A DNA stretch of 64,000 nt from Parabacteroides johnsonii DSM 18315 (lineage in GTDB: Bacteria; Bacteroidota; Bacteroidia; Bacteroidales; Tannerellaceae). A program made the position numbers and the translations under genes. The notes under the pieces are model-generated. The model was not told the origin of the DNA and made no database searches. It was given only the letters and a program-made list of their open reading frames with translations. Shown here piece after piece: positions 1-64,000 of the stretch (positions are counted from its first letter, which is position 1; each line of letters starts with the position of its first letter). The stretch covers positions 3,782,001 to 3,846,000 of the forward strand of contig NZ_CP102285.1 in the NCBI RefSeq assembly GCF_025151045.1. Direction: 5' to 3'.

Positions 1-134
1 GTCACTTCCGACGTACGTTTAAAGCTTTCGGGCAACGTATCATTTTTAACCACTTCCGGTAGCTTTATCACCAACTGGGCATTTTTTAAAGACAGATAAA
101 CCGGATTTCCGAAATAGAGCGTTTTCTTGATCAT
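1..134 (-). CDS. cas1: Cas1, CRISPR integrase (type II-C), N-terminal fragment cut by the window edge
   Basis: Reading the minus strand from an ATG at 134 gives 44 codons that run off the left edge, beginning MIKKTLYFGNPVYLSLKN and continuing with LVIKLPEV and NDTLPESFKR. This is the characteristic beta-strand-rich N terminus of Cas1 from Bacteroidetes type II-C loci. Cas1 with Cas2 inserts new spacers into the CRISPR array. The catalytic Glu/His/Asp residues lie outside the window. It follows the BRO-N gene by 48 bases in the same direction, so cas9, bro and cas1 are probably one transcript. The call rests on recognising the N terminus only. Confidence 0.87.
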   Translation of the reverse strand, partial: MIKKTLYFGNPVYLSLKNAQLVIKLPEVVKNDTLPESFKRTSEV

Positions 135-182
135 AAGCCATTTGATTTTAATTAATTACTCATCATTTTCTTCAAAAGGGAA

Positions 183-1016
183 TTATTGAAGATCATTGCC
201 TTTTTCGCCTAATTTAGGTAAAAAGTTTTCCGGAGTAAGAATACTCCTTCCTAATTCTTTTTCGGCTTGTTCACGCGCCACACCAGCTACATTTCCTCCC
301 CGCTTCGCGACCTGCTTATTTTTCTGAAATGTATCAGTTTTTTCTTTTTGAGATATTTCTGTAATGACTCGTTCGCCAAGCATGGTGAAGATTAGTTCCA
401 AATCAGTCATATGGTCGCGTAAGTTCTGATTCTTTTTTGTCAATCCATTATACATTTTATAATCGAAAGGAGCCATACCAAACGTTGCTTTGGAAATTTC
501 AGCTGTCAAGATTGCATAATCACTCTGCTCCGTAATCCCTCTCTCTTTCCATTCATCCGTCAAGTTTTGCCGGATAGCGATTCCCCTCAAACGTTTGTCT
601 ATCCAATCCTTAGGATAACCTTTCTGTTCGTAAAGTTCTTTCATACGTTCTTGAGCCAGTTCCGGATTTTCAATTTCCTGCACACGTTCATAACCGACTT
701 GTGCTAACCACAACTTGAATGGTTCTGCTTTAGGGGAAGGAATAGATTGGATGATACGAAACAAAGCTTGCACATTAGCAGCCAATGTCCTTCTTTTTTT
801 ACCTGTTTCCGTCATCATTTCTACCTGGGGACAATTTGTCCCCAGGTAGGTAGCCAGTGCTTCATCTCGTTTACGCATCTTTTTCAGGTAGTCAGTTGGA
901 TTCACACTATCTGTAAGTGCTCCAACAACATCCACTACTGAAAAGTACCATTGCTGTTCTTCTTCATCCCATACAGAACGAATCTTTTTATTTTGGAAAA
1001 GTTTGATGTTGCTCAT
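183..1016 (-). CDS. BRO-N domain protein (phage antirepressor-like) lying between cas9 and cas1
   Basis: A 277-residue protein. Residues about 1-110 form a BRO-N domain (start MSNIKLFQNKKIRSVWDEEE, then WYFSVVDVVGALT and LFRIIQSIPSPKAEPFKLWL), a fold found in phage antirepressors and baculovirus BRO proteins and thought to bind DNA. Residues about 120-230 (KDWIDKRLRGIAIRQNLT, then DYAILTAEISKATFGM) match the C-terminal half common to bacterial members of this family. The start codon is 13 bases after the cas9 stop, and cas1 starts 48 bases after this gene ends, all leftward, so it sits inside the cas operon. Typical type II-C operons are cas9-cas1-cas2, so this is an extra gene. Its role is unknown: it could be a cargo gene, a regulator of the locus, or a chance insertion that kept the frame of transcription. 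A perfect 29-base palindrome lies inside the coding region. Confidence 0.85.
   Translation of the reverse strand: MSNIKLFQNKKIRSVWDEEEQQWYFSVVDVVGALTDSVNPTDYLKKMRKRDEALATYLGTNCPQVEMMTETGKKRRTLAANVQALFRIIQSIPSPKAEPFKLWLAQVGYERVQEIENPELAQERMKELYEQKGYPKDWIDKRLRGIAIRQNLTDEWKERGITEQSDYAILTAEISKATFGMAPFDYKMYNGLTKKNQNLRDHMTDLELIFTMLGERVITEISQKEKTDTFQKNKQVAKRGGNVAGVAREQAEKELGRSILTPENFLPKLGEKGNDLQ
821..849. repeat. Perfect 29-base palindrome inside the BRO-N coding sequence
   Basis: Two 14-base arms (CTACCTGGGGACAA and its exact reverse complement) flank a single central base. It encodes the YLGTNCPQV stretch of the BRO-N protein (about residues 57-65). Such length and perfection are not required by the peptide. 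It may be a protein-binding site or a palindromic element domesticated within the gene. Confidence 0.9.
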
Positions 1017-1029
1017 AATATAAATTTTT

Positions 1030-4000
1030 TCAATATTCTCCTACTGAAACGATTTGTCCAATGTGATTGATTCGAACTTTCACAATATCCTTAATACCAC
1101 TTTTTCCACATCTAATCCAAGTTATGAATTTTAAATCATTTTGTATCGTTGTCTCTAAGTGGTGTCTAAAAGTATAGTCATTTAAACCTATCTTCTGTAC
1201 CCTAAACAAATTCGGACTAATCATCGCATAGTTGTCTGGATCCAACAAATCCACCTCTTTAGGATTAAAACCCGTCTTCTCATTAGGGAACACGAAATAT
1301 TCATTTTGTTTCATGCTAAACAAAAATTGCCAACCTTCACTCTTTTTATAGTCCTTATCAATAATAGGTATTCCTAAATTTGCCCGTGTTACAGCTTCAA
1401 AGAAAGGAACAACATCTTCATCTAGTTCATACATTGGATTGCCTTCATCATCAAATATCACTTGGCCTTTTTTGTCTAAAACAGGTTTACGATAAATCGC
1501 AACGTGATGATTGTTACCTGTATTCACAAAATCAACCGGTATCCTCTTTCCTGTTTCATCTAAAATGAAATTGCCATCTTTATCTTTTTTATCATGCAAA
1601 GCTTGGGCTTTGCTGATTCCACGGATAGTAACTCGTTTGATACTAATCCCTTTCTCTTCATTTAACCATATTGGATTCTCATCCAGATTGACAAACGCCT
1701 TCTTAGCATCTCCTCCATATTCTTTCAGGCGTTGTTCCAAAATGAGACGTATCTTTTTATCTACAACTTTATCTACATTCAAGGTAGGATCAACCGGTTT
1801 GCGTATCGTATAAGCCGTTTCCAGTTCAACTGTTTGTACTTTATCCGGAACTTGTATGGTTTGTGCTCTATCAAGATAAATCGGATTCTTTTCCAACGAG
1901 TTCTTACCTGTAAATGCTTTCTTGGGATCATTACCAAAAACCTCCAAACGTTTGAGTAACGCATTCCGATAATCCTGTTTACTTACGGTTGCAATCTTTA
2001 CGGCATCAAATGACGCATTTACTTTTTCTATCTTCGTAACATACTGATTATGACTCCCATAAATTGTTTCCAAATGCAACTGTCCACGTGGTGTTTGTTG
2101 TGTATTTTTATATGTACCACCTTTCTTTTTTATACAATTCACATTGGTAGTAACGACTTTATTCTTGGCCTTGATAGAAACTAACAGATTCTCCAAATGG
2201 CATTTTGCCTCTACCCGGAACTGTCCCAGCGGTATAGGTGGCACTGCCTTTCCTGACTCAAAATAGCGCGTCTTTATACCTACTATATTAGTATGTTCTT
2301 TGCTGTCGGATTCCCATGCAGCATTTTTGTTATTGAAATACTGGATAAACACATCTTTAGTAAAAGCTACCGTCAATGCATCCATCGCATGATGTCGATG
2401 GTCATTCCTTTTTGTCCAATCTTTTATTCGCTTAATCTTTCTTCCATCTTTGTCTTCATAAACTTCCACCAATCCTAAGGCTTCATATTTAGGTAAGTTC
2501 AACTCTTTCATCACATCTACCAGTTGCCAATCTTCACGCAACTTATCCGTAATAGATCCGGTTGTAGCAACCACCCTACGACAAATTTCCGTCAACATGG
2601 ACAGAGCCTTTTTGGCTATATATTGCGTATTCCTCAAATCTCTATCTATAAATCCATCCGGAATTTCATTCAGCTCCATCTTCAACTTCCGGAGTTTGGC
2701 TTTCTTATCCTTACATAGATTCTCACAACGATTGAGATATTGTTGCAAACCTTCCTCTCCATATTTTTCTTTTACAAAGTCGTAGGCAGTTTTATTCCCT
2801 TTCTCTATATTGATTGACTTATATTCCAATGTCTTATTGGACAACGAGTCATCAAAAAGCCGGGATTGGGGAATGATATGTTCGATGTCTATTTCTTTGC
2901 TGAAAAGTTTTTCTCTCGGGATATATTGATTGGAATACAACGTCTTATATCCATTATCTTTCAATTCTTCATAAAGTTTATACCGGATAATATCATTACG
3001 GCTCACATTTATCATACCGAATTCCGATTGTAACACCTTGCGTATCTCTTCATGTTCACGGGTATTCTTTGCGACAGCCTTTGTCAGCTCCTCTCGCTCC
3101 TTGGCACTCTTTTTCAATTCCCGCGCCAGTTCCACCCGAATCTCATCCGGTCTTCCATAAACCTCCATGACGGTATTGATCACATTTACCATTTGATTCA
3201 GAATCTTTTCCACTACAGGATTGCGTAAACTGTTCTTAGGAAGAATTTCCAACTTATCCTTTAAAACCTTATTTTCAATTTCTTCCTTAGTCAGAGACGA
3301 TTTGGAATGACGATAACCGGCATATTCACAAGCCATATCATATTGGTTCCCCTCCTTCAAGTAAAGCAAAATCTTTTTTATGGCCTTGGCACTCAAACTA
3401 CCATAATCATCTTGTAACGAGACATTCGCAAGTTCTATGGCATACTCTTTCTCTATCCCACAAAGTTGCATGATTTTTTCTATCAACTTGCCATTCCCCG
3501 TCGGTGTATTATCTCCTTCAAATGAATACAATAAATGCCAAAGCCTGAAATAAGGTTGTTTTTCCCATTCTTTATTTTCCTTATCCAAGTCTATAAAAAG
3601 CAAATCCGTATTCCATCCCAAATCGGTAAAAACAGTTTTCAGTTGACTTATCAGATCTTCTGCCGGTTTCTTAAAATCCAATGGTTCATAGCCATACTTC
3701 TCGATCATGTTACTATAGGCAGAGAAAAGGGCAAATCCCGTTTGATTGCCATCTATCTGTTTGAAATTTATATCCAGTTCTTGTGGATTTTCAAATAAGA
3801 GTCTTAATATTTCCGCTTTTGTCAAACCCTTTTTTATAGAGAGTTCTTTAGCTAATATCTTTTTTTCTTCTTGATACAGAAACCGTCTACCTTCTGTTAT
3901 CAAGGCATCCTCCGTATCACCAAACAAATCAGACGAAACATTCGATTTCTTCCGCTTCCCTTTTTTTTCACCAACAAACACCTCTATATTATTTAATGTC

Positions 4001-5319
4001 TGCCAAATCTTAAACTCCTGAAACAACGGATGCGAACGGGGGATAACCTTGCAACCAATAATCTTTGTCTGCTTCTTACCCTCTTTTTCAACAACGACTT
4101 CCCGATTTTCAAACTCACAAAAACTAATCAATCCCTTCTGGCTTTTCAACCGCCTTTGATAGAAAATAATGATGTCACGTATCTCCTTCTTCAATTCAGG
4201 TGTCAGTTCTTTATGAAATTCGGCTTGCTTCTCCCAAATAACATTGAACTCATCCAAATAATCTTGCCGATAAAATACCATATTTCGTAAACTCATATTG
4301 GGATTCTTATTGAGTTCTGCCATCTGATACTGTCCTACCGTCTGACGATTGAAATAAAGCACTTTACTACGGTCACTGATAGCTCCCAAATAACCGCTTG
4401 ACGCACTTATCTGGCCATTGATTTCTTGCAATACTACGGCTATTTTTTCTAAGTCCAATTGCTCAGTAAGGGCTTGCACACGCCAACGATAATTTTCCTT
4501 TTTCAGTTCCTCCCCTTTTACCGTCCGCTTAAGGCCAACAAGTTTATACACTTCTTCTCTATTCTCTGTTTGAGCCTCATGTTCATTCCAAACGTTTACC
4601 TTTTTCGTTTCTACAAAATATTTTGCCAAGATAGCCCACGTCTGACTTTTATTCTTCCCTTTGACTTCTTCTTTGGCAACATCACAAAAAGAAAAGAGAT
4701 TGAATTGCTTTTGGAAATCCCATATCTTGTTAAATTCTTCTTGCAGATCTGAACGATAAAAATCAGGGAAAAACTTTTTTCCTGATTCAAGTAATTGTAA
4801 ACAAAGCTGCCCTGGAGTCAGATCTTCATCATACAATTTCTTAGCAATCTCCATTCCGTCAATCAAAGCCCCCTCTTCTTCTCCCTTTGCTTTCCGGCTA
4901 CTTTTATAACCACGCTTCTTATTAATCATCAACAATACACGTGCCAATTCTTTCAAAGATATCTCCTCTTCAGCTGCTTTAGCTCGTAAACGATAGGTTT
5001 CAAACGTAGTTCTGTTTCCTTGTTCCGAAAGTATCGTTTTATCTGTAATAAAACCTACTTTTTTCAGAAGTTCAATCAACGCATCCCGACGTAATTTATA
5101 CCGTTGCAGATTACGGCGCATACTTCTTTTTAAAGTTCTATCAGCATTCGTAGTGATACTTTTCCCTTTTTCAAAGTTTTGCATTTCATCCACTGTCAAA
5201 GGATTTACCCTTACTCCTAATTTAATAATAGACGATACTTCATCACTATTTTCGGCTTCGTTTACTAATGCCCACCCTATACTACTCGTACCTAAATCCA
5301 GCCCTAAAATCTTTTTCAT
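1030..5319 (-). CDS. cas9: Cas9 RNA-guided DNA endonuclease, type II-C
   Basis: A 1429-residue protein starting MKKILGLDLGTSSIGWALVN. An upstream in-frame ATG would add 19 residues, but the RuvC-I motif conventionally sits at the very N terminus and a TAnnTTTG box lies at 5341-5348, so 5319 is chosen. RuvC-I Asp is D8. An arginine-rich bridge helix follows (RTLKRSMRRNLQRYKLRR). RuvC-II is EIRVELARELK with Glu about 730. The HNH nuclease reads DIEHIIPQSRLFDD with the catalytic His about 814. RuvC-III is HRHHAMDALTVAF with His about 977 and Asp about 980. All catalytic residues are present, so the nuclease should be active. Length and single-gene layout without csn2 or cas4 nearby fit the long Bacteroidetes II-C group. 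It cleaves DNA matched by a crRNA-tracrRNA duplex; the tracrRNA is encoded divergently just upstream. Confidence 0.96.
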   Translation of the reverse strand: MKKILGLDLGTSSIGWALVNEAENSDEVSSIIKLGVRVNPLTVDEMQNFEKGKSITTNADRTLKRSMRRNLQRYKLRRDALIELLKKVGFITDKTILSEQGNRTTFETYRLRAKAAEEEISLKELARVLLMINKKRGYKSSRKAKGEEEGALIDGMEIAKKLYDEDLTPGQLCLQLLESGKKFFPDFYRSDLQEEFNKIWDFQKQFNLFSFCDVAKEEVKGKNKSQTWAILAKYFVETKKVNVWNEHEAQTENREEVYKLVGLKRTVKGEELKKENYRWRVQALTEQLDLEKIAVVLQEINGQISASSGYLGAISDRSKVLYFNRQTVGQYQMAELNKNPNMSLRNMVFYRQDYLDEFNVIWEKQAEFHKELTPELKKEIRDIIIFYQRRLKSQKGLISFCEFENREVVVEKEGKKQTKIIGCKVIPRSHPLFQEFKIWQTLNNIEVFVGEKKGKRKKSNVSSDLFGDTEDALITEGRRFLYQEEKKILAKELSIKKGLTKAEILRLLFENPQELDINFKQIDGNQTGFALFSAYSNMIEKYGYEPLDFKKPAEDLISQLKTVFTDLGWNTDLLFIDLDKENKEWEKQPYFRLWHLLYSFEGDNTPTGNGKLIEKIMQLCGIEKEYAIELANVSLQDDYGSLSAKAIKKILLYLKEGNQYDMACEYAGYRHSKSSLTKEEIENKVLKDKLEILPKNSLRNPVVEKILNQMVNVINTVMEVYGRPDEIRVELARELKKSAKEREELTKAVAKNTREHEEIRKVLQSEFGMINVSRNDIIRYKLYEELKDNGYKTLYSNQYIPREKLFSKEIDIEHIIPQSRLFDDSLSNKTLEYKSINIEKGNKTAYDFVKEKYGEEGLQQYLNRCENLCKDKKAKLRKLKMELNEIPDGFIDRDLRNTQYIAKKALSMLTEICRRVVATTGSITDKLREDWQLVDVMKELNLPKYEALGLVEVYEDKDGRKIKRIKDWTKRNDHRHHAMDALTVAFTKDVFIQYFNNKNAAWESDSKEHTNIVGIKTRYFESGKAVPPIPLGQFRVEAKCHLENLLVSIKAKNKVVTTNVNCIKKKGGTYKNTQQTPRGQLHLETIYGSHNQYVTKIEKVNASFDAVKIATVSKQDYRNALLKRLEVFGNDPKKAFTGKNSLEKNPIYLDRAQTIQVPDKVQTVELETAYTIRKPVDPTLNVDKVVDKKIRLILEQRLKEYGGDAKKAFVNLDENPIWLNEEKGISIKRVTIRGISKAQALHDKKDKDGNFILDETGKRIPVDFVNTGNNHHVAIYRKPVLDKKGQVIFDDEGNPMYELDEDVVPFFEAVTRANLGIPIIDKDYKKSEGWQFLFSMKQNEYFVFPNEKTGFNPKEVDLLDPDNYAMISPNLFRVQKIGLNDYTFRHHLETTIQNDLKFITWIRCGKSGIKDIVKVRINHIGQIVSVGEY

Positions 5320-5340
5320 GGTATACTGTTTTAATTTTTC

Positions 5341-5348
5341 CAAATATA
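5341..5348 (-). promoter_or_regulatory. Probable -7 promoter box for cas9
   Basis: On the minus strand this reads TATATTTG, an exact match to the Bacteroidetes -7 consensus TAnnTTTG, 22 bases before the cas9 ATG. No clear -33 TTTG is seen at the usual distance. It lies back-to-back with the tracrRNA promoter. Confidence 0.5.
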
Positions 5349-5369
5349 ATAACTTTATCATCAAAAAAC

Positions 5370-5401
5370 ATTGCACACAAACCTTTCATTTCATATATTT
5401 G
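5370..5401 (+). promoter_or_regulatory. Promoter for tracrRNA
   Basis: A -33 like ATTG (5370-5373) is followed after 20 bases by TATATTTG (5394-5401), an exact TAnnTTTG -7 box. Transcription should start near 5406-5408, exactly where the anti-repeat of the tracrRNA begins. Confidence 0.65.
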
Positions 5402-5405
5402 TGAC

Positions 5406-5490
5406 ACTAAAATGAAGCAAATCACAATAAGGATTATTCCGTTGTGAAAACATTAGGTTCCCTCGCCCTTCTGCGGGGGATTTTTTTGTA
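5406..5490 (+). ncRNA. tracrRNA of the type II-C CRISPR system
   Basis: Bases 5406-5427 read ACTAAAATGAAGCAAATCAC plus AA, nearly the reverse complement of the 5' part of the repeat I recall from Bacteroides type II-C arrays (starting GTTGTGATTTGC). It is therefore an anti-repeat. It is followed by a small nexus-like hairpin (GGATTATTCC, 5431-5440), a GTTGTGAAAAC stretch and a GC-rich Rho-independent terminator. Size about 85 nt. It has its own Bacteroidetes promoter and diverges from cas9. The expected role is pairing with pre-crRNA repeats for RNase III processing and Cas9 loading. The array itself is not in the window, so the pairing cannot be checked here. Confidence 0.8.
5461..5489 (+). 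terminator. Rho-independent terminator of tracrRNA
   Basis: A 7-bp stem CCCTCGC/GCGGGGG (one G-T pair) with a short loop is followed by a run of seven T. It ends the tracrRNA and also forms its 3' hairpin. Confidence 0.8.
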
Positions 5491-5593
5491 AGTCACTCTA
5501 CACTTTCAGGTCTATTCTATCCAACAAATTTTTCATCCTCCTTCCCCCTTATTGTATTATTCCGTAAAAAGCCATTCGTCCAAATCGAAACTA

Positions 5594-5637
5594 CTACCTC
5601 ATCTAATTCGATTTTCTACCCCATCTAATTCAAATTT
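5594..5637. repeat. Two tandem 22-base imperfect repeats upstream of leuS
   Basis: Two adjacent copies starting at 5594 and 5616 share CTACCYCATCTAATTC with a diverged A/T-rich end. They lie in the 390-base gap between tracrRNA and leuS. Their role is unknown; they may be operator half-sites. A related TAGATGGGTATCTAC stretch lies near 5740. Confidence 0.6.
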
Positions 5638-5763
5638 CCTTATAGGGTAATATTTTTTAAGAAACAGACATTTTTATCATTTTGCTATAAACCAACAATT
5701 TATTGTATCTTTTAGATCTAAAGGGAGATATTGTAATTTCTAGATGGGTATCTACAATTCCCG

Positions 5764-5779
5764 GAGTGAAATTTCACTC
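5764..5779. promoter_or_regulatory. Perfect 16-base palindrome, possible operator upstream of leuS
   Basis: GAGTGAAATTTCACTC is a perfect dyad with no spacer, 53 bases before the leuS -7 box. The position and symmetry suit a dimeric DNA-binding protein. It could equally be chance. Confidence 0.35.
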
Positions 5780-5831
5780 TGTCCATTCTTGCAATTTGCT
5801 GCTTCAAACCTCTATGTATTACAAAATTCAC

Positions 5832-5839
5832 TAACTTTG
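5832..5839 (+). promoter_or_regulatory. -7 promoter box for leuS
   Basis: TAACTTTG is an exact TAnnTTTG match, 41 bases before the leuS ATG. No good -33 TTTG lies at the usual spacing. Confidence 0.55.
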
Positions 5840-5880
5840 TGGCTTTAAATAGAAAACGATAAAATAAACGATAAACGATC

Positions 5881-8718
5881 ATGGAGTACAATTTCAGAGA
5901 AATTGAGAAAAAGTGGCACGAATACTGGATTGCCAATAAGGTTTATAAAGTCGAAAAGAATACCGACAAACCAAAGTATTACGTTTTGGACATGTTCCCT
6001 TATCCGTCAGGAGCAGGACTGCACGTAGGCCACCCACTCGGTTACATCGCTTCTGATATTTATTCCCGTTACAAACGCTTGCAGGGTTTCAATGTTTTAC
6101 ATCCGATGGGCTACGATGCCTACGGACTGCCTGCAGAACAATATGCCATCCAGACCGGACAACATCCAGAAGTAACGACTAAGAAAAACATTGCCCGTTA
6201 TCGGGAACAGATGGACAAAATAGGTTTCAGCTATGACTGGAGCCGCGAAATCCGTACTTGTGATCCCGAATATTATAAATGGACGCAATGGGCATTTATC
6301 CAGATGTTCAACAGTTATTACTGCAACAACAAAAAACAGGCACGTCCTATCAGTGAATTGGTTGCAGCTTTCGAACAGTCCGGAACGGAAGACTTGAATG
6401 TCGCTTGCAGCGAAGAATTGCATTTCACCGCCAATGAATGGAAAGCCAAAAGCGAAAAAGAAAAACAGGAAATCCTGCTTAACTACCGGATTGCTTACCG
6501 GGGAGAAACAATGGTAAACTGGTGCGCTGCACTGGGCACCGTATTGGCCAACGACGAAGTAGTGAACGGTGTTTCCGAACGTGGTGGCTATCCGGTGGAA
6601 CAAAAGATCATGCGTCAGTGGTGTCTACGCGTATCCGCTTATGCACAACGGCTTCTGGACGGACTGGACACAATTGACTGGACAGATTCGTTAAAAGAAA
6701 CACAGCGCAACTGGATCGGTCGTAGCGAAGGTGCCGAGATCCAGTTCAAAGTAAAAGACAGCGACCTTGAGTTTACCATCTTTACAACCCGCGCTGATAC
6801 CATGTTCGGTGTTACTTTTATGGTTCTGGCTCCCGAAAGCGAACTGGTCGCACAATTGACGACTCCCCAACAAAAGCAAGAAGTCGATGCTTATCTGGAC
6901 CGTACAAAAAAACGTACGGAACGCGAACGTATTGCCGACCGTTCTGTCACCGGTGTATTCAGCGGTTCATATGCAATCAACCCGTTCACCGGTGACGCTG
7001 TGCCCGTCTGGATCAGCGACTATGTATTGGCTGGCTACGGAACCGGCGCTATCATGGCCGTTCCCGCACACGACAGCCGTGACTATGCCTTTGCCAAACA
7101 TTTCAATCTGCCGGTTGTCCCATTGATCGAAGGCTGTGACGTAAGCGAAGAAAGTTTCGATGCAAAAGAAGGAATCGTCTGCAACTCACCAAGACCGGAT
7201 GTAGCGCCTTATTGCGACCTGTCATTGAACGGCCTGACCGTAAAAGAAGCAATTGCCGCCACTAAGAAATATGTGGTAGAACATAAATTAGGACGCGTAA
7301 AAGTGAACTATCGTTTACGCGACGCTATTTTCAGCCGCCAGCGTTATTGGGGTGAACCGTTCCCTGTCTACTATGATGCAGATGGTATGCCTCAGATGTT
7401 GCCGGTAGACAAGTTGCCGCTGGAATTGCCTGAAGTAGACAAATTTTTGCCGACCGAAACAGGCGAACCTCCTTTAGGACATGCCGTAAAATGGGCATGG
7501 GACACCGTAAAACAGGAAGTTACGGAAGTTTCCAAAATAGACAACGAAACTATCTTCCCGTTGGAACTTTGTACGATGCCGGGATTCGCCGGTTCATCCG
7601 CCTATTACCTACGCTACATGGACCCGCACAACGACCAGGCTTTAGTTGCTAAAGACGTAGACGAATACTGGCGCAACGTAGACCTGTATATCGGTGGTAC
7701 CGAACATGCTACCGGACACCTGATCTACAGCCGTTTTTGGAATAAATTTCTGTTTGACTTAGGTGTCGTTTGTGAAGAGGAACCGTTCAAGAAACTGATC
7801 AATCAGGGTATGATCCAAGGGCGTTCCAATTTCGTATACCGTATCAACGGCACCAACAAATTCGTATCCCTGAACCTGAAAGACCAGTATGAGGTCACTC
7901 CTATCCATGTAGACGTAAACATCGTATCAAACGATATATTGGATATCGAAGCCTTCAAAAACTGGCGTCCGGAATATAACGATGCAGAATTCGTATTGGA
8001 AGATGGCAAATACATCTGCGGATGGGCTGTTGAAAAGATGTCGAAATCCATGTTCAACGTGGTCAACCCAGATATGATTGTCGAGAAATATGGCGCCGAC
8101 ACGCTTCGCTTGTATGAAATGTTCTTAGGTCCGTTGGAACAGTCCAAACCGTGGGATACGAATGGCATCGACGGCGTACACCGCTTCTTGAAAAAACTCT
8201 GGGGACTGTTCTTCGGCAATACGGACACCTTGCAGATCACGGATGCAGAACCGACAGCCGATGAATTGAAATCATTACATAAACTGATCAAGAAAGTGAC
8301 ATACGATATTGAACATTTCTCGTACAACACTTCCATCAGTGCCTTTATGATCTGTGTAAACGAACTCAGCAGCCTGAAATGCAACAAACGGACAATCCTG
8401 GAACAGTTAATCGTTCTGCTCGCTCCATTCGCTCCTCATACTGCTGAAGAATTATGGCATACCTGCGGTCACGATACCACCGTATGCGATGCCGAATGGC
8501 CTGTCTACAACGAAGAATACTTGAAAGAAAACTCGCTCACTTATGCTATCTCCTTCAACGGCAAAGCCCGTTTCAGTATGGAACTTCCGGCCGATATGCC
8601 CCGCGAAGAGATAGAAAAAGCCGCTCTTGCCCATGAAAATTCTGCTAAGTGGATGGAAGGCAAGACTCCGAAAAAGATTATCGTTGTTCCCGGAAAGATT
8701 GTAAACATCGTAATCTAA
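5881..8718 (+). CDS. leuS: Leucine-tRNA ligase
   Basis: A 945-residue class I aminoacyl-tRNA synthetase that charges tRNA-Leu in the cytoplasm. The HIGH motif is HVGH at residues 48-51 (after PYPSGAGL) and KMSKS is at 719-723. The CP1 editing domain is recognisable between them ([17 protein letters not shown] and later [19 protein letters not shown]), so mischarged tRNA should be hydrolysed. The usual C-terminal anticodon-binding part and a short C-terminal beta domain follow. The length fits Bacteroidetes LeuRS, which are somewhat longer than the E. coli enzyme. The yitT-like gene follows after 10 bases and is probably cotranscribed. Confidence 0.98.
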
Positions 8719-8728
8719 ATTTATTTAT

Positions 8729-9607
8729 ATGAAGCTTATAAACAACAAAGTCTATTTTGCTGTACAAGATTACCTGATGATCCTGTTAGGTACTCTCTTG
8801 TACGGCTTCGGCTTCAACGCTTTCATTCTGTCGAATGAAATTATCACCGGTGGAGTCAGTGGTATTTGTGCCTTGATCTTTTTTGCCAGCAATGAATTAA
8901 TCCCTGTTTCAGTTTCTTACTTTGTCATAAACATCGTATTGCTGTTAGCGGCACTGAAAATTTTAGGATTCAAATTCCTGATAAAAACGATTTTCGGAGT
9001 GTTCTCCTTGTCGGCTTCTTTATCATTTTTCGAATGGCTTCTGAAAGGAGAGCCACTCTTACATGATCAACCGTTTATGTCCATCATCATCGGCGCATTC
9101 CTTTGCGGATCCGGTCTCGGACTTGTCTTCTCGGCAAACGGTAGTACGGGAGGAACGGATATCGTTGGAGCTATTGTAAACAAATACAAGAATATATCGA
9201 TCGGGCGAGCCTTGCTGTTCTGCGATTTTATCATCATCGGTTCTTCATTTTTCCTGTTCCACGATGTAGAAAAAATCGTCTTCGGTTTCGTTGAAATGTT
9301 TGTAAGCAATTATATAATCGACGTCGTCCTGAACGGAAACCGCCAATCCGTCCAATTCCTGATTTTTTCCCAAAAATATGACGAAATAGCCGAACACATC
9401 ATCAATGATTTAGGCCGTGGTTGCACCATCCTCGACGGCGTAGGAGGATATTCCCGCAAACCGGTCAAGGTTGTTGTATTGCTGGCCAAAAAATCAGAAT
9501 CCGTCTCCATCTTCCGCCTGGTAAAACAAATCGACCATCAGGCCTTCATCTCCCAAAGCATCGTCAGAGGAGTATACGGGGAAGGGTTTGACCAGATAAA
9601 AACATAA
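8729..9607 (+). CDS. YitT family membrane protein
   Basis: A 292-residue integral membrane protein with about five to six hydrophobic helices in residues 15-195 (for example YLMILLGTLLYGFGFNAFI and SIIIGAFLCGSGLGLVF). A C-terminal soluble domain of the DUF2179 type follows (DLGRGCTILDGVGGYSRKP). The glycine-rich TGGVSGI and STGGTDIVG motifs are typical of the YitT/DUF161 family. The transported substrate of this family is not established. It starts 10 bases after leuS and ends at a strong terminator. Confidence 0.88.
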   Translation: MKLINNKVYFAVQDYLMILLGTLLYGFGFNAFILSNEIITGGVSGICALIFFASNELIPVSVSYFVINIVLLLAALKILGFKFLIKTIFGVFSLSASLSFFEWLLKGEPLLHDQPFMSIIIGAFLCGSGLGLVFSANGSTGGTDIVGAIVNKYKNISIGRALLFCDFIIIGSSFFLFHDVEKIVFGFVEMFVSNYIIDVVLNGNRQSVQFLIFSQKYDEIAEHIINDLGRGCTILDGVGGYSRKPVKVVVLLAKKSESVSIFRLVKQIDHQAFISQSIVRGVYGEGFDQIKT

Positions 9608-9629
9608 AACAATCATCCAAACAATTTAA

Positions 9630-9675
9630 AGCACTTCCATACGTTATATATAATATCGTATAGAAGTGCTTTTTT
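9630..9675 (+). terminator. Rho-independent terminator after leuS-yitT
   Basis: A 14-bp stem with one mismatch (AGCACTTCCATACG against CGTATAGAAGTGCT) encloses an A/T-rich loop and is followed by six T. It lies only 18 bases before the rdgB start, so rdgB must use a promoter within or beside it, or read-through. Confidence 0.88.
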
Positions 9676-9692
9676 ATTCATACTCAACAAAC

Positions 9693-10274
9693 ATGAAACT
9701 TGTATTCGCAACAAACAACCGGCATAAGCTGGATGAAGTCCGGAAAATTATATCTGGATATACCGAAATAATTAGCCTCTCAGATATTGACTGCCATGAG
9801 GATATACCCGAAACAGCAGACACATTAGAAGGCAATGCCTTGCAAAAAGCCCGTTACATAAAAAAACATTTCGGATATGACTGTTTTGCTGACGACACCG
9901 GACTTGAAGTAGAAGCTCTACACAACGCTCCCGGAGTATATTCGGCACGTTACGCCGGCCCTGGACATGATTCGGAAGCCAATATGAACAAACTTCTCCA
10001 TGAAATGGAAAACAAAGAAAACCGGAAAGCCCGTTTCCGTACGGTAATCGCCCTTATTTTGAATGGAAAAGAATATTTGTTTGAAGGTATTGTCAACGGT
10101 ACGATCATAAATGAAAAAAGAGGTGGAAGTGGTTTTGGATATGATCCCATATTTGTTCCTGATACCTATTCTGAAACATTTGCTGAAATGGGCAATGATA
10201 TAAAAAACCAGATCAGCCATCGTGCCGAGGCTGTCAAAAAATTGACTGCTTTTTTATCAGATTACACATTTTAA
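9693..10274 (+). CDS. rdgB: Non-canonical purine NTP pyrophosphatase (RdgB/HAM1)
   Basis: A 193-residue Ham1-like protein that hydrolyses dITP, ITP and XTP to monophosphates and so keeps deaminated purines out of DNA and RNA. The start [19 protein letters not shown] carries the conserved nucleotide-binding TNN..K motif; an upstream in-frame ATG would add nine unconserved residues. [20 protein letters not shown] holds the metal-binding DDTGL core, and SGFGYDPIF and [10 protein letters not shown] are further family signatures. The next gene, porZ, starts 13 bases later, so the two may be cotranscribed though unrelated in function. Confidence 0.95.
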
Positions 10275-10287
10275 TATTGCAATTAAT

Positions 10288-12615
10288 ATGAGAAATATAT
10301 TAACTGTCATCTTACTTTTCTTATTATCATTCTCTGCTTTATCAGTTAATGATAATGACAACATGCTTGGATGGAAAACATACCTTTCCTACAATAATAC
10401 CAATTGTGTGGAAGAATCCGCTGACCAAGTATTTGTCATAGCAGAAGGTGCTTTATACATATATGGGAAGGAAGATAACAGCATCAAACAATATTACAAA
10501 GGAAATGGACTGAGTGACACAGATATCCAGTCTATTTCCTACAACAAACAAACAAAATCACTGTTGATTGTTTATAAAAACTGCAATATAGACATTCTGG
10601 AAGAAGGTTCAGTAAAAAACATACCTTATCTGTACACGACAACTTCTTTAAGAGATAAATCACTTAATTCCGTTATGATTTATAACGAATATGCCTATTT
10701 ATCCATACAGTCTGGCATAGTAGTTGTCAACATGGATAAGAAGGAAATAACCGATACCTATAACTTATCTAAGAATATAACATCCTGTGCTATTTCCGAC
10801 AATAATATATATGCTTCTACAAAAGAAGATCAAAAGTCTACAGTCATATATGCATCTTTGAATGATAATCTGTTAGACGGATCAAACTGGAAAACATATT
10901 CGATTCCGAGATTCCCATCTGAAAACTCCATAGACAAAATATCCTTATTTAAGAATAAGCTATTCTACCTGTCTAAAAATAAAGGTATCTACTATGAATC
11001 AAATGGAACTACAGTTCCTTTGGTCAGCAATGCACAAATAAACAATATGAAAATTATAGGAGAAAAACTGGCTTGCATAGCTACATCCCAAGTTTATATT
11101 TTCACAGATACAAACACTTTTGACCAAATCAACAACCTATCCATCAAAGATATCAGCACTTATCAGACTGATAAATATTGGATAGCCGAAGGAAGCAAAG
11201 GTCTACGTTCCATCAAAAGAAAAGGGGCCAACCAGTTCGAAGCTGTAAATGAAGCCATAACTTTGGATGGCCCGTACTCCAACAGCTCTTATGATATCGT
11301 ATCAAAAAACGATAAAATATATATTATACCTGGTGGAAAAAATCTGACTGGGGATAATTCCTTTAACAAAGCCGGCTCAATCATGATATACGACTATGAA
11401 AAATGGAGTGTATTAGAACCTTCCGACGTTCAGAATAAACTCAATACATGGCCTAAAGACTATACCAGCATTGTCGTCACAAATGATGCTGAAAAAGAGA
11501 TTATTTACGTGTCTTCTTTCGGTTATGGCGTTTTTCAGTTCATTGACAGAGAGCCTTCTATCGTTTACAACAAAACAAACAGCCCGCTTGAAAATGCACA
11601 TGGTAATGAAGGTTTTTATTGTCGTGTAGACGGACTTGCTTTTGATAAGGAAGAAAACCTATGGATGACTAATTCAGAAGTCAGCAAAGCTATCAAGATA
11701 TTGGATAAAGAAGGAAAATGGCACAGCCTGTCTGTCGAATCGTTAAACGGGAAATACACAATAAATGACATACTCGTCACCTCGAATAACGATAAATGGA
11801 TTAATATTTCCCGTCCTGCCAACCAAGCCTGTCTAACAGTCGTAACCAACAGTAGCTCTTTAGATGAAGCAACGTCATATGAATTTAAAAACTTCATTGA
11901 TACAGATGGTAATGACTTTTCTCCCAATAATTATACTTGTATGGCAGAGGACAAAAACGGATATATATGGATAGGAACCAATAAAGGAGCTATATACTTA
12001 ACAAATCCTAAGTTGGCAACGACAGAAAACAACCAATCTATACGTTGCACACGTATAAAACTAATCAATGAAGAAGGAACTCCTTATTATTTTCTCGATA
12101 ATACGATAATAACGACCATTAAAGTAGACAACGGAAATCGAAAATGGATCGGAACGGATGGCAACGGTGTTTATGTATTGAGCGAAGACAATCAGGAAAT
12201 TGTCCATCAGTTCAATACATCCAACAGTCCGCTACTATCTGACAAAATATATTCCATAGAAATTAATGAAAACACTGGCGAAGTGTTCATCGGTTCCGAC
12301 AAAGGCTTGGTTTCCTACAAAGGAGAAGCGACAAAAGGTAAAGATGACTATTCAGATGTGTATGCATATCCGAATCCCGTACGACCTGAATACAGGGACA
12401 AAGTAACCATCACGGGATTGATGGATAACTCGATCGTAAAAATCACCGATCTGAATGGCAACCTAGTCTATCAGACTAAATCTTTAGGTGGACAAGTTAT
12501 TTGGAACTGCCAGAATACCAAAGGTGTCCGTGTTGCTTCAGGTATATATTTAGTACTTTCTGCTACCGAAGATTCAAAAGAAAGCGTAGTTACTAAAATT
12601 GCAGTTATTAAATAA
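10288..12615 (+). CDS. porZ: PorZ-like type IX secretion attachment-complex protein
   Basis: A 775-residue exported protein with a signal peptide (MRNILTVILLFLLSFSALS). Repeated beta-propeller blades follow, some of the two-component-regulator propeller type (GYIWIGTNKGAIYL near 565, RKWIGTDGNGVYVLSED near 625, GEVFIGSDKGLVSY near 670). A C-terminal type A sorting domain ends it (VYAYPNPVRPEYRDKV, with LNGNLVYQT and ASGIYLV). The domain order and length closely resemble P. gingivalis PorZ (about 780 residues). That protein sits on the cell surface and helps attach cargo to anionic LPS after type IX secretion. A generic propeller sensor is the alternative, but those usually carry a histidine kinase part, absent here. 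Confidence 0.82.
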   Translation: MRNILTVILLFLLSFSALSVNDNDNMLGWKTYLSYNNTNCVEESADQVFVIAEGALYIYGKEDNSIKQYYKGNGLSDTDIQSISYNKQTKSLLIVYKNCNIDILEEGSVKNIPYLYTTTSLRDKSLNSVMIYNEYAYLSIQSGIVVVNMDKKEITDTYNLSKNITSCAISDNNIYASTKEDQKSTVIYASLNDNLLDGSNWKTYSIPRFPSENSIDKISLFKNKLFYLSKNKGIYYESNGTTVPLVSNAQINNMKIIGEKLACIATSQVYIFTDTNTFDQINNLSIKDISTYQTDKYWIAEGSKGLRSIKRKGANQFEAVNEAITLDGPYSNSSYDIVSKNDKIYIIPGGKNLTGDNSFNKAGSIMIYDYEKWSVLEPSDVQNKLNTWPKDYTSIVVTNDAEKEIIYVSSFGYGVFQFIDREPSIVYNKTNSPLENAHGNEGFYCRVDGLAFDKEENLWMTNSEVSKAIKILDKEGKWHSLSVESLNGKYTINDILVTSNNDKWINISRPANQACLTVVTNSSSLDEATSYEFKNFIDTDGNDFSPNNYTCMAEDKNGYIWIGTNKGAIYLTNPKLATTENNQSIRCTRIKLINEEGTPYYFLDNTIITTIKVDNGNRKWIGTDGNGVYVLSEDNQEIVHQFNTSNSPLLSDKIYSIEINENTGEVFIGSDKGLVSYKGEATKGKDDYSDVYAYPNPVRPEYRDKVTITGLMDNSIVKITDLNGNLVYQTKSLGGQVIWNCQNTKGVRVASGIYLVLSATEDSKESVVTKIAVIK

Positions 12616-12634
12616 AAGAGAGTGGTATGTTAAA

Positions 12635-12676
12635 TTGCCTTGTTCCTGCGTTTGGCACGGGAACAAGACAATTTTA
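12635..12676. terminator. Terminator between convergent porZ and nadA
   Basis: TTGCCTTGTTCC pairs with GGAACAAGACAA across a short loop, followed by ATTTTAT. It lies between two convergent genes and may serve both. Confidence 0.7.
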
Positions 12677-12717
12677 TCCCCTCTCCCATTTTATTGAGTT
12701 TTGTTTACCAAACAATC

Positions 12718-13704
12718 TTACAACCCCAACCTCTCCGATATCTCCAACATTTTCTTGATCGGACGGATGGCTTTCTCCTGTACTTGTTCGTCGACAAAGA
12801 TTTCAGGAAGTTCGTATTTTAAACAGTTGTAAAGTTTCTCCATCGTGTTCAGACGCATAAAATTACATTCGTTGCAGGCACATGTACTATCGGCAGGAGG
12901 AGCCGGGATAAACTCTTTACCGGGACTTTGTTTCCGCATTTCGTGAATAACGCCGCTTTCCGTCGCTACAATGAATTGTTTTTTATCCGACTTGACAGTA
13001 TGCTTCAAAAGAGCCGCAGTCGATCCTACGAAGTCCGAGACTTGTACAACGGGCTGCTTGCACTCCGGATGAGTAATGACTTCCGCATCAGGATATTGTT
13101 TTTTTAATTCCAATATCTTTTCCAGTGAAAACTGTTCATGCACATGGCAGGCACCATCCCAAAGTAGCATCCTACGTCCGGTAATACCGTTTATGTAATT
13201 ACCTAAGTTCCGGTCCGGACCAAAGATAATCTTCGTATCTTCCGGAAAACTTTCAACGATCTGGTGTGCATTGGTAGACGTCACCACAACATCCGTCACG
13301 GCCTTTACAGCAGCAGTCGTATTTACATACGAAATAACCACATGATCGGGATGCTGTTTGACAAATTCTGCAAAATCGGTAGCCGGACAGCTATCTGCCA
13401 ATGAGCAACCGGCATTCAGGTCCGGGACCAACACCTTCTTGTCCGGGCACAACACCTTCGCCGTTTCCCCCATAAAATGAACACCACAGAAAACAATGAT
13501 ATCGGCCGTTGTCTTGGCTGCCTGCTGCGCCAAAGCCAAACTGTCTCCTACAAAATCTGCTATATCTTGGATATCACCCGTCTGATAATAATGAGCAAGG
13601 ATAACGGCGTTTTTTTCTTTACGCATCCTATTTATTTCTTCCTTCAAGTCCAACCCCTTTGGAATGGGTGCGTTCATATATCCGATCGATTGGTTTGTCA
13701 ACAT
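12718..13704 (-). CDS. nadA: Quinolinate synthase A
   Basis: A 328-residue protein that condenses iminoaspartate with dihydroxyacetone phosphate to give quinolinate, the second step of de novo NAD synthesis. NadA motifs seen are VILAHYYQTGDIQDIADFVG, VFCGVHFMGETAKVL, VPDLNAGCSLADSC and, near the C terminus, CACNECNFMRLNT. Conserved cysteines in these motifs ligate the oxygen-sensitive 4Fe-4S cluster. Its pathway partner nadB is not adjacent but lies at 43.2 kb in the same window, and no nadC is seen. It is transcribed alone on the minus strand. Confidence 0.97.
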   Translation of the reverse strand: MLTNQSIGYMNAPIPKGLDLKEEINRMRKEKNAVILAHYYQTGDIQDIADFVGDSLALAQQAAKTTADIIVFCGVHFMGETAKVLCPDKKVLVPDLNAGCSLADSCPATDFAEFVKQHPDHVVISYVNTTAAVKAVTDVVVTSTNAHQIVESFPEDTKIIFGPDRNLGNYINGITGRRMLLWDGACHVHEQFSLEKILELKKQYPDAEVITHPECKQPVVQVSDFVGSTAALLKHTVKSDKKQFIVATESGVIHEMRKQSPGKEFIPAPPADSTCACNECNFMRLNTMEKLYNCLKYELPEIFVDEQVQEKAIRPIKKMLEISERLGL

Positions 13705-13777
13705 AGTTACCTGTATTAAATGATTGTAATATTCAATAATCGCTAATGAGCATAAACCGCTATTTACAGTCTATCAA

Positions 13778-13785
13778 CAAAGTTA
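13778..13785 (-). promoter_or_regulatory. Possible -7 promoter box for nadA
   Basis: On the minus strand this reads TAACTTTG, an exact TAnnTTTG match, 73 bases before the nadA ATG. A second match (TACCTTTG) lies at 13851-13858. No -33 element is convincing for either. Confidence 0.4.
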
Positions 13786-14067
13786 TCATCATTCTTTATA
13801 ACTGATAATCTTTATTTTACTCCTATTATCAACTATAAGTTGATAATATGCAAAGGTAAAAACTTTATTGATTTTCCCATAGGAAACATATATAAAACAA
13901 ATAAATTTATAGAGCAACCGCACCAAAATTATTCCTATTTTAGCGTTCGTAAAAAACGAGAAAAAATGCACGACGGAGTTGATGTACGCAGGACTTTGAT
14001 ATCTGGTGCAGTCGTACGGAAACACGAAGATGCAGTATATACTTTTTAATTTCATGCAAGTCTAATC

Positions 14068-14132
14068 TGTTTTCGACGTTGTCGTATATATACACGACAT
14101 TGTCGAGTATATATACGACAACGTCGAAAACA
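14068..14132. repeat. Perfect 26-bp inverted repeat with nested dyad in the nadA-SulP gap
   Basis: Left arm 14068-14093 and right arm 14107-14132 are exact reverse complements (outer TGTTTTCGACGTTGTCG, inner A/T alternation TATATAC). The 13-base loop itself holds a perfect dyad CGACATTGTCG. A further partial copy GACAATGTCGAAAAT follows at about 14139. The core GACRTTGTCG thus occurs four times in about 90 bases. No T-run follows, so it is not a simple terminator. The rest of the 597-base gap (13705-14301) shows no gene. Confidence 0.92.
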
Positions 14133-14265
14133 TTATTGACAATGTCGAAAATAAATTACTTAAGCATCTAATTGCAGATTGCTTGGCAAGAGGCAGAAAG
14201 TTCCACCGCAACAACAGATTCATATAAACCTATAAAAAAGCTAAAAACATATTCACTTTTTTTTG

Positions 14266-14273
14266 TAACTTTG
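14266..14273 (+). promoter_or_regulatory. -7 promoter box for the SulP transporter gene
   Basis: TAACTTTG matches TAnnTTTG exactly, 28 bases before the ATG at 14302. No -33 TTTG is evident at 19-21 bases upstream. Confidence 0.55.
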
Positions 14274-14301
14274 CAGCACTTTTAATCAATCAGGCAGAAA
14301 G

Positions 14302-15978
14302 ATGAAGAACAAGTTTGATTTTCAGCCCAAGTTAGTATCGACGCTGAAAAACTACTCTAAGGAGAAATTTATGACCGACCTGATGGCCGGTATTATTGTC
14401 GGGATCGTGGCATTGCCACTCGCTATCGCTTTCGGTATCGCTTCGGGAGTAAGCCCGGAAAAAGGGTTGATCACCGCTATTCTCGGCGGATTTTTCGTAT
14501 CGTTGTTAGGAGGATGCAATGTGCAGATCGGCGGGCCAACAGGTGCGTTTATCGTAATCGTATACGGCATTATCCAGAATTTCGGGATCGAAGGACTGGC
14601 TATCGCCACAGTAGTCGCTGGTATTATCCTGGTGATCATGGGTGCGTTGAAGTTAGGGACGGTTATCAAGTTCATCCCTTACCCGATCGTCGTCGGTTTT
14701 ACCAGTGGTATCGCTCTCACTATTTTTACCACGCAAATGAAAGACCTTTTCGGGCTGACAATGGATAAGGTCCCTGCGGATTTCATTTCTAAATGGATCG
14801 CCTATTTCGAACATTTCGACACGATAAATCTCTGGTCGTTGCTGATCGGGCTTGCCAGTATCGTGATTATCGCCGTCACACCGAAATTTTCTAAAAAGAT
14901 TCCGGGTTCGCTGATTGCCATTATTCTGATGACGGTTGTTGTCTATGTCATGCGCTATCATTTAGGAATCACGGGGATCGAAACGATCGGAGACCGTTTT
15001 ACAATCAATGCTTCCCTGCCCGGCCCGGAAACGATCAACTTCAATATGGAAACGATCAACCTTTTGCTTCCTTCCGCATTCACCATCGCGATGTTAGGAG
15101 CGATCGAATCGTTGCTGTCCGCTACGGTGGCCGATGGTGTGACAGGAGACAAGCATAACTCCAATACCGAACTGATTGCACAAGGGGCTGCCAATATCAT
15201 TGTGCCTATCTTCGGTGGTATTCCCGTTACCGGTGCGATTGCCCGTACCATGACGAATATCAACAATGGCGGACGTACTCCGGTTGCCGGCATCATCCAT
15301 GCAATCGTATTGTTGCTGATTTTGCTTTTTTTAGGTCCGCTGACCAAACATATCCCGATGGCTTGCTTGGCAGGCGTATTGATTATCGTTTCGTATAATA
15401 TGAGCGAATGGCGGACGTTCCGTTCGCTGATGAAGAATCCGAAAAGCGATGTGTCGGTGTTGCTGGTGACTTTCTTCCTGACGGTTATCTTCGATTTGAC
15501 AATCGCGATCGAAGTTGGATTGCTTATCGCCATGTTCCTCTTTATGAAACGTGTGGCTGAAACGACTCATGTGTCGGTAGTAAAAGATGAGATCGATCTC
15601 TCGGACGATGGAGAAATCCACCATGACGAAGAAGTCCTTTCCCTTCCCAAAGGTGTGGAAGTATATGAAATCGACGGCCCGTTCTTCTTCGGGGTGGCCA
15701 GCAAGTTCGACGATATTATGCACAATATGGGAGACAAACCGAAGATACGTATCATCCGTATGCGTAAGGTTCCTTTTATGGACTCGACAGGATTACATAA
15801 CTTAGAGAACCTGTTCCGCCTGTCACAAGCCGAACATATACATATGATCCTTTCAGGGGTGAACGAGCATGTACGCCGTGTACTTGTCAAATCGGGTTTT
15901 GACAAAAAGATCGGAACGGAAAATATTTGCAGCAATATAAACGAGGCTGTAGCAAAAGCACGCGAAGCAATAAGATAA
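14302..15978 (+). CDS. SulP family inorganic anion transporter with STAS domain
   Basis: A 558-residue inner-membrane transporter. Residues about 25-420 form the SLC26/SulP core with some 12-14 hydrophobic segments. Family signatures include the first helix LMAGIIVGIVALPLAIAFGI, the QIGGPTGAFIVIVYGI segment and AMLGAIESLLSATVADG. Residues about 445-555 are a cytoplasmic STAS domain (VEVYEIDGPFFFGVASKFDD and IRMRKVPFMDSTGLHNLENL). Family members carry sulfate, bicarbonate or other anions; the substrate cannot be read from the sequence. It stands alone, between a large inverted repeat and a strong terminator. Confidence 0.93.
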   Translation: MKNKFDFQPKLVSTLKNYSKEKFMTDLMAGIIVGIVALPLAIAFGIASGVSPEKGLITAILGGFFVSLLGGCNVQIGGPTGAFIVIVYGIIQNFGIEGLAIATVVAGIILVIMGALKLGTVIKFIPYPIVVGFTSGIALTIFTTQMKDLFGLTMDKVPADFISKWIAYFEHFDTINLWSLLIGLASIVIIAVTPKFSKKIPGSLIAIILMTVVVYVMRYHLGITGIETIGDRFTINASLPGPETINFNMETINLLLPSAFTIAMLGAIESLLSATVADGVTGDKHNSNTELIAQGAANIIVPIFGGIPVTGAIARTMTNINNGGRTPVAGIIHAIVLLLILLFLGPLTKHIPMACLAGVLIIVSYNMSEWRTFRSLMKNPKSDVSVLLVTFFLTVIFDLTIAIEVGLLIAMFLFMKRVAETTHVSVVKDEIDLSDDGEIHHDEEVLSLPKGVEVYEIDGPFFFGVASKFDDIMHNMGDKPKIRIIRMRKVPFMDSTGLHNLENLFRLSQAEHIHMILSGVNEHVRRVLVKSGFDKKIGTENICSNINEAVAKAREAIR

Positions 15979-16005
15979 TCGCAAACCAAAATAAAAAAAC
16001 CAATC

Positions 16006-16046
16006 AGCTCCCGCCCTTCTTTTTTCGGACGGGAGCTATTTTTTTC
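16006..16046 (+). terminator. Rho-independent terminator after the SulP gene
   Basis: AGCTCCCG pairs with CGGGAGCT around a T-rich loop and is followed by ATTTTTTT. Confidence 0.88.
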
Positions 16047-16083
16047 AGATAGGAGACAAAAGGTAATTTCCGTACGACTTACA

Positions 16084-16254
16084 TCACATAAATGCTATAT
16101 GAAGAAAACGGTCTCCCGATTTATATTTATCCTTCTTCGCCTCAAACACAAATTCTTTTGCAATCGTTTCCGCATCTTCAAAACTAAACCCATTTTCCGG
16201 CTGGCTCCAATACCAGAGCTGTGGCACATTCTTTTTACTATTCGGTGATTCCAT
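16084..16254 (-). CDS. Small uncharacterised protein, 56 residues
   Basis: A minus-strand frame from ATG at 16254 to TGA at 16084. The product begins MESPNSKKNVPQLWYWSQP and ends GDRFLHIAFM. Its composition is balanced and protein-like (aromatic QLWYWSQ, then an acidic and lysine-rich helix FSFEDAETIAKEFVFEAKK), with no signal peptide or membrane segment. An overlapping 82-residue frame on the same strand is arginine-rich and looks like its shadow. I do not recognise the family. It stands alone between the SulP terminator and the protease leader; it may be a real short gene or chance. Confidence 0.45.
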   Translation of the reverse strand: MESPNSKKNVPQLWYWSQPENGFSFEDAETIAKEFVFEAKKDKYKSGDRFLHIAFM

Positions 16255-16352
16255 TGTTTTATATATTTATCTAACTTTATCCATAAGACACAGAATATGA
16301 AAAAACCCCCATCCGGATCAGAAATAAATATTACATTTGCCAATCATACATT

Positions 16353-16412
16353 TAAATCTGTTTGTACCCTTAAACTGGATACCAGGATATTGGTTATATA
16401 CAAACAGATTTA
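16353..16412 (+). promoter_or_regulatory. Inverted repeat in the leader of the secreted protease gene
   Basis: TAAATCTGTTTGTA (16353-16366) and its exact reverse complement (16399-16412) are separated by 32 bases and end 18 bases before the ATG. In the mRNA this 14-bp stem would abut the ribosome-binding region, so it could control translation. A DNA operator is the alternative. Confidence 0.5.
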
Positions 16413-16430
16413 TATCAAATTATAAAATAT

Positions 16431-19232
16431 ATGAACAAAAAGGCCCTATTCCCGCTAATCGGTTTATTCCTGTTGGTAACAGGAATAGTCCTGCCCGGAT
16501 CTGCCCATGCACAAATCAGCGAAGGTGGAACACCCGCTTCCTTCAAGTATCAAAACACACTGAAAAGCGATCTGCCAACCGTCCAGATCCCCATCAATTT
16601 CAGCGTAGAAGACATGAAAACGGTCGACAGATGGCAGGTTAGCCAGGGGGCGCCGCTAAAAGTAGGAGTCTTGATCCCGACAGACCTGACAATCGACAAT
16701 GCCGGTGACTGGAGTACCCTACCTGACGGCAAAAAAGTATGGCGGCTGCAAGTACAGGCAAAAGATGCCATAGCCTTAATGCTCAGTTTCAAAGATTTTT
16801 ATATTCCTGAAAATGGAAAACTCTTTATTTACAGCTCTGATAAAACACACCTGATCGGTGCTTTTACTCATCATACCAACCCACCGACGAAAGAATACGC
16901 CACCGAATTTTTGGCCGGTGACAAAATCATACTCGAATATGAAACAGATATATCGGACAACGAACGTCCCCGCATTGCAATAGATGCTGTAGGGTACGGA
17001 TATAACCATTTGCATGTTTCACGCACGATGGCCGATATAGGTCCCAATGCCTCCGGATCTTGTATGGTAAATATCAATTGCGAAGAGGGAGAAGCTTGGC
17101 AAACAGAAAAAAATGGTGTTTGCCAAATGACATTACCTATTGGAAATTACATCTACATCTGCTCCGGATCTTTGGTAAACAACACTGCTGAAGATTTGAA
17201 ACCTTACATCCTTTCCGCTTTCCATTGCATTGATTTAGATGTACCCGTCACAGAAGAAAATTTAAACAAATACATTTTCTATTTCCATTTCGAACGCACG
17301 GGATGTGAAAATAACTCCAGTATTGCCTCCTACAAAACAATAACAGGTTGCAAGAAAGTCGCCGGAATCCCACTAGACGGCGGTTCAGATGGCCTGCTCT
17401 TATTGCTGAACCAAAATATTCCGGAACATTATAATGTCTATTACAATGGTTGGGACAGAAGCAACACGGCCGCTAAATCAGGTGTAGGCATCCACCACCC
17501 ATCAGGAGACTATATGAAAATATCAACTTTCAGTAAAACAGCAAAAACCTCGACATGGTACGGCGTAGACAACATCGAAGGTGCACCAAACGCACATTGG
17601 AGTACCGTTTTCGAACAAACGACCAACGGTCATTCCGTAACGGAAGGAGGATCTTCCGGCTCTCCACTTTTCAACCAAAACAAACTGATCGTCGGTACAT
17701 TGAGCGGCGGTTCATCTTCTTGCGAAAAACCGGATGGGATCAATACCTATGGCAAACTTTATTATCACTGGGACCAGTATAGCAAAGCCGATACAGCCCG
17801 TATGGATATTTATTTAGATCCCAGCCATACCGGTAAAACACAACTGTCCGGCCGATATGCGACAGCTCCAAAAGCAATGCCAACAGATCTGACATCGGCC
17901 TACCAAAACGGAGAAGTTCAATTGAAATGGAAAGCACCTACCTCTGCCAGCGACAAACCAGAACAATATAACGTTTATCGGAACAATACATTGATCGGAC
18001 GTACCTCTTCTACATCTTATATAGACAAAGAACCGGAAGTCGGTACCCAATCTTACAGCGTTTCCGCATCGTATATAGACGGCAAAGAGTCTGCTGTAGC
18101 CACCACATTGATTTATGTCTACGAACTAAAGATACCGACCGATGTAACAGCCTCGGCCGATGGAAAGAATATCCTTGTCAAATGGAAAGAACCTATCTAC
18201 CAGCAAATGATCTACTGGGGAAATGGGACAGCCTACCTTTCGTTAGGTTTCGGACAACCTTTCTATTTCGGACAAAGATGGAATAAAGAAGATCTGAAGC
18301 CTCTGCACGGAAACCTTGTTAAATCTGTTTCCTTCATACCTACCGCAGGTTCATCTTATACGTTGAACATCATACAAGGGAAACGGAAATATGTGCAAAA
18401 GTTGACTAATTTGTCTTTTGACAAATTGATTGAAATCACGCTTAAAGAACCGTTTGTCATTGATGCTTCCCAAGAACTAATCATTGCTTTCCATGCAGAA
18501 GCGAAACTATCCACCGCCTATCCAGCAATCATGGACGAAGGACCAGCAATCAATGGAAAAGGCAATTTGGTTTCATTTGACGGGGAAACATGGGAATATC
18601 TGTATGAACCTTCTGAAAATGAAGATGAAAATTATGATTTCAACTTCTTTCTTGCCGCCACCGTCAGTTCAGAAACAAAGGAAATACCGGCTACAAAAGC
18701 CACATCCGATGATACAATAGTGTTAAGTAAGTCATCAGCAATACCTATGTTCGCCCGGACATCTGAAGCAGGCTCCTCACTCCGGAGCAGCCAAGCAAGT
18801 GCATTTCCGGAAATAACAGGTTATAATATTTATCGCAACGGAAGCAAAATCGGTAACGTGCCCAATAAATCTATCACCCAATATACAGACAAACAAGCAC
18901 CAATAGGTAGTACCCTATATCAGGTTTCCACTCTATACGGAAAAGACGAAAGCAAGAAAGCAAATGCCGACAAAGAAATAAATGTGGACAATGAAAAGAT
19001 CATCCTTTCGGAGATGACGATCTCTCCTACTGCGTTTACAGATCAGATAGAACTACTAGGAAATGAGAAAGTGGAGTTGTTAGAAATCATCACGTCAAAC
19101 GGTAAAACGGTCATCCACCAAAGGAATCCCGGAAAGATTGTTTACACTGGCTCTCTTTCCTCCGGCATTTATATCTTCCGCATCCATACAGATGGAAAAG
19201 TTAAGACAATAAAAGCACGGAAAATAAATTGA
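16431..19232 (+). CDS. Secreted trypsin-like (lysyl endopeptidase-like) protease with type IX sorting domain
   Basis: A 933-residue exported protein with a signal peptide ending near SAHAQ. A prodomain follows, then an S1-like protease domain at about residues 205-475 resembling lysyl endopeptidase (Achromobacter protease I, P. gingivalis PepK). The triad candidates are His265 in LSAFHCI, Asp320 in GGSDGLLLLL and Ser409 in TEGGSSGSPLF. Fibronectin III-like segments follow (about 480-570 and again near 800-845), with an inserted beta-rich domain between. The C-terminal type A sorting domain (about 860-933, with LEIITSNGKTVI and SSGIYIFRIHT) directs export by the type IX system, of which PorZ is encoded 6 kb upstream. 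Cleavage after lysine is inferred from family only. Confidence 0.85.
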   Translation: MNKKALFPLIGLFLLVTGIVLPGSAHAQISEGGTPASFKYQNTLKSDLPTVQIPINFSVEDMKTVDRWQVSQGAPLKVGVLIPTDLTIDNAGDWSTLPDGKKVWRLQVQAKDAIALMLSFKDFYIPENGKLFIYSSDKTHLIGAFTHHTNPPTKEYATEFLAGDKIILEYETDISDNERPRIAIDAVGYGYNHLHVSRTMADIGPNASGSCMVNINCEEGEAWQTEKNGVCQMTLPIGNYIYICSGSLVNNTAEDLKPYILSAFHCIDLDVPVTEENLNKYIFYFHFERTGCENNSSIASYKTITGCKKVAGIPLDGGSDGLLLLLNQNIPEHYNVYYNGWDRSNTAAKSGVGIHHPSGDYMKISTFSKTAKTSTWYGVDNIEGAPNAHWSTVFEQTTNGHSVTEGGSSGSPLFNQNKLIVGTLSGGSSSCEKPDGINTYGKLYYHWDQYSKADTARMDIYLDPSHTGKTQLSGRYATAPKAMPTDLTSAYQNGEVQLKWKAPTSASDKPEQYNVYRNNTLIGRTSSTSYIDKEPEVGTQSYSVSASYIDGKESAVATTLIYVYELKIPTDVTASADGKNILVKWKEPIYQQMIYWGNGTAYLSLGFGQPFYFGQRWNKEDLKPLHGNLVKSVSFIPTAGSSYTLNIIQGKRKYVQKLTNLSFDKLIEITLKEPFVIDASQELIIAFHAEAKLSTAYPAIMDEGPAINGKGNLVSFDGETWEYLYEPSENEDENYDFNFFLAATVSSETKEIPATKATSDDTIVLSKSSAIPMFARTSEAGSSLRSSQASAFPEITGYNIYRNGSKIGNVPNKSITQYTDKQAPIGSTLYQVSTLYGKDESKKANADKEINVDNEKIILSEMTISPTAFTDQIELLGNEKVELLEIITSNGKTVIHQRNPGKIVYTGSLSSGIYIFRIHTDGKVKTIKARKIN

Positions 19233-19236
19233 AAAT

Positions 19237-19295
19237 AAAAAATGGAGGGTTGAAAAACAGTATGAATTCCTATACTTTTCAATCCTCCATTTTCC
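19237..19295. terminator. Bidirectional terminator between the protease and the radical SAM gene
   Basis: AAAATGGAGG..TTGAAAA pairs with TTTTCAA.CCTCCATTTT in a long, nearly complete stem with A-run on the left and T-run on the right, placed between two convergent genes. Confidence 0.8.
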
Positions 19296-19321
19296 ACTTC
19301 CTAATTTTTACTTTTTAAGCT

Positions 19322-20101
19322 TCACGCTGATACCATTACTTCAAACCCCTCCTGACGGGCACGGTCAGCAATAGCTTCCAATTCGTCTTTTGTCACCTTT
19401 TTTAAGTTCTTTACAGGAGTTTCGCGGTCGATTGTATAGATCATGACCTGTTTAGGTTTGATTTGTTTTAAAGCTTCCAGCCAGCCAGATATTTCGTGCT
19501 CGGTTGTATTTGTCACGCTTTCTCCGTTCACCTCTCCTTTCAGGAACATGGTTTGGATGATCAAGTTACCATTAAAACGGCAAAGTTGTTCCAACAACCA
19601 GTCAAAAGTAAAAGCCGGGGAATTGGGAACATTCAACTGCCCGATACGACTGTCCGAAATGGAATCGAGCTTCAATATATTATCTTCAATCTTATTCAAT
19701 GCCTGGAAAACATCCTCCTTATAAAGCATGGTCGAGTTCGAGAGCACGGCAATCTTAGCCTTCGGGAAAAAACAGTTACGGGTTTCAATCGTATCGTCGA
19801 TAATACCGGCAAATTCCGGGTGCATGGTAGGTTCTCCATTCCCGGCAAAAGTAATTACATCGGGAGCAACCCCCTCTGCCTGCATGGAAGACAATTTATG
19901 TATCAAAGCTTCCTTTACCTCTGCACGGGTTGGCAGTTTACTACGTGTACGATGGTTCTCGTTCAGTCCGCATTCACAATAGATGCAATTAAACGAACAA
20001 AGTTTCCCGTCTGTAGGAAGCAGGTTCATACCCAAAGAAACACCTAACCGACGGCTATGTATCGGTCCAAATACTATTTTATCAAAAAGAATTGTAGACA
20101 T
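19322..20101 (-). CDS. Radical SAM protein
   Basis: A 259-residue cytoplasmic protein with the radical SAM cluster motif CSFNCIYCECG (Cx3Cx2C) at about residues 34-44. The glycine-rich SAM-binding part is FAGNGEPTMHPEF near 94-106. The start FGPIHSRRLGVSLGMNLLP is typical of a family loosely annotated as wyosine-base-like radical SAM proteins in bacteria. The substrate is unknown. The upstream gene in the same direction (HHH/beta-barrel protein) ends 36 bases before the start, so they may share a transcript, but no functional link is evident. Confidence 0.88.
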   Translation of the reverse strand: MSTILFDKIVFGPIHSRRLGVSLGMNLLPTDGKLCSFNCIYCECGLNENHRTRSKLPTRAEVKEALIHKLSSMQAEGVAPDVITFAGNGEPTMHPEFAGIIDDTIETRNCFFPKAKIAVLSNSTMLYKEDVFQALNKIEDNILKLDSISDSRIGQLNVPNSPAFTFDWLLEQLCRFNGNLIIQTMFLKGEVNGESVTNTTEHEISGWLEALKQIKPKQVMIYTIDRETPVKNLKKVTKDELEAIADRARQEGFEVMVSA

Positions 20102-20137
20102 ACTGATTTATATTTGAGTACAAAGCTACAAAAGTTA

Positions 20138-22165
20138 TCAGAATTTCCAGCGCAACGACGTATATACATCTGCTTTCATATGTCCCTCGATCTCTTCCAG
20201 GTCGGTACCGATCACATCGCGATCAGCATAATATGTGTATCCGAATTTAGCAGAAAAAGAAAGTTGCTTCACGATATCCCACCGGAAAGAAAGTGCCAAC
20301 CGGACTCCTTTTCCATAAAAAGAAGGCATATTGAAAGCATACAATATATTTTTCTCATAAGAAAATATCCGGGTCCGATAATTATCCGTATGGAATCCGG
20401 CTACATAAAAATCTGTCTGAACAGGGATATCAACCGATTTCCAACCTACGCTCTGGGTAATCATCCATCCTTTGCTCTTTTTGCTCGTTTCTGTATAACA
20501 AATACCGTCAGCAGATGTCCGTAGCGAGACGGACGAAGAAATAGCATACAAGACTTGCATACGCAAACGTTGTTGAAAGTAAGGTTCTATATCTTCCTTT
20601 TGTTTGTATTTATAACGGACGTATACGGACAAGTTCCGGCTCGGTGTATAATCGAGTTGAAGCATATATTCCTTTCCTGTCGATGGTGCATCCACTCCAT
20701 ATTTCAGCCAGGGAAACCGGAATATATCTGCATACGCGGATAACTTCCAACGACTGAAAGGTGTCCATTGCATCCCCATATACACTCCTTGTTCATTTTG
20801 GACGGCCGAATTTTGTGAAAAAGCATTCCCGAAAAAAGCCTGATAGCGTTTATCATAATAACGATACAGTAACAGCAGGGAAAAATAAGAGGCAGGCGTC
20901 AACTGCAAGGCATTCAGGGAGGCAACCGTCCCATTCCGACTCATGGCCGTTTCGCCATAAAACTTGATCCACCTATTTTTCAACAGGTAATCCACACTGA
21001 TATTCAGATTCCGGTTACCGCGAAAATAGAAAAGGTTGTAAGGTTTCGGATCGGGTTGTATCGAATAGTTTCCAAAAGAATAAGAAAGAGCAGTCAAACC
21101 TATACATAAATCGGGAGTTGCATACCGTATATTCCCCCCATACGTCTGCATGGCAACTTTACGCATCTTCTCCCTGTCCCGTACCAAACGATGCAGACCA
21201 TCCGTTTTAAACGAAGTAACGATCGTACTATCCACGCTTCCATCCAACTTCCGATACGAATAGAACAGGCTGATATCTAAATTCTTCCAATTGACAGTAG
21301 CAGCAGCTCCCTGGAAAAAGTCATTTTCATTGGTTGAAAAATGACGGCGGAATCCGTTCGTCCTTCTTTCCGCTTGTGAGACAAGGGCATTCCGACTGGG
21401 AGAAAAATCATTGCTGATCACCAGACCTTGTCCGAAAGATATTTTGTAATCGCCTATAGCCAAACTTTTCAACCATTTATTCATATCTTTCAGAAAAAGA
21501 TGCATCGAATAATAGTCATACCCTTTATGATATTCATTCCAAAAAGGTTCTCCCGCATCTTTTTCTGCAACCAGACCGAACTGGATACGTTCATCGAATG
21601 CGTACGAATAACGAACAGAATGGTAGAACGGCTCTCCTAAATACTTCCGATTCGGATATTGTTGTAGCATACTGTCAGGATATGAACGATAGCCTTTCTT
21701 TTGTTGAAAACATCTATCATATCTGATTTGTAAGTTATTAGTACTTCTTTTCAACAGATTTTTCACTGTAATGGGACGTTTATCAACTATTATTTCACCG
21801 ATATAAACAAACGGGATAAACAGAGAAATCGTCTCTAAATCGAATGCTTCCACATTTTTAAGTTCATAAAGGGTTAACATTTTTCCATAACGGGAACGAT
21901 ATTCCAGCAATTCCCGTATTTGTAGATCAGATAGAAAAGGGAGACGTTTCAATTCTCCTTCCGTCACTGTATTGAGTTCGAAAGGATGTTCGACAAGATA
22001 GGAAAGATCAGTATAAAGCGCTTCAATACGCTCTTCATCTTCTGTTTCCGAAGCCATTTCTTCTATATATTCCATCCACTTATCAACAGAATATAATGTC
22101 TGGCTTTTAAGTTGATAACTGCTTATTAACAGATATACCAACAGGTTTATAAACATTCGTTTCAT
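20138..22165 (-). CDS. Helix-hairpin-helix plus beta-barrel envelope protein
   Basis: A 675-residue exported protein (an ATG two codons upstream at 22171 is also possible). The signal peptide is MKRMFINLLVYLLISSYQLKS. Residues about 40-125 hold tandem helix-hairpin-helix-like motifs (ELNTVTEGELKRLPFLSDLQ, GKMLTLYELKNVEAFDLETI) as in ComEA-type DNA-binding proteins. The remainder alternates polar and aromatic residues as in outer-membrane beta strands and ends LRWKF, with a terminal aromatic typical of barrels. The same architecture recurs in Bacteroidales without known function. DNA uptake is a speculative role. The PorV/PorQ-like gene upstream ends 12 bases before, suggesting an operon of two outer-membrane proteins. 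Confidence 0.72.
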   Translation of the reverse strand: MKRMFINLLVYLLISSYQLKSQTLYSVDKWMEYIEEMASETEDEERIEALYTDLSYLVEHPFELNTVTEGELKRLPFLSDLQIRELLEYRSRYGKMLTLYELKNVEAFDLETISLFIPFVYIGEIIVDKRPITVKNLLKRSTNNLQIRYDRCFQQKKGYRSYPDSMLQQYPNRKYLGEPFYHSVRYSYAFDERIQFGLVAEKDAGEPFWNEYHKGYDYYSMHLFLKDMNKWLKSLAIGDYKISFGQGLVISNDFSPSRNALVSQAERRTNGFRRHFSTNENDFFQGAAATVNWKNLDISLFYSYRKLDGSVDSTIVTSFKTDGLHRLVRDREKMRKVAMQTYGGNIRYATPDLCIGLTALSYSFGNYSIQPDPKPYNLFYFRGNRNLNISVDYLLKNRWIKFYGETAMSRNGTVASLNALQLTPASYFSLLLLYRYYDKRYQAFFGNAFSQNSAVQNEQGVYMGMQWTPFSRWKLSAYADIFRFPWLKYGVDAPSTGKEYMLQLDYTPSRNLSVYVRYKYKQKEDIEPYFQQRLRMQVLYAISSSVSLRTSADGICYTETSKKSKGWMITQSVGWKSVDIPVQTDFYVAGFHTDNYRTRIFSYEKNILYAFNMPSFYGKGVRLALSFRWDIVKQLSFSAKFGYTYYADRDVIGTDLEEIEGHMKADVYTSLRWKF

Positions 22166-22177
22166 TGTCAAACCTGA

Positions 22178-22984
22178 TTAAAAAGAATAACTCAACCCCA
22201 GTCCGGTACTGACTCCCAAAACCGGATGATAAACAGTCGCGACATCTACTGTAAATCCAGCCAGACGGTATCCGATACCCAAAGCAGGCAGGAGAGGAGT
22301 AGTCTGTACTCCCGCCCGTATACGAAAATTTTTGAACGGAGCATATTCAATACCCGCATTTCCGATCCATGTATGCTCTTTATTGCTTTCGATGGTTCCT
22401 ACTATCAACAAGCTGTTAATTATCTCCCATTGAAAACCTATTTGTACAGAATAACCAGTAAAACATTTTATTTCAGCTGTATATTTATGAATAGCAATGG
22501 CAGGAAAATTCATTATCAACACTCCAATCAACAGTTTGTCAACGGGAGTAAACAAGATTCCAACATCTGTGGAAAGTTGCTTCGGTACTTCTTCCCACAA
22601 CTCGGTCTGTAACATCTTATATTGGAAACTAATACCAATTCTCCACCGATCATTCAATCGTTTTCCGACCAACAAACGAAAAAGAGTTTCCCTATACTGA
22701 TCATATCCGAAAGAAGAGATATCAACACCTGCCGACAACAACGGATTAGGATAGACAAAGCCAACTCCCATCGTTCCCAACTCCTTTACACCATAACGAT
22801 TAAAATATTCGAAATAAAGAACTTTATCAGTATGCAAAGCCACCAGTGCCGGATTAAACAAAACAGATTGTGTAACTCCGTTTCCTCCCATTCCCAAGCA
22901 ACGGATATCGGGGATACGAAGGTTATCAACAGCATGAATGTTGATAGGTACAAAAAACAAAACGAGTAAACTTATTGATTTCAT
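22178..22984 (-). CDS. Outer-membrane beta-barrel protein, PorV/PorQ-like
   Basis: A 268-residue protein with signal peptide MKSISLLVLFFVPINIHA and the N-terminal pattern LGMGGNGVTQSVLFNPAL that resembles the start of PorV/PorQ and FadL-like barrels. The rest is amphipathic beta strands ending in GLGLSYSF with a terminal Phe. It is co-directional with the HHH/barrel gene, 12 bases apart. PorV and PorQ belong to type IX secretion, but this protein is shorter and its membership is not proven; a generic small porin is the alternative. Confidence 0.6.
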   Translation of the reverse strand: MKSISLLVLFFVPINIHAVDNLRIPDIRCLGMGGNGVTQSVLFNPALVALHTDKVLYFEYFNRYGVKELGTMGVGFVYPNPLLSAGVDISSFGYDQYRETLFRLLVGKRLNDRWRIGISFQYKMLQTELWEEVPKQLSTDVGILFTPVDKLLIGVLIMNFPAIAIHKYTAEIKCFTGYSVQIGFQWEIINSLLIVGTIESNKEHTWIGNAGIEYAPFKNFRIRAGVQTTPLLPALGIGYRLAGFTVDVATVYHPVLGVSTGLGLSYSF

Positions 22985-23018
22985 AGTAAGGTTTTGTTTA
23001 AATCGTCAACTTTCCGGA

Positions 23019-23198
23019 TTACTTTTTTTCAAAACTTTCTTCTTTAACTTTTACTACTACATTATTGATAAAGTTATTCCATTTTGCATAACCCAACAAA
23101 GGTTTCAGCTCCCTGGCACTCCAACATTCTATGCCTTCTACGATATTTGCAGCCGCTTCGAACTGATCCAATAACTTCTTGATCTCTTCTTTTTTCAT
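23019..23198 (-). pseudogene. Remnant of dinD (BRO-N family), N-terminal 59 codons
   Basis: A 59-residue frame starting MKKEEIKKLLDQFEAAANIV and continuing EGIECWSARELKPLLGYAKW. This is the N terminus of DNA-damage-inducible protein D (DinD) of Bacteroidales, which normally runs to roughly 280 residues. After NNFINNVVVKVKEESFEKK it stops, and no further DinD-like sequence follows before the next gene. It therefore looks like a truncated copy, though a functional micro-protein cannot be excluded. It is the second BRO-N-related gene in the window, besides the one in the cas operon. Confidence 0.65.
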
Positions 23199-23392
23199 AA
23201 TACAAGTTGTTTAAATGATGATTATTATGGACTATACATTCAGGATCGATAAATATGGAAAGATGGCGGAATGTTTCATAGTCTGTTGATTTTAGTTGTT
23301 TGTATTGTCACAAAGATAATGATTTCTCGGTGAGAAATGAAAAACTTTCACCACTTATAAAAAGATGAAAATAAATTTTCAATATTTCTCAC

Positions 23393-23438
23393 AGCATGAA
23401 AATAAATTTTCCCGCAAGTGAAAATTTATTTTCATGCT
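23393..23438. repeat. Perfect 19-bp inverted repeat, interspersed AT-rich palindrome family
   Basis: AGCATGAAAATAAATTTTC (23393-23411) and its exact reverse complement (23420-23438) flank an 8-base loop CCGCAAGT. A third partial copy precedes it near 23364. Thirty bases starting at 23394 recur identically at 48171-48200, so this is a dispersed repeat. It lies in the 320-base gap between the dinD remnant and the DUF4294 gene, which has no other gene. Confidence 0.88.
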
Positions 23439-23504
23439 ATCCTTTCTTATATTACATGATTAGTCAAATTCTGTAAAACCGGTAAATACTATCCGTAAAT
23501 CCAT

Positions 23505-23512
23505 TACTTTTG
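23505..23512 (+). promoter_or_regulatory. -7 box of the DUF4294 gene, implying an almost leaderless transcript
   Basis: TACTTTTG fits TAnnTTTG and ends only 6 bases before the ATG at 23519. If used, transcription would start at or beside the start codon. Confidence 0.4.
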
Positions 23513-23518
23513 TGAACG

Positions 23519-24124
23519 ATGTTAAGAAAAGGCAAGTATAAAATATTGATAATATTCATATTGTGTGCAGTAGGAGCCCATGCACAAAGATTGAAGATCA
23601 ATACCGTTCCCAAAGGATTGCAAAAGGCTTATCTGGATGGAAAGGATACGGTACCTGTCGTTAATCTTCGGGAAATTTATATTTATCCGCCGGTAAAGTT
23701 TAAAAACAAACGTGAACAAGCACGTTATACCAAGCTGGTCCGTGATGTGAAGCGCACATTACCTTATGCCAAAATGGTGTATGAAACATTGATTGAAACC
23801 TATGAATATATAGAGACGCTCCCCGACGAAAAATCTCGGCAGGCCCACCTGAAGCGAATGGAAAAAGAACTTTTCCAGGAATATAAACCTCAGTTGAAAA
23901 AACTGACCTTCTCACAAGGAAAACTACTTATCAAACTGATTGACAGAGAATGTAACCAGTCAAGTTATAACCTGTTGAAAGCCTATTTAGGCAGTTTCCG
24001 GGCAGGCTTTTGGAACATATTCGCCGGCATGTTCGGTGCCAGCCTGAAAACCGAATACGATCCCAAAGGAAAAGACGCCATGACGGAACGGGTAGTCGTA
24101 CTTGTCGAAAACGGATTAATCTGA
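23519..24124 (+). CDS. DUF4294 domain protein, exported
   Basis: A 201-residue protein with a signal peptide (MLRKGKYKILIIFILCAVGAHA). Its conserved body matches the Bacteroidetes DUF4294 family (VVNLREIYIYPPVKFKNKRE, YTKLVRDVKRTLPYAKMVYE, LTFSQGKLLIKLIDRECNQS). No catalytic motif is recognised and the function is unknown; location is probably periplasm or outer membrane. Its 3' end overlaps the convergent methyltransferase gene by 9 bases, and its promoter box nearly touches the start codon. Confidence 0.82.
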   Translation: MLRKGKYKILIIFILCAVGAHAQRLKINTVPKGLQKAYLDGKDTVPVVNLREIYIYPPVKFKNKREQARYTKLVRDVKRTLPYAKMVYETLIETYEYIETLPDEKSRQAHLKRMEKELFQEYKPQLKKLTFSQGKLLIKLIDRECNQSSYNLLKAYLGSFRAGFWNIFAGMFGASLKTEYDPKGKDAMTERVVVLVENGLI

Positions 24125-24646
24125 CAACTGTTTAAAGAAATCCCAGATAATGATACCGGTAGTCACCGAAACATTCAAAGAATGCTTGGTCCCGTACTGC
24201 GGTATTTCAATACACATATCACAGTTATCAACGACACATTGTTGAACACCTTTCACTTCGTTTCCCATGATAACAGCATACTTTTTATTCTTGTCCAACA
24301 ACAATTTATCCAACATCGTACTCCCCTCGGCCTGTTCAACCGCACAGACAGTATACCCTTGTTGCTTCAGTTTATCAACAGCGTCCATCGTATCTTCGAA
24401 ATATTCCCAACCGACAGTCTCTTCCGCTCCCAGAGCCGTCTTATGAATCTCTGCATGAGGCGGACAAGCCGTAATACCGCACAAATAAATGCTTTCTACT
24501 CTGAAAGCATCAGACGTACGAAACACGGATCCCACATTGTTTAAGCTTCTTACATGATCGAGCACAACGACCAACGGAATCTTTTCACTATCTTTGAATG
24601 CTTCCGGAGTCAAGCGGTTCAACTCTGTTATCTTTAACTTGCGCAT
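24116..24646 (-). CDS. SpoU/TrmH family RNA 2'-O-methyltransferase
   Basis: A 176-residue SPOUT-fold enzyme. MRKLKITELNRL is taken as the start; an ATG three codons upstream is possible. Motif 1 is VVLDHVRSLNNVGSVFRTSD, with the conserved Asn and Arg. The SAM-binding knot motifs are AVIMGNEVKGV and IEIPQYGTKHSLNVSVTTGI. Members methylate ribose 2'-OH in tRNA or rRNA; which nucleotide is not readable here. It diverges from the candidate origin region on its right and overlaps the DUF4294 gene tail by 9 bases. Confidence 0.92.
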   Translation of the reverse strand: MRKLKITELNRLTPEAFKDSEKIPLVVVLDHVRSLNNVGSVFRTSDAFRVESIYLCGITACPPHAEIHKTALGAEETVGWEYFEDTMDAVDKLKQQGYTVCAVEQAEGSTMLDKLLLDKNKKYAVIMGNEVKGVQQCVVDNCDMCIEIPQYGTKHSLNVSVTTGIIIWDFFKQLSD

Positions 24647-24683
24647 AGCTATCATTTCTTTGCTTGCAAAAGTAGTGAATTAA

Positions 24684-25109
24684 TGTGGATATGCCGTTGA
24701 AAAGCTATTGATAAGTGGTGGACACAAAATGAAAAATAGTTCTTGCATTATTCAATTTGTTCGCTATACATCCTCTTGTTTCTATTATGCAATAAAAATA
24801 ACAGATTATTTATTACGCCCTATCAACAGTGGTTATACACGTATCAACAGTCCTCAATCGTCATAAACTTTTACACACAGGTAGTTTTCAACTAAAAACT
24901 AATAAAGTCTATAAAGTAAAGGATATCAGTATGTAAAACAATAAATAGGATGTTAGTATCTATTTAATAAGTCGTTTACATCGTTTAATAACAAATCGGG
25001 CAAGTATTGTAGCATAATTGTATTAACTATTTCAACAGGCTATTATATTCATCATATTTAGATTTAAAATAAAGAATAAATAAGATTATAATAATATGAT
25101 TGTGGATAA
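24684..25109. other. Candidate chromosomal replication origin (oriC)
   Basis: The gap 24656-25325 (670 bases) holds no gene. It has one perfect DnaA box (TGTGGATAA, 25101-25109, reverse of TTATCCACA). Three relaxed ones are ATATCCACA in reverse at 24684-24692, TTATACACG at 24833-24841 and TTTTACACA at 24869-24877. TATCAACAGT occurs twice around the second box (24821, 24842). Between 24880 and 25100 the sequence is extremely A/T-rich, as in an unwinding element. Flanking genes diverge. In a minus-strand gene just left (24301-24360) the plus strand has 21 C and 7 G; in a plus-strand gene to the right (26701-26760) it has 20 G and 10 C. This fits an origin but coding strand alone could cause it. 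Confidence 0.45.
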
Positions 25110-25233
25110 CTCGGGAAAGAGGGAAGAAAGGGATAGAGAAAACGGCTGGGAGTCTTTGTGACTTGTCTGGCTGACTCTATCTTGCCCTATAAATATTATC
25201 TATTGAGCAATAGAAATATTTTGTATATGTAAA

Positions 25234-25266
25234 TTTGCCGTTTGCCTGAACATTTTCCTACCTTTG
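25234..25266 (+). promoter_or_regulatory. Promoter of the rubrerythrin gene
   Basis: TTTG (25234-25237), 21 bases, then TACCTTTG (25259-25266): both Bacteroidetes elements at canonical spacing. A leader of about 50 bases precedes the ATG at 25326. Confidence 0.7.
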
Positions 25267-25325
25267 AGCGTTATTTATTCAGGATGATTATACGAACTCA
25301 TTTTATATATACATAAATTAGCATT

Positions 25326-25904
25326 ATGGAAAAAAGTATTAAGGGTACTCGTACCGAGCAGAATCTGCTGAAATCATTTGCCGGCGAATCTCAGGCAAGA
25401 AGTCGTTACACATTCTTTGCAAGTGTAGCTAAAAAAGAAGGTTATGAACAAATTGCAGGCGTGTTTATGGAAACAGCCGAACAGGAAAAGGAACACGCCA
25501 AACGTTTCTTCAAATTCCTCGAAGGCGGTATGGTTGAAATCACGGCTTCTTATCCTGCCGGAATGATCGGAACGACTGCTGAAAACCTGGCTGCCGCTGC
25601 TGCTGGCGAAAACGAAGAATGGGTAGACCTTTACCCTGCTTTCGCTGACATTGCTGACGAAGAAGGTTTCAAGGAAATCGCTGTTGCTTTCCGTATGATC
25701 GCAAAGGTAGAAGCAGAACACGAAAGACGTTACCGTCAGTTGTTGGCGAATGTGGAAGCAAACAAGGTATTCGAAAAAGACGAAGCTATTATGTGGCAGT
25801 GTCGCAACTGTGGTTTCGTATTCGAAGGCAAGAAAGCTCCGGCGAAATGTCCGGCTTGTGCACATCCGCAGGCTTACTTCGAACCGATGAAACAGAACTA
25901 TTAA
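25326..25904 (+). CDS. rbr: Rubrerythrin
   Basis: A 192-residue cytoplasmic non-heme iron protein that reduces hydrogen peroxide in anaerobes. The ferritin-like di-iron domain (about 1-150) carries the Glu motifs [26 protein letters not shown] and [13 protein letters not shown]. The C-terminal rubredoxin-like domain has two CxxC pairs, CRNCGF and [13 protein letters not shown], which bind one iron. Length and domain order are standard. It is a single-gene unit with a consensus promoter and its own terminator, as expected for an oxidative-stress gene. Confidence 0.97.
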
Positions 25905-25925
25905 TCAGAGTTTTTGATCCTATCA

Positions 25926-25957
25926 GGCACGAATTTTCCGGATTCGTGCCTTTTTTT
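25926..25957 (+). terminator. Rho-independent terminator of rbr
   Basis: GGCACGAAT/ATTCGTGCC stem with a 7-base loop followed by seven T. Confidence 0.92.
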
Positions 25958-26014
25958 ATTTTATAACTTTTACCTTTAGCCCCATTATTGGCGTTAATCT
26001 GAATTTACCTGTTG

Positions 26015-26908
26015 ATGAGCATATCGATAAGAAACCTCAATAAAGTGTATCCGAACGGAAATCATGCGTTGAAAGATGTCTGTCTGGAAATACCGACCGG
26101 TATGTTCGGACTTCTGGGTCCGAATGGGGCAGGCAAATCTACTTTGATGCGTATTTTAGTGGCTCTTATGGAACCGACTTCGGGCGAGGTGAATATCTGT
26201 GGGTATGACCTGATGCGGCAACGCAAGGAGATACGGGGCATATTGGGATATCTGCCACAGGATTTCCGTTTTTTTGCCAAATATAAAACGTACGAGTTTT
26301 TAGACTATGCCGCGCGTCTTTCCGGCATAAACCGTAAGTCTTTGCGGAAAAATGCGGTGGACGAGATGCTGGAAAATGTCGGGCTTTTTGACGTGCGCGA
26401 TCGGTATGCCAATAAGCTGTCGGGAGGTATGAAGCGCCGTTTGGGGATTGCGCAAGCATTGATTCATCATCCGAAAGTGATTATCGTAGACGAACCTACG
26501 ACGGGACTCGACCCCGAAGAACGGATCCGTTTCCGCAACCTCCTGTCGGAAGTCAGTGAAAACGACGTGACAATTATCCTTTCCACCCATATCGTAGGCG
26601 ATATATCGAGCACATGCAATTGTATGGCGCTTATGAATAAGGGAGAAGTTTCCTTCTATGGTTCCCCGCAGGAGATGTTGAGGCAGGCGGAAGGAAAAGT
26701 ATGGCGTATACGGGTGACCGGTGACGAACTGCATGAGGTGGATAAACTGTATCCGGTTATCTCGACGATTCCCTCCGGTACGGGTTGGGAAGTGCAGGTC
26801 GTGGCTGATGAGGTACAAGGATATGACGCAGAATCCTATCCGCCGAATCTGGAACATGCTTATGTCTACTATATGGAAAACAAGTTGAACCGTTGGAGAA
26901 ACGATTAA
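26015..26908 (+). CDS. ABC transporter ATP-binding protein, first gene of the hybrid RND/ABC operon
   Basis: A 297-residue ATPase starting MSISIRNLNKVYPNGNHALK; a TTG one codon upstream is less likely. Walker A is GLLGPNGAGKST (about 34-45), the Q-loop region is LGYLPQDFRFF, the signature is KLSGGMKRRLGIA and Walker B is VIIVDEPTTGLD, with a His switch in STHIVGD. A C-terminal extension (WRIRVTGDELHEVDK) is shared with the ATPase domain fused to the RND permease downstream, so the two are paralogues. The next gene, an ABC-2 permease, starts 16 bases later and is its likely partner. It opens a co-directional operon ending at 41555. Confidence 0.95.
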   Translation: MSISIRNLNKVYPNGNHALKDVCLEIPTGMFGLLGPNGAGKSTLMRILVALMEPTSGEVNICGYDLMRQRKEIRGILGYLPQDFRFFAKYKTYEFLDYAARLSGINRKSLRKNAVDEMLENVGLFDVRDRYANKLSGGMKRRLGIAQALIHHPKVIIVDEPTTGLDPEERIRFRNLLSEVSENDVTIILSTHIVGDISSTCNCMALMNKGEVSFYGSPQEMLRQAEGKVWRIRVTGDELHEVDKLYPVISTIPSGTGWEVQVVADEVQGYDAESYPPNLEHAYVYYMENKLNRWRND

Positions 26909-26924
26909 AAGAGATCGCTTGCCT

Positions 26925-29900
26925 ATGTCATTTATCACAAACATACGATCCGTAGCTAAATACGAGAGCAAGATATTGGTGAGGAGTTGGTTCTTCCGTA
27001 TCTTCACTCTGCTTGCCGTGGTGTTTTTAGGTTTTTTCAACTTTGCCATGATGTTGATGGAGGATAATTTTGGCCTGTGGTTCGCAAAATCGGTTTCATC
27101 CAATATTCCCTATCTGAACTTGTTGCTGTTGAACACGGGGCAGGCAGTGGTCGCTGTCTTCCTTTCTTCCGAATTTCTAAAACGGGACAAGAAGCTCGAT
27201 ACTTCCGAAGTCTTTTATGTCCGGCCGCTCAGTAATGCCGAATATGTGATCGGGAAGATATGGGGGAATCTCAGGGTGTTCCTGCTCCTGAACCTGCTGG
27301 TCTTGGCTATTGTGCTGGCTTTTAACTTTATGGCTTCCGGCATAACTGTCGATTGGCAGGCCTATGGGGTGTATTTCCTTCTGATCAGCCTGCCGACACT
27401 GATCTTTATTATTGGCCTTTCCATTTTTCTGATGCTGGTGTTGAGGAATCAGGCGCTTACTTTCATCTTGTTGTTAGGATATATCGGACTGACGTTGTTT
27501 TATATACAGGATAAGTTCTACTACCTGTTCGATTATATGGTGTATAACTTGCCGTTGTTCAAATCGACGATTGTCGGATTCAGCAGCTTGGAGTTGATCT
27601 TGAATCACCGGGCGATTTATTTCTTTGCCGGTTTGGGATTCATCTTCTTTACGATCTTCCTGTTCAAGCGGTTGCCGAATGCCAGAAGGAGCCATTATCC
27701 GTGGCTGTTTCTTTCGCTTTGTATGTTCTTGCTGGCGGGGACGGCGGGTTACCGGCATGTACGTTCTATTCTTAGGGAAGGGGAGATACGTGCCTTATAC
27801 ACAAGCATCAATAATAAATATGTTCATGAGCCGAAGATAGCGATCGATTGGTACGATATTTCGGTGGAGCAGAAGCCTGAAACGATCTGTTCTGTTGTCG
27901 GGATGAAAGGGACGGCGCTCGCTACGTCGGAAATATTTACCTTCTGCCTGAATCCCGGATTGAAAGTCGGGGAGGTAAAGGAAGGGGAAAAGCCATTGGA
28001 TTTCAAGCGGGAGGAACAGATTTTAGCGGTAGATTTCGGGAGGAAGATAGAAAAGGGAGATACCATTTCGCTTTCGATCTGTTACGAGGGGAGGATAAAG
28101 GATGATTTCTGCTATTTGGATATCCCGGAGGAGGTCTTACAACAACCGTATGATAAGGAAATGCTTAAGCTTGATAAGAAATATAGTTTCCAGACACCCG
28201 ATTATGTGCTGTTTACGCCTGAAACCTATTGGTATCCACGTCCTGGAACGGGGTATAGCGACAAGAGTCCTGACTGGCAACAGACCTATTTCAGCCGTTT
28301 TCGACTGGATGTGAAGCCGCTTCCCGGGCTGGTCTCTATTTCGCAGTCGGCAAACAATCCTTATCAGTCCATTTCCTTGATTATCGGGAAATACGAGCAG
28401 AAGAGTGTGGAAAGTGACAGTACGCTCTATAGTGTCTGGCATATAAAAGGACACGATTATTACGAGGCGGCGTTCGATTCGATCCGCGATACGATTCCGG
28501 GATTGATCCGCAACCTGCGGGAGAACCTCGAACGCACGTATAAGTTGAGTTACCCGTTCGACAGGTTTTCAGTAGTGGAAGTTCCGGCACAGTTCTACAG
28601 TTATGTCCGTTCCTGGTCGCAAGCACAAGAAGTGGTGCAGCCGGAAATGGTTCTTTTCCCGGAACTGGGCTGTATGTTTGGTCAGATGGACTTCGTCAGA
28701 AGTAAGAAAAACCAGTTGAAGTGGTCGAAGCGGGGAGGACGTGAGATCGGTGAGGAGGAAGCGGAGATTCGGGTGATGAACAGTTTCCTGTGGATTTTCT
28801 CGCAGACGGAAGGTAACTATAACTATTCTTCCGGTAGCCGGGGCAAATTCAATATATCTTCCCAGAGTAATCCGTATTTCCTGTTTCCCGAACTCTATAA
28901 TTTCCGGTATAATATCTATTCTTCCGAATGGCCTGTCACGAACCGGCTGGTCGAACTTTATCTGCAAAGGAAGTCCGATAATAACGGATGGGAACGTGAG
29001 ATAAACGGGATCAGCAATAACGAGAAAGCGAATTTACTGATGGAGAGATATTCGTTTAAAGAGCTTTTGTCTGATGTGGAACATCGCGATTTGCTGAATA
29101 ATACGATCAGTCTGAAGGGGTATTGCTTGTTTGCTCCTGCCGAAGTGAATATGGGGGTAAGCCTGTTCAGGGATTCCCTGTATGCCCTGTTGGAACGGAA
29201 TGAATTTCGTAATATGCGCTTCGAGAACCTGTTGGATACGTTGGGGATGATCAGTGGGGCCGATATTCGTGCGGGTATTTCCGGGTGGGATCGTCCGACG
29301 CCTCTTCCTTTCTATACGATCGGTCAGCCCGAAGTGATCAAGATTACGAACAAGGGACAGGAGAGTTTCGTCCTGAAGCAATTAGTCAGCAATAATTCCG
29401 ATAGAGACGGTATGCTTCAACTTGATATACAGGCTGGGGGGTATGGCCCGAATATCGATCCGCGTACGAGTCGTAAACTGCCTCTTGCCGCCCACCAGAC
29501 CAAGCTGTTGGTAACGGTCTGGGAAGAAGCACCTCGCCAGGTGGATGTGAATACGCTGATAGCGGGAAACCTGCCAAATATATTGAACCTGCCTGTTTCC
29601 AACATCCGGGAAGAACGGGAGAGGGGGGTTGATGCCGAAGGGGATTTCATTGTTGCAGACTTTTCTCCCGAAGTGGAAGGAGAGGTGATTGTGGATAATG
29701 AAGATGCTCTTTTCTCTCTGTCTGAACCTGCTGTCGTCGGGCTTCTGCCCAAATGGCTCGACAAGGTGGAAGATACCTCTTTCAAGTATGCCGGTGTTTC
29801 TCCTTGGCGTGCCCCGTTGCAGTGGACGGCTACGACGAATGCAGCCTATTATGGCCGTTATATCCGGTCAGCCTATGTGATCAAGAGCGGTAACGGTAGT

Positions 29901-30197
29901 CAGACGGCCACTTGGAAAGTTCCGGTTCCTTCTGCCGGGCAATACGATGTCTACTATTATGTTTCTAAAGACAATGAACTGAAATATAATAAACAGGCCG
30001 GCGGGGAATACCATTTTAAGGTGGAGTATGATGAGGAAAATGAAGATGCTTATATCGATCTGAGAAAAGCGAATGAAGGGTGGGAGCCTATAGGTACCTA
30101 CTACTTCAGTTCCGATACGGTCCGGGTCGTCCTGACGAATGAGTGCAAACTACGGAGTGTAACAGCTGATGCAGTTAAAATAGTAAAACGATATTAA
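26925..30197 (+). CDS. ABC-2 type permease fused to a large extracytoplasmic region with golvesin-like C-terminal domain
   Basis: A 1090-residue membrane protein starting MSFITNIRSVAKYESKILV. About seven hydrophobic helices lie in residues 20-280 (IFTLLAVVFLGFFNFAMML, VFLLLNLLVLAIVLAFNFM, ALTFILLLGYIGLTLFYI and others), as in ABC-2 permeases. Some 800 residues follow outside the membrane. The middle (about 430-860) resembles the layout of permeases fused to M1-type aminopeptidase domains, but no HExxH zinc motif is present, so any peptidase would be dead. Residues about 960-1090 look like a golvesin/Xly carbohydrate-binding-like domain (ATWKVPVPSAGQYDVYYYVS and SVTADAVKIVKRY). It probably pairs with the ATPase just upstream. 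The substrate is unknown; the periplasmic part could grip a polymer or contact the TolC/adaptor proteins. Confidence 0.72.
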   Translation: MSFITNIRSVAKYESKILVRSWFFRIFTLLAVVFLGFFNFAMMLMEDNFGLWFAKSVSSNIPYLNLLLLNTGQAVVAVFLSSEFLKRDKKLDTSEVFYVRPLSNAEYVIGKIWGNLRVFLLLNLLVLAIVLAFNFMASGITVDWQAYGVYFLLISLPTLIFIIGLSIFLMLVLRNQALTFILLLGYIGLTLFYIQDKFYYLFDYMVYNLPLFKSTIVGFSSLELILNHRAIYFFAGLGFIFFTIFLFKRLPNARRSHYPWLFLSLCMFLLAGTAGYRHVRSILREGEIRALYTSINNKYVHEPKIAIDWYDISVEQKPETICSVVGMKGTALATSEIFTFCLNPGLKVGEVKEGEKPLDFKREEQILAVDFGRKIEKGDTISLSICYEGRIKDDFCYLDIPEEVLQQPYDKEMLKLDKKYSFQTPDYVLFTPETYWYPRPGTGYSDKSPDWQQTYFSRFRLDVKPLPGLVSISQSANNPYQSISLIIGKYEQKSVESDSTLYSVWHIKGHDYYEAAFDSIRDTIPGLIRNLRENLERTYKLSYPFDRFSVVEVPAQFYSYVRSWSQAQEVVQPEMVLFPELGCMFGQMDFVRSKKNQLKWSKRGGREIGEEEAEIRVMNSFLWIFSQTEGNYNYSSGSRGKFNISSQSNPYFLFPELYNFRYNIYSSEWPVTNRLVELYLQRKSDNNGWEREINGISNNEKANLLMERYSFKELLSDVEHRDLLNNTISLKGYCLFAPAEVNMGVSLFRDSLYALLERNEFRNMRFENLLDTLGMISGADIRAGISGWDRPTPLPFYTIGQPEVIKITNKGQESFVLKQLVSNNSDRDGMLQLDIQAGGYGPNIDPRTSRKLPLAAHQTKLLVTVWEEAPRQVDVNTLIAGNLPNILNLPVSNIREERERGVDAEGDFIVADFSPEVEGEVIVDNEDALFSLSEPAVVGLLPKWLDKVEDTSFKYAGVSPWRAPLQWTATTNAAYYGRYIRSAYVIKSGNGSQTATWKVPVPSAGQYDVYYYVSKDNELKYNKQAGGEYHFKVEYDEENEDAYIDLRKANEGWEPIGTYYFSSDTVRVVLTNECKLRSVTADAVKIVKRY

Positions 30198-30234
30198 TAG
30201 AATTAGATACATGATACGAAGAGAATTACTATCC

Positions 30235-31710
30235 ATGAAAAAGATAATGCTGACGGCCGCCGTTTGCTTGGGGGTATCTGTCCCGTCGCAGGGGCAGGTA
30301 TCTCTGACGATCGAGAAGGCGATGGATATAGCGGAAGAGCATAGTCCTTCCCTACGCCGTTCCCACATGAACCTGGAACGCTATCAGCAGAACCTGGTTG
30401 CACAGCGAGCTTCCCTGAAATCGAAATTCTCGTTGAATCTTAATCCGGTGGATTATAGTAAGAGTCGCAGTTTCGATAATCGCCTGTCTCAGTGGTACAC
30501 GAACGAGCGGTTCAGTACGACCGGAACGTTTCAGGTGGATCAGCCGATCTTGTGGACGGATGGTGTCCTCTCGTTGATCAACCGTTTCGGCTGGCAGGAT
30601 AACAACTCTAATATCGACGGTACGAAGACCAGCAACAAGGCATTCAGCAACGACCTCTACCTGCAACTCTCGCAATCTATTTTTACTTATAATAAACGTA
30701 AGATGGAATTGCAACAGATCGAATACGATTATGAAAATGCCAATATCAGCTATGCACTGCAACGGTTGAGTACGGAGAAGGATATTACCCAGCAGTTCTA
30801 TTCTGTTTATATGGCACAAAGCCAGTTGGCCATTACTAAGGAGGAACTGACCAATGCACAGCAAAGCTACGAAATTATAAAGAATAAGGTGGAAGCCGAC
30901 CTGGCTGCCCGTGATGAGTTGTTCCAGGCGGAAGTGAATCTCGCCTCCGCACGCTCTTCCCTGGAAGAACAGCAGGTGTCGCTGGAAAACTCGAAAGACC
31001 AGTTGAAGCAGACGTTAGGGATGGACCTGAACGAGGATATCATGGTTTTTGCCGAAGTACAGATCAAGCCGGTGGAAGTGAATCTGGAAAAGGCGATACA
31101 GCATGGCCTCGAATCGCGCCTGGAACTGCGGCAGCGTGAGATCGAGAGTAAAGAACTGGCTTTCGATATGATCAAGACGAAGGCTCTGAATGAGTTCAAG
31201 GGAGATATTGCTCTTTCTTTCGGTTTGATCGGTGATAACCGACATCTGGAAAAGATTTATAATAACCCGACACAGAATCCACGTGTTGCCATCAGCTTCA
31301 GTGTCCCGATTTTTGATTGGGGAGAGAAGAAAGCCCGTGTCAAGGCGCAGGAAGTAGCCCAGAAGATCAACCGGCTGGAGTTTCATGAAGACAAAGTTAA
31401 TATCGAATTGAATATCCGTCAGACCTGGCGCAGCCTGGAGAATTTGCTTTCGCAGATCAAGATAGCCGAGCAGAACGTTGCAAATGCACAGCGTACCTAT
31501 GACCTGAATCTGACCCGTTATCGGGAGGGTGATATCACTGGTATGGATATGAACCAGTTCCAAACTCAGCTTTCAAATAAAAAGATCGCCTATACGCAGG
31601 CGCTTATCAATTATAAGATCGAATTGTTGAACCTCAAGATACTTTCCCTCTACGACTTCGAGCACGACATGCCTATTGTCCCGATGGAAGATTTAGTAAC
31701 GAAAAAGTAA
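30235..31710 (+). CDS. TolC family outer-membrane efflux channel
   Basis: A 491-residue protein taken from MKKIMLTAAVCLGVSVPSQG, a good signal peptide; an in-frame ATG eight codons upstream is possible. The mature part begins SLTIEKAMDIAEEHSPSLRR, typical of the outer-membrane efflux protein fold. Two long helical repeats follow with periodic heptads (ITKEELTNAQQSYEIIKNKV and IAEQNVANAQRTYDLNLTRY). TolC proteins form trimeric tunnels from periplasm to the outside. The adaptor lipoprotein gene starts 1 base after the stop, so the channel, adaptor and RND pumps form a classic tripartite set inside this operon. Confidence 0.93.
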   Translation: MKKIMLTAAVCLGVSVPSQGQVSLTIEKAMDIAEEHSPSLRRSHMNLERYQQNLVAQRASLKSKFSLNLNPVDYSKSRSFDNRLSQWYTNERFSTTGTFQVDQPILWTDGVLSLINRFGWQDNNSNIDGTKTSNKAFSNDLYLQLSQSIFTYNKRKMELQQIEYDYENANISYALQRLSTEKDITQQFYSVYMAQSQLAITKEELTNAQQSYEIIKNKVEADLAARDELFQAEVNLASARSSLEEQQVSLENSKDQLKQTLGMDLNEDIMVFAEVQIKPVEVNLEKAIQHGLESRLELRQREIESKELAFDMIKTKALNEFKGDIALSFGLIGDNRHLEKIYNNPTQNPRVAISFSVPIFDWGEKKARVKAQEVAQKINRLEFHEDKVNIELNIRQTWRSLENLLSQIKIAEQNVANAQRTYDLNLTRYREGDITGMDMNQFQTQLSNKKIAYTQALINYKIELLNLKILSLYDFEHDMPIVPMEDLVTKK

Positions 31711-31711
31711 T

Positions 31712-32770
31712 ATGAATATGAAATATATAGTCACATCTCTCTTATTGTTTGTCTTGTTGGCGACCGGTTGTAATAATCAGCCGCAGAATACACAGAACGA
31801 TATTGCTACGCCCGTGTCGGTAACGGAATTGAAGAAAGGCTCTATCAGCAAACTGGTCAATACGACCGGGACGGCACAGCCTACCTATGGAGTAACGCTC
31901 AATTCCGAAATGAGCGGTCTGTATAAACTACAAACCAATCCCCGTACAGGCAAACCCTTTAAATTGGGTGATATCGTCTCCAAAGGACAACTGATTGTCC
32001 GCCTGGAAGACCGGGAATACGAAAACGGCATCGCTATTGACGCTAAAGAGTTGAGTCTCGAAATAGCCGAACAGGAGCAGGTGAAACAGAAAGCTCTTTA
32101 TGAGAAAGGTGGTGTGACGCTTAGCGAAATGCGTAATACGGAAGTGAAAGTGACGAACGCCCGCTACGACTACGAGAACGGTAAGCTCAATTTGGAGAAA
32201 ATGAATGTCAAAGCACCTTTCGACGGTGTGATCGTGGACTTGCCCCATTATACATCCGATGTCCGTATCGAACAGGGGAAACCGGTGGTCGGCATCATGG
32301 ACTATGCCCGTATGTACATGGATATCAACCTGCCGGAAAGTGCTATCGGGTATGTGAAGGCGGATCAGCCGGTCTATATCACCCATTATACGTTGCCCGA
32401 AGATACGATCCGGGGAGTAATCAGCGAACTGTCGCCTGCCATCAGTTCTGAAACCCGTACTTTCAAAGGAAAGATACTAATTCAGAACGAGGGGTTGAAA
32501 CTTCGTCCCGGTATGTTTGTCAAAGCAGATATTGTGGTGAATAAGGCGGACAGTGCCATCATCATACCAAAAAGTGTGATCCAGTCCAACCGTCGTATCA
32601 AATACGTTTATATTGTTGAGAAGAACACGGCTCTGCTCCGCGAGCTTAAGACCGGGCTGGAGGATGACAAGAATATCCAGGTATTGGAAGGACTGAAAGA
32701 GAACGATAACTTAGTAGTGAAAGGTTTCGAGACATTAAAAGAGAATGCAAAGGTAAAAGTCCAGAAATGA
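31712..32770 (+). CDS. RND efflux periplasmic adaptor (membrane-fusion) lipoprotein
   Basis: A 352-residue lipoprotein: signal MNMKYIVTSLLLFVLLATGC with lipobox LATGC, the Cys at about residue 20. The family layout is seen: a first lipoyl half (LNSEMSGLYKLQTNP, GDIVSKGQLIVRLED), a short helical hairpin (about 110-150), a second lipoyl half (LNLEKMNVKAPFDGVIVDLP) and beta-barrel parts ending with VVKGFETLKENAKVKVQK. It bridges the RND pump in the inner membrane and TolC. Its stop overlaps the start of the RND gene by 4 bases (ATGA), so translation is coupled. Confidence 0.94.
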   Translation: MNMKYIVTSLLLFVLLATGCNNQPQNTQNDIATPVSVTELKKGSISKLVNTTGTAQPTYGVTLNSEMSGLYKLQTNPRTGKPFKLGDIVSKGQLIVRLEDREYENGIAIDAKELSLEIAEQEQVKQKALYEKGGVTLSEMRNTEVKVTNARYDYENGKLNLEKMNVKAPFDGVIVDLPHYTSDVRIEQGKPVVGIMDYARMYMDINLPESAIGYVKADQPVYITHYTLPEDTIRGVISELSPAISSETRTFKGKILIQNEGLKLRPGMFVKADIVVNKADSAIIIPKSVIQSNRRIKYVYIVEKNTALLRELKTGLEDDKNIQVLEGLKENDNLVVKGFETLKENAKVKVQK

Positions 32771-35700
32771 AAAGTATTATCAAATTTGCGGTAAGCAATC
32801 CGGTTACGATCTGTATGCTGGTACTGGCGATCCTGCTGCTGGGTAAGATTTCCTATGACCAGTTGGCGGTCGACCTGTTGCCCGACCTCAATAATCCCCG
32901 TCTCTTTATCGAGCTGAAGGCAGGCGAACGTCCGCCGGAGGAGATCGAGAAGCAGTTTATTAAGAATATGGAGTCGATGGCGATCCGGCAGAGCGACGTG
33001 ACACAGGTTTCATCCGTGATCCGTGCTGGTTCCGCCCGTATTACGGTCGAGTACACTTGGAAGAAAGATATGGACGAGGCTTTTCTCGACTTGCAGAAAG
33101 CCATGAACCCTTTTGCCCAGCATAAGGATATCACCGAACTTAAGATCACGCAGCACGATCCGAACCAGTCCCCTGTCGTCCTAATCGGACTTTCACACCG
33201 TAGCATTACCGATATGGCGGAGCTCCGGAAGGTGGCGGAGAGCTATATCCGTAACGAATTGATCCGTCTGGAAGGAGTTGCAGATGTTACGCTGTCGGGT
33301 GACGAGATCAGTACCCTGGTGATCCGCACGGATCCTTATAAGTTAGATGCCTTTAAGTTGACGATAAATGATCTGTCTTCCAAAATAGAGGCGAATAACC
33401 AAAGCATATCCGGCGGTCGTGTCAGCGAGTTGGGTCTGCAATACCTGGTTAAGAGTTCGAGTCTGTTTACGACGGAGAGTGATTTTGAGAATCTGATTGT
33501 CGGTTATAGGCCGGTTACGGTCGAGACAGATGGGACAGCAGTTTCGGGAACTTCCGGTGCGTCTGTTTCATCGTCTACGGACAAAGCTCCGATCTTCTTG
33601 CGCGAAGTCGCTACCGTCAGCTTCGAGAATGCTCGTCCGGAAAATATTGTCCGCATCAATGGTGAGCGCAGTATCGGGTTATCCGTTTATAAGGAGATGC
33701 GTTTCAATACAGTGAAAGTAGTCGATGGTGTGATCCGCCAGTTGGCGGTTATCGAGCAGGCGTTGCCGGGATATCGTTTCCAGGTGATCACGAACCAGGG
33801 AACCTTTATCAAGAATGCGATCGGAGAGGTGAAGAGCAGTGCCGTCTTAGGGATTATACTTGCGGTGGTGATCCTGTTCGTCTTCCTTCGCCGCCTAGGG
33901 ACGACGTTGATTGTCAGCCTGGCTATCCCGATTTCCATTATCGCCACTTTCAACCTGATGTTCTTCAATCATCTTACGCTGAATATCATGACACTTGGCG
34001 GATTGGCCCTTGGAGCCGGTATGCTGGTGGATAATGCGATCGTAGTGATCGAAAGTATTTTCCGTAACCAAGAAAAAGGGATGACGATCCGTGAAGCTGC
34101 CATAACGGGTACTTCCGAAGTAGCCGGTGCGGTCATTGCCTCGACACTGACGACGATCGTTGTCTTTCTGCCGATTGTCTATCTGCATGGTGCCTCCGGA
34201 GAACTGTTTAAGGACCAGGCTTGGACGGTGACGTTCTCGCTGGTATCGTCGTTATTCGTGGCTATATTGGTGATCCCGATGTTATACGACCGGATTACCG
34301 GACGCCCTAACCCCTTCCCGCGCTTAGGGCGCGATCGTAAAGAAACCGACTGTGATAGTGCCGGTTCATCTGCATCCCCGTGTCAAACGCGGGGACAGGG
34401 CATTCGGATTACTGGTTACAGTCCTCTGTTGCGTATCCTGCTTCGTCACCGTTGGGTGGTGATCGGCTGTGCTCTGATGTTGCTGTTGCTGGCGGTAGCC
34501 TTGGTGCCTTTTATCGGTACAGAGTTTATGCCGAGAGCCGAGAGCAAGGCTTTCTCTGCCGTTATCAAGTTGCCGGAGGGAACTCCGTTGGAGCGTACTG
34601 TTTCGGCTGTCGAAAATTTGGAGGAGCTGATGCACGTTATCTCGCGGGATTCCTTGTGTACGATCTACAGTCATGTCGGATCAGGTAGCGGTTCGGAGAA
34701 TGATATATTCGAAGGAGAGAATACGGCTGTCATGAAAGTGATCCTTTCTCCCGCTTGTCCGGTTCCACCCGAAGAAGTGATGGCACAGTTCGTCCGGACG
34801 ACTGAAAACACCGAAGGGTTAGAGGTCATCCTGAAACAAGAAGAGAACTCCCTCAGTTCACTTTTAGGAAGCGAAGGAGCTCCTATTGTGGTCGAGGTGA
34901 AGGGAGAGGAGTTGGACGAGATCAGTGCTATCTCCGGTGAAGTAATGGAACGGATAACCGGTATTCCCGGAATCTATAACATCCGGTCGTCTGTCGAAGA
35001 CGGTGCTCCGGAGGTAACGATCTCTGTCGACCGTACGGTTGCCGGTATCCATAATGTCAGCGTCTCGACTGTTATCGAACAGTTGAAGCAGCAGCTCGGC
35101 GGTCTCGAATCCGGCAAGATGGAATACCGGGGAGAAATGCGGGATATCCTGATCAAGGTTCCCGATATCACCTTGCATGACCTCGGTGGAATTGTCATAC
35201 GAAGTGGCGAGAAAGAGTTCCGCTTGCAGGAGATCGCTACGATCACCCATTCGCAGGCTCCGAAAGAGATTTTTCGTCGCGGGCAGAACCGTATCAGCAA
35301 GGTGACGGCCAATCTCGATGCAGGCTATTCGCTCGACAGGGTGGCGGACAATATACGCTTTGCTATGAAAGATATCGATCTGCCTGCCAATTATTCGATT
35401 ACCGTCACCGGCGAGGAAGAAAAGCGTCAGGAGTCTATGGACAGCCTGATGTTTGCCCTGGCTCTTTCGGTGATTCTGGTTTATATGGTGCTCGCTTCAC
35501 AGTTCGAGTCGCTGTTGCATCCCTTTACAATTTTGTTGACGATTCCGTTGGCAGTGGTGGGAGCGATCTTGTTGTTCTTCCTGACAGGGACGACGATCAA
35601 CATGATGGGAGTGATCGGCATCGTGATGCTGGTCGGTATCGCGGTGAACAATTCGATTATCTTGGTTGACCGTATCAACCAGTTGAAACAGTCCGGAATG

Positions 35701-35937
35701 GAACTGACGGATGCCATTGTGGAATCCGGCCAGCAACGTATCCGCCCGATCCTGATGACAACACTCACAACGATTCTTGCCCTCTTGCCGATGACGTTCG
35801 GTTTCGGTGAAGGTGCTTCACTTCGTTCACCTATGGCAATCGCGGTGATCGGTGGGTTGGTGACTTCGACTGTCATGAGTCTGATGGTCATCCCGTGTGT
35901 ATATTATGTATTTGAAAAAATGAAAAGGGGAAGATGA
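32767..35937 (+). CDS. RND efflux permease (HAE-type inner-membrane pump)
   Basis: A 1056-residue pump with 12 predicted membrane helices and two large periplasmic loops. The N terminus MKSIIKFAVSNPVTICMLVL is followed by DLLPDLNNPRLFIELKAGE in the porter domain. Helix 4 carries GAGMLVDNAIVVIESIF with the proton-relay Asp; helices 10-11 carry MLVGIAVNNSIILVDRIN. The gene overlaps both its neighbours by 4 bases. Between helices 6 and 7 (about residues 516-545) is an in-frame stretch that corresponds to a paired-palindrome DNA element also found in the next gene and in an intergenic gap; its residues (SAGSSASPCQTRGQG) look low in complexity. Exported compounds are unknown. Confidence 0.95.
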   Translation: MKSIIKFAVSNPVTICMLVLAILLLGKISYDQLAVDLLPDLNNPRLFIELKAGERPPEEIEKQFIKNMESMAIRQSDVTQVSSVIRAGSARITVEYTWKKDMDEAFLDLQKAMNPFAQHKDITELKITQHDPNQSPVVLIGLSHRSITDMAELRKVAESYIRNELIRLEGVADVTLSGDEISTLVIRTDPYKLDAFKLTINDLSSKIEANNQSISGGRVSELGLQYLVKSSSLFTTESDFENLIVGYRPVTVETDGTAVSGTSGASVSSSTDKAPIFLREVATVSFENARPENIVRINGERSIGLSVYKEMRFNTVKVVDGVIRQLAVIEQALPGYRFQVITNQGTFIKNAIGEVKSSAVLGIILAVVILFVFLRRLGTTLIVSLAIPISIIATFNLMFFNHLTLNIMTLGGLALGAGMLVDNAIVVIESIFRNQEKGMTIREAAITGTSEVAGAVIASTLTTIVVFLPIVYLHGASGELFKDQAWTVTFSLVSSLFVAILVIPMLYDRITGRPNPFPRLGRDRKETDCDSAGSSASPCQTRGQGIRITGYSPLLRILLRHRWVVIGCALMLLLLAVALVPFIGTEFMPRAESKAFSAVIKLPEGTPLERTVSAVENLEELMHVISRDSLCTIYSHVGSGSGSENDIFEGENTAVMKVILSPACPVPPEEVMAQFVRTTENTEGLEVILKQEENSLSSLLGSEGAPIVVEVKGEELDEISAISGEVMERITGIPGIYNIRSSVEDGAPEVTISVDRTVAGIHNVSVSTVIEQLKQQLGGLESGKMEYRGEMRDILIKVPDITLHDLGGIVIRSGEKEFRLQEIATITHSQAPKEIFRRGQNRISKVTANLDAGYSLDRVADNIRFAMKDIDLPANYSITVTGEEEKRQESMDSLMFALALSVILVYMVLASQFESLLHPFTILLTIPLAVVGAILLFFLTGTTINMMGVIGIVMLVGIAVNNSIILVDRINQLKQSGMELTDAIVESGQQRIRPILMTTLTTILALLPMTFGFGEGASLRSPMAIAVIGGLVTSTVMSLMVIPCVYYVFEKMKRGR
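34312..34400. repeat. Paired-palindrome element, copy A, in frame within the RND gene
   Basis: First hairpin CGCGCTTAGGGCGCG followed by ATCGTAAAG; second hairpin CCCCGTGTCAAACGCGGGG followed by ACAGGG. The two are about 45 bases apart. The layout and flanking bases match copies B (37411-37503) and C (50697-50794). It encodes the cytoplasmic loop between helices 6 and 7. Confidence 0.65.
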
Positions 35938-38900
35938 ATTTTTTACTACATAGGAAGATTGCGATCTGTATGCTGTTCATCGCTTTGACGGGACTGGGCT
36001 ATGTGTCGTACAAGCAATTGCCGGTCGAGCTGTTGCCTAATGCGGAGCTTCCGATGCTGTTCGTGCAGGTTACCTCGACACAGGATATGGACCCGTCGTA
36101 TGTTGAGTCGGAGGTCGTGATCCCCCTTGAAGGAGCCATCGGAACCATAGGCGGAGTAGAGCAGATCGAATCCCAGATCGACAGCCGTCAATCTTCCATC
36201 AAGATCGATTTCAAGCCGAATATCAACTTCAAGATCACCACCCTGAAGCTACAGGAAAAGATGAACGAGACTGCCTCCTCGCTTCCTGAAGGTTTTACGG
36301 TGCAGGTGCAAAAGGTAGATGTCTCGATGCTTACCGGAGGCTTCATGTCACTTCAGGTACGCGGGTCGGGAGGTACGGACCGGGTCCGTAATTTAGTGGA
36401 GAAAGAGATACGGCCCGACTTGGAAAACATCGACGGCATCGCTTCCGTCAATATCTACGGTGGGCGCGAGAAGGCCATTGAGGTGCAGCTCGATCCCGAT
36501 GCCTGCAAAGCCCTCGATCTGACTCCTTCCGGTATCAGCAGCCTCCTGACACAGAATACCGAGGAGAAAGCGTTTGTCGGTTATGCTAACGAGCCGGACG
36601 GGAAATATTTCGTCCATGTCAACTCGCCTTATACCGAAGTTTCCGACCTCGAAAATATCGTTGTCGCTCCCGGCCCCGTACTGCTGAAAGACATCGCCAC
36701 CATTTTCTTCGATATGAAAGAGGAGACAAGCTACAGTCGGGTTAACGGTAAAGATGCCGTCTCCGTCTCCCTGCTTGCCGACTCGCAAGCCAATCTGATC
36801 CAGCTTTCCCACCGTACGGTCGAAGTGATCGACCGCCTGAACGAGCAACTTGCCCCGCTTGACCTCTCGATCGTGGTTGAGAACAATCAGGCAAAAACGA
36901 TGGAGGACAACATCGACCAGATCATTCACCTCGCGATTGTGGGTGGCCTGCTTGCCGTCGTCATCCTCTGGCTCTTCTTGAAGAACCTCCAGTTGGTGTT
37001 CTTCATCGCCCTGTCTATCCCGATCTCCGTCTATACGGCGTTCAATTTCTTCTACGGGGCGGGAATTACGATCAACAGCCTTACACTGGTCGGTATGGCG
37101 CTGGCGATCGGTATGCTGTTGGATAATAGCGTGGTGGTCTTGGAGAATATCTACCGCCTTTCTGCCGCCGGAGGTACGCCCGAACACTCTGTGACGCAAG
37201 GTACGCGCGAGGTCTGGCGTTCCATCCTCGCCGCTACCCTGACGACGGTCACGGTCTTTCTGCCCTTCGTCTTTTCCGATAATTTCCTGATTAAGCTGAT
37301 GGGACACCATATCGGCGTTTCCATCATCTCGACCCTTCTGATTTCTCTCGCTGTCGCCCTCCTTTTTATCCCGATGGCCACCTATACGGTGTTGAGGAGA
37401 GCTCCCCTGTCTCCACGCTTGACGCGGAGCCGCAAAAAGGCAGGTAGCCTCAATGGTTTCCGCAAATGGTTCGAGTCGATGCGACCCCATGGCGGGCGCG
37501 GGGACAAAGATACTGTCTTCTACGAAAAAGTATCCGTCACGCAGCGTCCGGTGCAAATATATCTCGTGCTCCTGAAGACCTGTATGCGAAATCCGGGGGT
37601 GACGATCTTCGGAGCCGTCATCTTGCTGTTCTTTTGCCTGGTTCTCTCTATCTCCCTGAATATCCAGGAGCGGAAAGAGGTGGAGAGCGACCGCTTCAGT
37701 ATCTATGTGACGATGCCGACCGGCAGCACGCTGGAGAATGCCGACCAGGTCGTCCATGTCATCGAGGAACGCCTTGCCGGTTTTCCGGAGAAACAAGACC
37801 TGATCAGCCGTATCCGGGAAACGGATGCCGAGCTGACGCTTGTCCTCAAAGAAGATTATCGCCAGATCGGGAAACGTAGCATCGCTGATATCAAATCCGA
37901 CGTGCAAACCCGCCTTCGTGCCATCAACGGTGCCGAAATATCCCTTTCCGAAGCCGGAGGAGGTGGAAGCAGAGGAGGGAGTGGTTCCGGGGATATGATG
38001 GGCGGCGTGGGTAGCTTCATGCGCCTTTTAGGTATTGGTGAGAACCGGGAACGGATCGTGATCAAAGGCTCCGACTTCGACCTTATGCAGCGGGTGGCGG
38101 AGGACTTCCGCTATTATCTCGACGAACAAGAGTTCATCCGCAATACCCGTGTCTCCTACAGCCGCCGGCAACTGGAGATCCGTCTCGGTTTCGACCCGAT
38201 CCTGCTGACCTCCTACGATATCTCCCACCAGAACATAGTCTCCGGCCTCACGTCGCTGAACCCGGAGATTTCGTCCGGGACCTCTTTTAAGGTAGGAGAG
38301 GACACCTATGATATCATCATCCGCAACCGGACGAGCCGGACGGAAGAAGAGGAAGAGGCCGGCAAGAACCGGGACAGGACGGTGGATGATTTGCGCGAAG
38401 TGCGCATACCGAGCGCTTCCGGCGGCCTGCACAGGCTGGAAGATATCGCCTCCGTCAATTATGGCCGCGGACGTGCCCGTATCACTCGTGTGAACCAGGA
38501 CAAGCAGATCGAGTTATTCTATTCCTTCTCGCGCGACGTCGAAGAGTCGAAAGACCTTCTCGAAGGTTACCGGTCGGATATCGACCAGTTGGTGTCGAGC
38601 TATAATCTGCCTTCGGGTGTGGCGGTCGAGGTATTCCACGAAGAAGATATGTTTGCCGACTTCAAGTTCCTGCTGTTGGCAGCGTTTATCCTGATTTTTA
38701 TGATATTGGCTTCGGTCTTCGAATCTCTGACGACACCGTTCGTACTACTGTTTTCTATCCCGTTAGCGGCGATCGGTTCGCTATTGGCGTTGTTGCTGAC
38801 GGGTAACAGCCTGCTGAATAATGCGAACGTGATGATCGGGTTCCTGATCCTGTTGGGAGTGGTGGTGAATAACGGCATTATCCTGATCGACTATGCCAAT

Positions 38901-40772
38901 ATTCTCCGCCGGCGCGGTTACCGCCGTAATAGGGCGTTGATGACGGCCGGGCTGTCGCGTATCCGTCCCATCCTGATTACTTCCATCACGACGATCGTAG
39001 CCATGTTTCCGATGGCGATGGGCAACTCGGAGTATGCCGGAGCGATTGGTGCGCCGTTTGCCATTACCGTGATCGGCGGTCTTTCTTTCTCGGCATTGCT
39101 GACACTGATCCTGATCCCGACCGTTTGCATGGGATTGGAAAACACGTTGCAATGGTACAGAGGGCTGTCCCTGAAAGTGTGGGTGCTGCACGGATTGCTC
39201 TTTATGGCGGGAGCCGGTTGTATCTGGCTCTATGGCGGCAGTCTCCTGTGGCAGTCTGTCTATGGGGTATTGCTGTTGGCCGGTATTCCGGGAGCGACCT
39301 ATTTTATGCAGGCAAGCCTCCGCCGTGCCCGTTCGAAGGTGATTGATCCGGAGGCGGATATCCATATATCTGTCCGCAACTTAGTGAAGATATACGACTG
39401 GCCGGGACGCGTCAGCCGCCAGTGGAAGAGCGGCCTGCTGATCCGCCGCCGGTTGGGTTTGGAGAAAAGCTACCTTATACCTGCCGGACAGCCGGATGGC
39501 TACCCCGTTTTTATTGAATTGGGCTGGCAGTTCGCCTTACTGGGTTTCGGCGTCTGGTTTACTTGGTTCTTTGTCGGGAACAGGCTGTGGGTTTTCTTCC
39601 TTTCCTTTGTGGTCTATGCCGCAACGCTTTACCTGTGGCGCAAGATACGTGAATACCTGTATGTCCGGTTTGAAGGGAGCCGAGTGGTGAAGTATGCCAA
39701 CCGGATCATTTTCTGGAGTCTTCCTCCGTTGATCCTCTTCGCCCTGTTCCGAAGGCTGGATAATCCGAACCTGGTGGGGACGGTCGGAGTGTTGTGGGCG
39801 TTCTGCATAGCTGTCTATGTGACTTCCGGCTACCTATATGAGAAGGAAATCAATATCGAACGTGTAAAAGGGCGTTTCGCCGGGCTGCGCCGTTCGTGGT
39901 TCCGCCTGGTGAAAGGTATTCCGCTGATCGGGAAACGCCGCCGGCCGTTCAAGGCTCTCCGGGGTGTATCGTTCGAGATCCGTACGGGTATGTTCGGTCT
40001 CTTGGGTCCTAACGGGGCAGGCAAATCCACCTTGATGCGCATCATTTGCGGCATTCTGGAACAGAGCTATGGTAGTATTTGGATTAACGAACTGGATACA
40101 CGTATCTACCGGGAGGAGTTGCAGAGCCTGATCGGTTTCCTGCCGCAAGAGTTCGGGACATACGAGAATATGTCGTCTTGGGAATTTCTTGACTACCAGG
40201 CGATCCTGAAAGGCCTCGTCGATCCCGGTCTGCGCCGGGAGCGGTTGGAGTATGTCCTTCGGGCCGTCCATATGTTCGACCGCAAGGACGAGAAGATCGG
40301 CTCTTTCTCCGGTGGTATGAAACAGCGTATCGGTATCGCCCTAATCCTGCTGCACCTGCCTCGTATCTTAGTGGTAGACGAACCGACTGCCGGACTCGAC
40401 CCGCGCGAGCGTATCCGTTTCCGTAACCTGTTGGTGGAATTGAGTAAAGATCGTATCGTGATCTTCTCCACCCATATCATCGAAGACATATCCAGTTCGT
40501 GCAGCCAGGTGGCCGTGATCAACAAGGGCAGCTTGAAGTATTTCGGAGATCCGGTCGATATGGTCGGCATGGCGGCCGGAAAAGTCTGGCAGTTCGATAT
40601 AGATAAGACAGAATTTGAACAGGCATTGGATAAGTCCCGGATCGTTAACCATATTCAGAAAGACGACCGTATCCGGGTCCGTTATCTTTCGGTCACTTCT
40701 CCGCATGATGAGGCGGTACAGGTGGAACCGAACCTGGAAGATGCTTATCTTTGCCTGCTGAAAGGAATTTAA
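35934..40772 (+). CDS. RND permease fused to an ABC transporter ATPase (1612 residues)
   Basis: One open frame with no stop joins two transporter classes. Residues 1 to about 1060 are a complete RND permease: first helix CMLFIALTGLGYVSYKQLPV, helix 4 GMALAIGMLLDNSVVVLENI, helices 10-11 LGVVVNNGIILIDYAN, and both periplasmic porter loops. Residues about 1065-1320 add some six hydrophobic segments. Residues about 1340-1612 are an ABC ATPase: Walker A GPNGAGKST (1358-1366), signature FSGGMKQRIG (1458-1467), Walker B ILVVDEPTAGLDP (Asp1482, Glu1483), His switch STHIIED. Its usual first strand, ISVRNLVKIY, appears at 1145-1154, so the domain looks split by a membrane insertion. The ATPase is paralogous to the first gene of the operon. 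A small ABC permease follows after 69 bases and may be its partner. Whether ATP drives the RND part is unknown. Confidence 0.93.
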   Translation: MNFLLHRKIAICMLFIALTGLGYVSYKQLPVELLPNAELPMLFVQVTSTQDMDPSYVESEVVIPLEGAIGTIGGVEQIESQIDSRQSSIKIDFKPNINFKITTLKLQEKMNETASSLPEGFTVQVQKVDVSMLTGGFMSLQVRGSGGTDRVRNLVEKEIRPDLENIDGIASVNIYGGREKAIEVQLDPDACKALDLTPSGISSLLTQNTEEKAFVGYANEPDGKYFVHVNSPYTEVSDLENIVVAPGPVLLKDIATIFFDMKEETSYSRVNGKDAVSVSLLADSQANLIQLSHRTVEVIDRLNEQLAPLDLSIVVENNQAKTMEDNIDQIIHLAIVGGLLAVVILWLFLKNLQLVFFIALSIPISVYTAFNFFYGAGITINSLTLVGMALAIGMLLDNSVVVLENIYRLSAAGGTPEHSVTQGTREVWRSILAATLTTVTVFLPFVFSDNFLIKLMGHHIGVSIISTLLISLAVALLFIPMATYTVLRRAPLSPRLTRSRKKAGSLNGFRKWFESMRPHGGRGDKDTVFYEKVSVTQRPVQIYLVLLKTCMRNPGVTIFGAVILLFFCLVLSISLNIQERKEVESDRFSIYVTMPTGSTLENADQVVHVIEERLAGFPEKQDLISRIRETDAELTLVLKEDYRQIGKRSIADIKSDVQTRLRAINGAEISLSEAGGGGSRGGSGSGDMMGGVGSFMRLLGIGENRERIVIKGSDFDLMQRVAEDFRYYLDEQEFIRNTRVSYSRRQLEIRLGFDPILLTSYDISHQNIVSGLTSLNPEISSGTSFKVGEDTYDIIIRNRTSRTEEEEEAGKNRDRTVDDLREVRIPSASGGLHRLEDIASVNYGRGRARITRVNQDKQIELFYSFSRDVEESKDLLEGYRSDIDQLVSSYNLPSGVAVEVFHEEDMFADFKFLLLAAFILIFMILASVFESLTTPFVLLFSIPLAAIGSLLALLLTGNSLLNNANVMIGFLILLGVVVNNGIILIDYANILRRRGYRRNRALMTAGLSRIRPILITSITTIVAMFPMAMGNSEYAGAIGAPFAITVIGGLSFSALLTLILIPTVCMGLENTLQWYRGLSLKVWVLHGLLFMAGAGCIWLYGGSLLWQSVYGVLLLAGIPGATYFMQASLRRARSKVIDPEADIHISVRNLVKIYDWPGRVSRQWKSGLLIRRRLGLEKSYLIPAGQPDGYPVFIELGWQFALLGFGVWFTWFFVGNRLWVFFLSFVVYAATLYLWRKIREYLYVRFEGSRVVKYANRIIFWSLPPLILFALFRRLDNPNLVGTVGVLWAFCIAVYVTSGYLYEKEINIERVKGRFAGLRRSWFRLVKGIPLIGKRRRPFKALRGVSFEIRTGMFGLLGPNGAGKSTLMRIICGILEQSYGSIWINELDTRIYREELQSLIGFLPQEFGTYENMSSWEFLDYQAILKGLVDPGLRRERLEYVLRAVHMFDRKDEKIGSFSGGMKQRIGIALILLHLPRILVVDEPTAGLDPRERIRFRNLLVELSKDRIVIFSTHIIEDISSSCSQVAVINKGSLKYFGDPVDMVGMAAGKVWQFDIDKTEFEQALDKSRIVNHIQKDDRIRVRYLSVTSPHDEAVQVEPNLEDAYLCLLKGI
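37411..37503. repeat. Paired-palindrome element, copy B, in frame within the RND-ABC fusion gene
   Basis: First hairpin CTCCACGCTTGACGCGGAG (37411-37429) followed by CCGCAAAAAGG; second hairpin GACCCC..GCGGGGAC at 37483-37503. It lies at about residues 493-523, in the same helix 6-7 loop as copy A in the upstream RND gene. The encoded residues (PRLTRSRKKAG, MRPHGGRGDK) are basic and not RND-like. Confidence 0.65.
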
Positions 40773-40773
40773 G

Positions 40774-40838
40774 AATTTATGATTTATCATCGACGCATAA
40801 ATCATAAATTATAAATCTCAAATCATAAATCATAAATC
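40774..40838. repeat. AT-rich inverted and direct repeats between the fusion gene and the small permease
   Basis: AATTTATGATTTAT (40774-40787) and its exact reverse complement (40797-40810) form a hairpin with loop CATCGACGC. Direct copies of AAATCAT (period 7) then run up to the ATG at 40842. No T-run terminator follows. The stem may tune expression of the last operon gene, and the period-7 repeat may vary in length by slippage. Confidence 0.75.
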
Positions 40839-40841
40839 ATC

Positions 40842-41555
40842 ATGACACTGAAACAATTCATATCCCTCTTGCCCCGCCTGATCAAATATAACCTGAAGAT
40901 CATCTTTGCCGGGAAATTCATCTGGTTTCTTCTGGCGGCATTTCTGTTCTTTGCCTATTTCCTGTTCCAGATTGCCTGGAGCCGGTCGGAGGTCAATGAA
41001 GGGGTGGTCTATAATCTCCTGATGTTTCCCTGTGTCCTGTTGGTGTTCTATCCTTCTGTTTTCGGCATCCAGAACGATGAGGACAGCTGGATACTGGAAA
41101 TCCTTTTCGGCATCCCCGACTATAAATATAAGGTATGGGGTGTCCGTTTGTTGATGATCTATGTGGCAATTTTCGTGATCCTGGTCGTCTTTTCCTGGCT
41201 GGCTACGCTCTTGCTCTATCCTGTCAATCCCATTGAGATGTCAGCGCAGTTAATGTTCCCGGTCCTTTTTTTCGGGAACCTTGCCTTTATGTTTTCCACC
41301 ATCACCCGCAGCGGCAACGGGACTGCCGTTCTGATGATTGTCATCGGCATCGCCCTGCTGATCTTTAGCAACACGCCTCTTATCGAGCGTTCCTTCTGGA
41401 ACATCCTCCTCAACCCCTTCTCTATCCCTCACAACTTCCTGCCGATCATTTGGGAAGGCATCATCATAAAAAGCCGCATTTTTCTTCTGGCCGCCAGCAT
41501 CGTTTGGATGCTGGTCGGGTTTCTGAACTTGCAGAAGAGGGAGAAGTTCGTCTGA
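40842..41555 (+). CDS. Small ABC-2-like membrane permease
   Basis: A 237-residue inner-membrane protein with about six hydrophobic helices (FIWFLLAAFLFFAYFLFQIA, YNLLMFPCVLLVFYPSVFGI, IYVAIFVILVVFSWLATLLL, MIVIGIALLIFSN and a last FLLAASIVWMLVGFLNL). No enzyme motif is seen. The layout matches half-size ABC-2 permeases. As the gene directly after the RND-ABC fusion, it is the likely membrane partner of the fused ATPase, just as the first ATPase of the operon is followed by its own permease. It ends 7 bases before the convergent sulfatase. Confidence 0.72.
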   Translation: MTLKQFISLLPRLIKYNLKIIFAGKFIWFLLAAFLFFAYFLFQIAWSRSEVNEGVVYNLLMFPCVLLVFYPSVFGIQNDEDSWILEILFGIPDYKYKVWGVRLLMIYVAIFVILVVFSWLATLLLYPVNPIEMSAQLMFPVLFFGNLAFMFSTITRSGNGTAVLMIVIGIALLIFSNTPLIERSFWNILLNPFSIPHNFLPIIWEGIIIKSRIFLLAASIVWMLVGFLNLQKREKFV

Positions 41556-41562
41556 TACGGAG

Positions 41563-43104
41563 CTATACCTCATCCGGCCACGGGCATTCCTTTCCTGTTG
41601 CCTTGAAAGACGGTCGTTGGGCATCTACTTTACGAAGGTGGTCGCCGAGCTCTTTGGAGAGGCGTTTGACAATTTCAGGGTGACGGGTGCTAAGGTCATT
41701 TTTCTCACCGATATCGTCGGAGATGTTGAACAACTCTTTCTTGCCAGTACCGTAATAGTAAATCAACTTCCAGTCGCCATTGCGGACAGCACAGTTGAAG
41801 TTGATGCCCGGACCGTCGTTCCCCCAGTTGTTCGGCATATTCCAGAAGAGAGAGCGTCCTTTGGAAGGATCGTCCGTCCCGGTAAGCAGAGGGACGAAAC
41901 TGATGCCGTCGATCGGTTGTACTGTCTTATAGTCCTTTACTCCTGCCATTTCCAGAATAGTCGGGTAGAAGTCTTCTATCAGCAGATATTTGTCGCAGCG
42001 GGTATTAGGTTTGGCTATGCCCGGCCAACTGACGATCATCGGTTCGCGGATGCCTCCTTCGCAAAGGGAACCTTTGCCACTATGCAGTGGGTAGTTTTGT
42101 GTGTACAATGGGCCGTCGCGCCATTCGGAAGTAGAGGCAAGGCCACCGTTATCGCTCATGAAGATGATGATCGTATTGTCTGCCTCCCCGTTCTTTTCCA
42201 ACCAGTCCATCAGATCGCCCAGACTCTTGTCCATCCCTTCGATTAGGGTGGCATAGGCAGCCTCATGGTCTGTCATTCCCTTCTTCTTGTATTTCTCGTA
42301 GAAGCGCATGTCCTTATTCAGCGGGATATGGATGGCATAGTGTGACATGTAGAGATAGAATGGCTGATTGTATTTCTTCGCCTTGTCCAGTGCCTTGATC
42401 GCCTCCTGTGTCAGTGCTTCGGTGGCGAAAGTTTCCGTGCCCCAATATTTCTCGAGGCCGGGGATGGACATCAAAGAAGTTGGTTTGCCGTCTTTCGTAT
42501 GGCCGTAATTCTCTTCGCCTAAATAGCTTGCCAGGCCACCGGCGGCATGACCGGCAATATTGACCTCGAATCCCCAGTGGTGCGGATCTTCTCCCGGAGT
42601 GTCGATCGCGCCGAAATGGGCCTTCCCGCAGTGGATCGTGTGGTATCCGCTGTTCTTCAGGAGCTGGACGAAAGAGGTTCCGACGAAGGTGTTGCTGGTC
42701 CCCGGAACCTGGCTGACACCGTTATAGTTCCAATCCGGTATGGCAAGCAGGCTGTCTTTGCGGTCGGTTGTCTTATCTTTCTGGAGTGTCCAGTTGGTGA
42801 CACGGTGGCGGGCAGCATTCGTCCCGGTGATCAGGCTGCAACGGGACGGAGAACTGATACTGCTGGCATATGCCTGTGTGAACATGACTCCCTGGCGGGC
42901 AAGACGCTCCATGTTGGGAGTCTCGTACACTTCGTTATAATGTGTCTTTTCTTTCCAGAAAGGCAAGGAAGTGTCTTCCCATCCCATATCGTCAACCATA
43001 AAAAGGATGATATTCGGCCGTTTGACAAGCTGGTCGGCAGCCTGTATATTTTCCGCCTGGAAAGCAGGAAGGATAGCTAAAGGCAACAAGATTCGTTTGT
43101 CCAT
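41563..43104 (-). CDS. Sulfatase (arylsulfatase family S1), serine type
   Basis: A 513-residue exported enzyme with signal peptide MDKRILLPLAILPAFQAENIQA. The alkaline-phosphatase-like fold starts NIILFMVDDMGWED with metal-binding Asp38 and Asp39. The activation motif is S84-S-P-S-R88 followed by CSLITG, so the formylglycine is made from serine; this needs an anaerobic radical SAM maturase (anSME), not seen in the window. Other sulfatase blocks are HCGKAHFGAIDTPGEDP, FYLYMSHYAIHIPLN and IIFMSDNGGLAS. It removes sulfate esters, probably from host or dietary glycans, but the exact substrate is not readable. It stands alone, converging on the efflux operon. Confidence 0.94.
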   Translation of the reverse strand: MDKRILLPLAILPAFQAENIQAADQLVKRPNIILFMVDDMGWEDTSLPFWKEKTHYNEVYETPNMERLARQGVMFTQAYASSISSPSRCSLITGTNAARHRVTNWTLQKDKTTDRKDSLLAIPDWNYNGVSQVPGTSNTFVGTSFVQLLKNSGYHTIHCGKAHFGAIDTPGEDPHHWGFEVNIAGHAAGGLASYLGEENYGHTKDGKPTSLMSIPGLEKYWGTETFATEALTQEAIKALDKAKKYNQPFYLYMSHYAIHIPLNKDMRFYEKYKKKGMTDHEAAYATLIEGMDKSLGDLMDWLEKNGEADNTIIIFMSDNGGLASTSEWRDGPLYTQNYPLHSGKGSLCEGGIREPMIVSWPGIAKPNTRCDKYLLIEDFYPTILEMAGVKDYKTVQPIDGISFVPLLTGTDDPSKGRSLFWNMPNNWGNDGPGINFNCAVRNGDWKLIYYYGTGKKELFNISDDIGEKNDLSTRHPEIVKRLSKELGDHLRKVDAQRPSFKATGKECPWPDEV

Positions 43105-43168
43105 CTTTTTTGTGTTTTTCAGTTGAGTTGCTTGTATGACAATTTGATTGTTTCGTATGGAAACGAAA

Positions 43169-43197
43169 CAGGCCGGCTGTGAAAATCGTCCGGCCTG
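43169..43197 (-). terminator. Terminator hairpin after nadB
   Basis: CAGGCCGG/CCGGCCTG stem with a 13-base loop; on the minus strand it is followed by TTTCGTTTCC, a weak T tract. It lies between nadB and the sulfatase start. Confidence 0.55.
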
Positions 43198-43212
43198 ATG
43201 AGTATCGTTCTT

Positions 43213-44787
43213 TTAATCTTTCTTTACCGGCGGATAGTCGATCGTATAATGCAATCCGCGGCTTTCCTTGCGCTCCATTGCCTGGCGGGTGATCAGGTAA
43301 CCGACGTTGATCATGTTACGCAGTTCGCACAGCTCTTTGGAGGCCTTGCAACGTTTGAAGAGGCTTTCTGTCTCTTCGTACAGGATGTCCAGGCGGTTCC
43401 AGGCGCGAGTCAGACGCGTATTGCTGCGGACGATGCCGACGTATGCCTCCATGATCTGGTTTACCTCCTTCATGCTTTGGGTGATCAACACGCGTTCTTC
43501 GGTGGAGATCGTACCTTCGTCGTTCCATTCGGGGATGTCGGTGTTGAAGTCGTAGCGTTCGAGGACACTCAGGATATGTTTGGCTGCCGCATCCGCATAT
43601 ACGACTGCTTCGATCAGCGAATTGGAAGCCAGACGGTTTCCACCGTGCAGGCCGGTGCAGGAACATTCGCCGATGGCATAGAGACGGCGGATACTGGACT
43701 GTCCGTTCAGGTCGACACGGATACCACCGCACAGATAATGGGCTGCCGGAGCTACCGGGATATAATCCTTCGTGATATCGATACCGATGCTGAGGCATTT
43801 CTTATAGATATTGGGGAAATGCTTTTTTGTTTCCTCCGGATCTTTATGGGTCACATCCAAATAAACGTGATCTTCACCTCGGAGTTTCATCTCGTTATCG
43901 ATCGCACGTGCCACGATGTCACGCGGGGCGAGAGACAAACGTTTGTCGTATTTCTGCATAAATTCTTTTCCGTCCAGCGTACGCAGGACACCGCCATACC
44001 CTCGCATCGCTTCGGTGATCAGGAAGCAAGGGCGGTCTCCCGGATGGAAGAGGGCGGTCGGGTGGAACTGGATGAACTCCATGTTGCTGACAGCTCCTTT
44101 CGCGCGATACACCATTGCGATACCGTCACCCGTAGCGATCAGCGGGTTGGTCGTATTGCGGTAGACAGCTTCGCAACCTCCTGTTGCCATAACCGTCACT
44201 TTGGACAGGAACGTGTCTACCTTGCCGGTGTCTTCGTTTAGCACATAAGCGCCATAGCATTTGATACCCGGCGTATGACGGGTGACGATGATACCCAAGT
44301 GATGCTGCGTGATGATCTCTACCGCAAAGTGATGGTTGAATATCGTGATGTTGGGATGTCTCTTGATCGCTTCGATAAGGCTTAGTTGGATCTCAGCGCC
44401 GGTGTTGTCCTTGTGATGCAGGATGCGGAATTCGGAATGCCCTCCTTCGCGGTGAAGGTCGAACTCGCCGTTCTCCTTCTTGTCGAAGTTTACGCCCCAG
44501 CCTATGAGTTCCTTGATCTGGTCCGGTGCGCCTCGTACGACCATCTCCACTGCTTCCCGGTCGTTGATCCAGTCGCCGGCAATCATTGTATCTTCAATAT
44601 GTTTGTCGAAATTGTCTACCAGCAGGTTGGTTACCGAAGCAATGCCTCCCTGCGCGAAATAGGTGTTCGCTTCTTCCAGCTCTGTCTTGCAGATGATGGC
44701 TACTTTCCCTTTATCGGCTACCTTCAAAGCGAGGCTCATGCCGGCGATACCGGAACCGATCACTAAGAAATCGAATTGTTGTACCAT
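43213..44787 (-). CDS. nadB: L-aspartate oxidase
   Basis: A 524-residue flavoprotein that oxidises L-aspartate to iminoaspartate, the substrate of NadA. The FAD-binding Rossmann motif is DFLVIGSGIAGMSLALK at residues 5-21. NadB/SdhA-type blocks follow: EEANTYFAQGGIASV, REGGHSEFRILHH with a substrate-binding HxxR region, FIQFHPTALF, and AAHYLCGGIRVD. The C-terminal helical domain holds SSNTRLTRAWNRLDIL-like sequence (here RSNTRLTRAWNRLDIL). In anaerobes fumarate is the likely electron acceptor. It is transcribed alone; nadA lies 30 kb away. Confidence 0.97.
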   Translation of the reverse strand: MVQQFDFLVIGSGIAGMSLALKVADKGKVAIICKTELEEANTYFAQGGIASVTNLLVDNFDKHIEDTMIAGDWINDREAVEMVVRGAPDQIKELIGWGVNFDKKENGEFDLHREGGHSEFRILHHKDNTGAEIQLSLIEAIKRHPNITIFNHHFAVEIITQHHLGIIVTRHTPGIKCYGAYVLNEDTGKVDTFLSKVTVMATGGCEAVYRNTTNPLIATGDGIAMVYRAKGAVSNMEFIQFHPTALFHPGDRPCFLITEAMRGYGGVLRTLDGKEFMQKYDKRLSLAPRDIVARAIDNEMKLRGEDHVYLDVTHKDPEETKKHFPNIYKKCLSIGIDITKDYIPVAPAAHYLCGGIRVDLNGQSSIRRLYAIGECSCTGLHGGNRLASNSLIEAVVYADAAAKHILSVLERYDFNTDIPEWNDEGTISTEERVLITQSMKEVNQIMEAYVGIVRSNTRLTRAWNRLDILYEETESLFKRCKASKELCELRNMINVGYLITRQAMERKESRGLHYTIDYPPVKKD

Positions 44788-44809
44788 AGTTTATATCCTT
44801 TGTGGCTGA

Positions 44810-44817
44810 CAAAGTTA
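44810..44817 (-). promoter_or_regulatory. -7 promoter box for nadB
   Basis: On the minus strand TAACTTTG, an exact TAnnTTTG match, 22 bases before the nadB ATG. Confidence 0.5.
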
Positions 44818-44989
44818 GGAATTAACTTATTTGGTTGTACCTTATACAGCCTGCTTTCGTGTAAAATAGTCCGCATTACTGATTCTTTGGATATTTTAAA
44901 CTTCTCGTCGTAAACATCTCAGAATGGAACCCTGTTCTATTGGGGCATTGGATATCCTGCTAATTATTAACACTTAAACGTTTTAAAAT

Positions 44990-45691
44990 ATGAAATCTAA
45001 AGTTGTATTGAGCGCTCTGGCCTTGTTGTTTGCGGCTGGTGCGATGGCTCAGGATTGTACGTTCTTTTTCCCGCAGACCAAAGGTACGCAGCTTGTAAAA
45101 AAAGGCTATGATGCAAAAGGAAACCTGCAAAGCGTGATGACCTATACGGTCGATGAAGTGAAAAACATTCCGTCCGGTTTGGAAGTGGAAGCCGATTATG
45201 TGTTCAAAAATAGTGCGGGGACGGTTTATGACAAGGGTGACCTGGAAGCATTCTGCAAGGACGGGGAGTTCTTTATGGAAATGAAAGAAGTATTGTCCAA
45301 CCCGTCTTTTGTCTCGACCGTGCAATCGGATGTGGCTGCCACTGATGCTGTCATCAATTATCCGAGCGTCTCGAACGCACCTTCCGGTAACGGAGACGAT
45401 ATGTATTTTGACGATGCCTATATCCAGATCTATTCGAAGAAGAACCGGAAGGATCGCAAGAACGTGTCTATCTATGACCGCGAATATGTGACGACCGAAC
45501 AGGTGTCGACTCCCGCCGGCACGTTCGACTGCACGAAAGTAAAATATAAAATCAAATCCCGCTCCCCGAAGGAAACGATCGAGGGATACGGATATGAATG
45601 GTATGCTCCGAATGTAGGTGTCGTAAAGAACGAACAGTATAACAACAACAATCAGTTGCAATACTATACTGTCCTCGAAGTTGTAAAGTAA
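44990..45691 (+). CDS. Exported protein of unknown function, TapB/DUF3108-like
   Basis: A 233-residue protein with a clear signal peptide (MKSKVVLSALALLFAAGAMA, cut before QDC). The body is beta-rich and starts CTFFFPQTKGTQLVKKGYDA. The block EQVSTPAGTFDCTKVKYKI near 170 and the closing YEWYAPNVGVVKNEQY resemble DUF3108-type periplasmic proteins of Bacteroidetes. No active site is seen. It has its own terminator hairpin downstream and stands alone, divergent from nadB. Confidence 0.65.
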   Translation: MKSKVVLSALALLFAAGAMAQDCTFFFPQTKGTQLVKKGYDAKGNLQSVMTYTVDEVKNIPSGLEVEADYVFKNSAGTVYDKGDLEAFCKDGEFFMEMKEVLSNPSFVSTVQSDVAATDAVINYPSVSNAPSGNGDDMYFDDAYIQIYSKKNRKDRKNVSIYDREYVTTEQVSTPAGTFDCTKVKYKIKSRSPKETIEGYGYEWYAPNVGVVKNEQYNNNNQLQYYTVLEVVK

Positions 45692-45736
45692 TGAAAGAAA
45701 TATTCCTTTCTGGAATTGTTTGACCGGTTTAAGTGG

Positions 45737-45774
45737 ATGCGCTGTTACTGAGAAGTTGCAGCGCATTTTCTTTT
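45737..45774 (+). terminator. Terminator after the TapB-like gene
   Basis: ATGCGCTG pairs with CAGCGCAT around a 14-base loop, followed by TTTCTTTT. Confidence 0.7.
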
Positions 45775-45826
45775 CCCTGAATCGCCAAAAGAAATAAAAT
45801 GACTATCTTTCGGCAAAATTCAGAAT

Positions 45827-46246
45827 ATGGACAGAGTCTTTAAATCAAAAGTCGGTTGGTGGTACCATTTGGTATTGTTGGTGATGGTGGCGAGCACTGT
45901 TTTTGCATTCGTGGGGGGCAAGTCTCCCGTAACGATGGTCATGCTGCTGTTGTTCACATTAGAATGCATTCACATGCTGTTGTCGACCTGGTATAAAATA
46001 ACGGCGGATGGCTACTTGATAGCTCATTGCAGTATCTTTCCGGAGAAAAAGATCCCTATCTCGGAGATTAGCGCCGTCGAAGTGACAGTAATGCCTGTTT
46101 CGAGCTATGCCCTGTCGTTGGACCGTCTGATCATCTATAAAGGTGACACGCAGTGGTTATTGGTTTCGCCGGTCAACAAGCAGGATTTCGTTAAGTTGTT
46201 GAAGAAGCATAATCCCGATATCCGGATAAAAGATCCGGTTATCTAA
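45827..46246 (+). CDS. PH-domain-like membrane protein
   Basis: A 139-residue protein with two N-terminal hydrophobic helices (YHLVLLVMVASTVFAFV and VTMVMLLLFTLECIHMLLS). A bacterial PH-like beta domain follows (WYKITADGYLIAHCSIFPEK, IPISEISAVEVT, LDRLIIYKGD). Such proteins sit at the membrane; function is not known. A TATCTTTC -7-like box lies at about 45804. The next gene, 19 bases downstream, encodes a similar protein, suggesting tandem duplication or a heteromeric pair. Confidence 0.72.
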   Translation: MDRVFKSKVGWWYHLVLLVMVASTVFAFVGGKSPVTMVMLLLFTLECIHMLLSTWYKITADGYLIAHCSIFPEKKIPISEISAVEVTVMPVSSYALSLDRLIIYKGDTQWLLVSPVNKQDFVKLLKKHNPDIRIKDPVI

Positions 46247-46265
46247 CACTTAAAAACAGATTACC

Positions 46266-46646
46266 ATGAAAGCACAGATTCGGAAAAACCAGAAAGATTG
46301 GCATATATACATCTTCTGGATCATATTAGGAGCATTTGCATTGTTGTTTATTGTGGATGCTTTCAGCGGGAATGAGTTTGACCAACTACCGTTGGTTCTT
46401 TGTCTTTTGCCGCTTGCCATACTTCAATCACGTCCGTACCAAATAACGGATCGGGATATGTTGTACGGAAACGGACAAATCGATGTGAAACTGATCTCCC
46501 GGCTCGAATGCTGCGGAAATGAAGTTGTCGTCTATTACTCCCGAATGGAAGGGGGCATCGAAAGACGTTCCTCTTTTTATCCGGCAGACAAGGAAGAATT
46601 TATTTCGATATTACAACAAATTAATCCCAATATAAAACTTAATTAA
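46266..46646 (+). CDS. Small membrane protein, probable PH-domain-like paralogue
   Basis: A 126-residue protein with two N-terminal hydrophobic segments (IYIFWIILGAFALLFIVDAF and LPLVLCLLPLAILQS). A short beta-rich part follows (YQITDRDMLYGNGQIDVKL), with the same ending as its neighbour (EEFISILQQINPNIKLN against DFVKLLKKHNPDIRIKD). It is therefore probably a diverged copy of the gene 19 bases upstream. No enzyme motif. The lpd-like gene starts 10 bases downstream, so the three may be cotranscribed. Confidence 0.65.
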   Translation: MKAQIRKNQKDWHIYIFWIILGAFALLFIVDAFSGNEFDQLPLVLCLLPLAILQSRPYQITDRDMLYGNGQIDVKLISRLECCGNEVVVYYSRMEGGIERRSSFYPADKEEFISILQQINPNIKLN

Positions 46647-46656
46647 ATCTGAGAAC

Positions 46657-48000
46657 ATGAAATACGATGTTGCCATAATCGGAGGCGGTCCTGCCGGTTA
46701 TACGGCTGCCGAAAAGGCGGCTGCGGGTGGTTTGTCCACTGTGCTTTTTGAAAAGAACGCGCTGGGTGGTGTGTGTCTGAACGAAGGATGTGTGCCGACA
46801 AAGACATTGCTTTACTCTGCGAAAGTGTATGATACGATCAAACACGCTCCCAAATATGCGGTAAGCGCAGAGAATCCTGCTTTCGACTTCCCGAAGATCA
46901 TCGCCCGAAAAAATAAAGTAGTAAAGAAGCTGACAGCTGGCATCCGCATGAAGATGAAGGAGAACGGTGTGGAAGTGGTGGGCGGCGAAGCCGAAATCAA
47001 AGGTCGGGCAGCCGATGGAACGATTTCTATCGCTTCGGGCGAAGCTGTTTATGAAGCGGCCAACCTGCTCATCTGCACCGGTTCGGAAACCGTCATACCT
47101 CCCATTCCCGGATTGTCGGAAACGGAATATTGGACAAGTCGTGAAGCATTGCTATCCAAAGAGCTGCCGGCTTCGTTGGTGATCATAGGAGGTGGTGTGA
47201 TCGGAATGGAGTTCGCCTCTTTCTTTAACAGCATGGGAACGGAAGTACATGTGGTCGAGATGTTGGATAAGATTCTCGGTCCGATGGACAGGGAATTGTC
47301 CGAGATGTTGCAGGCCGAATATGCCAAACGGGGCATCAAGTTCTATTTGGGACATAAGGTGATTGCCGTAAACGGTGGTGATGTGACGGTCGAGAAAGAT
47401 GGCGAGACTTTCGTTGTCCAGGGTGAAAAAGTCCTGTTGAGCGTAGGCCGCCGTCCCGTAACTAAAGGTTTCGGTTTGGAAACACTGGCTCCCGAACCTT
47501 TCCGCGGCGGTATCAAAGTGAACGAATTTATGCAGACTTCCATCCCGAATGTGTATGCTTGTGGCGATATCACTGCTTTCTCCCTGTTGGCCCATACGGC
47601 TGTCAGCGAAGCGGAAGTGGCTGTCGATCACATTTTAGGCAAGAACCGCTGCATGAGTTATAAAGCCATTCCGGGCGTTGTCTATACTAATCCTGAAATC
47701 GCAGGCGTCGGCAAGACTGAAGAAGAATTGCAGGCTGAAGGTACACCCTACACTGTCAAGAAGATACCGATGGCGTTTTCCGGCCGTTTTGTTGCCGAAA
47801 ACGAGCAAGGCAACGGTGTTTGCAAACTGATTCTGGCTGAAGACGAAACGATCGTCGGCGCTCATCTTTTGGGAAATCCGGCTTCCGAGTTGATCGTCAT
47901 TGCTGGTATCGCCATCGAGAAAGGCATGAAGGCTGACGAGCTGAAAGCTATTGTCTTCCCGCATCCGACCGTAGGCGAGATCCTTAAAGAAGCACTCTGA
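46657..48000 (+). CDS. lpdA: Dihydrolipoyl dehydrogenase
   Basis: A 447-residue pyridine-nucleotide disulfide oxidoreductase that reoxidises dihydrolipoamide in 2-oxoacid dehydrogenase or glycine-cleavage complexes. FAD motif DVAIIGGGPAGYTAAEKAA lies at 4-22. The redox disulfide GGVCLNEGCVPTK has Cys40 and Cys45. The NAD motif is VIIGGGVIGMEFASFF near 175. The second FAD block is NVYACGDITAFSLLAHTA, and the active-site His-Glu pair is in FPHPTVGEIL at the C terminus. All catalytic residues are present. No other complex subunit is nearby. It ends at a very strong terminator. Confidence 0.94.
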   Translation: MKYDVAIIGGGPAGYTAAEKAAAGGLSTVLFEKNALGGVCLNEGCVPTKTLLYSAKVYDTIKHAPKYAVSAENPAFDFPKIIARKNKVVKKLTAGIRMKMKENGVEVVGGEAEIKGRAADGTISIASGEAVYEAANLLICTGSETVIPPIPGLSETEYWTSREALLSKELPASLVIIGGGVIGMEFASFFNSMGTEVHVVEMLDKILGPMDRELSEMLQAEYAKRGIKFYLGHKVIAVNGGDVTVEKDGETFVVQGEKVLLSVGRRPVTKGFGLETLAPEPFRGGIKVNEFMQTSIPNVYACGDITAFSLLAHTAVSEAEVAVDHILGKNRCMSYKAIPGVVYTNPEIAGVGKTEEELQAEGTPYTVKKIPMAFSGRFVAENEQGNGVCKLILAEDETIVGAHLLGNPASELIVIAGIAIEKGMKADELKAIVFPHPTVGEILKEAL

Positions 48001-48023
48001 AAATTATTTTCTCATATAGGTCC

Positions 48024-48070
48024 GATCCCGACCCATCCCGGCAAACCGTCCGGTGGGTCGGGATCTTTTT
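48024..48070 (+). terminator. Strong Rho-independent terminator after lpdA
   Basis: GATCCCGACCCA..CCGG pairs with CCGG.TGGGTCGGGATC in a long GC-rich stem, followed by five T and GTT. Confidence 0.9.
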
Positions 48071-48148
48071 GTTGGAAATCCTACTTTGATCGACTGGGAG
48101 AGTGGCACATTTCGCATTTTCCCCTTGCATGGAATTTTAGTTCCATAA

Positions 48149-48200
48149 GCGTGAAAATAAATTTTCTCCCGCATGAAAATAAATTTTCCCGCAAGTGAAA
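48149..48200. repeat. Second copy of the interspersed AT-rich palindrome family
   Basis: Two tandem units starting GCGTGAAAATAAATTTTC (48149) and GCATGAAAATAAATTTTC (48171). The second continues CCCGCAAGTGAAA and is identical over 30 bases to 23394-23423. Next to it GAAACAAAAGTTTC-type dyads occur at 48197-48210 and again near 48228. It lies in the 519-base gap between lpdA and glyS, which holds no gene. Confidence 0.85.
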
Positions 48201-48330
48201 CAAAAGTTTCAGAGATATAAACTTGCTGAAACAAAAGTTCCGGCCTACAATCCCGATAGGTCCACTTTGTAATAGGTCGGGGCGGTATTGTTTTGTCCTG
48301 TAACCCTGTGAAGGGCGAACGCTATAAACA

Positions 48331-48373
48331 AAAGAAGCTCCGGAGGTGAAAACGCTTCCGGAGCTTCTTTTTT
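48331..48373 (+). terminator. Orphan Rho-independent terminator, possible end of a small RNA
   Basis: A perfect 14-bp stem AAAGAAGCTCCGGA/TCCGGAGCTTCTTT with a 12-base loop, ending in six T. It lies 260 bases after the lpdA terminator with no gene between them, so it may end a small transcript from about 48240 on. Within that stretch CCCTGTGAAGGG forms a further hairpin at 48304-48315. No consensus promoter was found. Confidence 0.7.
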
Positions 48374-48519
48374 CCGAAGTTTCTTCAAAAATATTCTTAT
48401 AAGATGCTGAAAATGCTACAGCTTACCGAAAAAATCACTTACTTTGCATCTTTGATAGTGTGCCGATCTACCGAAAAAATTGGCACATTGGCACATTAAT
48501 TAATAGGCAAATTATTATT

Positions 48520-50064
48520 ATGGCACAAGAAGATGTATTTAAGAAATTAGTTTCGCACTGTAAAGAATACGGATTTGTATTCCCCTCTTCAGAGATTTAT
48601 GACGGTTTAGGTGCAGTGTACGATTACGGACAGTATGGCGTAGAACTGAAAAATAACATAAAGAAATACTGGTGGGACAGTATGACGCTGTTGCACGAAA
48701 ATGTAGTCGGTATCGACTCTGCTATCTTTATGCATCCTACTATCTGGAAAGCATCCGGCCATGTCGATGCCTTCAATGATCCCTTGATCGATAACAAAGA
48801 TTCCAAGAAACGATATCGTGCTGATGTTCTGATCGAAGATCACCTGGCAAAGATAGAGGAGAAGATGAATAAGGAAGTGGCCAAGGCTGCAAAGAAGTTC
48901 GGCGAAGCTTTTGACGAAGCTCAGTTCCGTGCGACGAACGGACGTATGCTTGAATACCAGGCTAAGTGGAACGAGATCCACGAACGCTACTCGAAAGATA
49001 TGAACGATTCTAATTTCGAAGACTTGCGCCAGCTGATCTTGGATTGCGAAATCGTCTGCCCGATCTCCGGAACCCGCAACTGGACCGATGTCCGCCAGTT
49101 TAACCTGATGTTCTCTACGGAGATGGGATCGACTGCCGATGGTGCCATGAAAGTATATCTGCGCCCGGAAACGGCACAGGGTATTTTCGTCAACTTCCTG
49201 AACGTACAGAAGACCGGCCGCATGAAAATACCTTTCGGTATCGCCCAGATCGGTAAGGCTTTCCGTAACGAGATCGTTGCCCGTCAGTTCATTTTCCGTA
49301 TGCGCGAGTTCGAACAGATGGAAATGCAGTTCTTCGTTCGTCCGGGCGAAGAGATGGAATGGTTCAAGCAGTGGAAGGCTACCCGTCTGAAATGGCATCA
49401 GGCGATGGGATTGGGTAACGAAAAATATCGCTACCACGATCACGAAAAGCTGGCCCACTATGCAAATGCTGCTACCGATATCGAATTCGAAATGCCGTTC
49501 GGTTTCAAAGAAGTGGAAGGTATCCATAGCCGTACGAATTTCGACCTGAGCCAGCATGAAAAGTTCTCCGGCAAGAAAGTCCAGTATTTCGACCCCGAAC
49601 TGAACCAGAGCTATACTCCGTATGTGATCGAGACCTCTATCGGTGTAGACCGCGTATTCCTGAGTGTGATGGCCGGTTCTTACTGCGAAGAAACATTGGA
49701 AAGCGGCGAAACACGTGTTGTGTTGAAGTTGCCCGCAGCGTTGGCGCCTATCAAGCTCGCTGTATTGCCGTTGGTGAAGAAAGACGGTCTACCTGAAAAG
49801 GCCGAGGAGATCATGAAGATGTTGCGCTTCGATTTCCGTTGCCAGTATGATGAAAAAGATTCTATCGGCAAGCGCTATCGTCGCCAGGATGCTATCGGAA
49901 CTCCGTACTGTATTACAGTTGACCACGATACTTTGAAGGATAATTGTGTCACGATCCGTTTCCGCGATACGATGGAACAGGAACGTGTAAGCATCGACAA
50001 GTTGCATGACATTATCTCCGAGAAGGTAAGCATGAAGAATTTATTAAAAAAGATAATGGAATAA
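48520..50064 (+). CDS. glyS: Glycine-tRNA ligase, class II dimeric type
   Basis: A 514-residue enzyme that charges tRNA-Gly, of the eukaryote/archaea-like alpha2 type. The start MAQEDVFKKLVSHCKEYGF is chosen because the family begins here; 20 in-frame upstream residues are not conserved. Class II motifs are visible: FVFPSSEIYDGLGAVYDYG near the N terminus, IAQIGKAFRNEIVARQFIFR (motif 2, about 235-258) and IETSIGVDRVFLSVM (motif 3, about 370). The anticodon-binding domain is at about 410-510. The FKBP lipoprotein gene starts 4 bases after the stop, so they are cotranscribed. Confidence 0.97.
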   Translation: MAQEDVFKKLVSHCKEYGFVFPSSEIYDGLGAVYDYGQYGVELKNNIKKYWWDSMTLLHENVVGIDSAIFMHPTIWKASGHVDAFNDPLIDNKDSKKRYRADVLIEDHLAKIEEKMNKEVAKAAKKFGEAFDEAQFRATNGRMLEYQAKWNEIHERYSKDMNDSNFEDLRQLILDCEIVCPISGTRNWTDVRQFNLMFSTEMGSTADGAMKVYLRPETAQGIFVNFLNVQKTGRMKIPFGIAQIGKAFRNEIVARQFIFRMREFEQMEMQFFVRPGEEMEWFKQWKATRLKWHQAMGLGNEKYRYHDHEKLAHYANAATDIEFEMPFGFKEVEGIHSRTNFDLSQHEKFSGKKVQYFDPELNQSYTPYVIETSIGVDRVFLSVMAGSYCEETLESGETRVVLKLPAALAPIKLAVLPLVKKDGLPEKAEEIMKMLRFDFRCQYDEKDSIGKRYRRQDAIGTPYCITVDHDTLKDNCVTIRFRDTMEQERVSIDKLHDIISEKVSMKNLLKKIME

Positions 50065-50068
50065 ACGC

Positions 50069-50647
50069 ATGAAGAAATACCTGCATATCGCGTTGATGTT
50101 GTTGTGTGTCTTCGTTGTATCTTCTTGTAAGGATGATGACGATGATACTGAAGCTGTTGAAAGAGAAGCTTATAAATTGGAACAGGACATTGCCTTCCAG
50201 GCAAAAGTGAATGAAACCGGTTTTGAAAAATGGAATTCGGAAGCCGGTGATGGCTATGTTTTTGCCAAACTGATTAAAAAGGGGGATGGTAAGCAAGCCT
50301 ATTTCAATAGCCTTGTATCCGTATATTATAAAGGTTCTTTGACGGATGGCACTGTTTTCGACCAGCAACTTTTTGATGACGGAATACCATTTCCTTGTGC
50401 AGTGAGTCCTTACTATGCTAAGACGGTTACAGATCCGGTTACGAATAGCCAGACCAAGTATGGTTCGGTTATTTCCGGCTGGACAGTCGCTTTGCAGCAT
50501 ATGGTGGAAGGAGATAAATATGAGGTTTGGATTCCGCAGCAGTTAGCCTATGGAGCAAGCGAAAGCGGCGATATCCCGGCTTATTCGACTTTGATATTCG
50601 AAATCGAACTGGTATCGGTTGATGAGCAGGCTGCTTCAGCAAGTTAA
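50069..50647 (+). CDS. FKBP-type peptidyl-prolyl isomerase lipoprotein
   Basis: A 192-residue lipoprotein with signal MKKYLHIALMLLCVFVVSSC (lipobox VSSC). An acidic stretch (KDDDDDTEA) follows, as on surface-exposed Bacteroidetes lipoproteins. The FKBP domain at about 85-180 reads VSVYYKGSLTDGTVFDQQ, then WTVALQHMVEGDKYEVWIP and LAYGASESGDIPAYSTLIFE, all with conserved drug-pocket positions. It should catalyse proline isomerisation in envelope proteins. It is translationally close to glyS, 4 bases downstream. Confidence 0.9.
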   Translation: MKKYLHIALMLLCVFVVSSCKDDDDDTEAVEREAYKLEQDIAFQAKVNETGFEKWNSEAGDGYVFAKLIKKGDGKQAYFNSLVSVYYKGSLTDGTVFDQQLFDDGIPFPCAVSPYYAKTVTDPVTNSQTKYGSVISGWTVALQHMVEGDKYEVWIPQQLAYGASESGDIPAYSTLIFEIELVSVDEQAASAS

Positions 50648-50670
50648 AAGTTGAAGCATAAGAAAGATAA

Positions 50671-50815
50671 AAGGAGGTGTGTCGAAATCTCCTTCTCCCC
50701 GCACTTGATGCGGGGTCGCAAAAGGACAGACCTTATCAATCAGATTTTTATAGGGTCGGTTTTAATGCGATCCCGCGCGGGGCGCGGGAACAGGATAGTT
50801 TTGACACATCTCCTT
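50671..50815. repeat. Paired-palindrome element, copy C, intergenic with terminal inverted repeats
   Basis: Outer imperfect repeats AAGGAGGTGTGTCGAAA (50671-50687) and the reverse complement of AAGGAGATGTGTCAAAA (50799-50815) enclose two perfect hairpins. These are CCCCGCACTTGATGCGGGG (50697-50715) followed by TCGCAAAAGG, and TCCCGCGCGGGGCGCGGGA (50771-50789) followed by ACAGG. It lies between the convergent FKBP and DUF417 genes and could act as a two-way terminator. Its inner part matches copies A and B in the RND genes. Confidence 0.75.
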
Positions 50816-50823
50816 CTTGTTTT

Positions 50824-51411
50824 TTATTTCTTCTGTTTCAATATCCTCTGTGCGCAGTCCGAAAGCACGACGATTGCTCCGGCAATGATCGCCGTATCTT
50901 TTATCACCAGTCTGCCTGCCCCGCTTAGCAGCGGAAATCCATGTTCTCCACTTCCCAAATCCGGCACCCATACTTCCGGCGTCGTCACTAGGAAAGAAAG
51001 CGTTCCGACCGTCATGATAATGGCGAGTCCTGCACCTACCAGGCCGATTTTTGGGGAGAAAATACCTAAGAATGTCAGGATACCGATAGCCATGATCAGG
51101 ATGCCCAATCCGTGCGAGAAGCCGTACGTGTTGTTTTCCACATGCCACTGATGCTTTGCTTCGTTGAATTCCCCTTCTTTCAATTTATATTCTTTATATT
51201 CGGGAGCACTTTTCGTATAGAAGAAGCTCATAAAAGGACTGTTCGCTACAAACGGTACGATACCTTCTGCTTCGTAATTATAGAATTTCAATCCTCCGAT
51301 CCATACAAATATAATCAGGATCGCTACGCGGATCAGATTAATACCTAGCTTTTGAGTGGAGGCTGCGATGTTCAGGAAAGCGTAAAATAGGTTACTTAAT
51401 TTAGTCGTCAT
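50824..51411 (-). CDS. DUF417 (YkgB/RclC-like) membrane protein
   Basis: A 195-residue protein with about four hydrophobic helices (INLIRVAILIIFVWIGGLKF, GLGILIMAIGILTFLGIFSP, LVGAGLAIIMTVGTLSFLVT and a last VIKDTAIIAGAIVVLS). The motif IGGLKFYNYEAEGIVPFVANSP matches the DUF417 family, which includes RclC of the E. coli reactive-chlorine response. The exact role is unknown. A minus-strand -7-like GATCTTTG lies about 30 bases upstream (near 51444). It stands alone. Confidence 0.85.
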   Translation of the reverse strand: MTTKLSNLFYAFLNIAASTQKLGINLIRVAILIIFVWIGGLKFYNYEAEGIVPFVANSPFMSFFYTKSAPEYKEYKLKEGEFNEAKHQWHVENNTYGFSHGLGILIMAIGILTFLGIFSPKIGLVGAGLAIIMTVGTLSFLVTTPEVWVPDLGSGEHGFPLLSGAGRLVIKDTAIIAGAIVVLSDCAQRILKQKK

Positions 51412-51954
51412 GTCTTTGCTATTTTATATGTTTGTTGTATAATGCAAAGATCGGTCTATTGTGGCTGGCGGTAAATGGCAATTCTGCCGGATGACTTATC
51501 AATTTTCCCCGATCTGGCTATTTCAGGAAATAGCAGACCCCTATAAACAATTAAAGGCTGTCTCACGACAACCCCTAACCAAACTTTGTTAACCTTAAAT
51601 CTAATACTATTATGAAAAAACCACAATGCAAAGATACGGGTTTGTCCGAACTTGTCAAGAACTGAGATGCTAAATAGTGTTATCAAACTTCCAATAAAAA
51701 TTAATTGCCGGCGGATAAGTCTTTTATTGAAAATAAAATTATCTTTGTCTGAAATTATTGAAGAAAAACGTAGAAGCGTTTCGTATTATTCTTTGGTTAG
51801 GAATCTGGTAAATTCATTGTACAAAAAGAATAATAGGCAAAAACGCTCGCGCTCCCATAGGGCGTGGGCTATTGCTTATTTGTTGTACAAGCTTACCAGA
51901 GCTCCTAACCGGATGAGACAATATTTACCACGAATAGAAAGGAGACAATATTAT
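51412..51954. other. 543-base gap before the SusC/D locus
   Basis: No gene is supported. It contains a small perfect hairpin GCTATTTC/GAAATAGC near 51517-51534, a TATCTTTG -7-like box on the plus strand at 51740-51747 that may serve the sigma gene with a leader of about 200 bases, and a minus-strand TATCTTTG at 51629-51636 that could serve the DUF417 gene. A frame open from 51652 into the sigma gene is arginine- and lysine-rich and unlike ECF sigma factors. Confidence 0.5.
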
Positions 51955-52539
51955 ATGGAAGCGAAAATTGACATTGAAAAAGTAAGAAAGGGAGACCATG
52001 TTGCTTTTAAAGCTTTCTTTGAATGTTTCTATCCAAAATTGATGGCGCTCGCTTGTCGTTTTGTAGATGAGCAAGTTGCCAAAGATTTGGTACAAGAAGT
52101 TTTCACTTCCTATTGGGAACGAAAAAAGGTTATTCAATCGGACAATATCCAATCTTTCCTTTTTAAATGGTTGCAAAATAGCTGCTTGAACCATATCAAG
52201 CACCAGATGATTGTTGACGAATACGAATCACGTGTTCGTATCGCTGAGGCACGTATCGCTTTCCTGGGCGAGGCCAGCGACTCCAACGATGTTCTGAAGT
52301 CTGTCATCAATCAGGATTTGCGCGAAATAATAGAACTCTCGGTCAATAAACTGCCTCCAAAATGCGCACAGGCTTTCCGGTTGGCATACTTCCATGATAT
52401 CAGCCATAAAGAGATAGCCGAAATTATGGGTATTTCTCCACGTACAGTCGAAGGGCATATCCGGCAAGCGCTTGCTTTCCTACGGGAAGATCTGAAAGGG
52501 CTTTTCCTACTTATATTCCTGCTCTGCAACATAAATTGA
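51955..52539 (+). CDS. ECF sigma factor (SusC/D-associated)
   Basis: A 194-residue sigma-70 family ECF factor starting MEAKIDIEKVRKGDHVAFKA, with GGAGAC ribosome-binding-like bases just upstream. Region 2 is FFECFYPKLMALACRFVDE and AKDLVQEVFTSYWERK; region 4 is LPPKCAQAFRLAYFHDISHK and AEIMGISPRTVEGHIRQALA, a helix-turn-helix. In Bacteroidetes such factors are held by a FecR-type anti-sigma and freed when the SusC partner binds substrate. The FecR gene follows 71 bases downstream and SusC/SusD after it, so this pair should control that locus. Confidence 0.94.
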   Translation: MEAKIDIEKVRKGDHVAFKAFFECFYPKLMALACRFVDEQVAKDLVQEVFTSYWERKKVIQSDNIQSFLFKWLQNSCLNHIKHQMIVDEYESRVRIAEARIAFLGEASDSNDVLKSVINQDLREIIELSVNKLPPKCAQAFRLAYFHDISHKEIAEIMGISPRTVEGHIRQALAFLREDLKGLFLLIFLLCNIN

Positions 52540-52610
52540 ATTTTTCTTTGTTTTTGATCACGTAGTTTGTTCCACCTCGATTGTCTTTTATATAAACACG
52601 ATAAAAGAAG

Positions 52611-53591
52611 ATGGACGAACAATTACTCATACGATTCCTCACACATACTTGTACCCCAGAAGACACCCGCTTAGTCGACCAATGGATCGCATCCGGCAAG
52701 CCCAATGCAGACTGGCTGTTCGAAATGGAACGCATATGGAATTTGAAGGATGAGCTGCGATTCTCGGATAGGAGGGAGATAGAAGAGGCGTATAATCGTT
52801 TTACTTTTTCCCAGGGAAAAAGTAAAAATGCTGTTCAGCATTTTTACATATATCCAATATTAAAATATGTGGCAGCTATCCTCATCATCGGATTATTAGG
52901 ATTAAATCTCTATGAAATGGTTCAGTCGTCATCAACTGTAGGCGAAAATACGGTTGAAGTACCGAAAGGACAAAGAGCATCTCTAATGCTTTCCGATGGA
53001 ACAAAGGTCTGGTTGAATTCCCAAAGTAAACTTATTTACCCGACTCAATTCTCTGATAGGGAAAGGAATGTTCGACTTGAAGGGGAGGCTTTTTTCGATG
53101 TGGCCCATAAGGAGCACCTTCCTTTTGTTGTGCATTCACCTTTGCTGGCAATAAAGGTATTGGGTACGAAATTTAATGTAAAAGCTTACTTCGACGAAAA
53201 ATCCGTTGTTACATTAGCAGAGGGAAAGGTTGAGGTGGAAACAAATGACCGTAAAAATAAATTGACTCTAAAACCAAACGAGCAGGTTTCCTATTCGGAT
53301 AGTTCCGGTTTGGCATTGGAAAAAAATATCAATACGAATACGGTTAAATTATGGGTGAAAGGAGAAGGTGCTTTCATCCAATGTCGACTTGATAATATTG
53401 TCCGTGATTTAGAACGGAAATTTGATGTGGAAATAGTTATAACAGATCGTTCTTTAAGTTCTGAGGTTTTTACTTGCCGCTTTAAGGATACAGCTACGGT
53501 TGAACAGGTTTTACATTTACTGAAAGAAACTCGGAGATTGGATTATTCATTTGAAGGGGAACAAATACGGATTTTCAAACCATTAAAATGA
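52611..53591 (+). CDS. FecR-type anti-sigma factor
   Basis: A 326-residue inner-membrane regulator. The N-terminal cytoplasmic part (1-85, starting MDEQLLIRFLTHTCTPEDTR) should bind the ECF sigma. One membrane helix lies at about 83-105 (YVAAILIIGLLGLNLYEM). The periplasmic FecR domain follows (VEVPKGQRASLMLSDGTKVW, GEAFFDVAHKEHLPFVVHS, KVLGTKFNVKAYFDEKSV). A C-terminal STN-like segment (IVRDLERKFDVEIVITDRS) ends it; it should contact the matching STN domain of the SusC protein. Gene order sigma, FecR, SusC is canonical. Confidence 0.94.
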   Translation: MDEQLLIRFLTHTCTPEDTRLVDQWIASGKPNADWLFEMERIWNLKDELRFSDRREIEEAYNRFTFSQGKSKNAVQHFYIYPILKYVAAILIIGLLGLNLYEMVQSSSTVGENTVEVPKGQRASLMLSDGTKVWLNSQSKLIYPTQFSDRERNVRLEGEAFFDVAHKEHLPFVVHSPLLAIKVLGTKFNVKAYFDEKSVVTLAEGKVEVETNDRKNKLTLKPNEQVSYSDSSGLALEKNINTNTVKLWVKGEGAFIQCRLDNIVRDLERKFDVEIVITDRSLSSEVFTCRFKDTATVEQVLHLLKETRRLDYSFEGEQIRIFKPLK

Positions 53592-53623
53592 AAAGCCTAT
53601 GGGAAAGGATTTATAAAAACGAA

Positions 53624-53651
53624 GGCTGAAAATATTGCCGTATTTTCAGCC
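53624..53651 (+). promoter_or_regulatory. Hairpin in the fecR-susC gap
   Basis: GGCTGAAAAT pairs exactly with ATTTTCAGCC around an 8-base loop. A second small hairpin AAGCG/CGCTT follows near 53658-53673. No T-run follows either. They may attenuate or separate expression of the regulator from the highly expressed outer-membrane genes. Confidence 0.5.
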
Positions 53652-53727
53652 AGGATTAAGCGAGTAACGCTTTAGTGAACCTAAAATTTATTACTAACTA
53701 ATCATTTACAAATGTATGTATTATATT

Positions 53728-56700
53728 ATGAAAAATACGCCATGCGGTGTATATAAATCGTCATGGCTTCGAAAAAGTCTAAATATTATGAGATGTGTTA
53801 TATTATTCATACTATTGGGAACCTTACAGTCTTTTGCTAATTTAAGCTATTCACAGTCGGTGAAATTATCATTGAATATGGAAAATACGACCATACAGGA
53901 AGTTCTCGCTACTATTGAACAAAAAAGTGGTTTCTATTTCACTTATAATTTAGAACAGGTAAAAGTAACTCGTAAGGTTACTGTCAACTTTAAAGATAAG
54001 ACAATTCCCGAAGTCTTGAATGAGCTATTTGCAAAAGAAAATATCCATTATGTGATAAACGATAAGCATATTGCTTTATATAAAGGAAACGAAAGGCAAG
54101 TTACTTTACAAACAAAGAAAAATATAAAAGGTGTGGTAACGGATAAAAACGGAGAACCGATACCGGGCGTCAATATCATTGAAAAAGGAAATCCTACTAA
54201 TGGAACTATTACCGATGTTGATGGAAATTTCGCTTTATCTGTATCTGGAAATTCTGTGTTGGTAGCTTCTTATATAGGATATAATAGAATTGAAATTCAA
54301 GTTAAAGATCGTTCTGTTGTCGATATTACATTATCGGAGGATACGCAAGCATTGGAAGAGGTAGTTGTCGTTGGTTATAGTACCCAAAAGAAAGTAAACT
54401 TGACCGGTTCGGTTTCCACTGTTAATTTTGAAGAAATGTCATCGAGGCCTGTAACCGATGCCTCTCAAGCTCTTAGTAGTGCTTCACCAGGTCTTCAAAT
54501 CATGCAAAGTTCTGGGCAACCTAATGCAGAGAGTTTTTCTTATAACATTCGCGGTGTCGGAACATTGAATTCTTCCAGCCCTCTTATTCTTGTTGATGGA
54601 ATGGAACAAAGCATTAGTATGGTTAATCCTTCTGATATAGCCAATGTCTCTATCCTTAAAGATGCAGCTTCTTGTGCTATATATGGAAACCGTGGTGCTA
54701 ACGGTGTTATCCTTATCACGACCAAAAACGGCACGGATGGTAAAATTAGTGTGACGTATGATGGTACAGTCTCATATAATGAACCTTTCAAAATTGTTCA
54801 TACAATTTCGGATTATGTTCTGTATATGAAATTGATGAATGAATCATCTAATAACTTGGGAAACTCCGATATGTTTTCTCAGAGTTCTATTGATCTTTGG
54901 GAAGCCGCTAAAGCTGATCCTAACGGAATTTCTGCTTCGGGTTATCCGAACTATGTCGCCTATCCCAATACTGACTGGTGGGATGAGATTTATACGAAGC
55001 AATGGATGCATAAGCACACGATTTCACTCAATGGCAAGGAGAAGAAAACAGGTTATTCAATGAGCTTTTCCTATATAGATAATCCGGGTATCATGAAGAA
55101 TACGGGATATAATCGCTATATGGGACGTGTGAACTTGTATTCTGATATTACCGACTGGTTGCGGGTTGGAACTCGTACATCGGGAAATGTTACCGATCAA
55201 GAAGTCAGTGTTACCAGTTATAATGGGAGTAGCCATATCAATTCTATGAACACGGAAAAGATGGTTCCTTGTATATATCCGTATTATGATGGAAAATATG
55301 GTGCACCGGAAGGACCTGAAGAAGATCCGCAGTCGCATAACGGACTTTGGGATAATGTATTGAATGGGTTTGACAAATATTCACAGCTTTACACGGAGTG
55401 GTATGCTCAAGTCAAGTTTCTGAAATATTTTACATATAACTTTGATTTTTATTATCAGGATCTTCGCCGGGAGCGAAAAGTATCGGACGCTTCCATTGGA
55501 AAGTTCAGTTTTTCTAAGGGAGCTTATTCAACAGGAGCCAATGACCCGTCAACTCTTTATACTCGTATGTATTATACAAGGACGAATCGTACGAAGTTGA
55601 ATCATTTACTTAATTATAACCAGTCTTTTGGCATTCATGATGTGTCGGCAATGGTTGGTTATGAGGAAGAAACGTATGATTACAGGGAGACGAATGTGAG
55701 TAAGCTGGGACTTACAGATGCCGCTGTAAATGACCTTAATGCCGCTACAACACCTTATTCGACGGCTGGTTATGGGACTGAATATGCTGCCCGTTCGGTG
55801 TTCGGACGTGCGAATTATGCTTATAAGAGCAGATATTTGCTTGAGTTTAACTTACGCTATGATGGCTCGTCGAGATTTTCTCCTGATTATCGTTGGGGAG
55901 CTTTCCCTTCTTTTTCGGCTGGTTGGCGTATGAATGAGGAGTCGTGGCTTAAACCGGTACAGTGGCTGACAAACTTAAAGCTTCGTGCTTCTTGGGGTAA
56001 GTTGGGTAACAATGCAATCGGTAATTATGATTGGCAGTCTGTATATTCGGCAGCAAATTATTCTACCGGTCAAGCTCTGACAAGTGGTATTGCCATCACT
56101 TCTATTGCCAATGCCGCTCTTACTTGGGAAGAGACAGCTGTTACCAATGTCGGTCTTGATTTTGGTTTCTTTGATAATAAATTGAATGGTAATATGGATG
56201 TTTATAATAAGTTGACTACCGGAATTCTGTACACTCCTGATATGTATATGGTAATGGGAAATGCGACTGCTCCGAAAGCGAATATTGCGGAAGTTACGAA
56301 TAGGGGTATTGAATTGGAGCTCGGATGGAGGGATAATATCGGCAAGGATTTCAGCTATAGCATTAAAGGTCAGTTCTCTTTTAATAAAAATTTTGTCAGC
56401 AAATATAAAGGTAAATTGGAAAAAGGATGGAATAAGGAACATACGGAATATTCTACTAATATAGGAGATGTTTCTACTGGTAGTACTACGAGAGTTATCG
56501 AAGGACGTCAGATTAATGAGTTTTACCTTCCTAACGTTTATAACGGTAACGGCTCATATTTCAATGCGGACGGTACAGTCAATATAAATGGTGGTCCTAA
56601 AGATGGCATGATCCGTACGGAAAACGATATGCAATGGCTTCAAGCCATGCAAGCGGCAGGTTATACTTTCCAACCTTATAATAATATTGCTAAAAATGCA

Positions 56701-57294
56701 CTTTGGTATGGCGAGTATATTTATGCAGATGCGAATGGGGATGGAGTTTATGGTAATTCATATGATTCTGAATTTCAGGGAACTTCAACAACTCCTAAAT
56801 ATAATTTTGGTATCCAGGCCAGTGCAAATTGGAAAGATTTCGATCTTTCTATGACTTGGGGTGGATCTGCTGGATTTAGTATTTATTACTATGGTAAGGC
56901 AAGGAATTCAAGTGAAACGACTTATGGTTATGCAATTCCGGATGCGGTAGCGAATGACCATTATTTCTATGATCCTGAAAATCCATCGGATCCGAGAACC
57001 AATCTGTCTTCAAAACAACCCCGTTTAGTTAATGTATCGGGAGCTCAGAGTTCGGCAAGTTCTTCGCTTCATTTGGAGAAAGGGAATTTCATTAAACTTA
57101 GAAATTTGACTTTAGGATATACAATGCCTAAAAGTATTTCTAAAAAGTTCTATGTTGAAAGACTTCGTGTTTATGCTTCCGGAGAGAATCTTTTTGCGAT
57201 TACTGGCTTTTCCGGTATGGATCCTGAAATGCGTGTTAGCATGGGATATTCTACTATGCGTCAGTATGCATTTGGTATTAATTTAACATTCTAA
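53728..57294 (+). CDS. SusC/RagA family TonB-dependent outer-membrane transporter with STN domain
   Basis: A 1188-residue protein (an ATG four codons upstream is possible). After a long signal region (CVILFILLGTLQSFANLSYS) comes an STN domain at about 50-120 (NTTIQEVLATIEQKSGFYFT), the signalling part that talks to FecR. A carboxypeptidase-regulatory-like beta domain follows (IKGVVTDKNGEPIPGVNIIE, about 135-215). The plug domain carries GVGTLNSSSPLILVDGME and DAASCAIYGNRGANGVILI. The 22-strand barrel ends YAFGINLTF with terminal Phe. It imports a ligand handed over by the SusD lipoprotein, powered by TonB. The STN domain and upstream sigma/FecR pair show trans-envelope signalling. Substrate unknown. 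Confidence 0.95.
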   Translation: MKNTPCGVYKSSWLRKSLNIMRCVILFILLGTLQSFANLSYSQSVKLSLNMENTTIQEVLATIEQKSGFYFTYNLEQVKVTRKVTVNFKDKTIPEVLNELFAKENIHYVINDKHIALYKGNERQVTLQTKKNIKGVVTDKNGEPIPGVNIIEKGNPTNGTITDVDGNFALSVSGNSVLVASYIGYNRIEIQVKDRSVVDITLSEDTQALEEVVVVGYSTQKKVNLTGSVSTVNFEEMSSRPVTDASQALSSASPGLQIMQSSGQPNAESFSYNIRGVGTLNSSSPLILVDGMEQSISMVNPSDIANVSILKDAASCAIYGNRGANGVILITTKNGTDGKISVTYDGTVSYNEPFKIVHTISDYVLYMKLMNESSNNLGNSDMFSQSSIDLWEAAKADPNGISASGYPNYVAYPNTDWWDEIYTKQWMHKHTISLNGKEKKTGYSMSFSYIDNPGIMKNTGYNRYMGRVNLYSDITDWLRVGTRTSGNVTDQEVSVTSYNGSSHINSMNTEKMVPCIYPYYDGKYGAPEGPEEDPQSHNGLWDNVLNGFDKYSQLYTEWYAQVKFLKYFTYNFDFYYQDLRRERKVSDASIGKFSFSKGAYSTGANDPSTLYTRMYYTRTNRTKLNHLLNYNQSFGIHDVSAMVGYEEETYDYRETNVSKLGLTDAAVNDLNAATTPYSTAGYGTEYAARSVFGRANYAYKSRYLLEFNLRYDGSSRFSPDYRWGAFPSFSAGWRMNEESWLKPVQWLTNLKLRASWGKLGNNAIGNYDWQSVYSAANYSTGQALTSGIAITSIANAALTWEETAVTNVGLDFGFFDNKLNGNMDVYNKLTTGILYTPDMYMVMGNATAPKANIAEVTNRGIELELGWRDNIGKDFSYSIKGQFSFNKNFVSKYKGKLEKGWNKEHTEYSTNIGDVSTGSTTRVIEGRQINEFYLPNVYNGNGSYFNADGTVNINGGPKDGMIRTENDMQWLQAMQAAGYTFQPYNNIAKNALWYGEYIYADANGDGVYGNSYDSEFQGTSTTPKYNFGIQASANWKDFDLSMTWGGSAGFSIYYYGKARNSSETTYGYAIPDAVANDHYFYDPENPSDPRTNLSSKQPRLVNVSGAQSSASSSLHLEKGNFIKLRNLTLGYTMPKSISKKFYVERLRVYASGENLFAITGFSGMDPEMRVSMGYSTMRQYAFGINLTF

Positions 57295-57325
57295 TTATTT
57301 TGGAAACAGCTAATATATTGAAAAT

Positions 57326-59218
57326 ATGAAAAATTTATTCAGAAAAATAGCTATCATCGGAACTTTATGGGGTATGTTGTTTGGTTTAGGAGGATGTGCC
57401 GGCGATCTTCTTGATACATCTCCAAGTTATAGTTTTTCGAGTTCAAATGTGTGGACCAGCCCTATTCTTGCCCGTGCGGCTGTGATGGGTGTATATAATG
57501 AACTGTATGAGAAATTCTCTAAAAATTACGATAGTCCTTCTATTGGTATCCCGTTCGATGCCTGGTCATCCGTAATGGATATCGATATGAACTGGAAAAA
57601 TAATTGTTTTGTGATTTCTGGTTCTTGTACGCCTTCGAATGGAAATGTCGGTAATCATTATAAATATTATTATACGATTGTGTATAGGGCTAATGATGTT
57701 ATCAACAACATTGATAATGTCCCGGAAATGGAGGACGGCGAGAAAGCGCGACTGAAAGCCGAATGTAAATTTCTGCGTGCTTGGGCGTATTATCATTTGA
57801 ATGTTTTGTGGAGAGGTGTTCCTATCTATACGGAAAATGTGGAGAGTTCGGAAGCAACCAAAGCGCGTTCATCGGAAGCTGAAGTATGGAAGCAAGTTCT
57901 TTCAGATCTTACGGATTGTATTAATGAGCCTAATCTTCCCGGTAAATATGCTCAAGGTAATAGTAGTTATGGACGTATAACAAAAGGTGCTGCTTATGCT
58001 TTCAGAGGTTATGCTTATCAGTTTATGGGAGATTATGCTAAAGCTCTTGCAGACTTTGAAGCAATTGAAGGACTTGGATATTCACTTTACAGTCCGAGTA
58101 ACGGCGTAAAAGGAAACAGAGATTTCTTTCAGCTCTTTAAACCGGCTAATGAACAGTGCGATGAGATGATTTTTTCAGTACAGTGTGTTGAGACAAGTGG
58201 GATGGGAAACCCGAGAGGAATCAATTATGGTAATCGTTGTACGGGTGGTTCTGCTTGGAACAATTATCTCCCGAATCCTGCTTTTGTGGAAATGTATGAG
58301 TGTGCGGACGGCTCCGAATTTGATTGGGAAAAATATTGTCCCGGATGGCATTCAATGACTCCCCAGGAAAGGGTTGCTTTCTTTCTGCGTGACGGACTTC
58401 AATCCGGTAAAGGAGAATGGGGAACAACTGAAGCGACTTCTAATTATCAGGCTCTTTATAATAATATGGTTTCTTATGGTGCCGATATGAGCAAATATTT
58501 GGATCAAGGGAATGAGGCGAGAATACGTCAGGCATATGAAGATCGTGATCCGCGCCTGATGCAATCGATTATAACTCCTTACTCGACTTACGACGGGAAT
58601 CAGGCAGGTGTAGGAAATCATACCTGGACCCTCCGCTGGCCGTACATTCTGGATGCTGGAGAACCTTATGATATCCGTACAGACACAAATTCTAAATTTT
58701 ATTATCTTTGGAGGAAATATGTAACAGAGAATGATGAATGTACGACTCGTTGGGTATATTCCGAAGATATTATACTTTGCCGTTATGCTGAAATTCTTCT
58801 TAGGCGGGCTGAATGTTTAAATGAGTTAGGCAGGACGAGTGAGGCTGTTGCTTTTGTAAATAAAGTAAGACAGCGTGTTGGACATGTTCTTCTTAATGAT
58901 CAGGCTTATCCTGCGACTGTTGTGAGTGGACAAGAGAATATGCGGCAACGCATTCGTAAAGAATTTTATGTTGAACTTGGAGGTGAAGACTCTATGTTCT
59001 TTAACGAACTTCGTTGGGGTACATGGTACGACAGGAAGTTTAAGGATCATTCTTCCGGACAGGTAGGAGAACTTAATACGAATGGTTTGATGCAGATTTG
59101 GGGCGAGACTACTTACAAGCATCTTAGCGTTGGTGAACAGATAAAGATTTGGCCGATCCCAGCAAAGGAAAGAGAGATGAATTCAAATCTTACGCAGAAT
59201 CCGGGTTGGCAGGATTAA
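57326..59218 (+). CDS. SusD/RagB family surface nutrient-binding lipoprotein
   Basis: A 630-residue lipoprotein with signal MKNLFRKIAIIGTLWGMLFG and a Cys in GLGGCAGDLLDTSP. TPR-like helices of the SusD fold are recognisable (KARLKAECKFLRAWAYYHLN, GRITKGAAYAFRGYAYQFMG). The C-terminal block EILLRRAECLNELGRTSEAV, EFYVELGGEDSMFFNELRWG and the ending IWPIPAKEREMNSNLTQNPG are strong family marks. It caps the SusC barrel and selects the ligand. It starts 31 bases after susC. Confidence 0.95.
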   Translation: MKNLFRKIAIIGTLWGMLFGLGGCAGDLLDTSPSYSFSSSNVWTSPILARAAVMGVYNELYEKFSKNYDSPSIGIPFDAWSSVMDIDMNWKNNCFVISGSCTPSNGNVGNHYKYYYTIVYRANDVINNIDNVPEMEDGEKARLKAECKFLRAWAYYHLNVLWRGVPIYTENVESSEATKARSSEAEVWKQVLSDLTDCINEPNLPGKYAQGNSSYGRITKGAAYAFRGYAYQFMGDYAKALADFEAIEGLGYSLYSPSNGVKGNRDFFQLFKPANEQCDEMIFSVQCVETSGMGNPRGINYGNRCTGGSAWNNYLPNPAFVEMYECADGSEFDWEKYCPGWHSMTPQERVAFFLRDGLQSGKGEWGTTEATSNYQALYNNMVSYGADMSKYLDQGNEARIRQAYEDRDPRLMQSIITPYSTYDGNQAGVGNHTWTLRWPYILDAGEPYDIRTDTNSKFYYLWRKYVTENDECTTRWVYSEDIILCRYAEILLRRAECLNELGRTSEAVAFVNKVRQRVGHVLLNDQAYPATVVSGQENMRQRIRKEFYVELGGEDSMFFNELRWGTWYDRKFKDHSSGQVGELNTNGLMQIWGETTYKHLSVGEQIKIWPIPAKEREMNSNLTQNPGWQD

Positions 59219-59243
59219 TCTGTAAAATGTGAATAGCGAAAAT

Positions 59244-59275
59244 AAGAGGTATAAAATGAAAGGTTTATATCTCTT
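59244..59275 (+). promoter_or_regulatory. Hairpin in the susD-phosphoesterase gap
   Basis: AAGAGGTATAAA pairs with TTTATATCTCTT (one G-T pair) around an 8-base loop. A/T-rich bases follow but no T-run. It may stabilise the susCD message end. Confidence 0.45.
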
Positions 59276-59305
59276 ATTATTTACATCATATAAAATATCT
59301 ATATC

Positions 59306-60439
59306 ATGAAACGAAGAGCATTTTTAACGACTAGTGCAACATCGCTTGCAGGTTTAGTATTTGGAAGCCGATTGTCCTATTTATCTGAATCGAACCTGGA
59401 GAAAAAATATTCAATCGTATTGTTAGGTGATACACACTTTGATACGGAACCGGCCAGTGTGTATCATGCAGACTATAATGAACCGGTAGAATGGTTGAAT
59501 CGGGTACAGCGTGCTGAATTTGCCCGTAATGGGGAAATGTGGCGAGAGCGTTGCCCTTTGTTACTTAAACGGGCTGCCCAACTGATTGGCACTGACACCA
59601 AAATGGTATTTCAATTGGGCGACTTGATTCAAGGAGATTGCGGTAATCCGGAGGTTCACAAAAAAATGTTAGATGACGTGATGAACCGCTTTAAGTCAGA
59701 ACTTCATGGTTTGCCTTTTGTGACTGTAACGGGTAATCATGATATCCGTGGAACGAACGCAAAAGAGGCTTATCATACTTATATGCCGGAACGGATGTCT
59801 GAGGAATTAGGAAAACCCATTACGCATACGAACTTTTTTTTCACGATCGGCGATGATGCATATATTGTATTGGATTTTAATGATCCGGATGATACACTCA
59901 TTGATCAGATGCTAAAAGAGTGTGAAGGAGCTCGACATACATTCGTATTGACTCACGGTCCGGTTCTGCCCTATGACGGAGGAAGTTGCCGATGGTTCTT
60001 CCACGGAGGGAAGTCGGCTGAAGAGACTGCTGCGCGTAGACATTTTCGTAAAGTATTTGCCCAGCGGAACGTCTTGTGTATCTGTGGGCATATTCATACG
60101 ACTGAACTGGCTGATTGGCATGGGGATGGTGGCCGTATTACACAAATGACGGTCAATAGTGTCTGGTCTAAACCGGAATTAGGAACCTATTCTTGTACGT
60201 CGGATCAGCCGCAGGGTTATGGTAATATTCACGAAATGGCTAAATACAAGAAAAAAGAGGATGGATCCAAATATGAGGACGACAGTGGACTGTTGAATGA
60301 ATATAAACCAGGTCTGAAAACCTACATCCGTTCGATTTCGGCAGGCTCTTATAAAATGAATGTTTCTGACCGGCATGTGACTATCGATTTCTATGCTGGT
60401 AATTCAAAGAAGATTAGTAAACATTTCGTGCTAAGGTGA
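59306..60439 (+). CDS. Exported calcineurin-like metallophosphoesterase
   Basis: A 377-residue protein with a Tat-like N terminus (MKRRAFLTTSATSLAGLVFG, twin Arg and a hydrophobic stretch). The metallophosphoesterase motifs are all present: GDTHFD (41-46), GDLIQGD near 106-112, GNHDIRG near 143-149, a conserved His in LTHGP near 215, and GHIHTTE near 258-264. It should bind two metals and cleave a phosphomono- or diester in the periplasm. It lies 87 bases after susD and is followed by a metallo-beta-lactamase-fold hydrolase, which suggests the locus handles a phosphorylated substrate. Confidence 0.9.
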   Translation: MKRRAFLTTSATSLAGLVFGSRLSYLSESNLEKKYSIVLLGDTHFDTEPASVYHADYNEPVEWLNRVQRAEFARNGEMWRERCPLLLKRAAQLIGTDTKMVFQLGDLIQGDCGNPEVHKKMLDDVMNRFKSELHGLPFVTVTGNHDIRGTNAKEAYHTYMPERMSEELGKPITHTNFFFTIGDDAYIVLDFNDPDDTLIDQMLKECEGARHTFVLTHGPVLPYDGGSCRWFFHGGKSAEETAARRHFRKVFAQRNVLCICGHIHTTELADWHGDGGRITQMTVNSVWSKPELGTYSCTSDQPQGYGNIHEMAKYKKKEDGSKYEDDSGLLNEYKPGLKTYIRSISAGSYKMNVSDRHVTIDFYAGNSKKISKHFVLR

Positions 60440-60528
60440 TAAACGTGTACTCATCCGGATATGGCTTTATTGAATGTGACGCGAAAGTAGGATGAAATTT
60501 TACGAGCGAAAATTAAATAATTATTCAA

Positions 60529-61551
60529 ATGAGAAAGAGTGTATTTTTATTGTCATTGTTTGTTTTGCCATTGTATATGTTGTTACAAGCACAGGAAAAA
60601 ACGGTACCTTTTTGGGGTAAGCAGGAAGTGTACCTGATTAATCAAACTGAAAAAACGTTCCATCTGGTAGACGCTCTCTTAAAAGAGAATCCTCCTTCTT
60701 CTGGTAATCCGGCATTGGCTCGTAAAGCAGCATTGCAATTATTGGATGGCATATTCCATGATACGCGTTTGGATGGTAGTGGAACGCTTTCTCAGTTTAT
60801 GGAATCTCGTTTGGGTGGACTTTTGGAAAATATGCAGAAACCTTTGGAAGAGGGTATGAAAGTGTATAAACTTTATAATGACGGATTTATCGTAAAGACA
60901 AAAAGTATCGCTGTTGCTTTTGACTTGTATCGTGGGGGAGCGATGAAGGAATCTTCTTCTTTGATTTCGGATAAAACGATGCAAGCTATTGTTGCTCAGT
61001 GCGACATTATGTTCCTTTCTCATAATCATCCGGACCATATAGATCCGGTTGTCGTAAAGATGTTTACAGATATGGGAAAACAGGTGATTGCTCCGAACAA
61101 TAGTTTGGTAGGAAATGAATTGGTGACCCACATTCGTTCAGAGCAGATTATCGATAGGGAATTTAAAACAAAGGGGGGCAAACTGGATGTAAAAATATTA
61201 CCAGGGCATCAAAGTGAACTGATTAACAATATCCATGTAGTGACGACTCCTGAAGGCTTTACTTTCGCACATACAGGTGATCAGTATAATGAAGAGGACT
61301 TGACGTGGTTATTTGATGTGAAAACAAAAATTCCTGCATTGGATGTTTTGTTGATCAATTGTTGGGCGAATCGTTTGTCCGATACAATTGAAGGATTCGA
61401 TCCAAAATTCGTGATTACAGGGCATGAAAATGAATTAGGACATGCGATTGATCATCGTGAGTCCTATTGGACTTCATTTATTAAATTGGAGGACGTTAAA
61501 AGGCCCAGTTGCTTAATGACGTGGGGAGAGACCTATTGGTATAAACGATAG
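60529..61551 (+). CDS. Exported metallo-beta-lactamase-fold hydrolase
   Basis: A 340-residue protein with signal peptide MRKSVFLLSLFVLPLYMLLQ. The zinc motif is SHNHPDHID with His165, His167, Asp169 and His170. Further ligands are likely in ILPGHQSE near 222, in FAHTGDQYNEED near 247 and in FVITGHENELGHA near 301. The layout resembles lipid- or phosphodiester-cleaving members such as the NAPE-PLD/UlaG-like branch rather than true beta-lactamases. It ends the SusC/D locus; a hairpin follows at 61570. The substrate is unknown. Confidence 0.82.
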   Translation: MRKSVFLLSLFVLPLYMLLQAQEKTVPFWGKQEVYLINQTEKTFHLVDALLKENPPSSGNPALARKAALQLLDGIFHDTRLDGSGTLSQFMESRLGGLLENMQKPLEEGMKVYKLYNDGFIVKTKSIAVAFDLYRGGAMKESSSLISDKTMQAIVAQCDIMFLSHNHPDHIDPVVVKMFTDMGKQVIAPNNSLVGNELVTHIRSEQIIDREFKTKGGKLDVKILPGHQSELINNIHVVTTPEGFTFAHTGDQYNEEDLTWLFDVKTKIPALDVLLINCWANRLSDTIEGFDPKFVITGHENELGHAIDHRESYWTSFIKLEDVKRPSCLMTWGETYWYKR

Positions 61552-61569
61552 CTTGATTTTTATTAACTA

Positions 61570-61605
61570 TTATCCGGATTTCTGAATATGCAGGAATCCG
61601 GATAA
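61570..61605 (+). terminator. Hairpin after the MBL-fold gene, probable terminator
   Basis: TTATCCGGATT pairs exactly with AATCCGGATAA around a 14-base loop. The T tract that follows is poor (GGTGCTATTTGGG), so termination may be partial. Confidence 0.55.
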
Positions 61606-61967
61606 GGTGCTATTTGGGTTCTGTTTTTATTTAAAAGTTGGCATGTTTTCGTTAGTCAGGTGCAATTTGCCATATGATAAATTACAATAACCTCTTTTTG
61701 TGTCCTTTTTCTATTTTACTTGAAGTTTCAGTTTGTTTTCATCTTGCTTTGTGCTCTGATTTCGGTACTTAAGGCTGATTGCGAACGTTATGAAGTTGGC
61801 ATATTGTCCGAATATTGGCTCCGTTTTGTCAGCCAGAACTGAAAAAACGCAACAATGTGGTAAACCTTAACTGCCGGAGAATCGAATATTTGCAGGCAAG
61901 GTCGAGACATAGGCCATTTGTGGAAAAAATTTTTTTCGTCTTTTCGCCGTGAGGTGCGCAGGAATTT

Positions 61968-62083
61968 ACCACGACGACCGTCTTTGTAGTTGTGAACTGC
62001 CTGGTTCATGGGTAACGACAACCGTTTTTATGGCGATGAAGTCTTTTATCATGGCGGTGGCGACCGTCTTTGTGGTGATAAAC
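61968..62083. repeat. Three decayed tandem repeats, period about 42-44 bases
   Basis: Units centred on ACCGTCTTTGTAGTTGTGAA (61977), ACCGTTTTTATGGCGATGAA (62021) and ACCGTCTTTGTGGTGATAAA (62063) are spaced 44 and 42 bases apart. In one frame or another they read TTTVFVVVN-like, but no single open frame spans them with a start. They lie in the 811-base gap 61552-62362, otherwise without a supported gene. Confidence 0.6.
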
Positions 62084-62362
62084 GGCAAATAGATGGAGAA
62101 AAACTCGCTTTTCCCAAGAAAAAGCGATGTCTGAATTTATTCTATCGTTGAGTTATCCTAATGTTAAATAAATCATTAATTACAATAAGGGGAGGGAGAT
62201 AAGATGCCAATTGAAAGGTATTTATTCGTTCAGCACACGAAATGAACTTTTTCTTTCAATCGTTAAAAAGCCTCCTATAAGTAAAAATATAACTTTTCCG
62301 TAAGTAGTTTTCCCGAATAAATCGTCTATACTTGTAGAAACGTTTCTTTGTTAGCATGTGTT

Positions 62363-62914
62363 ATGGATAGACCGAAGGAGGATGATCGAGAGTTGATTCA
62401 GTTCAAGGAGTTATATAAATCAAATGCTCCGATGCTGATTTTTTATGCAGGAAAGTATGTAAATGCTATTACTGCAGAGGATCTGGTGCAGGATGTGTTT
62501 CTTAAAGTCTGGCAAAAGAGGACTTTTTTGTTCCTGAAAGAAGGGATTAAAACTTATTTGTATCGCTCCGTTCAACATGCCTGTTTAGATTATCTGAAGC
62601 ATCAGGAGGTAAAAGGTGATTATATTAATGCCGTCACTACCAAATTAAAAATAGAAGAGATATATTACAATGACGATCCGCAATCCTTGTTTGCGGAAGA
62701 CGAGCGCCTGGAGCTTATCTATAAAGAGATGGATAAGTTGCCGGATAAGTGTCGTGAAATCTTTACAATGTCCTATCTGGAAGAACGAAAAACTTCGGAA
62801 ATAGCTGTACTGCTTAATATTTCCACTCGTACGGTGGAGGCACAACTTTATAAAGCATTGAAGATTTTACGGGGTATTTTGCTTAGCTGTTTGATTTTTC
62901 TTTCAAATTTTTGA
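62363..62914 (+). CDS. Second ECF sigma factor
   Basis: A 183-residue ECF sigma starting MDRPKEDDRELIQFKELYKS; an upstream TTG would add five residues. Region 2 is PMLIFYAGKYVNAITAEDLV and QDVFLKVWQKRTFL; region 4 is LPDKCREIFTMSYLEERKTS and VLLNISTRTVEAQLYKALKI, a helix-turn-helix. It is followed 56 bases later by a FecR gene. The pair should regulate a further SusC/D locus beyond the right edge. It differs clearly from the sigma factor at 51955, so the two are separate systems. Confidence 0.93.
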   Translation: MDRPKEDDRELIQFKELYKSNAPMLIFYAGKYVNAITAEDLVQDVFLKVWQKRTFLFLKEGIKTYLYRSVQHACLDYLKHQEVKGDYINAVTTKLKIEEIYYNDDPQSLFAEDERLELIYKEMDKLPDKCREIFTMSYLEERKTSEIAVLLNISTRTVEAQLYKALKILRGILLSCLIFLSNF

Positions 62915-62970
62915 GAATTGCGTAAGTAGATCTGAAGAGATAATCGTGTATAATATAAACGAACATCGGA

Positions 62971-64000
62971 ATGTCTGAAAAATATAACATAGAAGAATTA
63001 ATAATCCGTTTTTTGCAACAGGATATAAATGAAGAAGAGCTTCATTATTTAGAGTCCTGGCTGGAAGAAGATGCGGAACATAAATCTTATTTCTTTGGGC
63101 TGAAAAGCATATCAGATTCCAGTCGACGTTCCTTCTTCTCAAAGGAAGAGGTAAATGAGGCAAGTTGGCAACGAATGCTTGCACGCATAGAAAAACACCA
63201 AGAGAAGAACCCTTCCCTTGGCAAATCACGAACATGTGATTTATGGTTTTCATGTGTAAAATATGCAGCCATTATAATCTTTGCAATTGGTGCTGGTTGG
63301 GGAATTCATGAGTTCCAAAGAAAGATACATCGGTCTGACTTAGCAGAAAAGGACTTAGTATATAATGAAATACATGTCCAAAAAGGTGGACGCGCCAATA
63401 CAGTGCTTCTCTCGGATGGAAGTAAGGTTATTTTGAATGCAGCCACTACTTTTCGCTATCCTACCAGTTTTGATGGGGAAAAACGCCAGGTTTATTTGGA
63501 TGGAGAAGCTTATTTTGAAGTATCCAAAAACTCAGAGAAACCCTTCGTCGTTAAATTGAAAAAGCAAGAAATAACAGTATTGGGGACAATTTTTAATGTT
63601 CAGGCTTATGGTCATGAATCGTATAGCGAAGTGACACTTTTGACAGGCCGGATTTTGTTGGAAGCATTCAACGAAAGAGGAGAATCTATGAGCCGTATGT
63701 ATTTAAAACCTGATCAGAAAGCATTGTCTGATAATTCGACAGGATCAGTCTCTTTACAAGAAGTCAATGCATCGTTGTCAAATGCCTGGATTAATGGAGA
63801 ATATAAGTTTAAGGATGAACCATTGGCCTCTATCGTAAAACGTTTGGAAAATTATTACAATGTGAATATACATCTGGATGATAAACGTTTAGAAAAAATC
63901 AGATATACGGGTACATTTTCGTTGGATCAGGATATCTTGGATGTGTTCCGAATTATTGATTATGAAAAGCAATTCACTTTTAAACGAGTGAAAAAGGATA
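62971..64000 (+). CDS. Second FecR-type anti-sigma factor, cut by the window edge
   Basis: An open frame from ATG at 62971 to the window end (343 codons), starting MSEKYNIEELIIRFLQQDIN. A cytoplasmic sigma-binding part is followed by one membrane helix (YAAIIIFAIGAGWGIHEFQ, about 91-109). The periplasmic FecR domain reads IHVQKGGRANTVLLSDGSKV, LDGEAYFEVSKNSEKPFVV and ITVLGTIFNVQAYGHESYSE. The C-terminal STN-contact segment is LASIVKRLENYYNVNIHLDD, and YTGTFSLDQDILDVFRIID follows. Nearly complete; only a few residues should be missing. Confidence 0.92.
   Translation, partial: MSEKYNIEELIIRFLQQDINEEELHYLESWLEEDAEHKSYFFGLKSISDSSRRSFFSKEEVNEASWQRMLARIEKHQEKNPSLGKSRTCDLWFSCVKYAAIIIFAIGAGWGIHEFQRKIHRSDLAEKDLVYNEIHVQKGGRANTVLLSDGSKVILNAATTFRYPTSFDGEKRQVYLDGEAYFEVSKNSEKPFVVKLKKQEITVLGTIFNVQAYGHESYSEVTLLTGRILLEAFNERGESMSRMYLKPDQKALSDNSTGSVSLQEVNASLSNAWINGEYKFKDEPLASIVKRLENYYNVNIHLDDKRLEKIRYTGTFSLDQDILDVFRIIDYEKQFTFKRVKKD

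What the first reader, a model, noticed from the sequence alone, without database searches (positions are those of the whole stretch)
183..1016. A BRO-N phage-antirepressor-like gene sits inside the cas9-cas1 operon
Type II-C operons normally run cas9-cas1-cas2. Here a BRO-N gene lies 13 bases after cas9 and 48 before cas1 in the same direction. It could regulate the locus, sense phage or DNA damage, or help adaptation. Co-expression with the adaptation genes makes a functional tie worth testing.
Basis: partly seen in the sequence, partly recalled or inferred. Interest (0 to 1): 0.72.

Follow-up and report, generated by a model that had tools for sequence, protein, structure and literature searches.

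The report
Self-addressed regulator gene inside CRISPR operon
Between the CRISPR genes cas9 and cas1 lies a gene for a DNA-binding protein that turns up in the same spot in many unrelated CRISPR and restriction operons and appears to carry, inside its own coding sequence, the DNA palindrome it recognises, so it may be a portable switch for the genes behind it.

Summary
In detail: a 277-aa Bro-N gene lies 13 nt after cas9 and 48 nt before cas1. It is not a one-off. Relatives lie in tight positions between cas9 and cas1 in about 40 distinct II-C loci, next to cas12a (V-A, 10 loci), between cas7 or cas3 and cas4-cas1 (type I, 4 loci), and inside type I and III R-M operons. Still, only about 2% of Bacteroidales II-C loci carry it; it matches PADLOC candidate PDC-S13. 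The predicted fold matches DdrC, a Deinococcus DNA-damage protein. In this genome the perfect site exists only inside the gene. Best reading: a portable autoregulator that binds its own intragenic operator and throttles downstream genes. Binding and throttling are inferred, not shown. An adaptation-helper role is not favoured: carriers do not have longer arrays.

The parts
183..1016 (-). Bro-N / PDC-S13 gene, 277 aa (DdrC/DinD-like fold)
762..905 (-). swappable cassette, residues 38-85 (helices 40-50 and 52-61, strands 64-68 and 74-80 of the winged-helix domain)
867..899 (-). putative recognition helix, residues 40-50; residues 41, 42, 44, 45 covary with the palindrome half-site
821..849 (.). 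intragenic palindrome CTACCTGGGGACA-ATT-TGTCCCCAGGTAG, centre at 835 (codon 61): putative own operator
699..986 (-). Bro-N Pfam domain, residues 11-106
363..554 (-). C-terminal helical stretch, residues 155-218, alignable with E. coli DinD
1030..5319 (-). cas9 (type II-C), about 1429 aa
1..134 (-). 5' end of cas1; rest of cas1, cas2 and the array lie before the window start in the same genome (C1:3780562-3782134)

Best explanation
The gene encodes a winged-helix DNA-binding protein of the DdrC/DinD fold that recognises a palindrome lying inside its own coding sequence. Recognition helix and cognate palindrome sit in one exchangeable cassette, so specificity can be swapped without losing the match. 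Placed in a one-way operon, such a gene needs no promoter of its own: by binding its internal operator it can act as a roadblock that limits its own transcript and everything downstream (here cas1-cas2; elsewhere cas4-cas1, hsdR, res or cas3), and it could be released by DNA damage or phage attack. Shown by sequence: the recurrent position, the cassette exchange, the fixed palindrome, the helix-to-half-site code, the uniqueness of the site. Inferred: actual binding, dimerisation, roadblock, inducing signal.
For: Palindrome centred on codon 61 in 109 of 111 family genes, best arm 8.7 nt on average against 4.8 elsewhere in the genes and 4.7 after synonymous shuffles. Arms differ by cassette type with compensated changes; one type reads the same DNA palindrome in another frame. 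Half-site predicted by residues 38-55 (AMI 0.78-0.96) and not by the C-terminus (0.08-0.26) or residues 3-25 (0.09-0.15). Asp42 with GGGAC 42/42, Gln42 with GGTAC 20/20, holding inside two cassette types that contain both. Palindrome persists in homologues 37-57% identical, and E. coli dinD has its longest inverted repeat at residue 61. Mismatches show no G-U bias, favouring DNA over RNA. The perfect site occurs in this genome only in this gene; within 965 kb of loci there are two further copies (<=2 mismatches), one of them in a relic of the family. Fold: DdrC Z 14.7 over 210 residues, next unrelated 6.9. Always co-directional and upstream of integrase or nuclease genes in the CRISPR operons and in most of the R-M operons read.
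Against: No binding or expression data. Helix and palindrome are physically linked, so part of the covariation is hitch-hiking, although the D/Q switch within one cassette type argues against linkage alone. The mRNA would form a strong hairpin (z -5.4), so an RNA role is possible. About half of the relatives are not in a recognised defence operon. A site that exists only inside the gene is also what a recombination or gene-conversion hotspot would look like.
Confidence: 0.45

Rival explanations
1. Stand-alone immunity or exclusion factor: the protein recognises the matching palindrome in the bro gene of an incoming phage or plasmid and silences or marks that element, as prophage repressors exclude superinfecting relatives. 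Residence in defence operons gives co-expression.
For: The family and its palindromes occur on phage-like contigs, and the family also on plasmids. Cassette exchange is what an arms race over specificity would give. PADLOC lists it as a defence candidate. Several members have left the CRISPR operon.
Against: Close matches (over 60%) are rare or absent in the phage and plasmid collections. No effector activity is recognisable.
Confidence: 0.2
2. Break-sensing or RecA-modulating partner of nucleases: like DdrC (DNA damage response) or DinD (acts on RecA filaments), the protein handles DNA ends made by Cas9, Cas12a, Cas3 or restriction enzymes and blocks repair of cut invader DNA.
For: Fold match with DdrC; C-terminal similarity with E. 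coli DinD, which the literature lists among proteins acting on RecA filaments (PMC4457935, PMC4849656); partners are DNA-cleaving systems.
Against: A break sensor needs neither a swappable sequence-reading cassette nor an intragenic palindrome. DinD similarity is weak (hhalign probability 51%, 63 columns).
Confidence: 0.12
3. Hitch-hiker: a small mobile gene that tolerates the permissive gap between interference and adaptation modules, with no role in the operon. The palindrome would be a recombination or gene-conversion hotspot that spreads cassettes.
For: The cas9-cas1 gap of Bacteroidales also holds REP-associated transposase-like genes (27 loci), a RhuM-like remnant and others. Near relatives of this locus lack the gene. 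Relic fragments of bro lie near full copies. About half of the relatives have no recognised defence neighbour.
Against: Strong purifying selection; repeated independent entry into CRISPR and R-M operons; the helix/half-site code.
Confidence: 0.15
4. Adaptation cofactor for Cas1-Cas2, comparable in place to Csn2 or Cas4.
For: It sits at the interference/adaptation junction in II-C, V-A and type I; in II-C its divergence tracks cas1 (r 0.37) and cas2 (0.27) better than cas9 (0.11).
Against: Arrays of carriers are not longer (12 against 91 loci, if anything shorter); the same cassette types occur in R-M operons without cas1; about 98% of Bacteroidales II-C loci do without it.
Confidence: 0.05

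Closest known systems
PADLOC candidate PDC-S13 / PHROG 15286
   Same: Whole-length HMM matches, E 3e-118 and 6e-106
   Different: Those are names of uncharacterised clusters; position in CRISPR operons, cassette exchange and the intragenic palindrome are not part of the descriptions seen here
DdrC, DNA damage response protein C of Deinococcus radiodurans (PDB 8u0g, 7udi, 7qvb)
   Same: Same overall fold, Bro-N-like winged helix plus helical C-terminus
   Different: 12-14% sequence identity, not found by sequence profile; not in defence operons as far as known to me
DinD of E. coli
   Same: Similar length and build, alignable C-terminal stretch, inverted repeat at residue 61
   Different: This protein does not match the NCBIfam DinD model (control); DinD is a LexA-regulated single gene (own knowledge)
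PcrIIC1, pro-CRISPR factor of some II-C loci
   Same: Non-cas gene in II-C loci (PMC12669027, PMC13153721)
   Different: PIN domain that binds the Cas9 C-terminal helix; no relation in sequence; this family also occurs in V-A, type I and R-M operons
Intragenic operators of autoregulators and controller proteins of R-M systems
   Same: Works like: a regulator acting inside its own operon and holding back a nuclease gene (own knowledge)
   Different: Here the operator would be coded inside the DNA-binding domain and exchanged together with it

Membership tests
Bro-N (PF02498) | Pfam match above gathering score | tested here: met
   46.1 bits against cut-off 25.6
PDC-S13 (PADLOC candidate) | whole-length HMM match | tested here: met
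   E 2.7e-118, residues 2-269
DinD (NCBIfam NF008573) | match to the equivalog model | tested here: not met
   no NCBIfam match for this protein; E. coli DinD matches at 8e-147
DdrC | same fold over the whole chain | tested here: met
   Z 14.7, 210 residues
DdrC | detectable sequence homology | tested here: not met
   profile search of PDB sequences finds no DdrC
DdrC | binding of DNA breaks, dimer | not testable with these tools
   needs protein
phage antirepressor | phage location and a cognate repressor | tested here: not met
   chromosomal cas operon with no repressor gene beside it
type II-C CRISPR-Cas (host locus) | cas9, cas1, cas2, no csn2 or cas4, array | tested here: met
type II-C CRISPR-Cas (host locus) | tracrRNA | tested here: inconclusive
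   crude anti-repeat scan upstream of cas9 found nothing clear
PcrIIC1-type pro-CRISPR factor | PIN domain | tested here: not met
   only Bro-N found
adaptation factor | required for or boosts spacer uptake | tested here: inconclusive
   array length not raised in carriers; no experiment

The most novel reading that the evidence does not exclude
A class of self-addressed, portable regulators: the gene segment for the recognition helix also contains the cognate palindromic operator, the two are exchanged as one cassette, and the module is dropped into CRISPR-Cas and restriction operons to control the dangerous downstream genes. The covarying pairs would amount to a naturally written protein-DNA recognition code.
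Probability: 0.35. Interest if true: 0.93.

Novelty: new variant of a known kind. Interest (0 to 1): 0.83.

Why it matters
If true, it adds an unrecognised regulator shared by class 1 and class 2 CRISPR systems and restriction systems, explains why one small gene keeps landing between interference and adaptation genes, and gives a helix-to-half-site table that can be tested directly by gel shift. An operator coded inside the DNA-binding domain and exchanged with it would be a new way to change specificity without breaking regulation.

Tried and rejected
Adaptation booster: array lengths do not support it (short draft contigs make this weak). Specific Cas9 partner: Cas9s beside it are as little as 25% identical to this one while bro stays about 70-90%. 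One-strain curiosity: rejected by about 40 distinct II-C loci. Common feature of II-C: rejected, 2 of 120 fetched cas1 loci in an even draw of Bacteroidales. RNA-only role of the palindrome: not favoured because A-C mismatches are no rarer than G-U, though the hairpin is strong. Operator in the cas9 promoter: no second site in this genome or locus. PDB by sequence: nothing convincing. Cas12a denominator in Bacteroidota: one genome only, uninformative; a Treponema draw was not possible. Literature: no paper found that describes a Bro-N gene in cas operons; subscription journals are not held. Four loci first labelled V-A by cas4 (L228, L236, L239, L241) proved to be type I, and L030, first labelled II-C in the tree, is V-A.

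Full report
WHAT IS THERE. The ORF at 183-1016 (-) is a 277-aa Bro-N protein, 13 nt behind cas9 and 48 nt before cas1. The genome stretch beyond the window supplies cas1, cas2 and an array of three 47-nt repeats, so the full order is cas9-bro-cas1-cas2-array, all one strand. The protein matches PADLOC candidate PDC-S13 and PHROG 15286 over its length and no NCBIfam model. The genome has one other member, 44% identical, in a polysaccharide region.

RECURRENCE. A scan of one genome per species gave 252 relatives; the best 80 were read. In about 40 distinct loci the gene lies directly between cas9 and cas1, mostly with -8 to +60 nt on the cas9 side and -8 to +23 on the cas1 side. In 10 loci, mainly Treponema and Bacteroidota, it follows a class 2 effector next to type V-A arrays (...AATTTCTACTGTTGTAGAT where checked); in eight of them cas4-cas1 follows. 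In one of these (L073) the 1166-aa effector does not match my Cas12a profiles, though a Cas12a-like fragment lies upstream. Three loci have cas7|bro|cas4-cas1-cas2 (I-C) and one cas3|bro|cas4-cas1-cas2; one has bro overlapping cas3 by four nucleotides at the head of an I-C operon. Others lie inside restriction operons: mod|bro|res (type III), hsdS|bro|hsdR, AAA|bro|hsdR, hsdS|bro|hsdM, behind an MmeI-type enzyme and behind a GmrSD-type protein. In an even draw of 395 Bacteroidota genomes, members at E <= 1e-80 come from 16 genera, and in 8 of these at least one copy is in such an operon (my count).

DENOMINATOR. From the cas1 side, 393 Bacteroidales genomes gave 142 with a match; 120 loci were fetched. 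Cas9 and cas1 are adjacent in 74, other genes or long gaps intervene in 38, bro in 2. Within Bacteroidaceae only this genome has it next to cas1. Two near relatives (cas9 85-87%, cas1 about 90% identical) have a 132 or 151 nt spacer instead. Own DNA matches one of them (L206) through cas9 up to its 3' part and again from 18 nt before cas1, whereas it matches Bacteroides muris continuously from the start of bro through cas1, cas2 and the array, with a distant cas9. The locus is a mosaic. Across 32 loci bro divergence tracks cas1 (r 0.37, p 2e-4) and cas2 (0.27) more than cas9 (0.11), and cas1 does not track cas9 (0.03); Cas9 shuffling in II-C is described (PMC12669027).

TREE. II-C members form nearly one group (42 of 49 rows, SH-aLRT 83) with a few members that moved out; V-A, type I and R-M members fall in several other places (with the label corrections). 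Several independent recruitments are needed; the direction of moves is not resolved. dN/dS of near pairs is about 0.04.

FOLD. AlphaFold on 73 relatives: mean pLDDT 88. Best solved structures are DdrC of Deinococcus radiodurans, Foldseek E 1e-5, Z 14.7 over 210 residues, next unrelated chain 6.9. E. coli DinD aligns with the C-terminal half. DinD is listed among proteins that act on RecA filaments; what DdrC does with DNA breaks is my own knowledge and not checked here.

SWAPPABLE CASSETTE. Residues 38-85 are far more variable than the rest (42% mean identity against 71% in 86-265) and fall into a few discrete types that recur in distant branches; at least 38 type changes are needed on a tree of the C-terminal part. 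Pairs identical to 98-100% in residues 89-265 can have 23-33% in the cassette. In two Treponema V-A loci the DNA is mostly 95-100% identical just before and after, and 35-53% inside. The same types occur in II-C, V-A, type I and R-M contexts, so the cassette is not fitted to a Cas partner.

PALINDROME. Own gene: CTACCTGGGGACA-ATT-TGTCCCCAGGTAG at 821-849. All 111 genes were scanned: the best inverted repeat of the cassette is centred at codon 61 in 109, mean arm 8.7 nt, up to 18; elsewhere in the genes 4.8, never 9 or more. Synonymous shuffles give 4.7, and in 54 genes none of 60 shuffles reaches the observed arm. In one cassette type the same DNA palindrome is read in another frame (WVQFVP against WGTICTP), so the conserved thing is DNA, not peptide. 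Pairing is Watson-Crick in 94-99 of 99 unique windows for distances 2-7 and 96 for 12, and G-U pairs are not preferred. It persists in homologues of 37-57% identity on viral contigs, and E. coli dinD has its longest inverted repeat at residue 61.

CODE. Half-sites are predicted by residues 38-55 (AMI 0.78-0.96) but not by residues 3-25 or the C-terminus. The best residues not coded by the palindrome core are 41, 42, 44 and 45, in the helix 40-50. Asp42 goes with GGGAC (42/42), Gln42 with GGTAC (20/20), also within cassette types 3 and 5 taken alone (4 against 6, 3 against 14). Linkage explains part of this, not the switches inside one type.

CIS ONLY. The perfect palindrome is found once in this genome, in this gene; looser matches are no more frequent than the reversed control. 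In 965 kb of loci two further copies (<=2 mismatches) were found, one in a bro relic. There is no second site before cas9.

MECHANISM. A winged-helix protein with its only site inside its own gene fits negative autoregulation by roadblock. Embedded in an operon it would throttle the following genes, which in the defence operons are mostly the integrase (cas1), cas4, or a nuclease (hsdR, res, cas3). DdrC/DinD kinship suggests damage as the releasing signal. Binding, roadblock and signal are inference. Rivals: exclusion of elements with the same palindrome, break handling, hitch-hiking with a conversion hotspot, an RNA hairpin (z -5.4), an adaptation cofactor.

NOVELTY. The family is known by name only. 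No paper found describes its place in cas operons, the cassette or the palindrome; the paper library is partial.

Noticed in passing
L134, L149, L161, L168, L182 and others (cas9-cas1 gap): 27 of 120 Bacteroidales II-C loci have a REP-associated tyrosine transposase-like gene (about 210 aa) between cas9 and cas1; NCBIfam NF047646 matches below its cut-off. A second recurrent tenant of the same slot.
   Followed up: partly
L206 3446-3577, L207 3492-3642: The bro-less cas9-cas1 spacers of two near relatives hold REP-like palindromes (GGTTGTACCC / GGGTACAACC), which resemble half-sites of some bro palindromes.
   Followed up: no
L087 6339-6581; L060 6499-6987; L230 2298-2642: RhuM-family genes or remnants in or next to the same slot or next to bro.
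   Followed up: partly
L055 6203-6219: An extra copy of that locus's bro palindrome core (GTACCCATATTGGGTAC) 15 nt behind an unrelated 390-aa gene.
   Followed up: no
L239 1279-1452, L229 396-644, L251 1352-1483, L269 423-635: Relic N-terminal fragments of bro close to full-length copies, some apparently of another cassette type; possible cassette donors or leftovers of replacement.
   Followed up: partly
L206 3578-7874: cas9 is split into two overlapping frames in this near relative, possibly a frameshift.
   Followed up: no
L042 6507-6878: HIRAN-domain gene directly upstream of a bro member that is not seen next to cas genes.
   Followed up: no

Follow-up and report, generated by a model that had tools for sequence, protein, structure and literature searches.

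At a standard oriC, DnaA gathers on its DnaA boxes and opens an A/T-rich element, and two helicases are loaded. The Escherichia coli origin is separate from dnaA (excerpt of PMC8287927), as is the locus described here. The same excerpt gives the DnaA-trio search pattern as a box with at most 2 mismatches, followed by a spacer of 0-16 bp and at least 3 NAN triplets (PMC8287927). In the Bacteroidetes, an oriC far from dnaA is stated to be common (excerpt of PMC4755523). Here we describe a gap between two divergent genes that, judging from its sequence and from the corresponding loci of its relatives, is almost certainly the predicted oriC of the Parabacteroides chromosome, the place where copying starts.

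Results

A gene-free gap between trmH and a rubrerythrin gene

The DNA analysed (the window; 64 kb) comprises bases 3,782,001-3,846,000 of a single contig of 4,749,455 bases, and positions below are those of the window unless stated otherwise (Table 1). As a first-pass annotation of the window had described, the gap at 24656-25325 is gene-free (670 bp), A/T-rich (70% A+T, 30% G+C) and flanked by divergent genes. The minus-strand neighbour encodes a SpoU/TrmH-family RNA methylase (the gene is called trmH), and the plus-strand neighbour is a rubrerythrin gene. The trmH-encoded protein has its best named match in Parabacteroides massiliensis (97%), and its nearest records are from Parabacteroides. 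In contig numbering, the predicted oriC core next to trmH is 3,806,656-3,807,166. The annotation had also held that most genes on the immediate left read leftward; they are mixed instead, with about 9.0 kb of plus-strand and 10.3 kb of minus-strand coding DNA in 1-24000.

Table 1. Features of the predicted origin region and of the chromosome (window positions, except for the 16S genes, which are in contig Mb)
Feature	Position	Strand	Remarks
nadA-like quinolinate synthase gene	12718-13704	-	displaced ~11 kb by the putative inversion; from position and synteny
Former nadA-side flank of the predicted oriC	13705-13905	.	left with nadA; inverted repeat TATTATCAAC...GTTGATAATA
Segment inverted as a unit relative to G013	14146-25166	.	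flanking genes, trmH and predicted oriC
trmH (SpoU/TrmH-family RNA methylase)	24116-24655	-	Pfam PF00588; constant neighbour of the predicted oriC
Predicted oriC core, conserved non-coding block beside trmH	24656-25166	.	from blastn, 38-sequence alignment and G013 local alignment
DnaA-box-like ATATCCACA	24684-24692	-	one mismatch to TTATCCACA
DnaA-box-like TTATCAATA	24706-24714	-	conserved
DnaA-box-like CTATCAACA	24820-24828	+	first TATCAACAGT copy; conserved
DnaA-box-like TTATACACG	24833-24841	+	conserved as TTATACAC
DnaA-box-like GTATCAACA	24841-24849	+	second TATCAACAGT copy
Overlapping DnaA-box-like TTTTACACA and TTACACACA	24869-24879	+	
Predicted DNA unwinding element	25041-25100	.	least stable 60 bp of the 64-kb window, nearest-neighbour energy scan
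Perfect DnaA box TTATCCACA	25101-25109	-	abuts the unwinding element; majority TTGTGGATAA in 38-sequence alignment
Inferred inversion breakpoint, core vs rubrerythrin promoter region	25167-25188	.	G013 alignments end/start here
Rubrerythrin upstream region	25189-25325	.	~10-13 kb from oriC in G013 and G020
Rubrerythrin gene	25326-25904	+	Pfam PF02915; new neighbour of the predicted oriC in this genome
16S genes	2.70, 2.91, 3.16 Mb	-	
16S genes	4.13, 0.59, 0.67 Mb	+	

DnaA boxes and a predicted unwinding element

The gap contains a cluster of DnaA boxes beyond chance. A 9-mer was counted as a box if it differed from TTATCCACA, TTATCAACA or TTATACACA at no more than one position; these three forms were chosen after looking at the gap of this genome and kept unchanged for the gaps of the relatives. 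Counted in this way, the gap has 8 box-like sites against a shuffle mean of 0.98, and none of 100 dinucleotide shuffles reached 8. With 11.9 sites per kb vs 1.28, it ranked first among 68 gene-free gaps (250 bp or longer) from the window and 40 further stretches of the genome, and the highest box count among 21,022 sliding 463-bp segments also falls within it. When the strict single consensus TTATCCACA was used with at most one mismatch, 2 sites were found in the gap, a density that does not stand out within the window. The first-pass annotation had listed one perfect and three relaxed boxes, and more were found: besides the perfect box on the minus strand and one site with a single mismatch to TTATCCACA, there are six further sites with one mismatch to TTATCAACA or TTATACACA. 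The paired repeats that it had pointed out are present as well: there are exactly two copies of TATCAACAGT in the window, one at 24821 and the other 21 bp further on, at 24842.

An A/T-rich, easily melted element lies beside a DnaA box in the gap. The 60-bp segment with the lowest predicted stability ends exactly where the perfect box starts, and in many congeners the unwinding element is found at the same place relative to trmH.

Genome-wide, the pattern TTATCMACA occurs at 183 sites vs 93 for the reversed control, a count that was kept out of the origin argument. Nine further DnaA-box-like sites, including two exact copies of TTATCAACA, are clustered at 21702-22513, in the region of two minus-strand ORFs and about 2.5 kb away from the predicted oriC; this second cluster could be a titration site or could have arisen by chance.

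Conservation of the gap in related genomes

The gap DNA was searched for in 41 genomes (this genome and 40 others), and matches were found in 26. Close congeners match the trmH-side block (about 24656-25118) with 67-94% blastn identity over most of its length, about 460 bp on the trmH side being kept across the genus, and a local alignment with the relative G013 reaches about 25166. In several congeners, the last 77-137 bp of the gap match elsewhere, upstream of rubrerythrin. A 38-sequence alignment, for which the window and those loci with a trmH at least 75% identical and 500 bp or more of upstream DNA were taken from 76 sequences (L088 dropped), has conserved islands at the boxes and at 25016-25111.

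A nadA gene divergent to trmH across a gap of less than 1.5 kb was found in 30 of 80 named loci, some loci being too short to tell. By coordinates, nadA and trmH face each other in 17 of the 24 other genomes of the genus; outside this number are four genomes with the two genes 5-13 kb apart (G003, G008, G009, G011), G010 (nadA on another contig), G004 (no nadA match) and G024 (nadA adjacent to a second trmH-like copy alone). Read by eye from tables, the same arrangement is present in 12 of 118 other genomes from the order. The second trmH-like gene of G024, a draft genome, is 70% identical and lies beside a nadA-like gene (G024:C68:3204-3725); it is either a contamination or a true second copy.

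The 30 named nadA-trmH gaps contain 168 boxes vs 27.06 in shuffles (shuffle maximum 38), with single gaps that have no box excess (L077, L082) or a weak one (L063, L078, L084, L108), and each of the 12 order-wide gaps exceeds all of its 100 shuffles in box count. In 18 of the 30 named and 5 of the 12 order-wide gaps, a minus-reading box lies no more than about 12 bp from the right edge of the least stable 50 bp; among these pairs, one box overlaps the least stable segment by 7 bp. All nine relatives with both sides fetched (G012, G013, G015, G018, G021, G008, G009, G016, G026) show a minus-to-plus change of skew across the core, and G011 and G022, which had the right side alone fetched and are outside this count, are both positive there. 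The same change is found at 10 of the 12 order-wide loci, a set that shares G026 with the nine relatives and includes right flanks of just 538 (G084) and 1,441 bases (G054), while G092 and G052 have no sign change. At ±160 kb, the sign holds in 8 of 10 stretches sampled from five relatives, the two wrong ones being in G021 and G012. By these comparisons, the predicted origin is conserved among the relatives and has an equivalent setting there.

GC skew changes sign at the gap

Skew was sampled in forty 12-kb stretches, about 10% of the 4.75-Mb chromosome. The arms were taken as 1.51-3.806 Mb (left) and the rest (right), the 1.51-Mb boundary being read from the same data. Skew is negative in 18 of 18 stretches of the left arm and positive in 21 of 22 of the right arm, so that 39 of the 40 stretches fit sign changes solely at the gap and near 1.5 Mb. 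The sole misfit, at 240 kb, is a stretch with nearly all of its coding on the minus strand, and its skew is opposite to that of its arm. Cumulative GC skew is lowest in the gap: cumulative G-C of the 64-kb window reaches its minimum at 24,878, and the minus-to-plus change can be placed at the gap with a precision of a few kb. The plus-to-minus change near 1.5 Mb is not far from the antipode (about 1.43 Mb). The first-pass annotation had noted the sign change across the gap, and a skew minimum elsewhere on the chromosome would have spoken against its reading; in the roughly 10% of the chromosome sampled, the minus-to-plus change is at the gap and not elsewhere.

Could the skew change instead reflect gene-strand bias alone, as the annotation had cautioned, with the gap being an ordinary A/T-rich double promoter? 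Coding is indeed biased (160 kb plus vs 66 kb minus in the right arm, 111 kb minus vs 61 kb plus in the left arm), and the gap does sit between divergent genes. However, when all genes are read along the plus strand, pooled GC3 skew is -0.173 in 46 plus genes and -0.124 in 91 minus genes of the left arm, and +0.122 in 113 plus genes and +0.152 in 52 minus genes of the right arm. Since GC3 skew has the same sign in the genes of both strands on each arm, gene direction does not set the sign of the skew, and for the same reason the mixed gene direction left of the gap leaves the skew unaffected. An ordinary double promoter would also be at odds with the first rank of the gap among the 68 gaps of the same genome in box-like sites, and with a non-coding block that remains beside trmH even in genomes with a different gene on the other side. 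We therefore consider strand bias with a double promoter to be a very improbable explanation.

dnaA and other chromosome marks

The gap is about 942 kb from dnaA, as dnaA is the first gene of the contig (position 1; a single PF08299 match at 1111-1317, 101.5 bits). The genome encodes a canonical DnaA, whose translation contains the canonical C-terminal helix-turn-helix signature, RDHATVLHA. Skew is positive on both sides of dnaA (0.230 before, 0.109 after), and thus dnaA is not at the origin; the 1 kb upstream of dnaA has one box-like site. An oriC beside dnaA is therefore not the arrangement of this chromosome. All six 16S genes are directed away from the gap. Using the parS consensus, we found a single exact parS-like palindrome in the genome, at contig position 3,731,668 (75 kb from the gap), and a one-mismatch site at 3,951,339 (144 kb from the gap), while the reversed control pattern had no sites in the genome.

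An inversion at the edge of the predicted origin

The trmH-rubrerythrin pair was considered as a conserved origin frame and rejected, as it is present in 1 of 110 loci examined, 30 of which had about 1.5 kb of flank or less on one side, some being shorter at contig ends.

The gap is a mosaic of the trmH-side core and the rubrerythrin upstream region, while in most relatives the predicted oriC lies between nadA and trmH. Compared with G013, window positions 5728-13356 and 25189-35881 match in reverse, and 14146-21456 match forward, as do trmH and the core. The gap in G013 has the order trmH, core, nadA, and its nadA side matches the window at 13300-13905 over 606 bp with 94% identity, including the start of nadA (the gene at 12718-13704, presumably nadA from its protein sequence). 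A single inversion of about 11 kb, with its ends near 14146 and 25166, would explain the differences from G013. At the far breakpoint, about 240 bp (13906-14145) with tandem and inverted CGACNTTGTCG repeats had no match in the two G013 stretches compared, and between the two breakpoints we found no clear inverted repeats that would account for the inversion. Upstream of nadA, at 13825-13849, lies an inverted repeat TATTATCAAC-TATAA-GTTGATAATA that is similar in G013 and is perhaps a nadA regulator site or a pair of DnaA-like boxes.

Since the trmH-nadA arrangement is common in the genus, the present genome probably has the derived arrangement. As the inversion would have moved trmH and the predicted oriC together, every gene would have kept its leading or lagging relation to the fork. 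The plus-strand genes at 5881-12615, left of the predicted origin, run toward it; in G013, the DNA matching window 5728-13356 is inverted and on the other side of the core. The four genomes with nadA 5-13 kb from trmH suggest repeated rearrangement at the edge of the origin.

It might also be argued that the true origin is the nadA-side flank (13705-13905) and that the gap is just its former partner. The two pieces do form one gap in non-inverted relatives, and the nadA side carries a few box-like sites together with the inverted repeat. Nevertheless, the conserved boxes and the unwinding element sit on the trmH side, the cumulative skew minimum is in the gap, and skew is negative in the DNA separating the two pieces, which is what a position left of a trmH-side core predicts. 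Strand relations point the same way: with the core as the origin, the moved genes keep their relation to the fork, whereas with the nadA-side piece as the origin the inverted segment would not. In addition, where nadA is 5-13 kb off (G003, G008, G009, G011), some of the block still has a match next to trmH. An origin on the nadA side is thus hardly credible. Even less can be said for a DnaA-titration or regulatory site (datA/DARS-like) near an origin elsewhere close by, whose probability is close to negligible: DnaA boxes alone do not prove initiation and another box-like cluster is about 2.5 kb away, but the skew change is located at the gap within a few kb and an abutting unwinding element is a feature of origins.

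Discussion

The location of the gap, its skew change, boxes and unstable segment, its conservation, and the inversion at its edge are all read from the DNA itself, and the reading of the gap as a candidate origin in the first-pass annotation is supported. As a whole, these features are best explained if the gap is the single chromosomal oriC, opened by DnaA, with two forks departing from it and a right end that was brought in by an inversion; we put the probability of this explanation at about 0.95.

We infer that DnaA binding, opening, helicase loading and initiation take place at the gap. DnaA, whose gene lies about 942 kb away, would bind the scattered box cluster, and DnaA at the perfect box (25101-25109) would open the adjacent 60 bp (25041-25100), where the helicase would be loaded. 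Two forks would then depart in opposite directions and meet near 1.5 Mb. The functional core would be roughly 0.5 kb next to trmH, and the right end of the gap would be the rubrerythrin promoter region, placed there by the inversion of about 11 kb.

We lean towards the view that, in part of the Bacteroidales, the origin is a unit of about 0.5 kb tied to trmH and usually facing nadA, which is flipped or given a new neighbour by small inversions that break directly at its edge. The present genome would then be a natural experiment, indicating that the nadA-side half is not needed in place for origin function, and the inversion would delimit the working origin. For Parabacteroides, a precise and testable predicted origin is now at hand, about 0.5 kb beside trmH. 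Coverage-based (peak-to-trough) estimates of growth rate need the right origin, and a numbering that starts at dnaA would place it about 942 kb off; the predicted origin could also be used in building replicating vectors. In the open-licence literature (PubMed Central), we found no paper that deals with the origin of Parabacteroides, with an origin between nadA and trmH, or with the inversion. A DoriC entry for the origin in this gap may already exist, and the placing of the origin between nadA and trmH, with an inversion bordering it, may be the less known part.

Like the oriC of E. coli, the gap has an A/T-rich opening region beside DnaA boxes, but the two differ in neighbours, box number and spacing. 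It also resembles the basal unwinding system of Bacillus subtilis, in which a strong box lies beside the opening site (excerpt of PMC8287927). The general DnaA-trio pattern of B. subtilis would occur by chance in DNA as A/T-rich as the gap, and is judged uninformative here. The predicted oriC of Prevotella intermedia OMA14 and the Bacteroidetes oriCs in DoriC are, like the gap, far from dnaA, at a skew change and furnished with several DnaA boxes (excerpt of PMC4755523). As an origin far from dnaA is already in print as common in the phylum, our finding confirms a known arrangement; in this genome, an inversion has given the predicted oriC a new right-hand neighbour.
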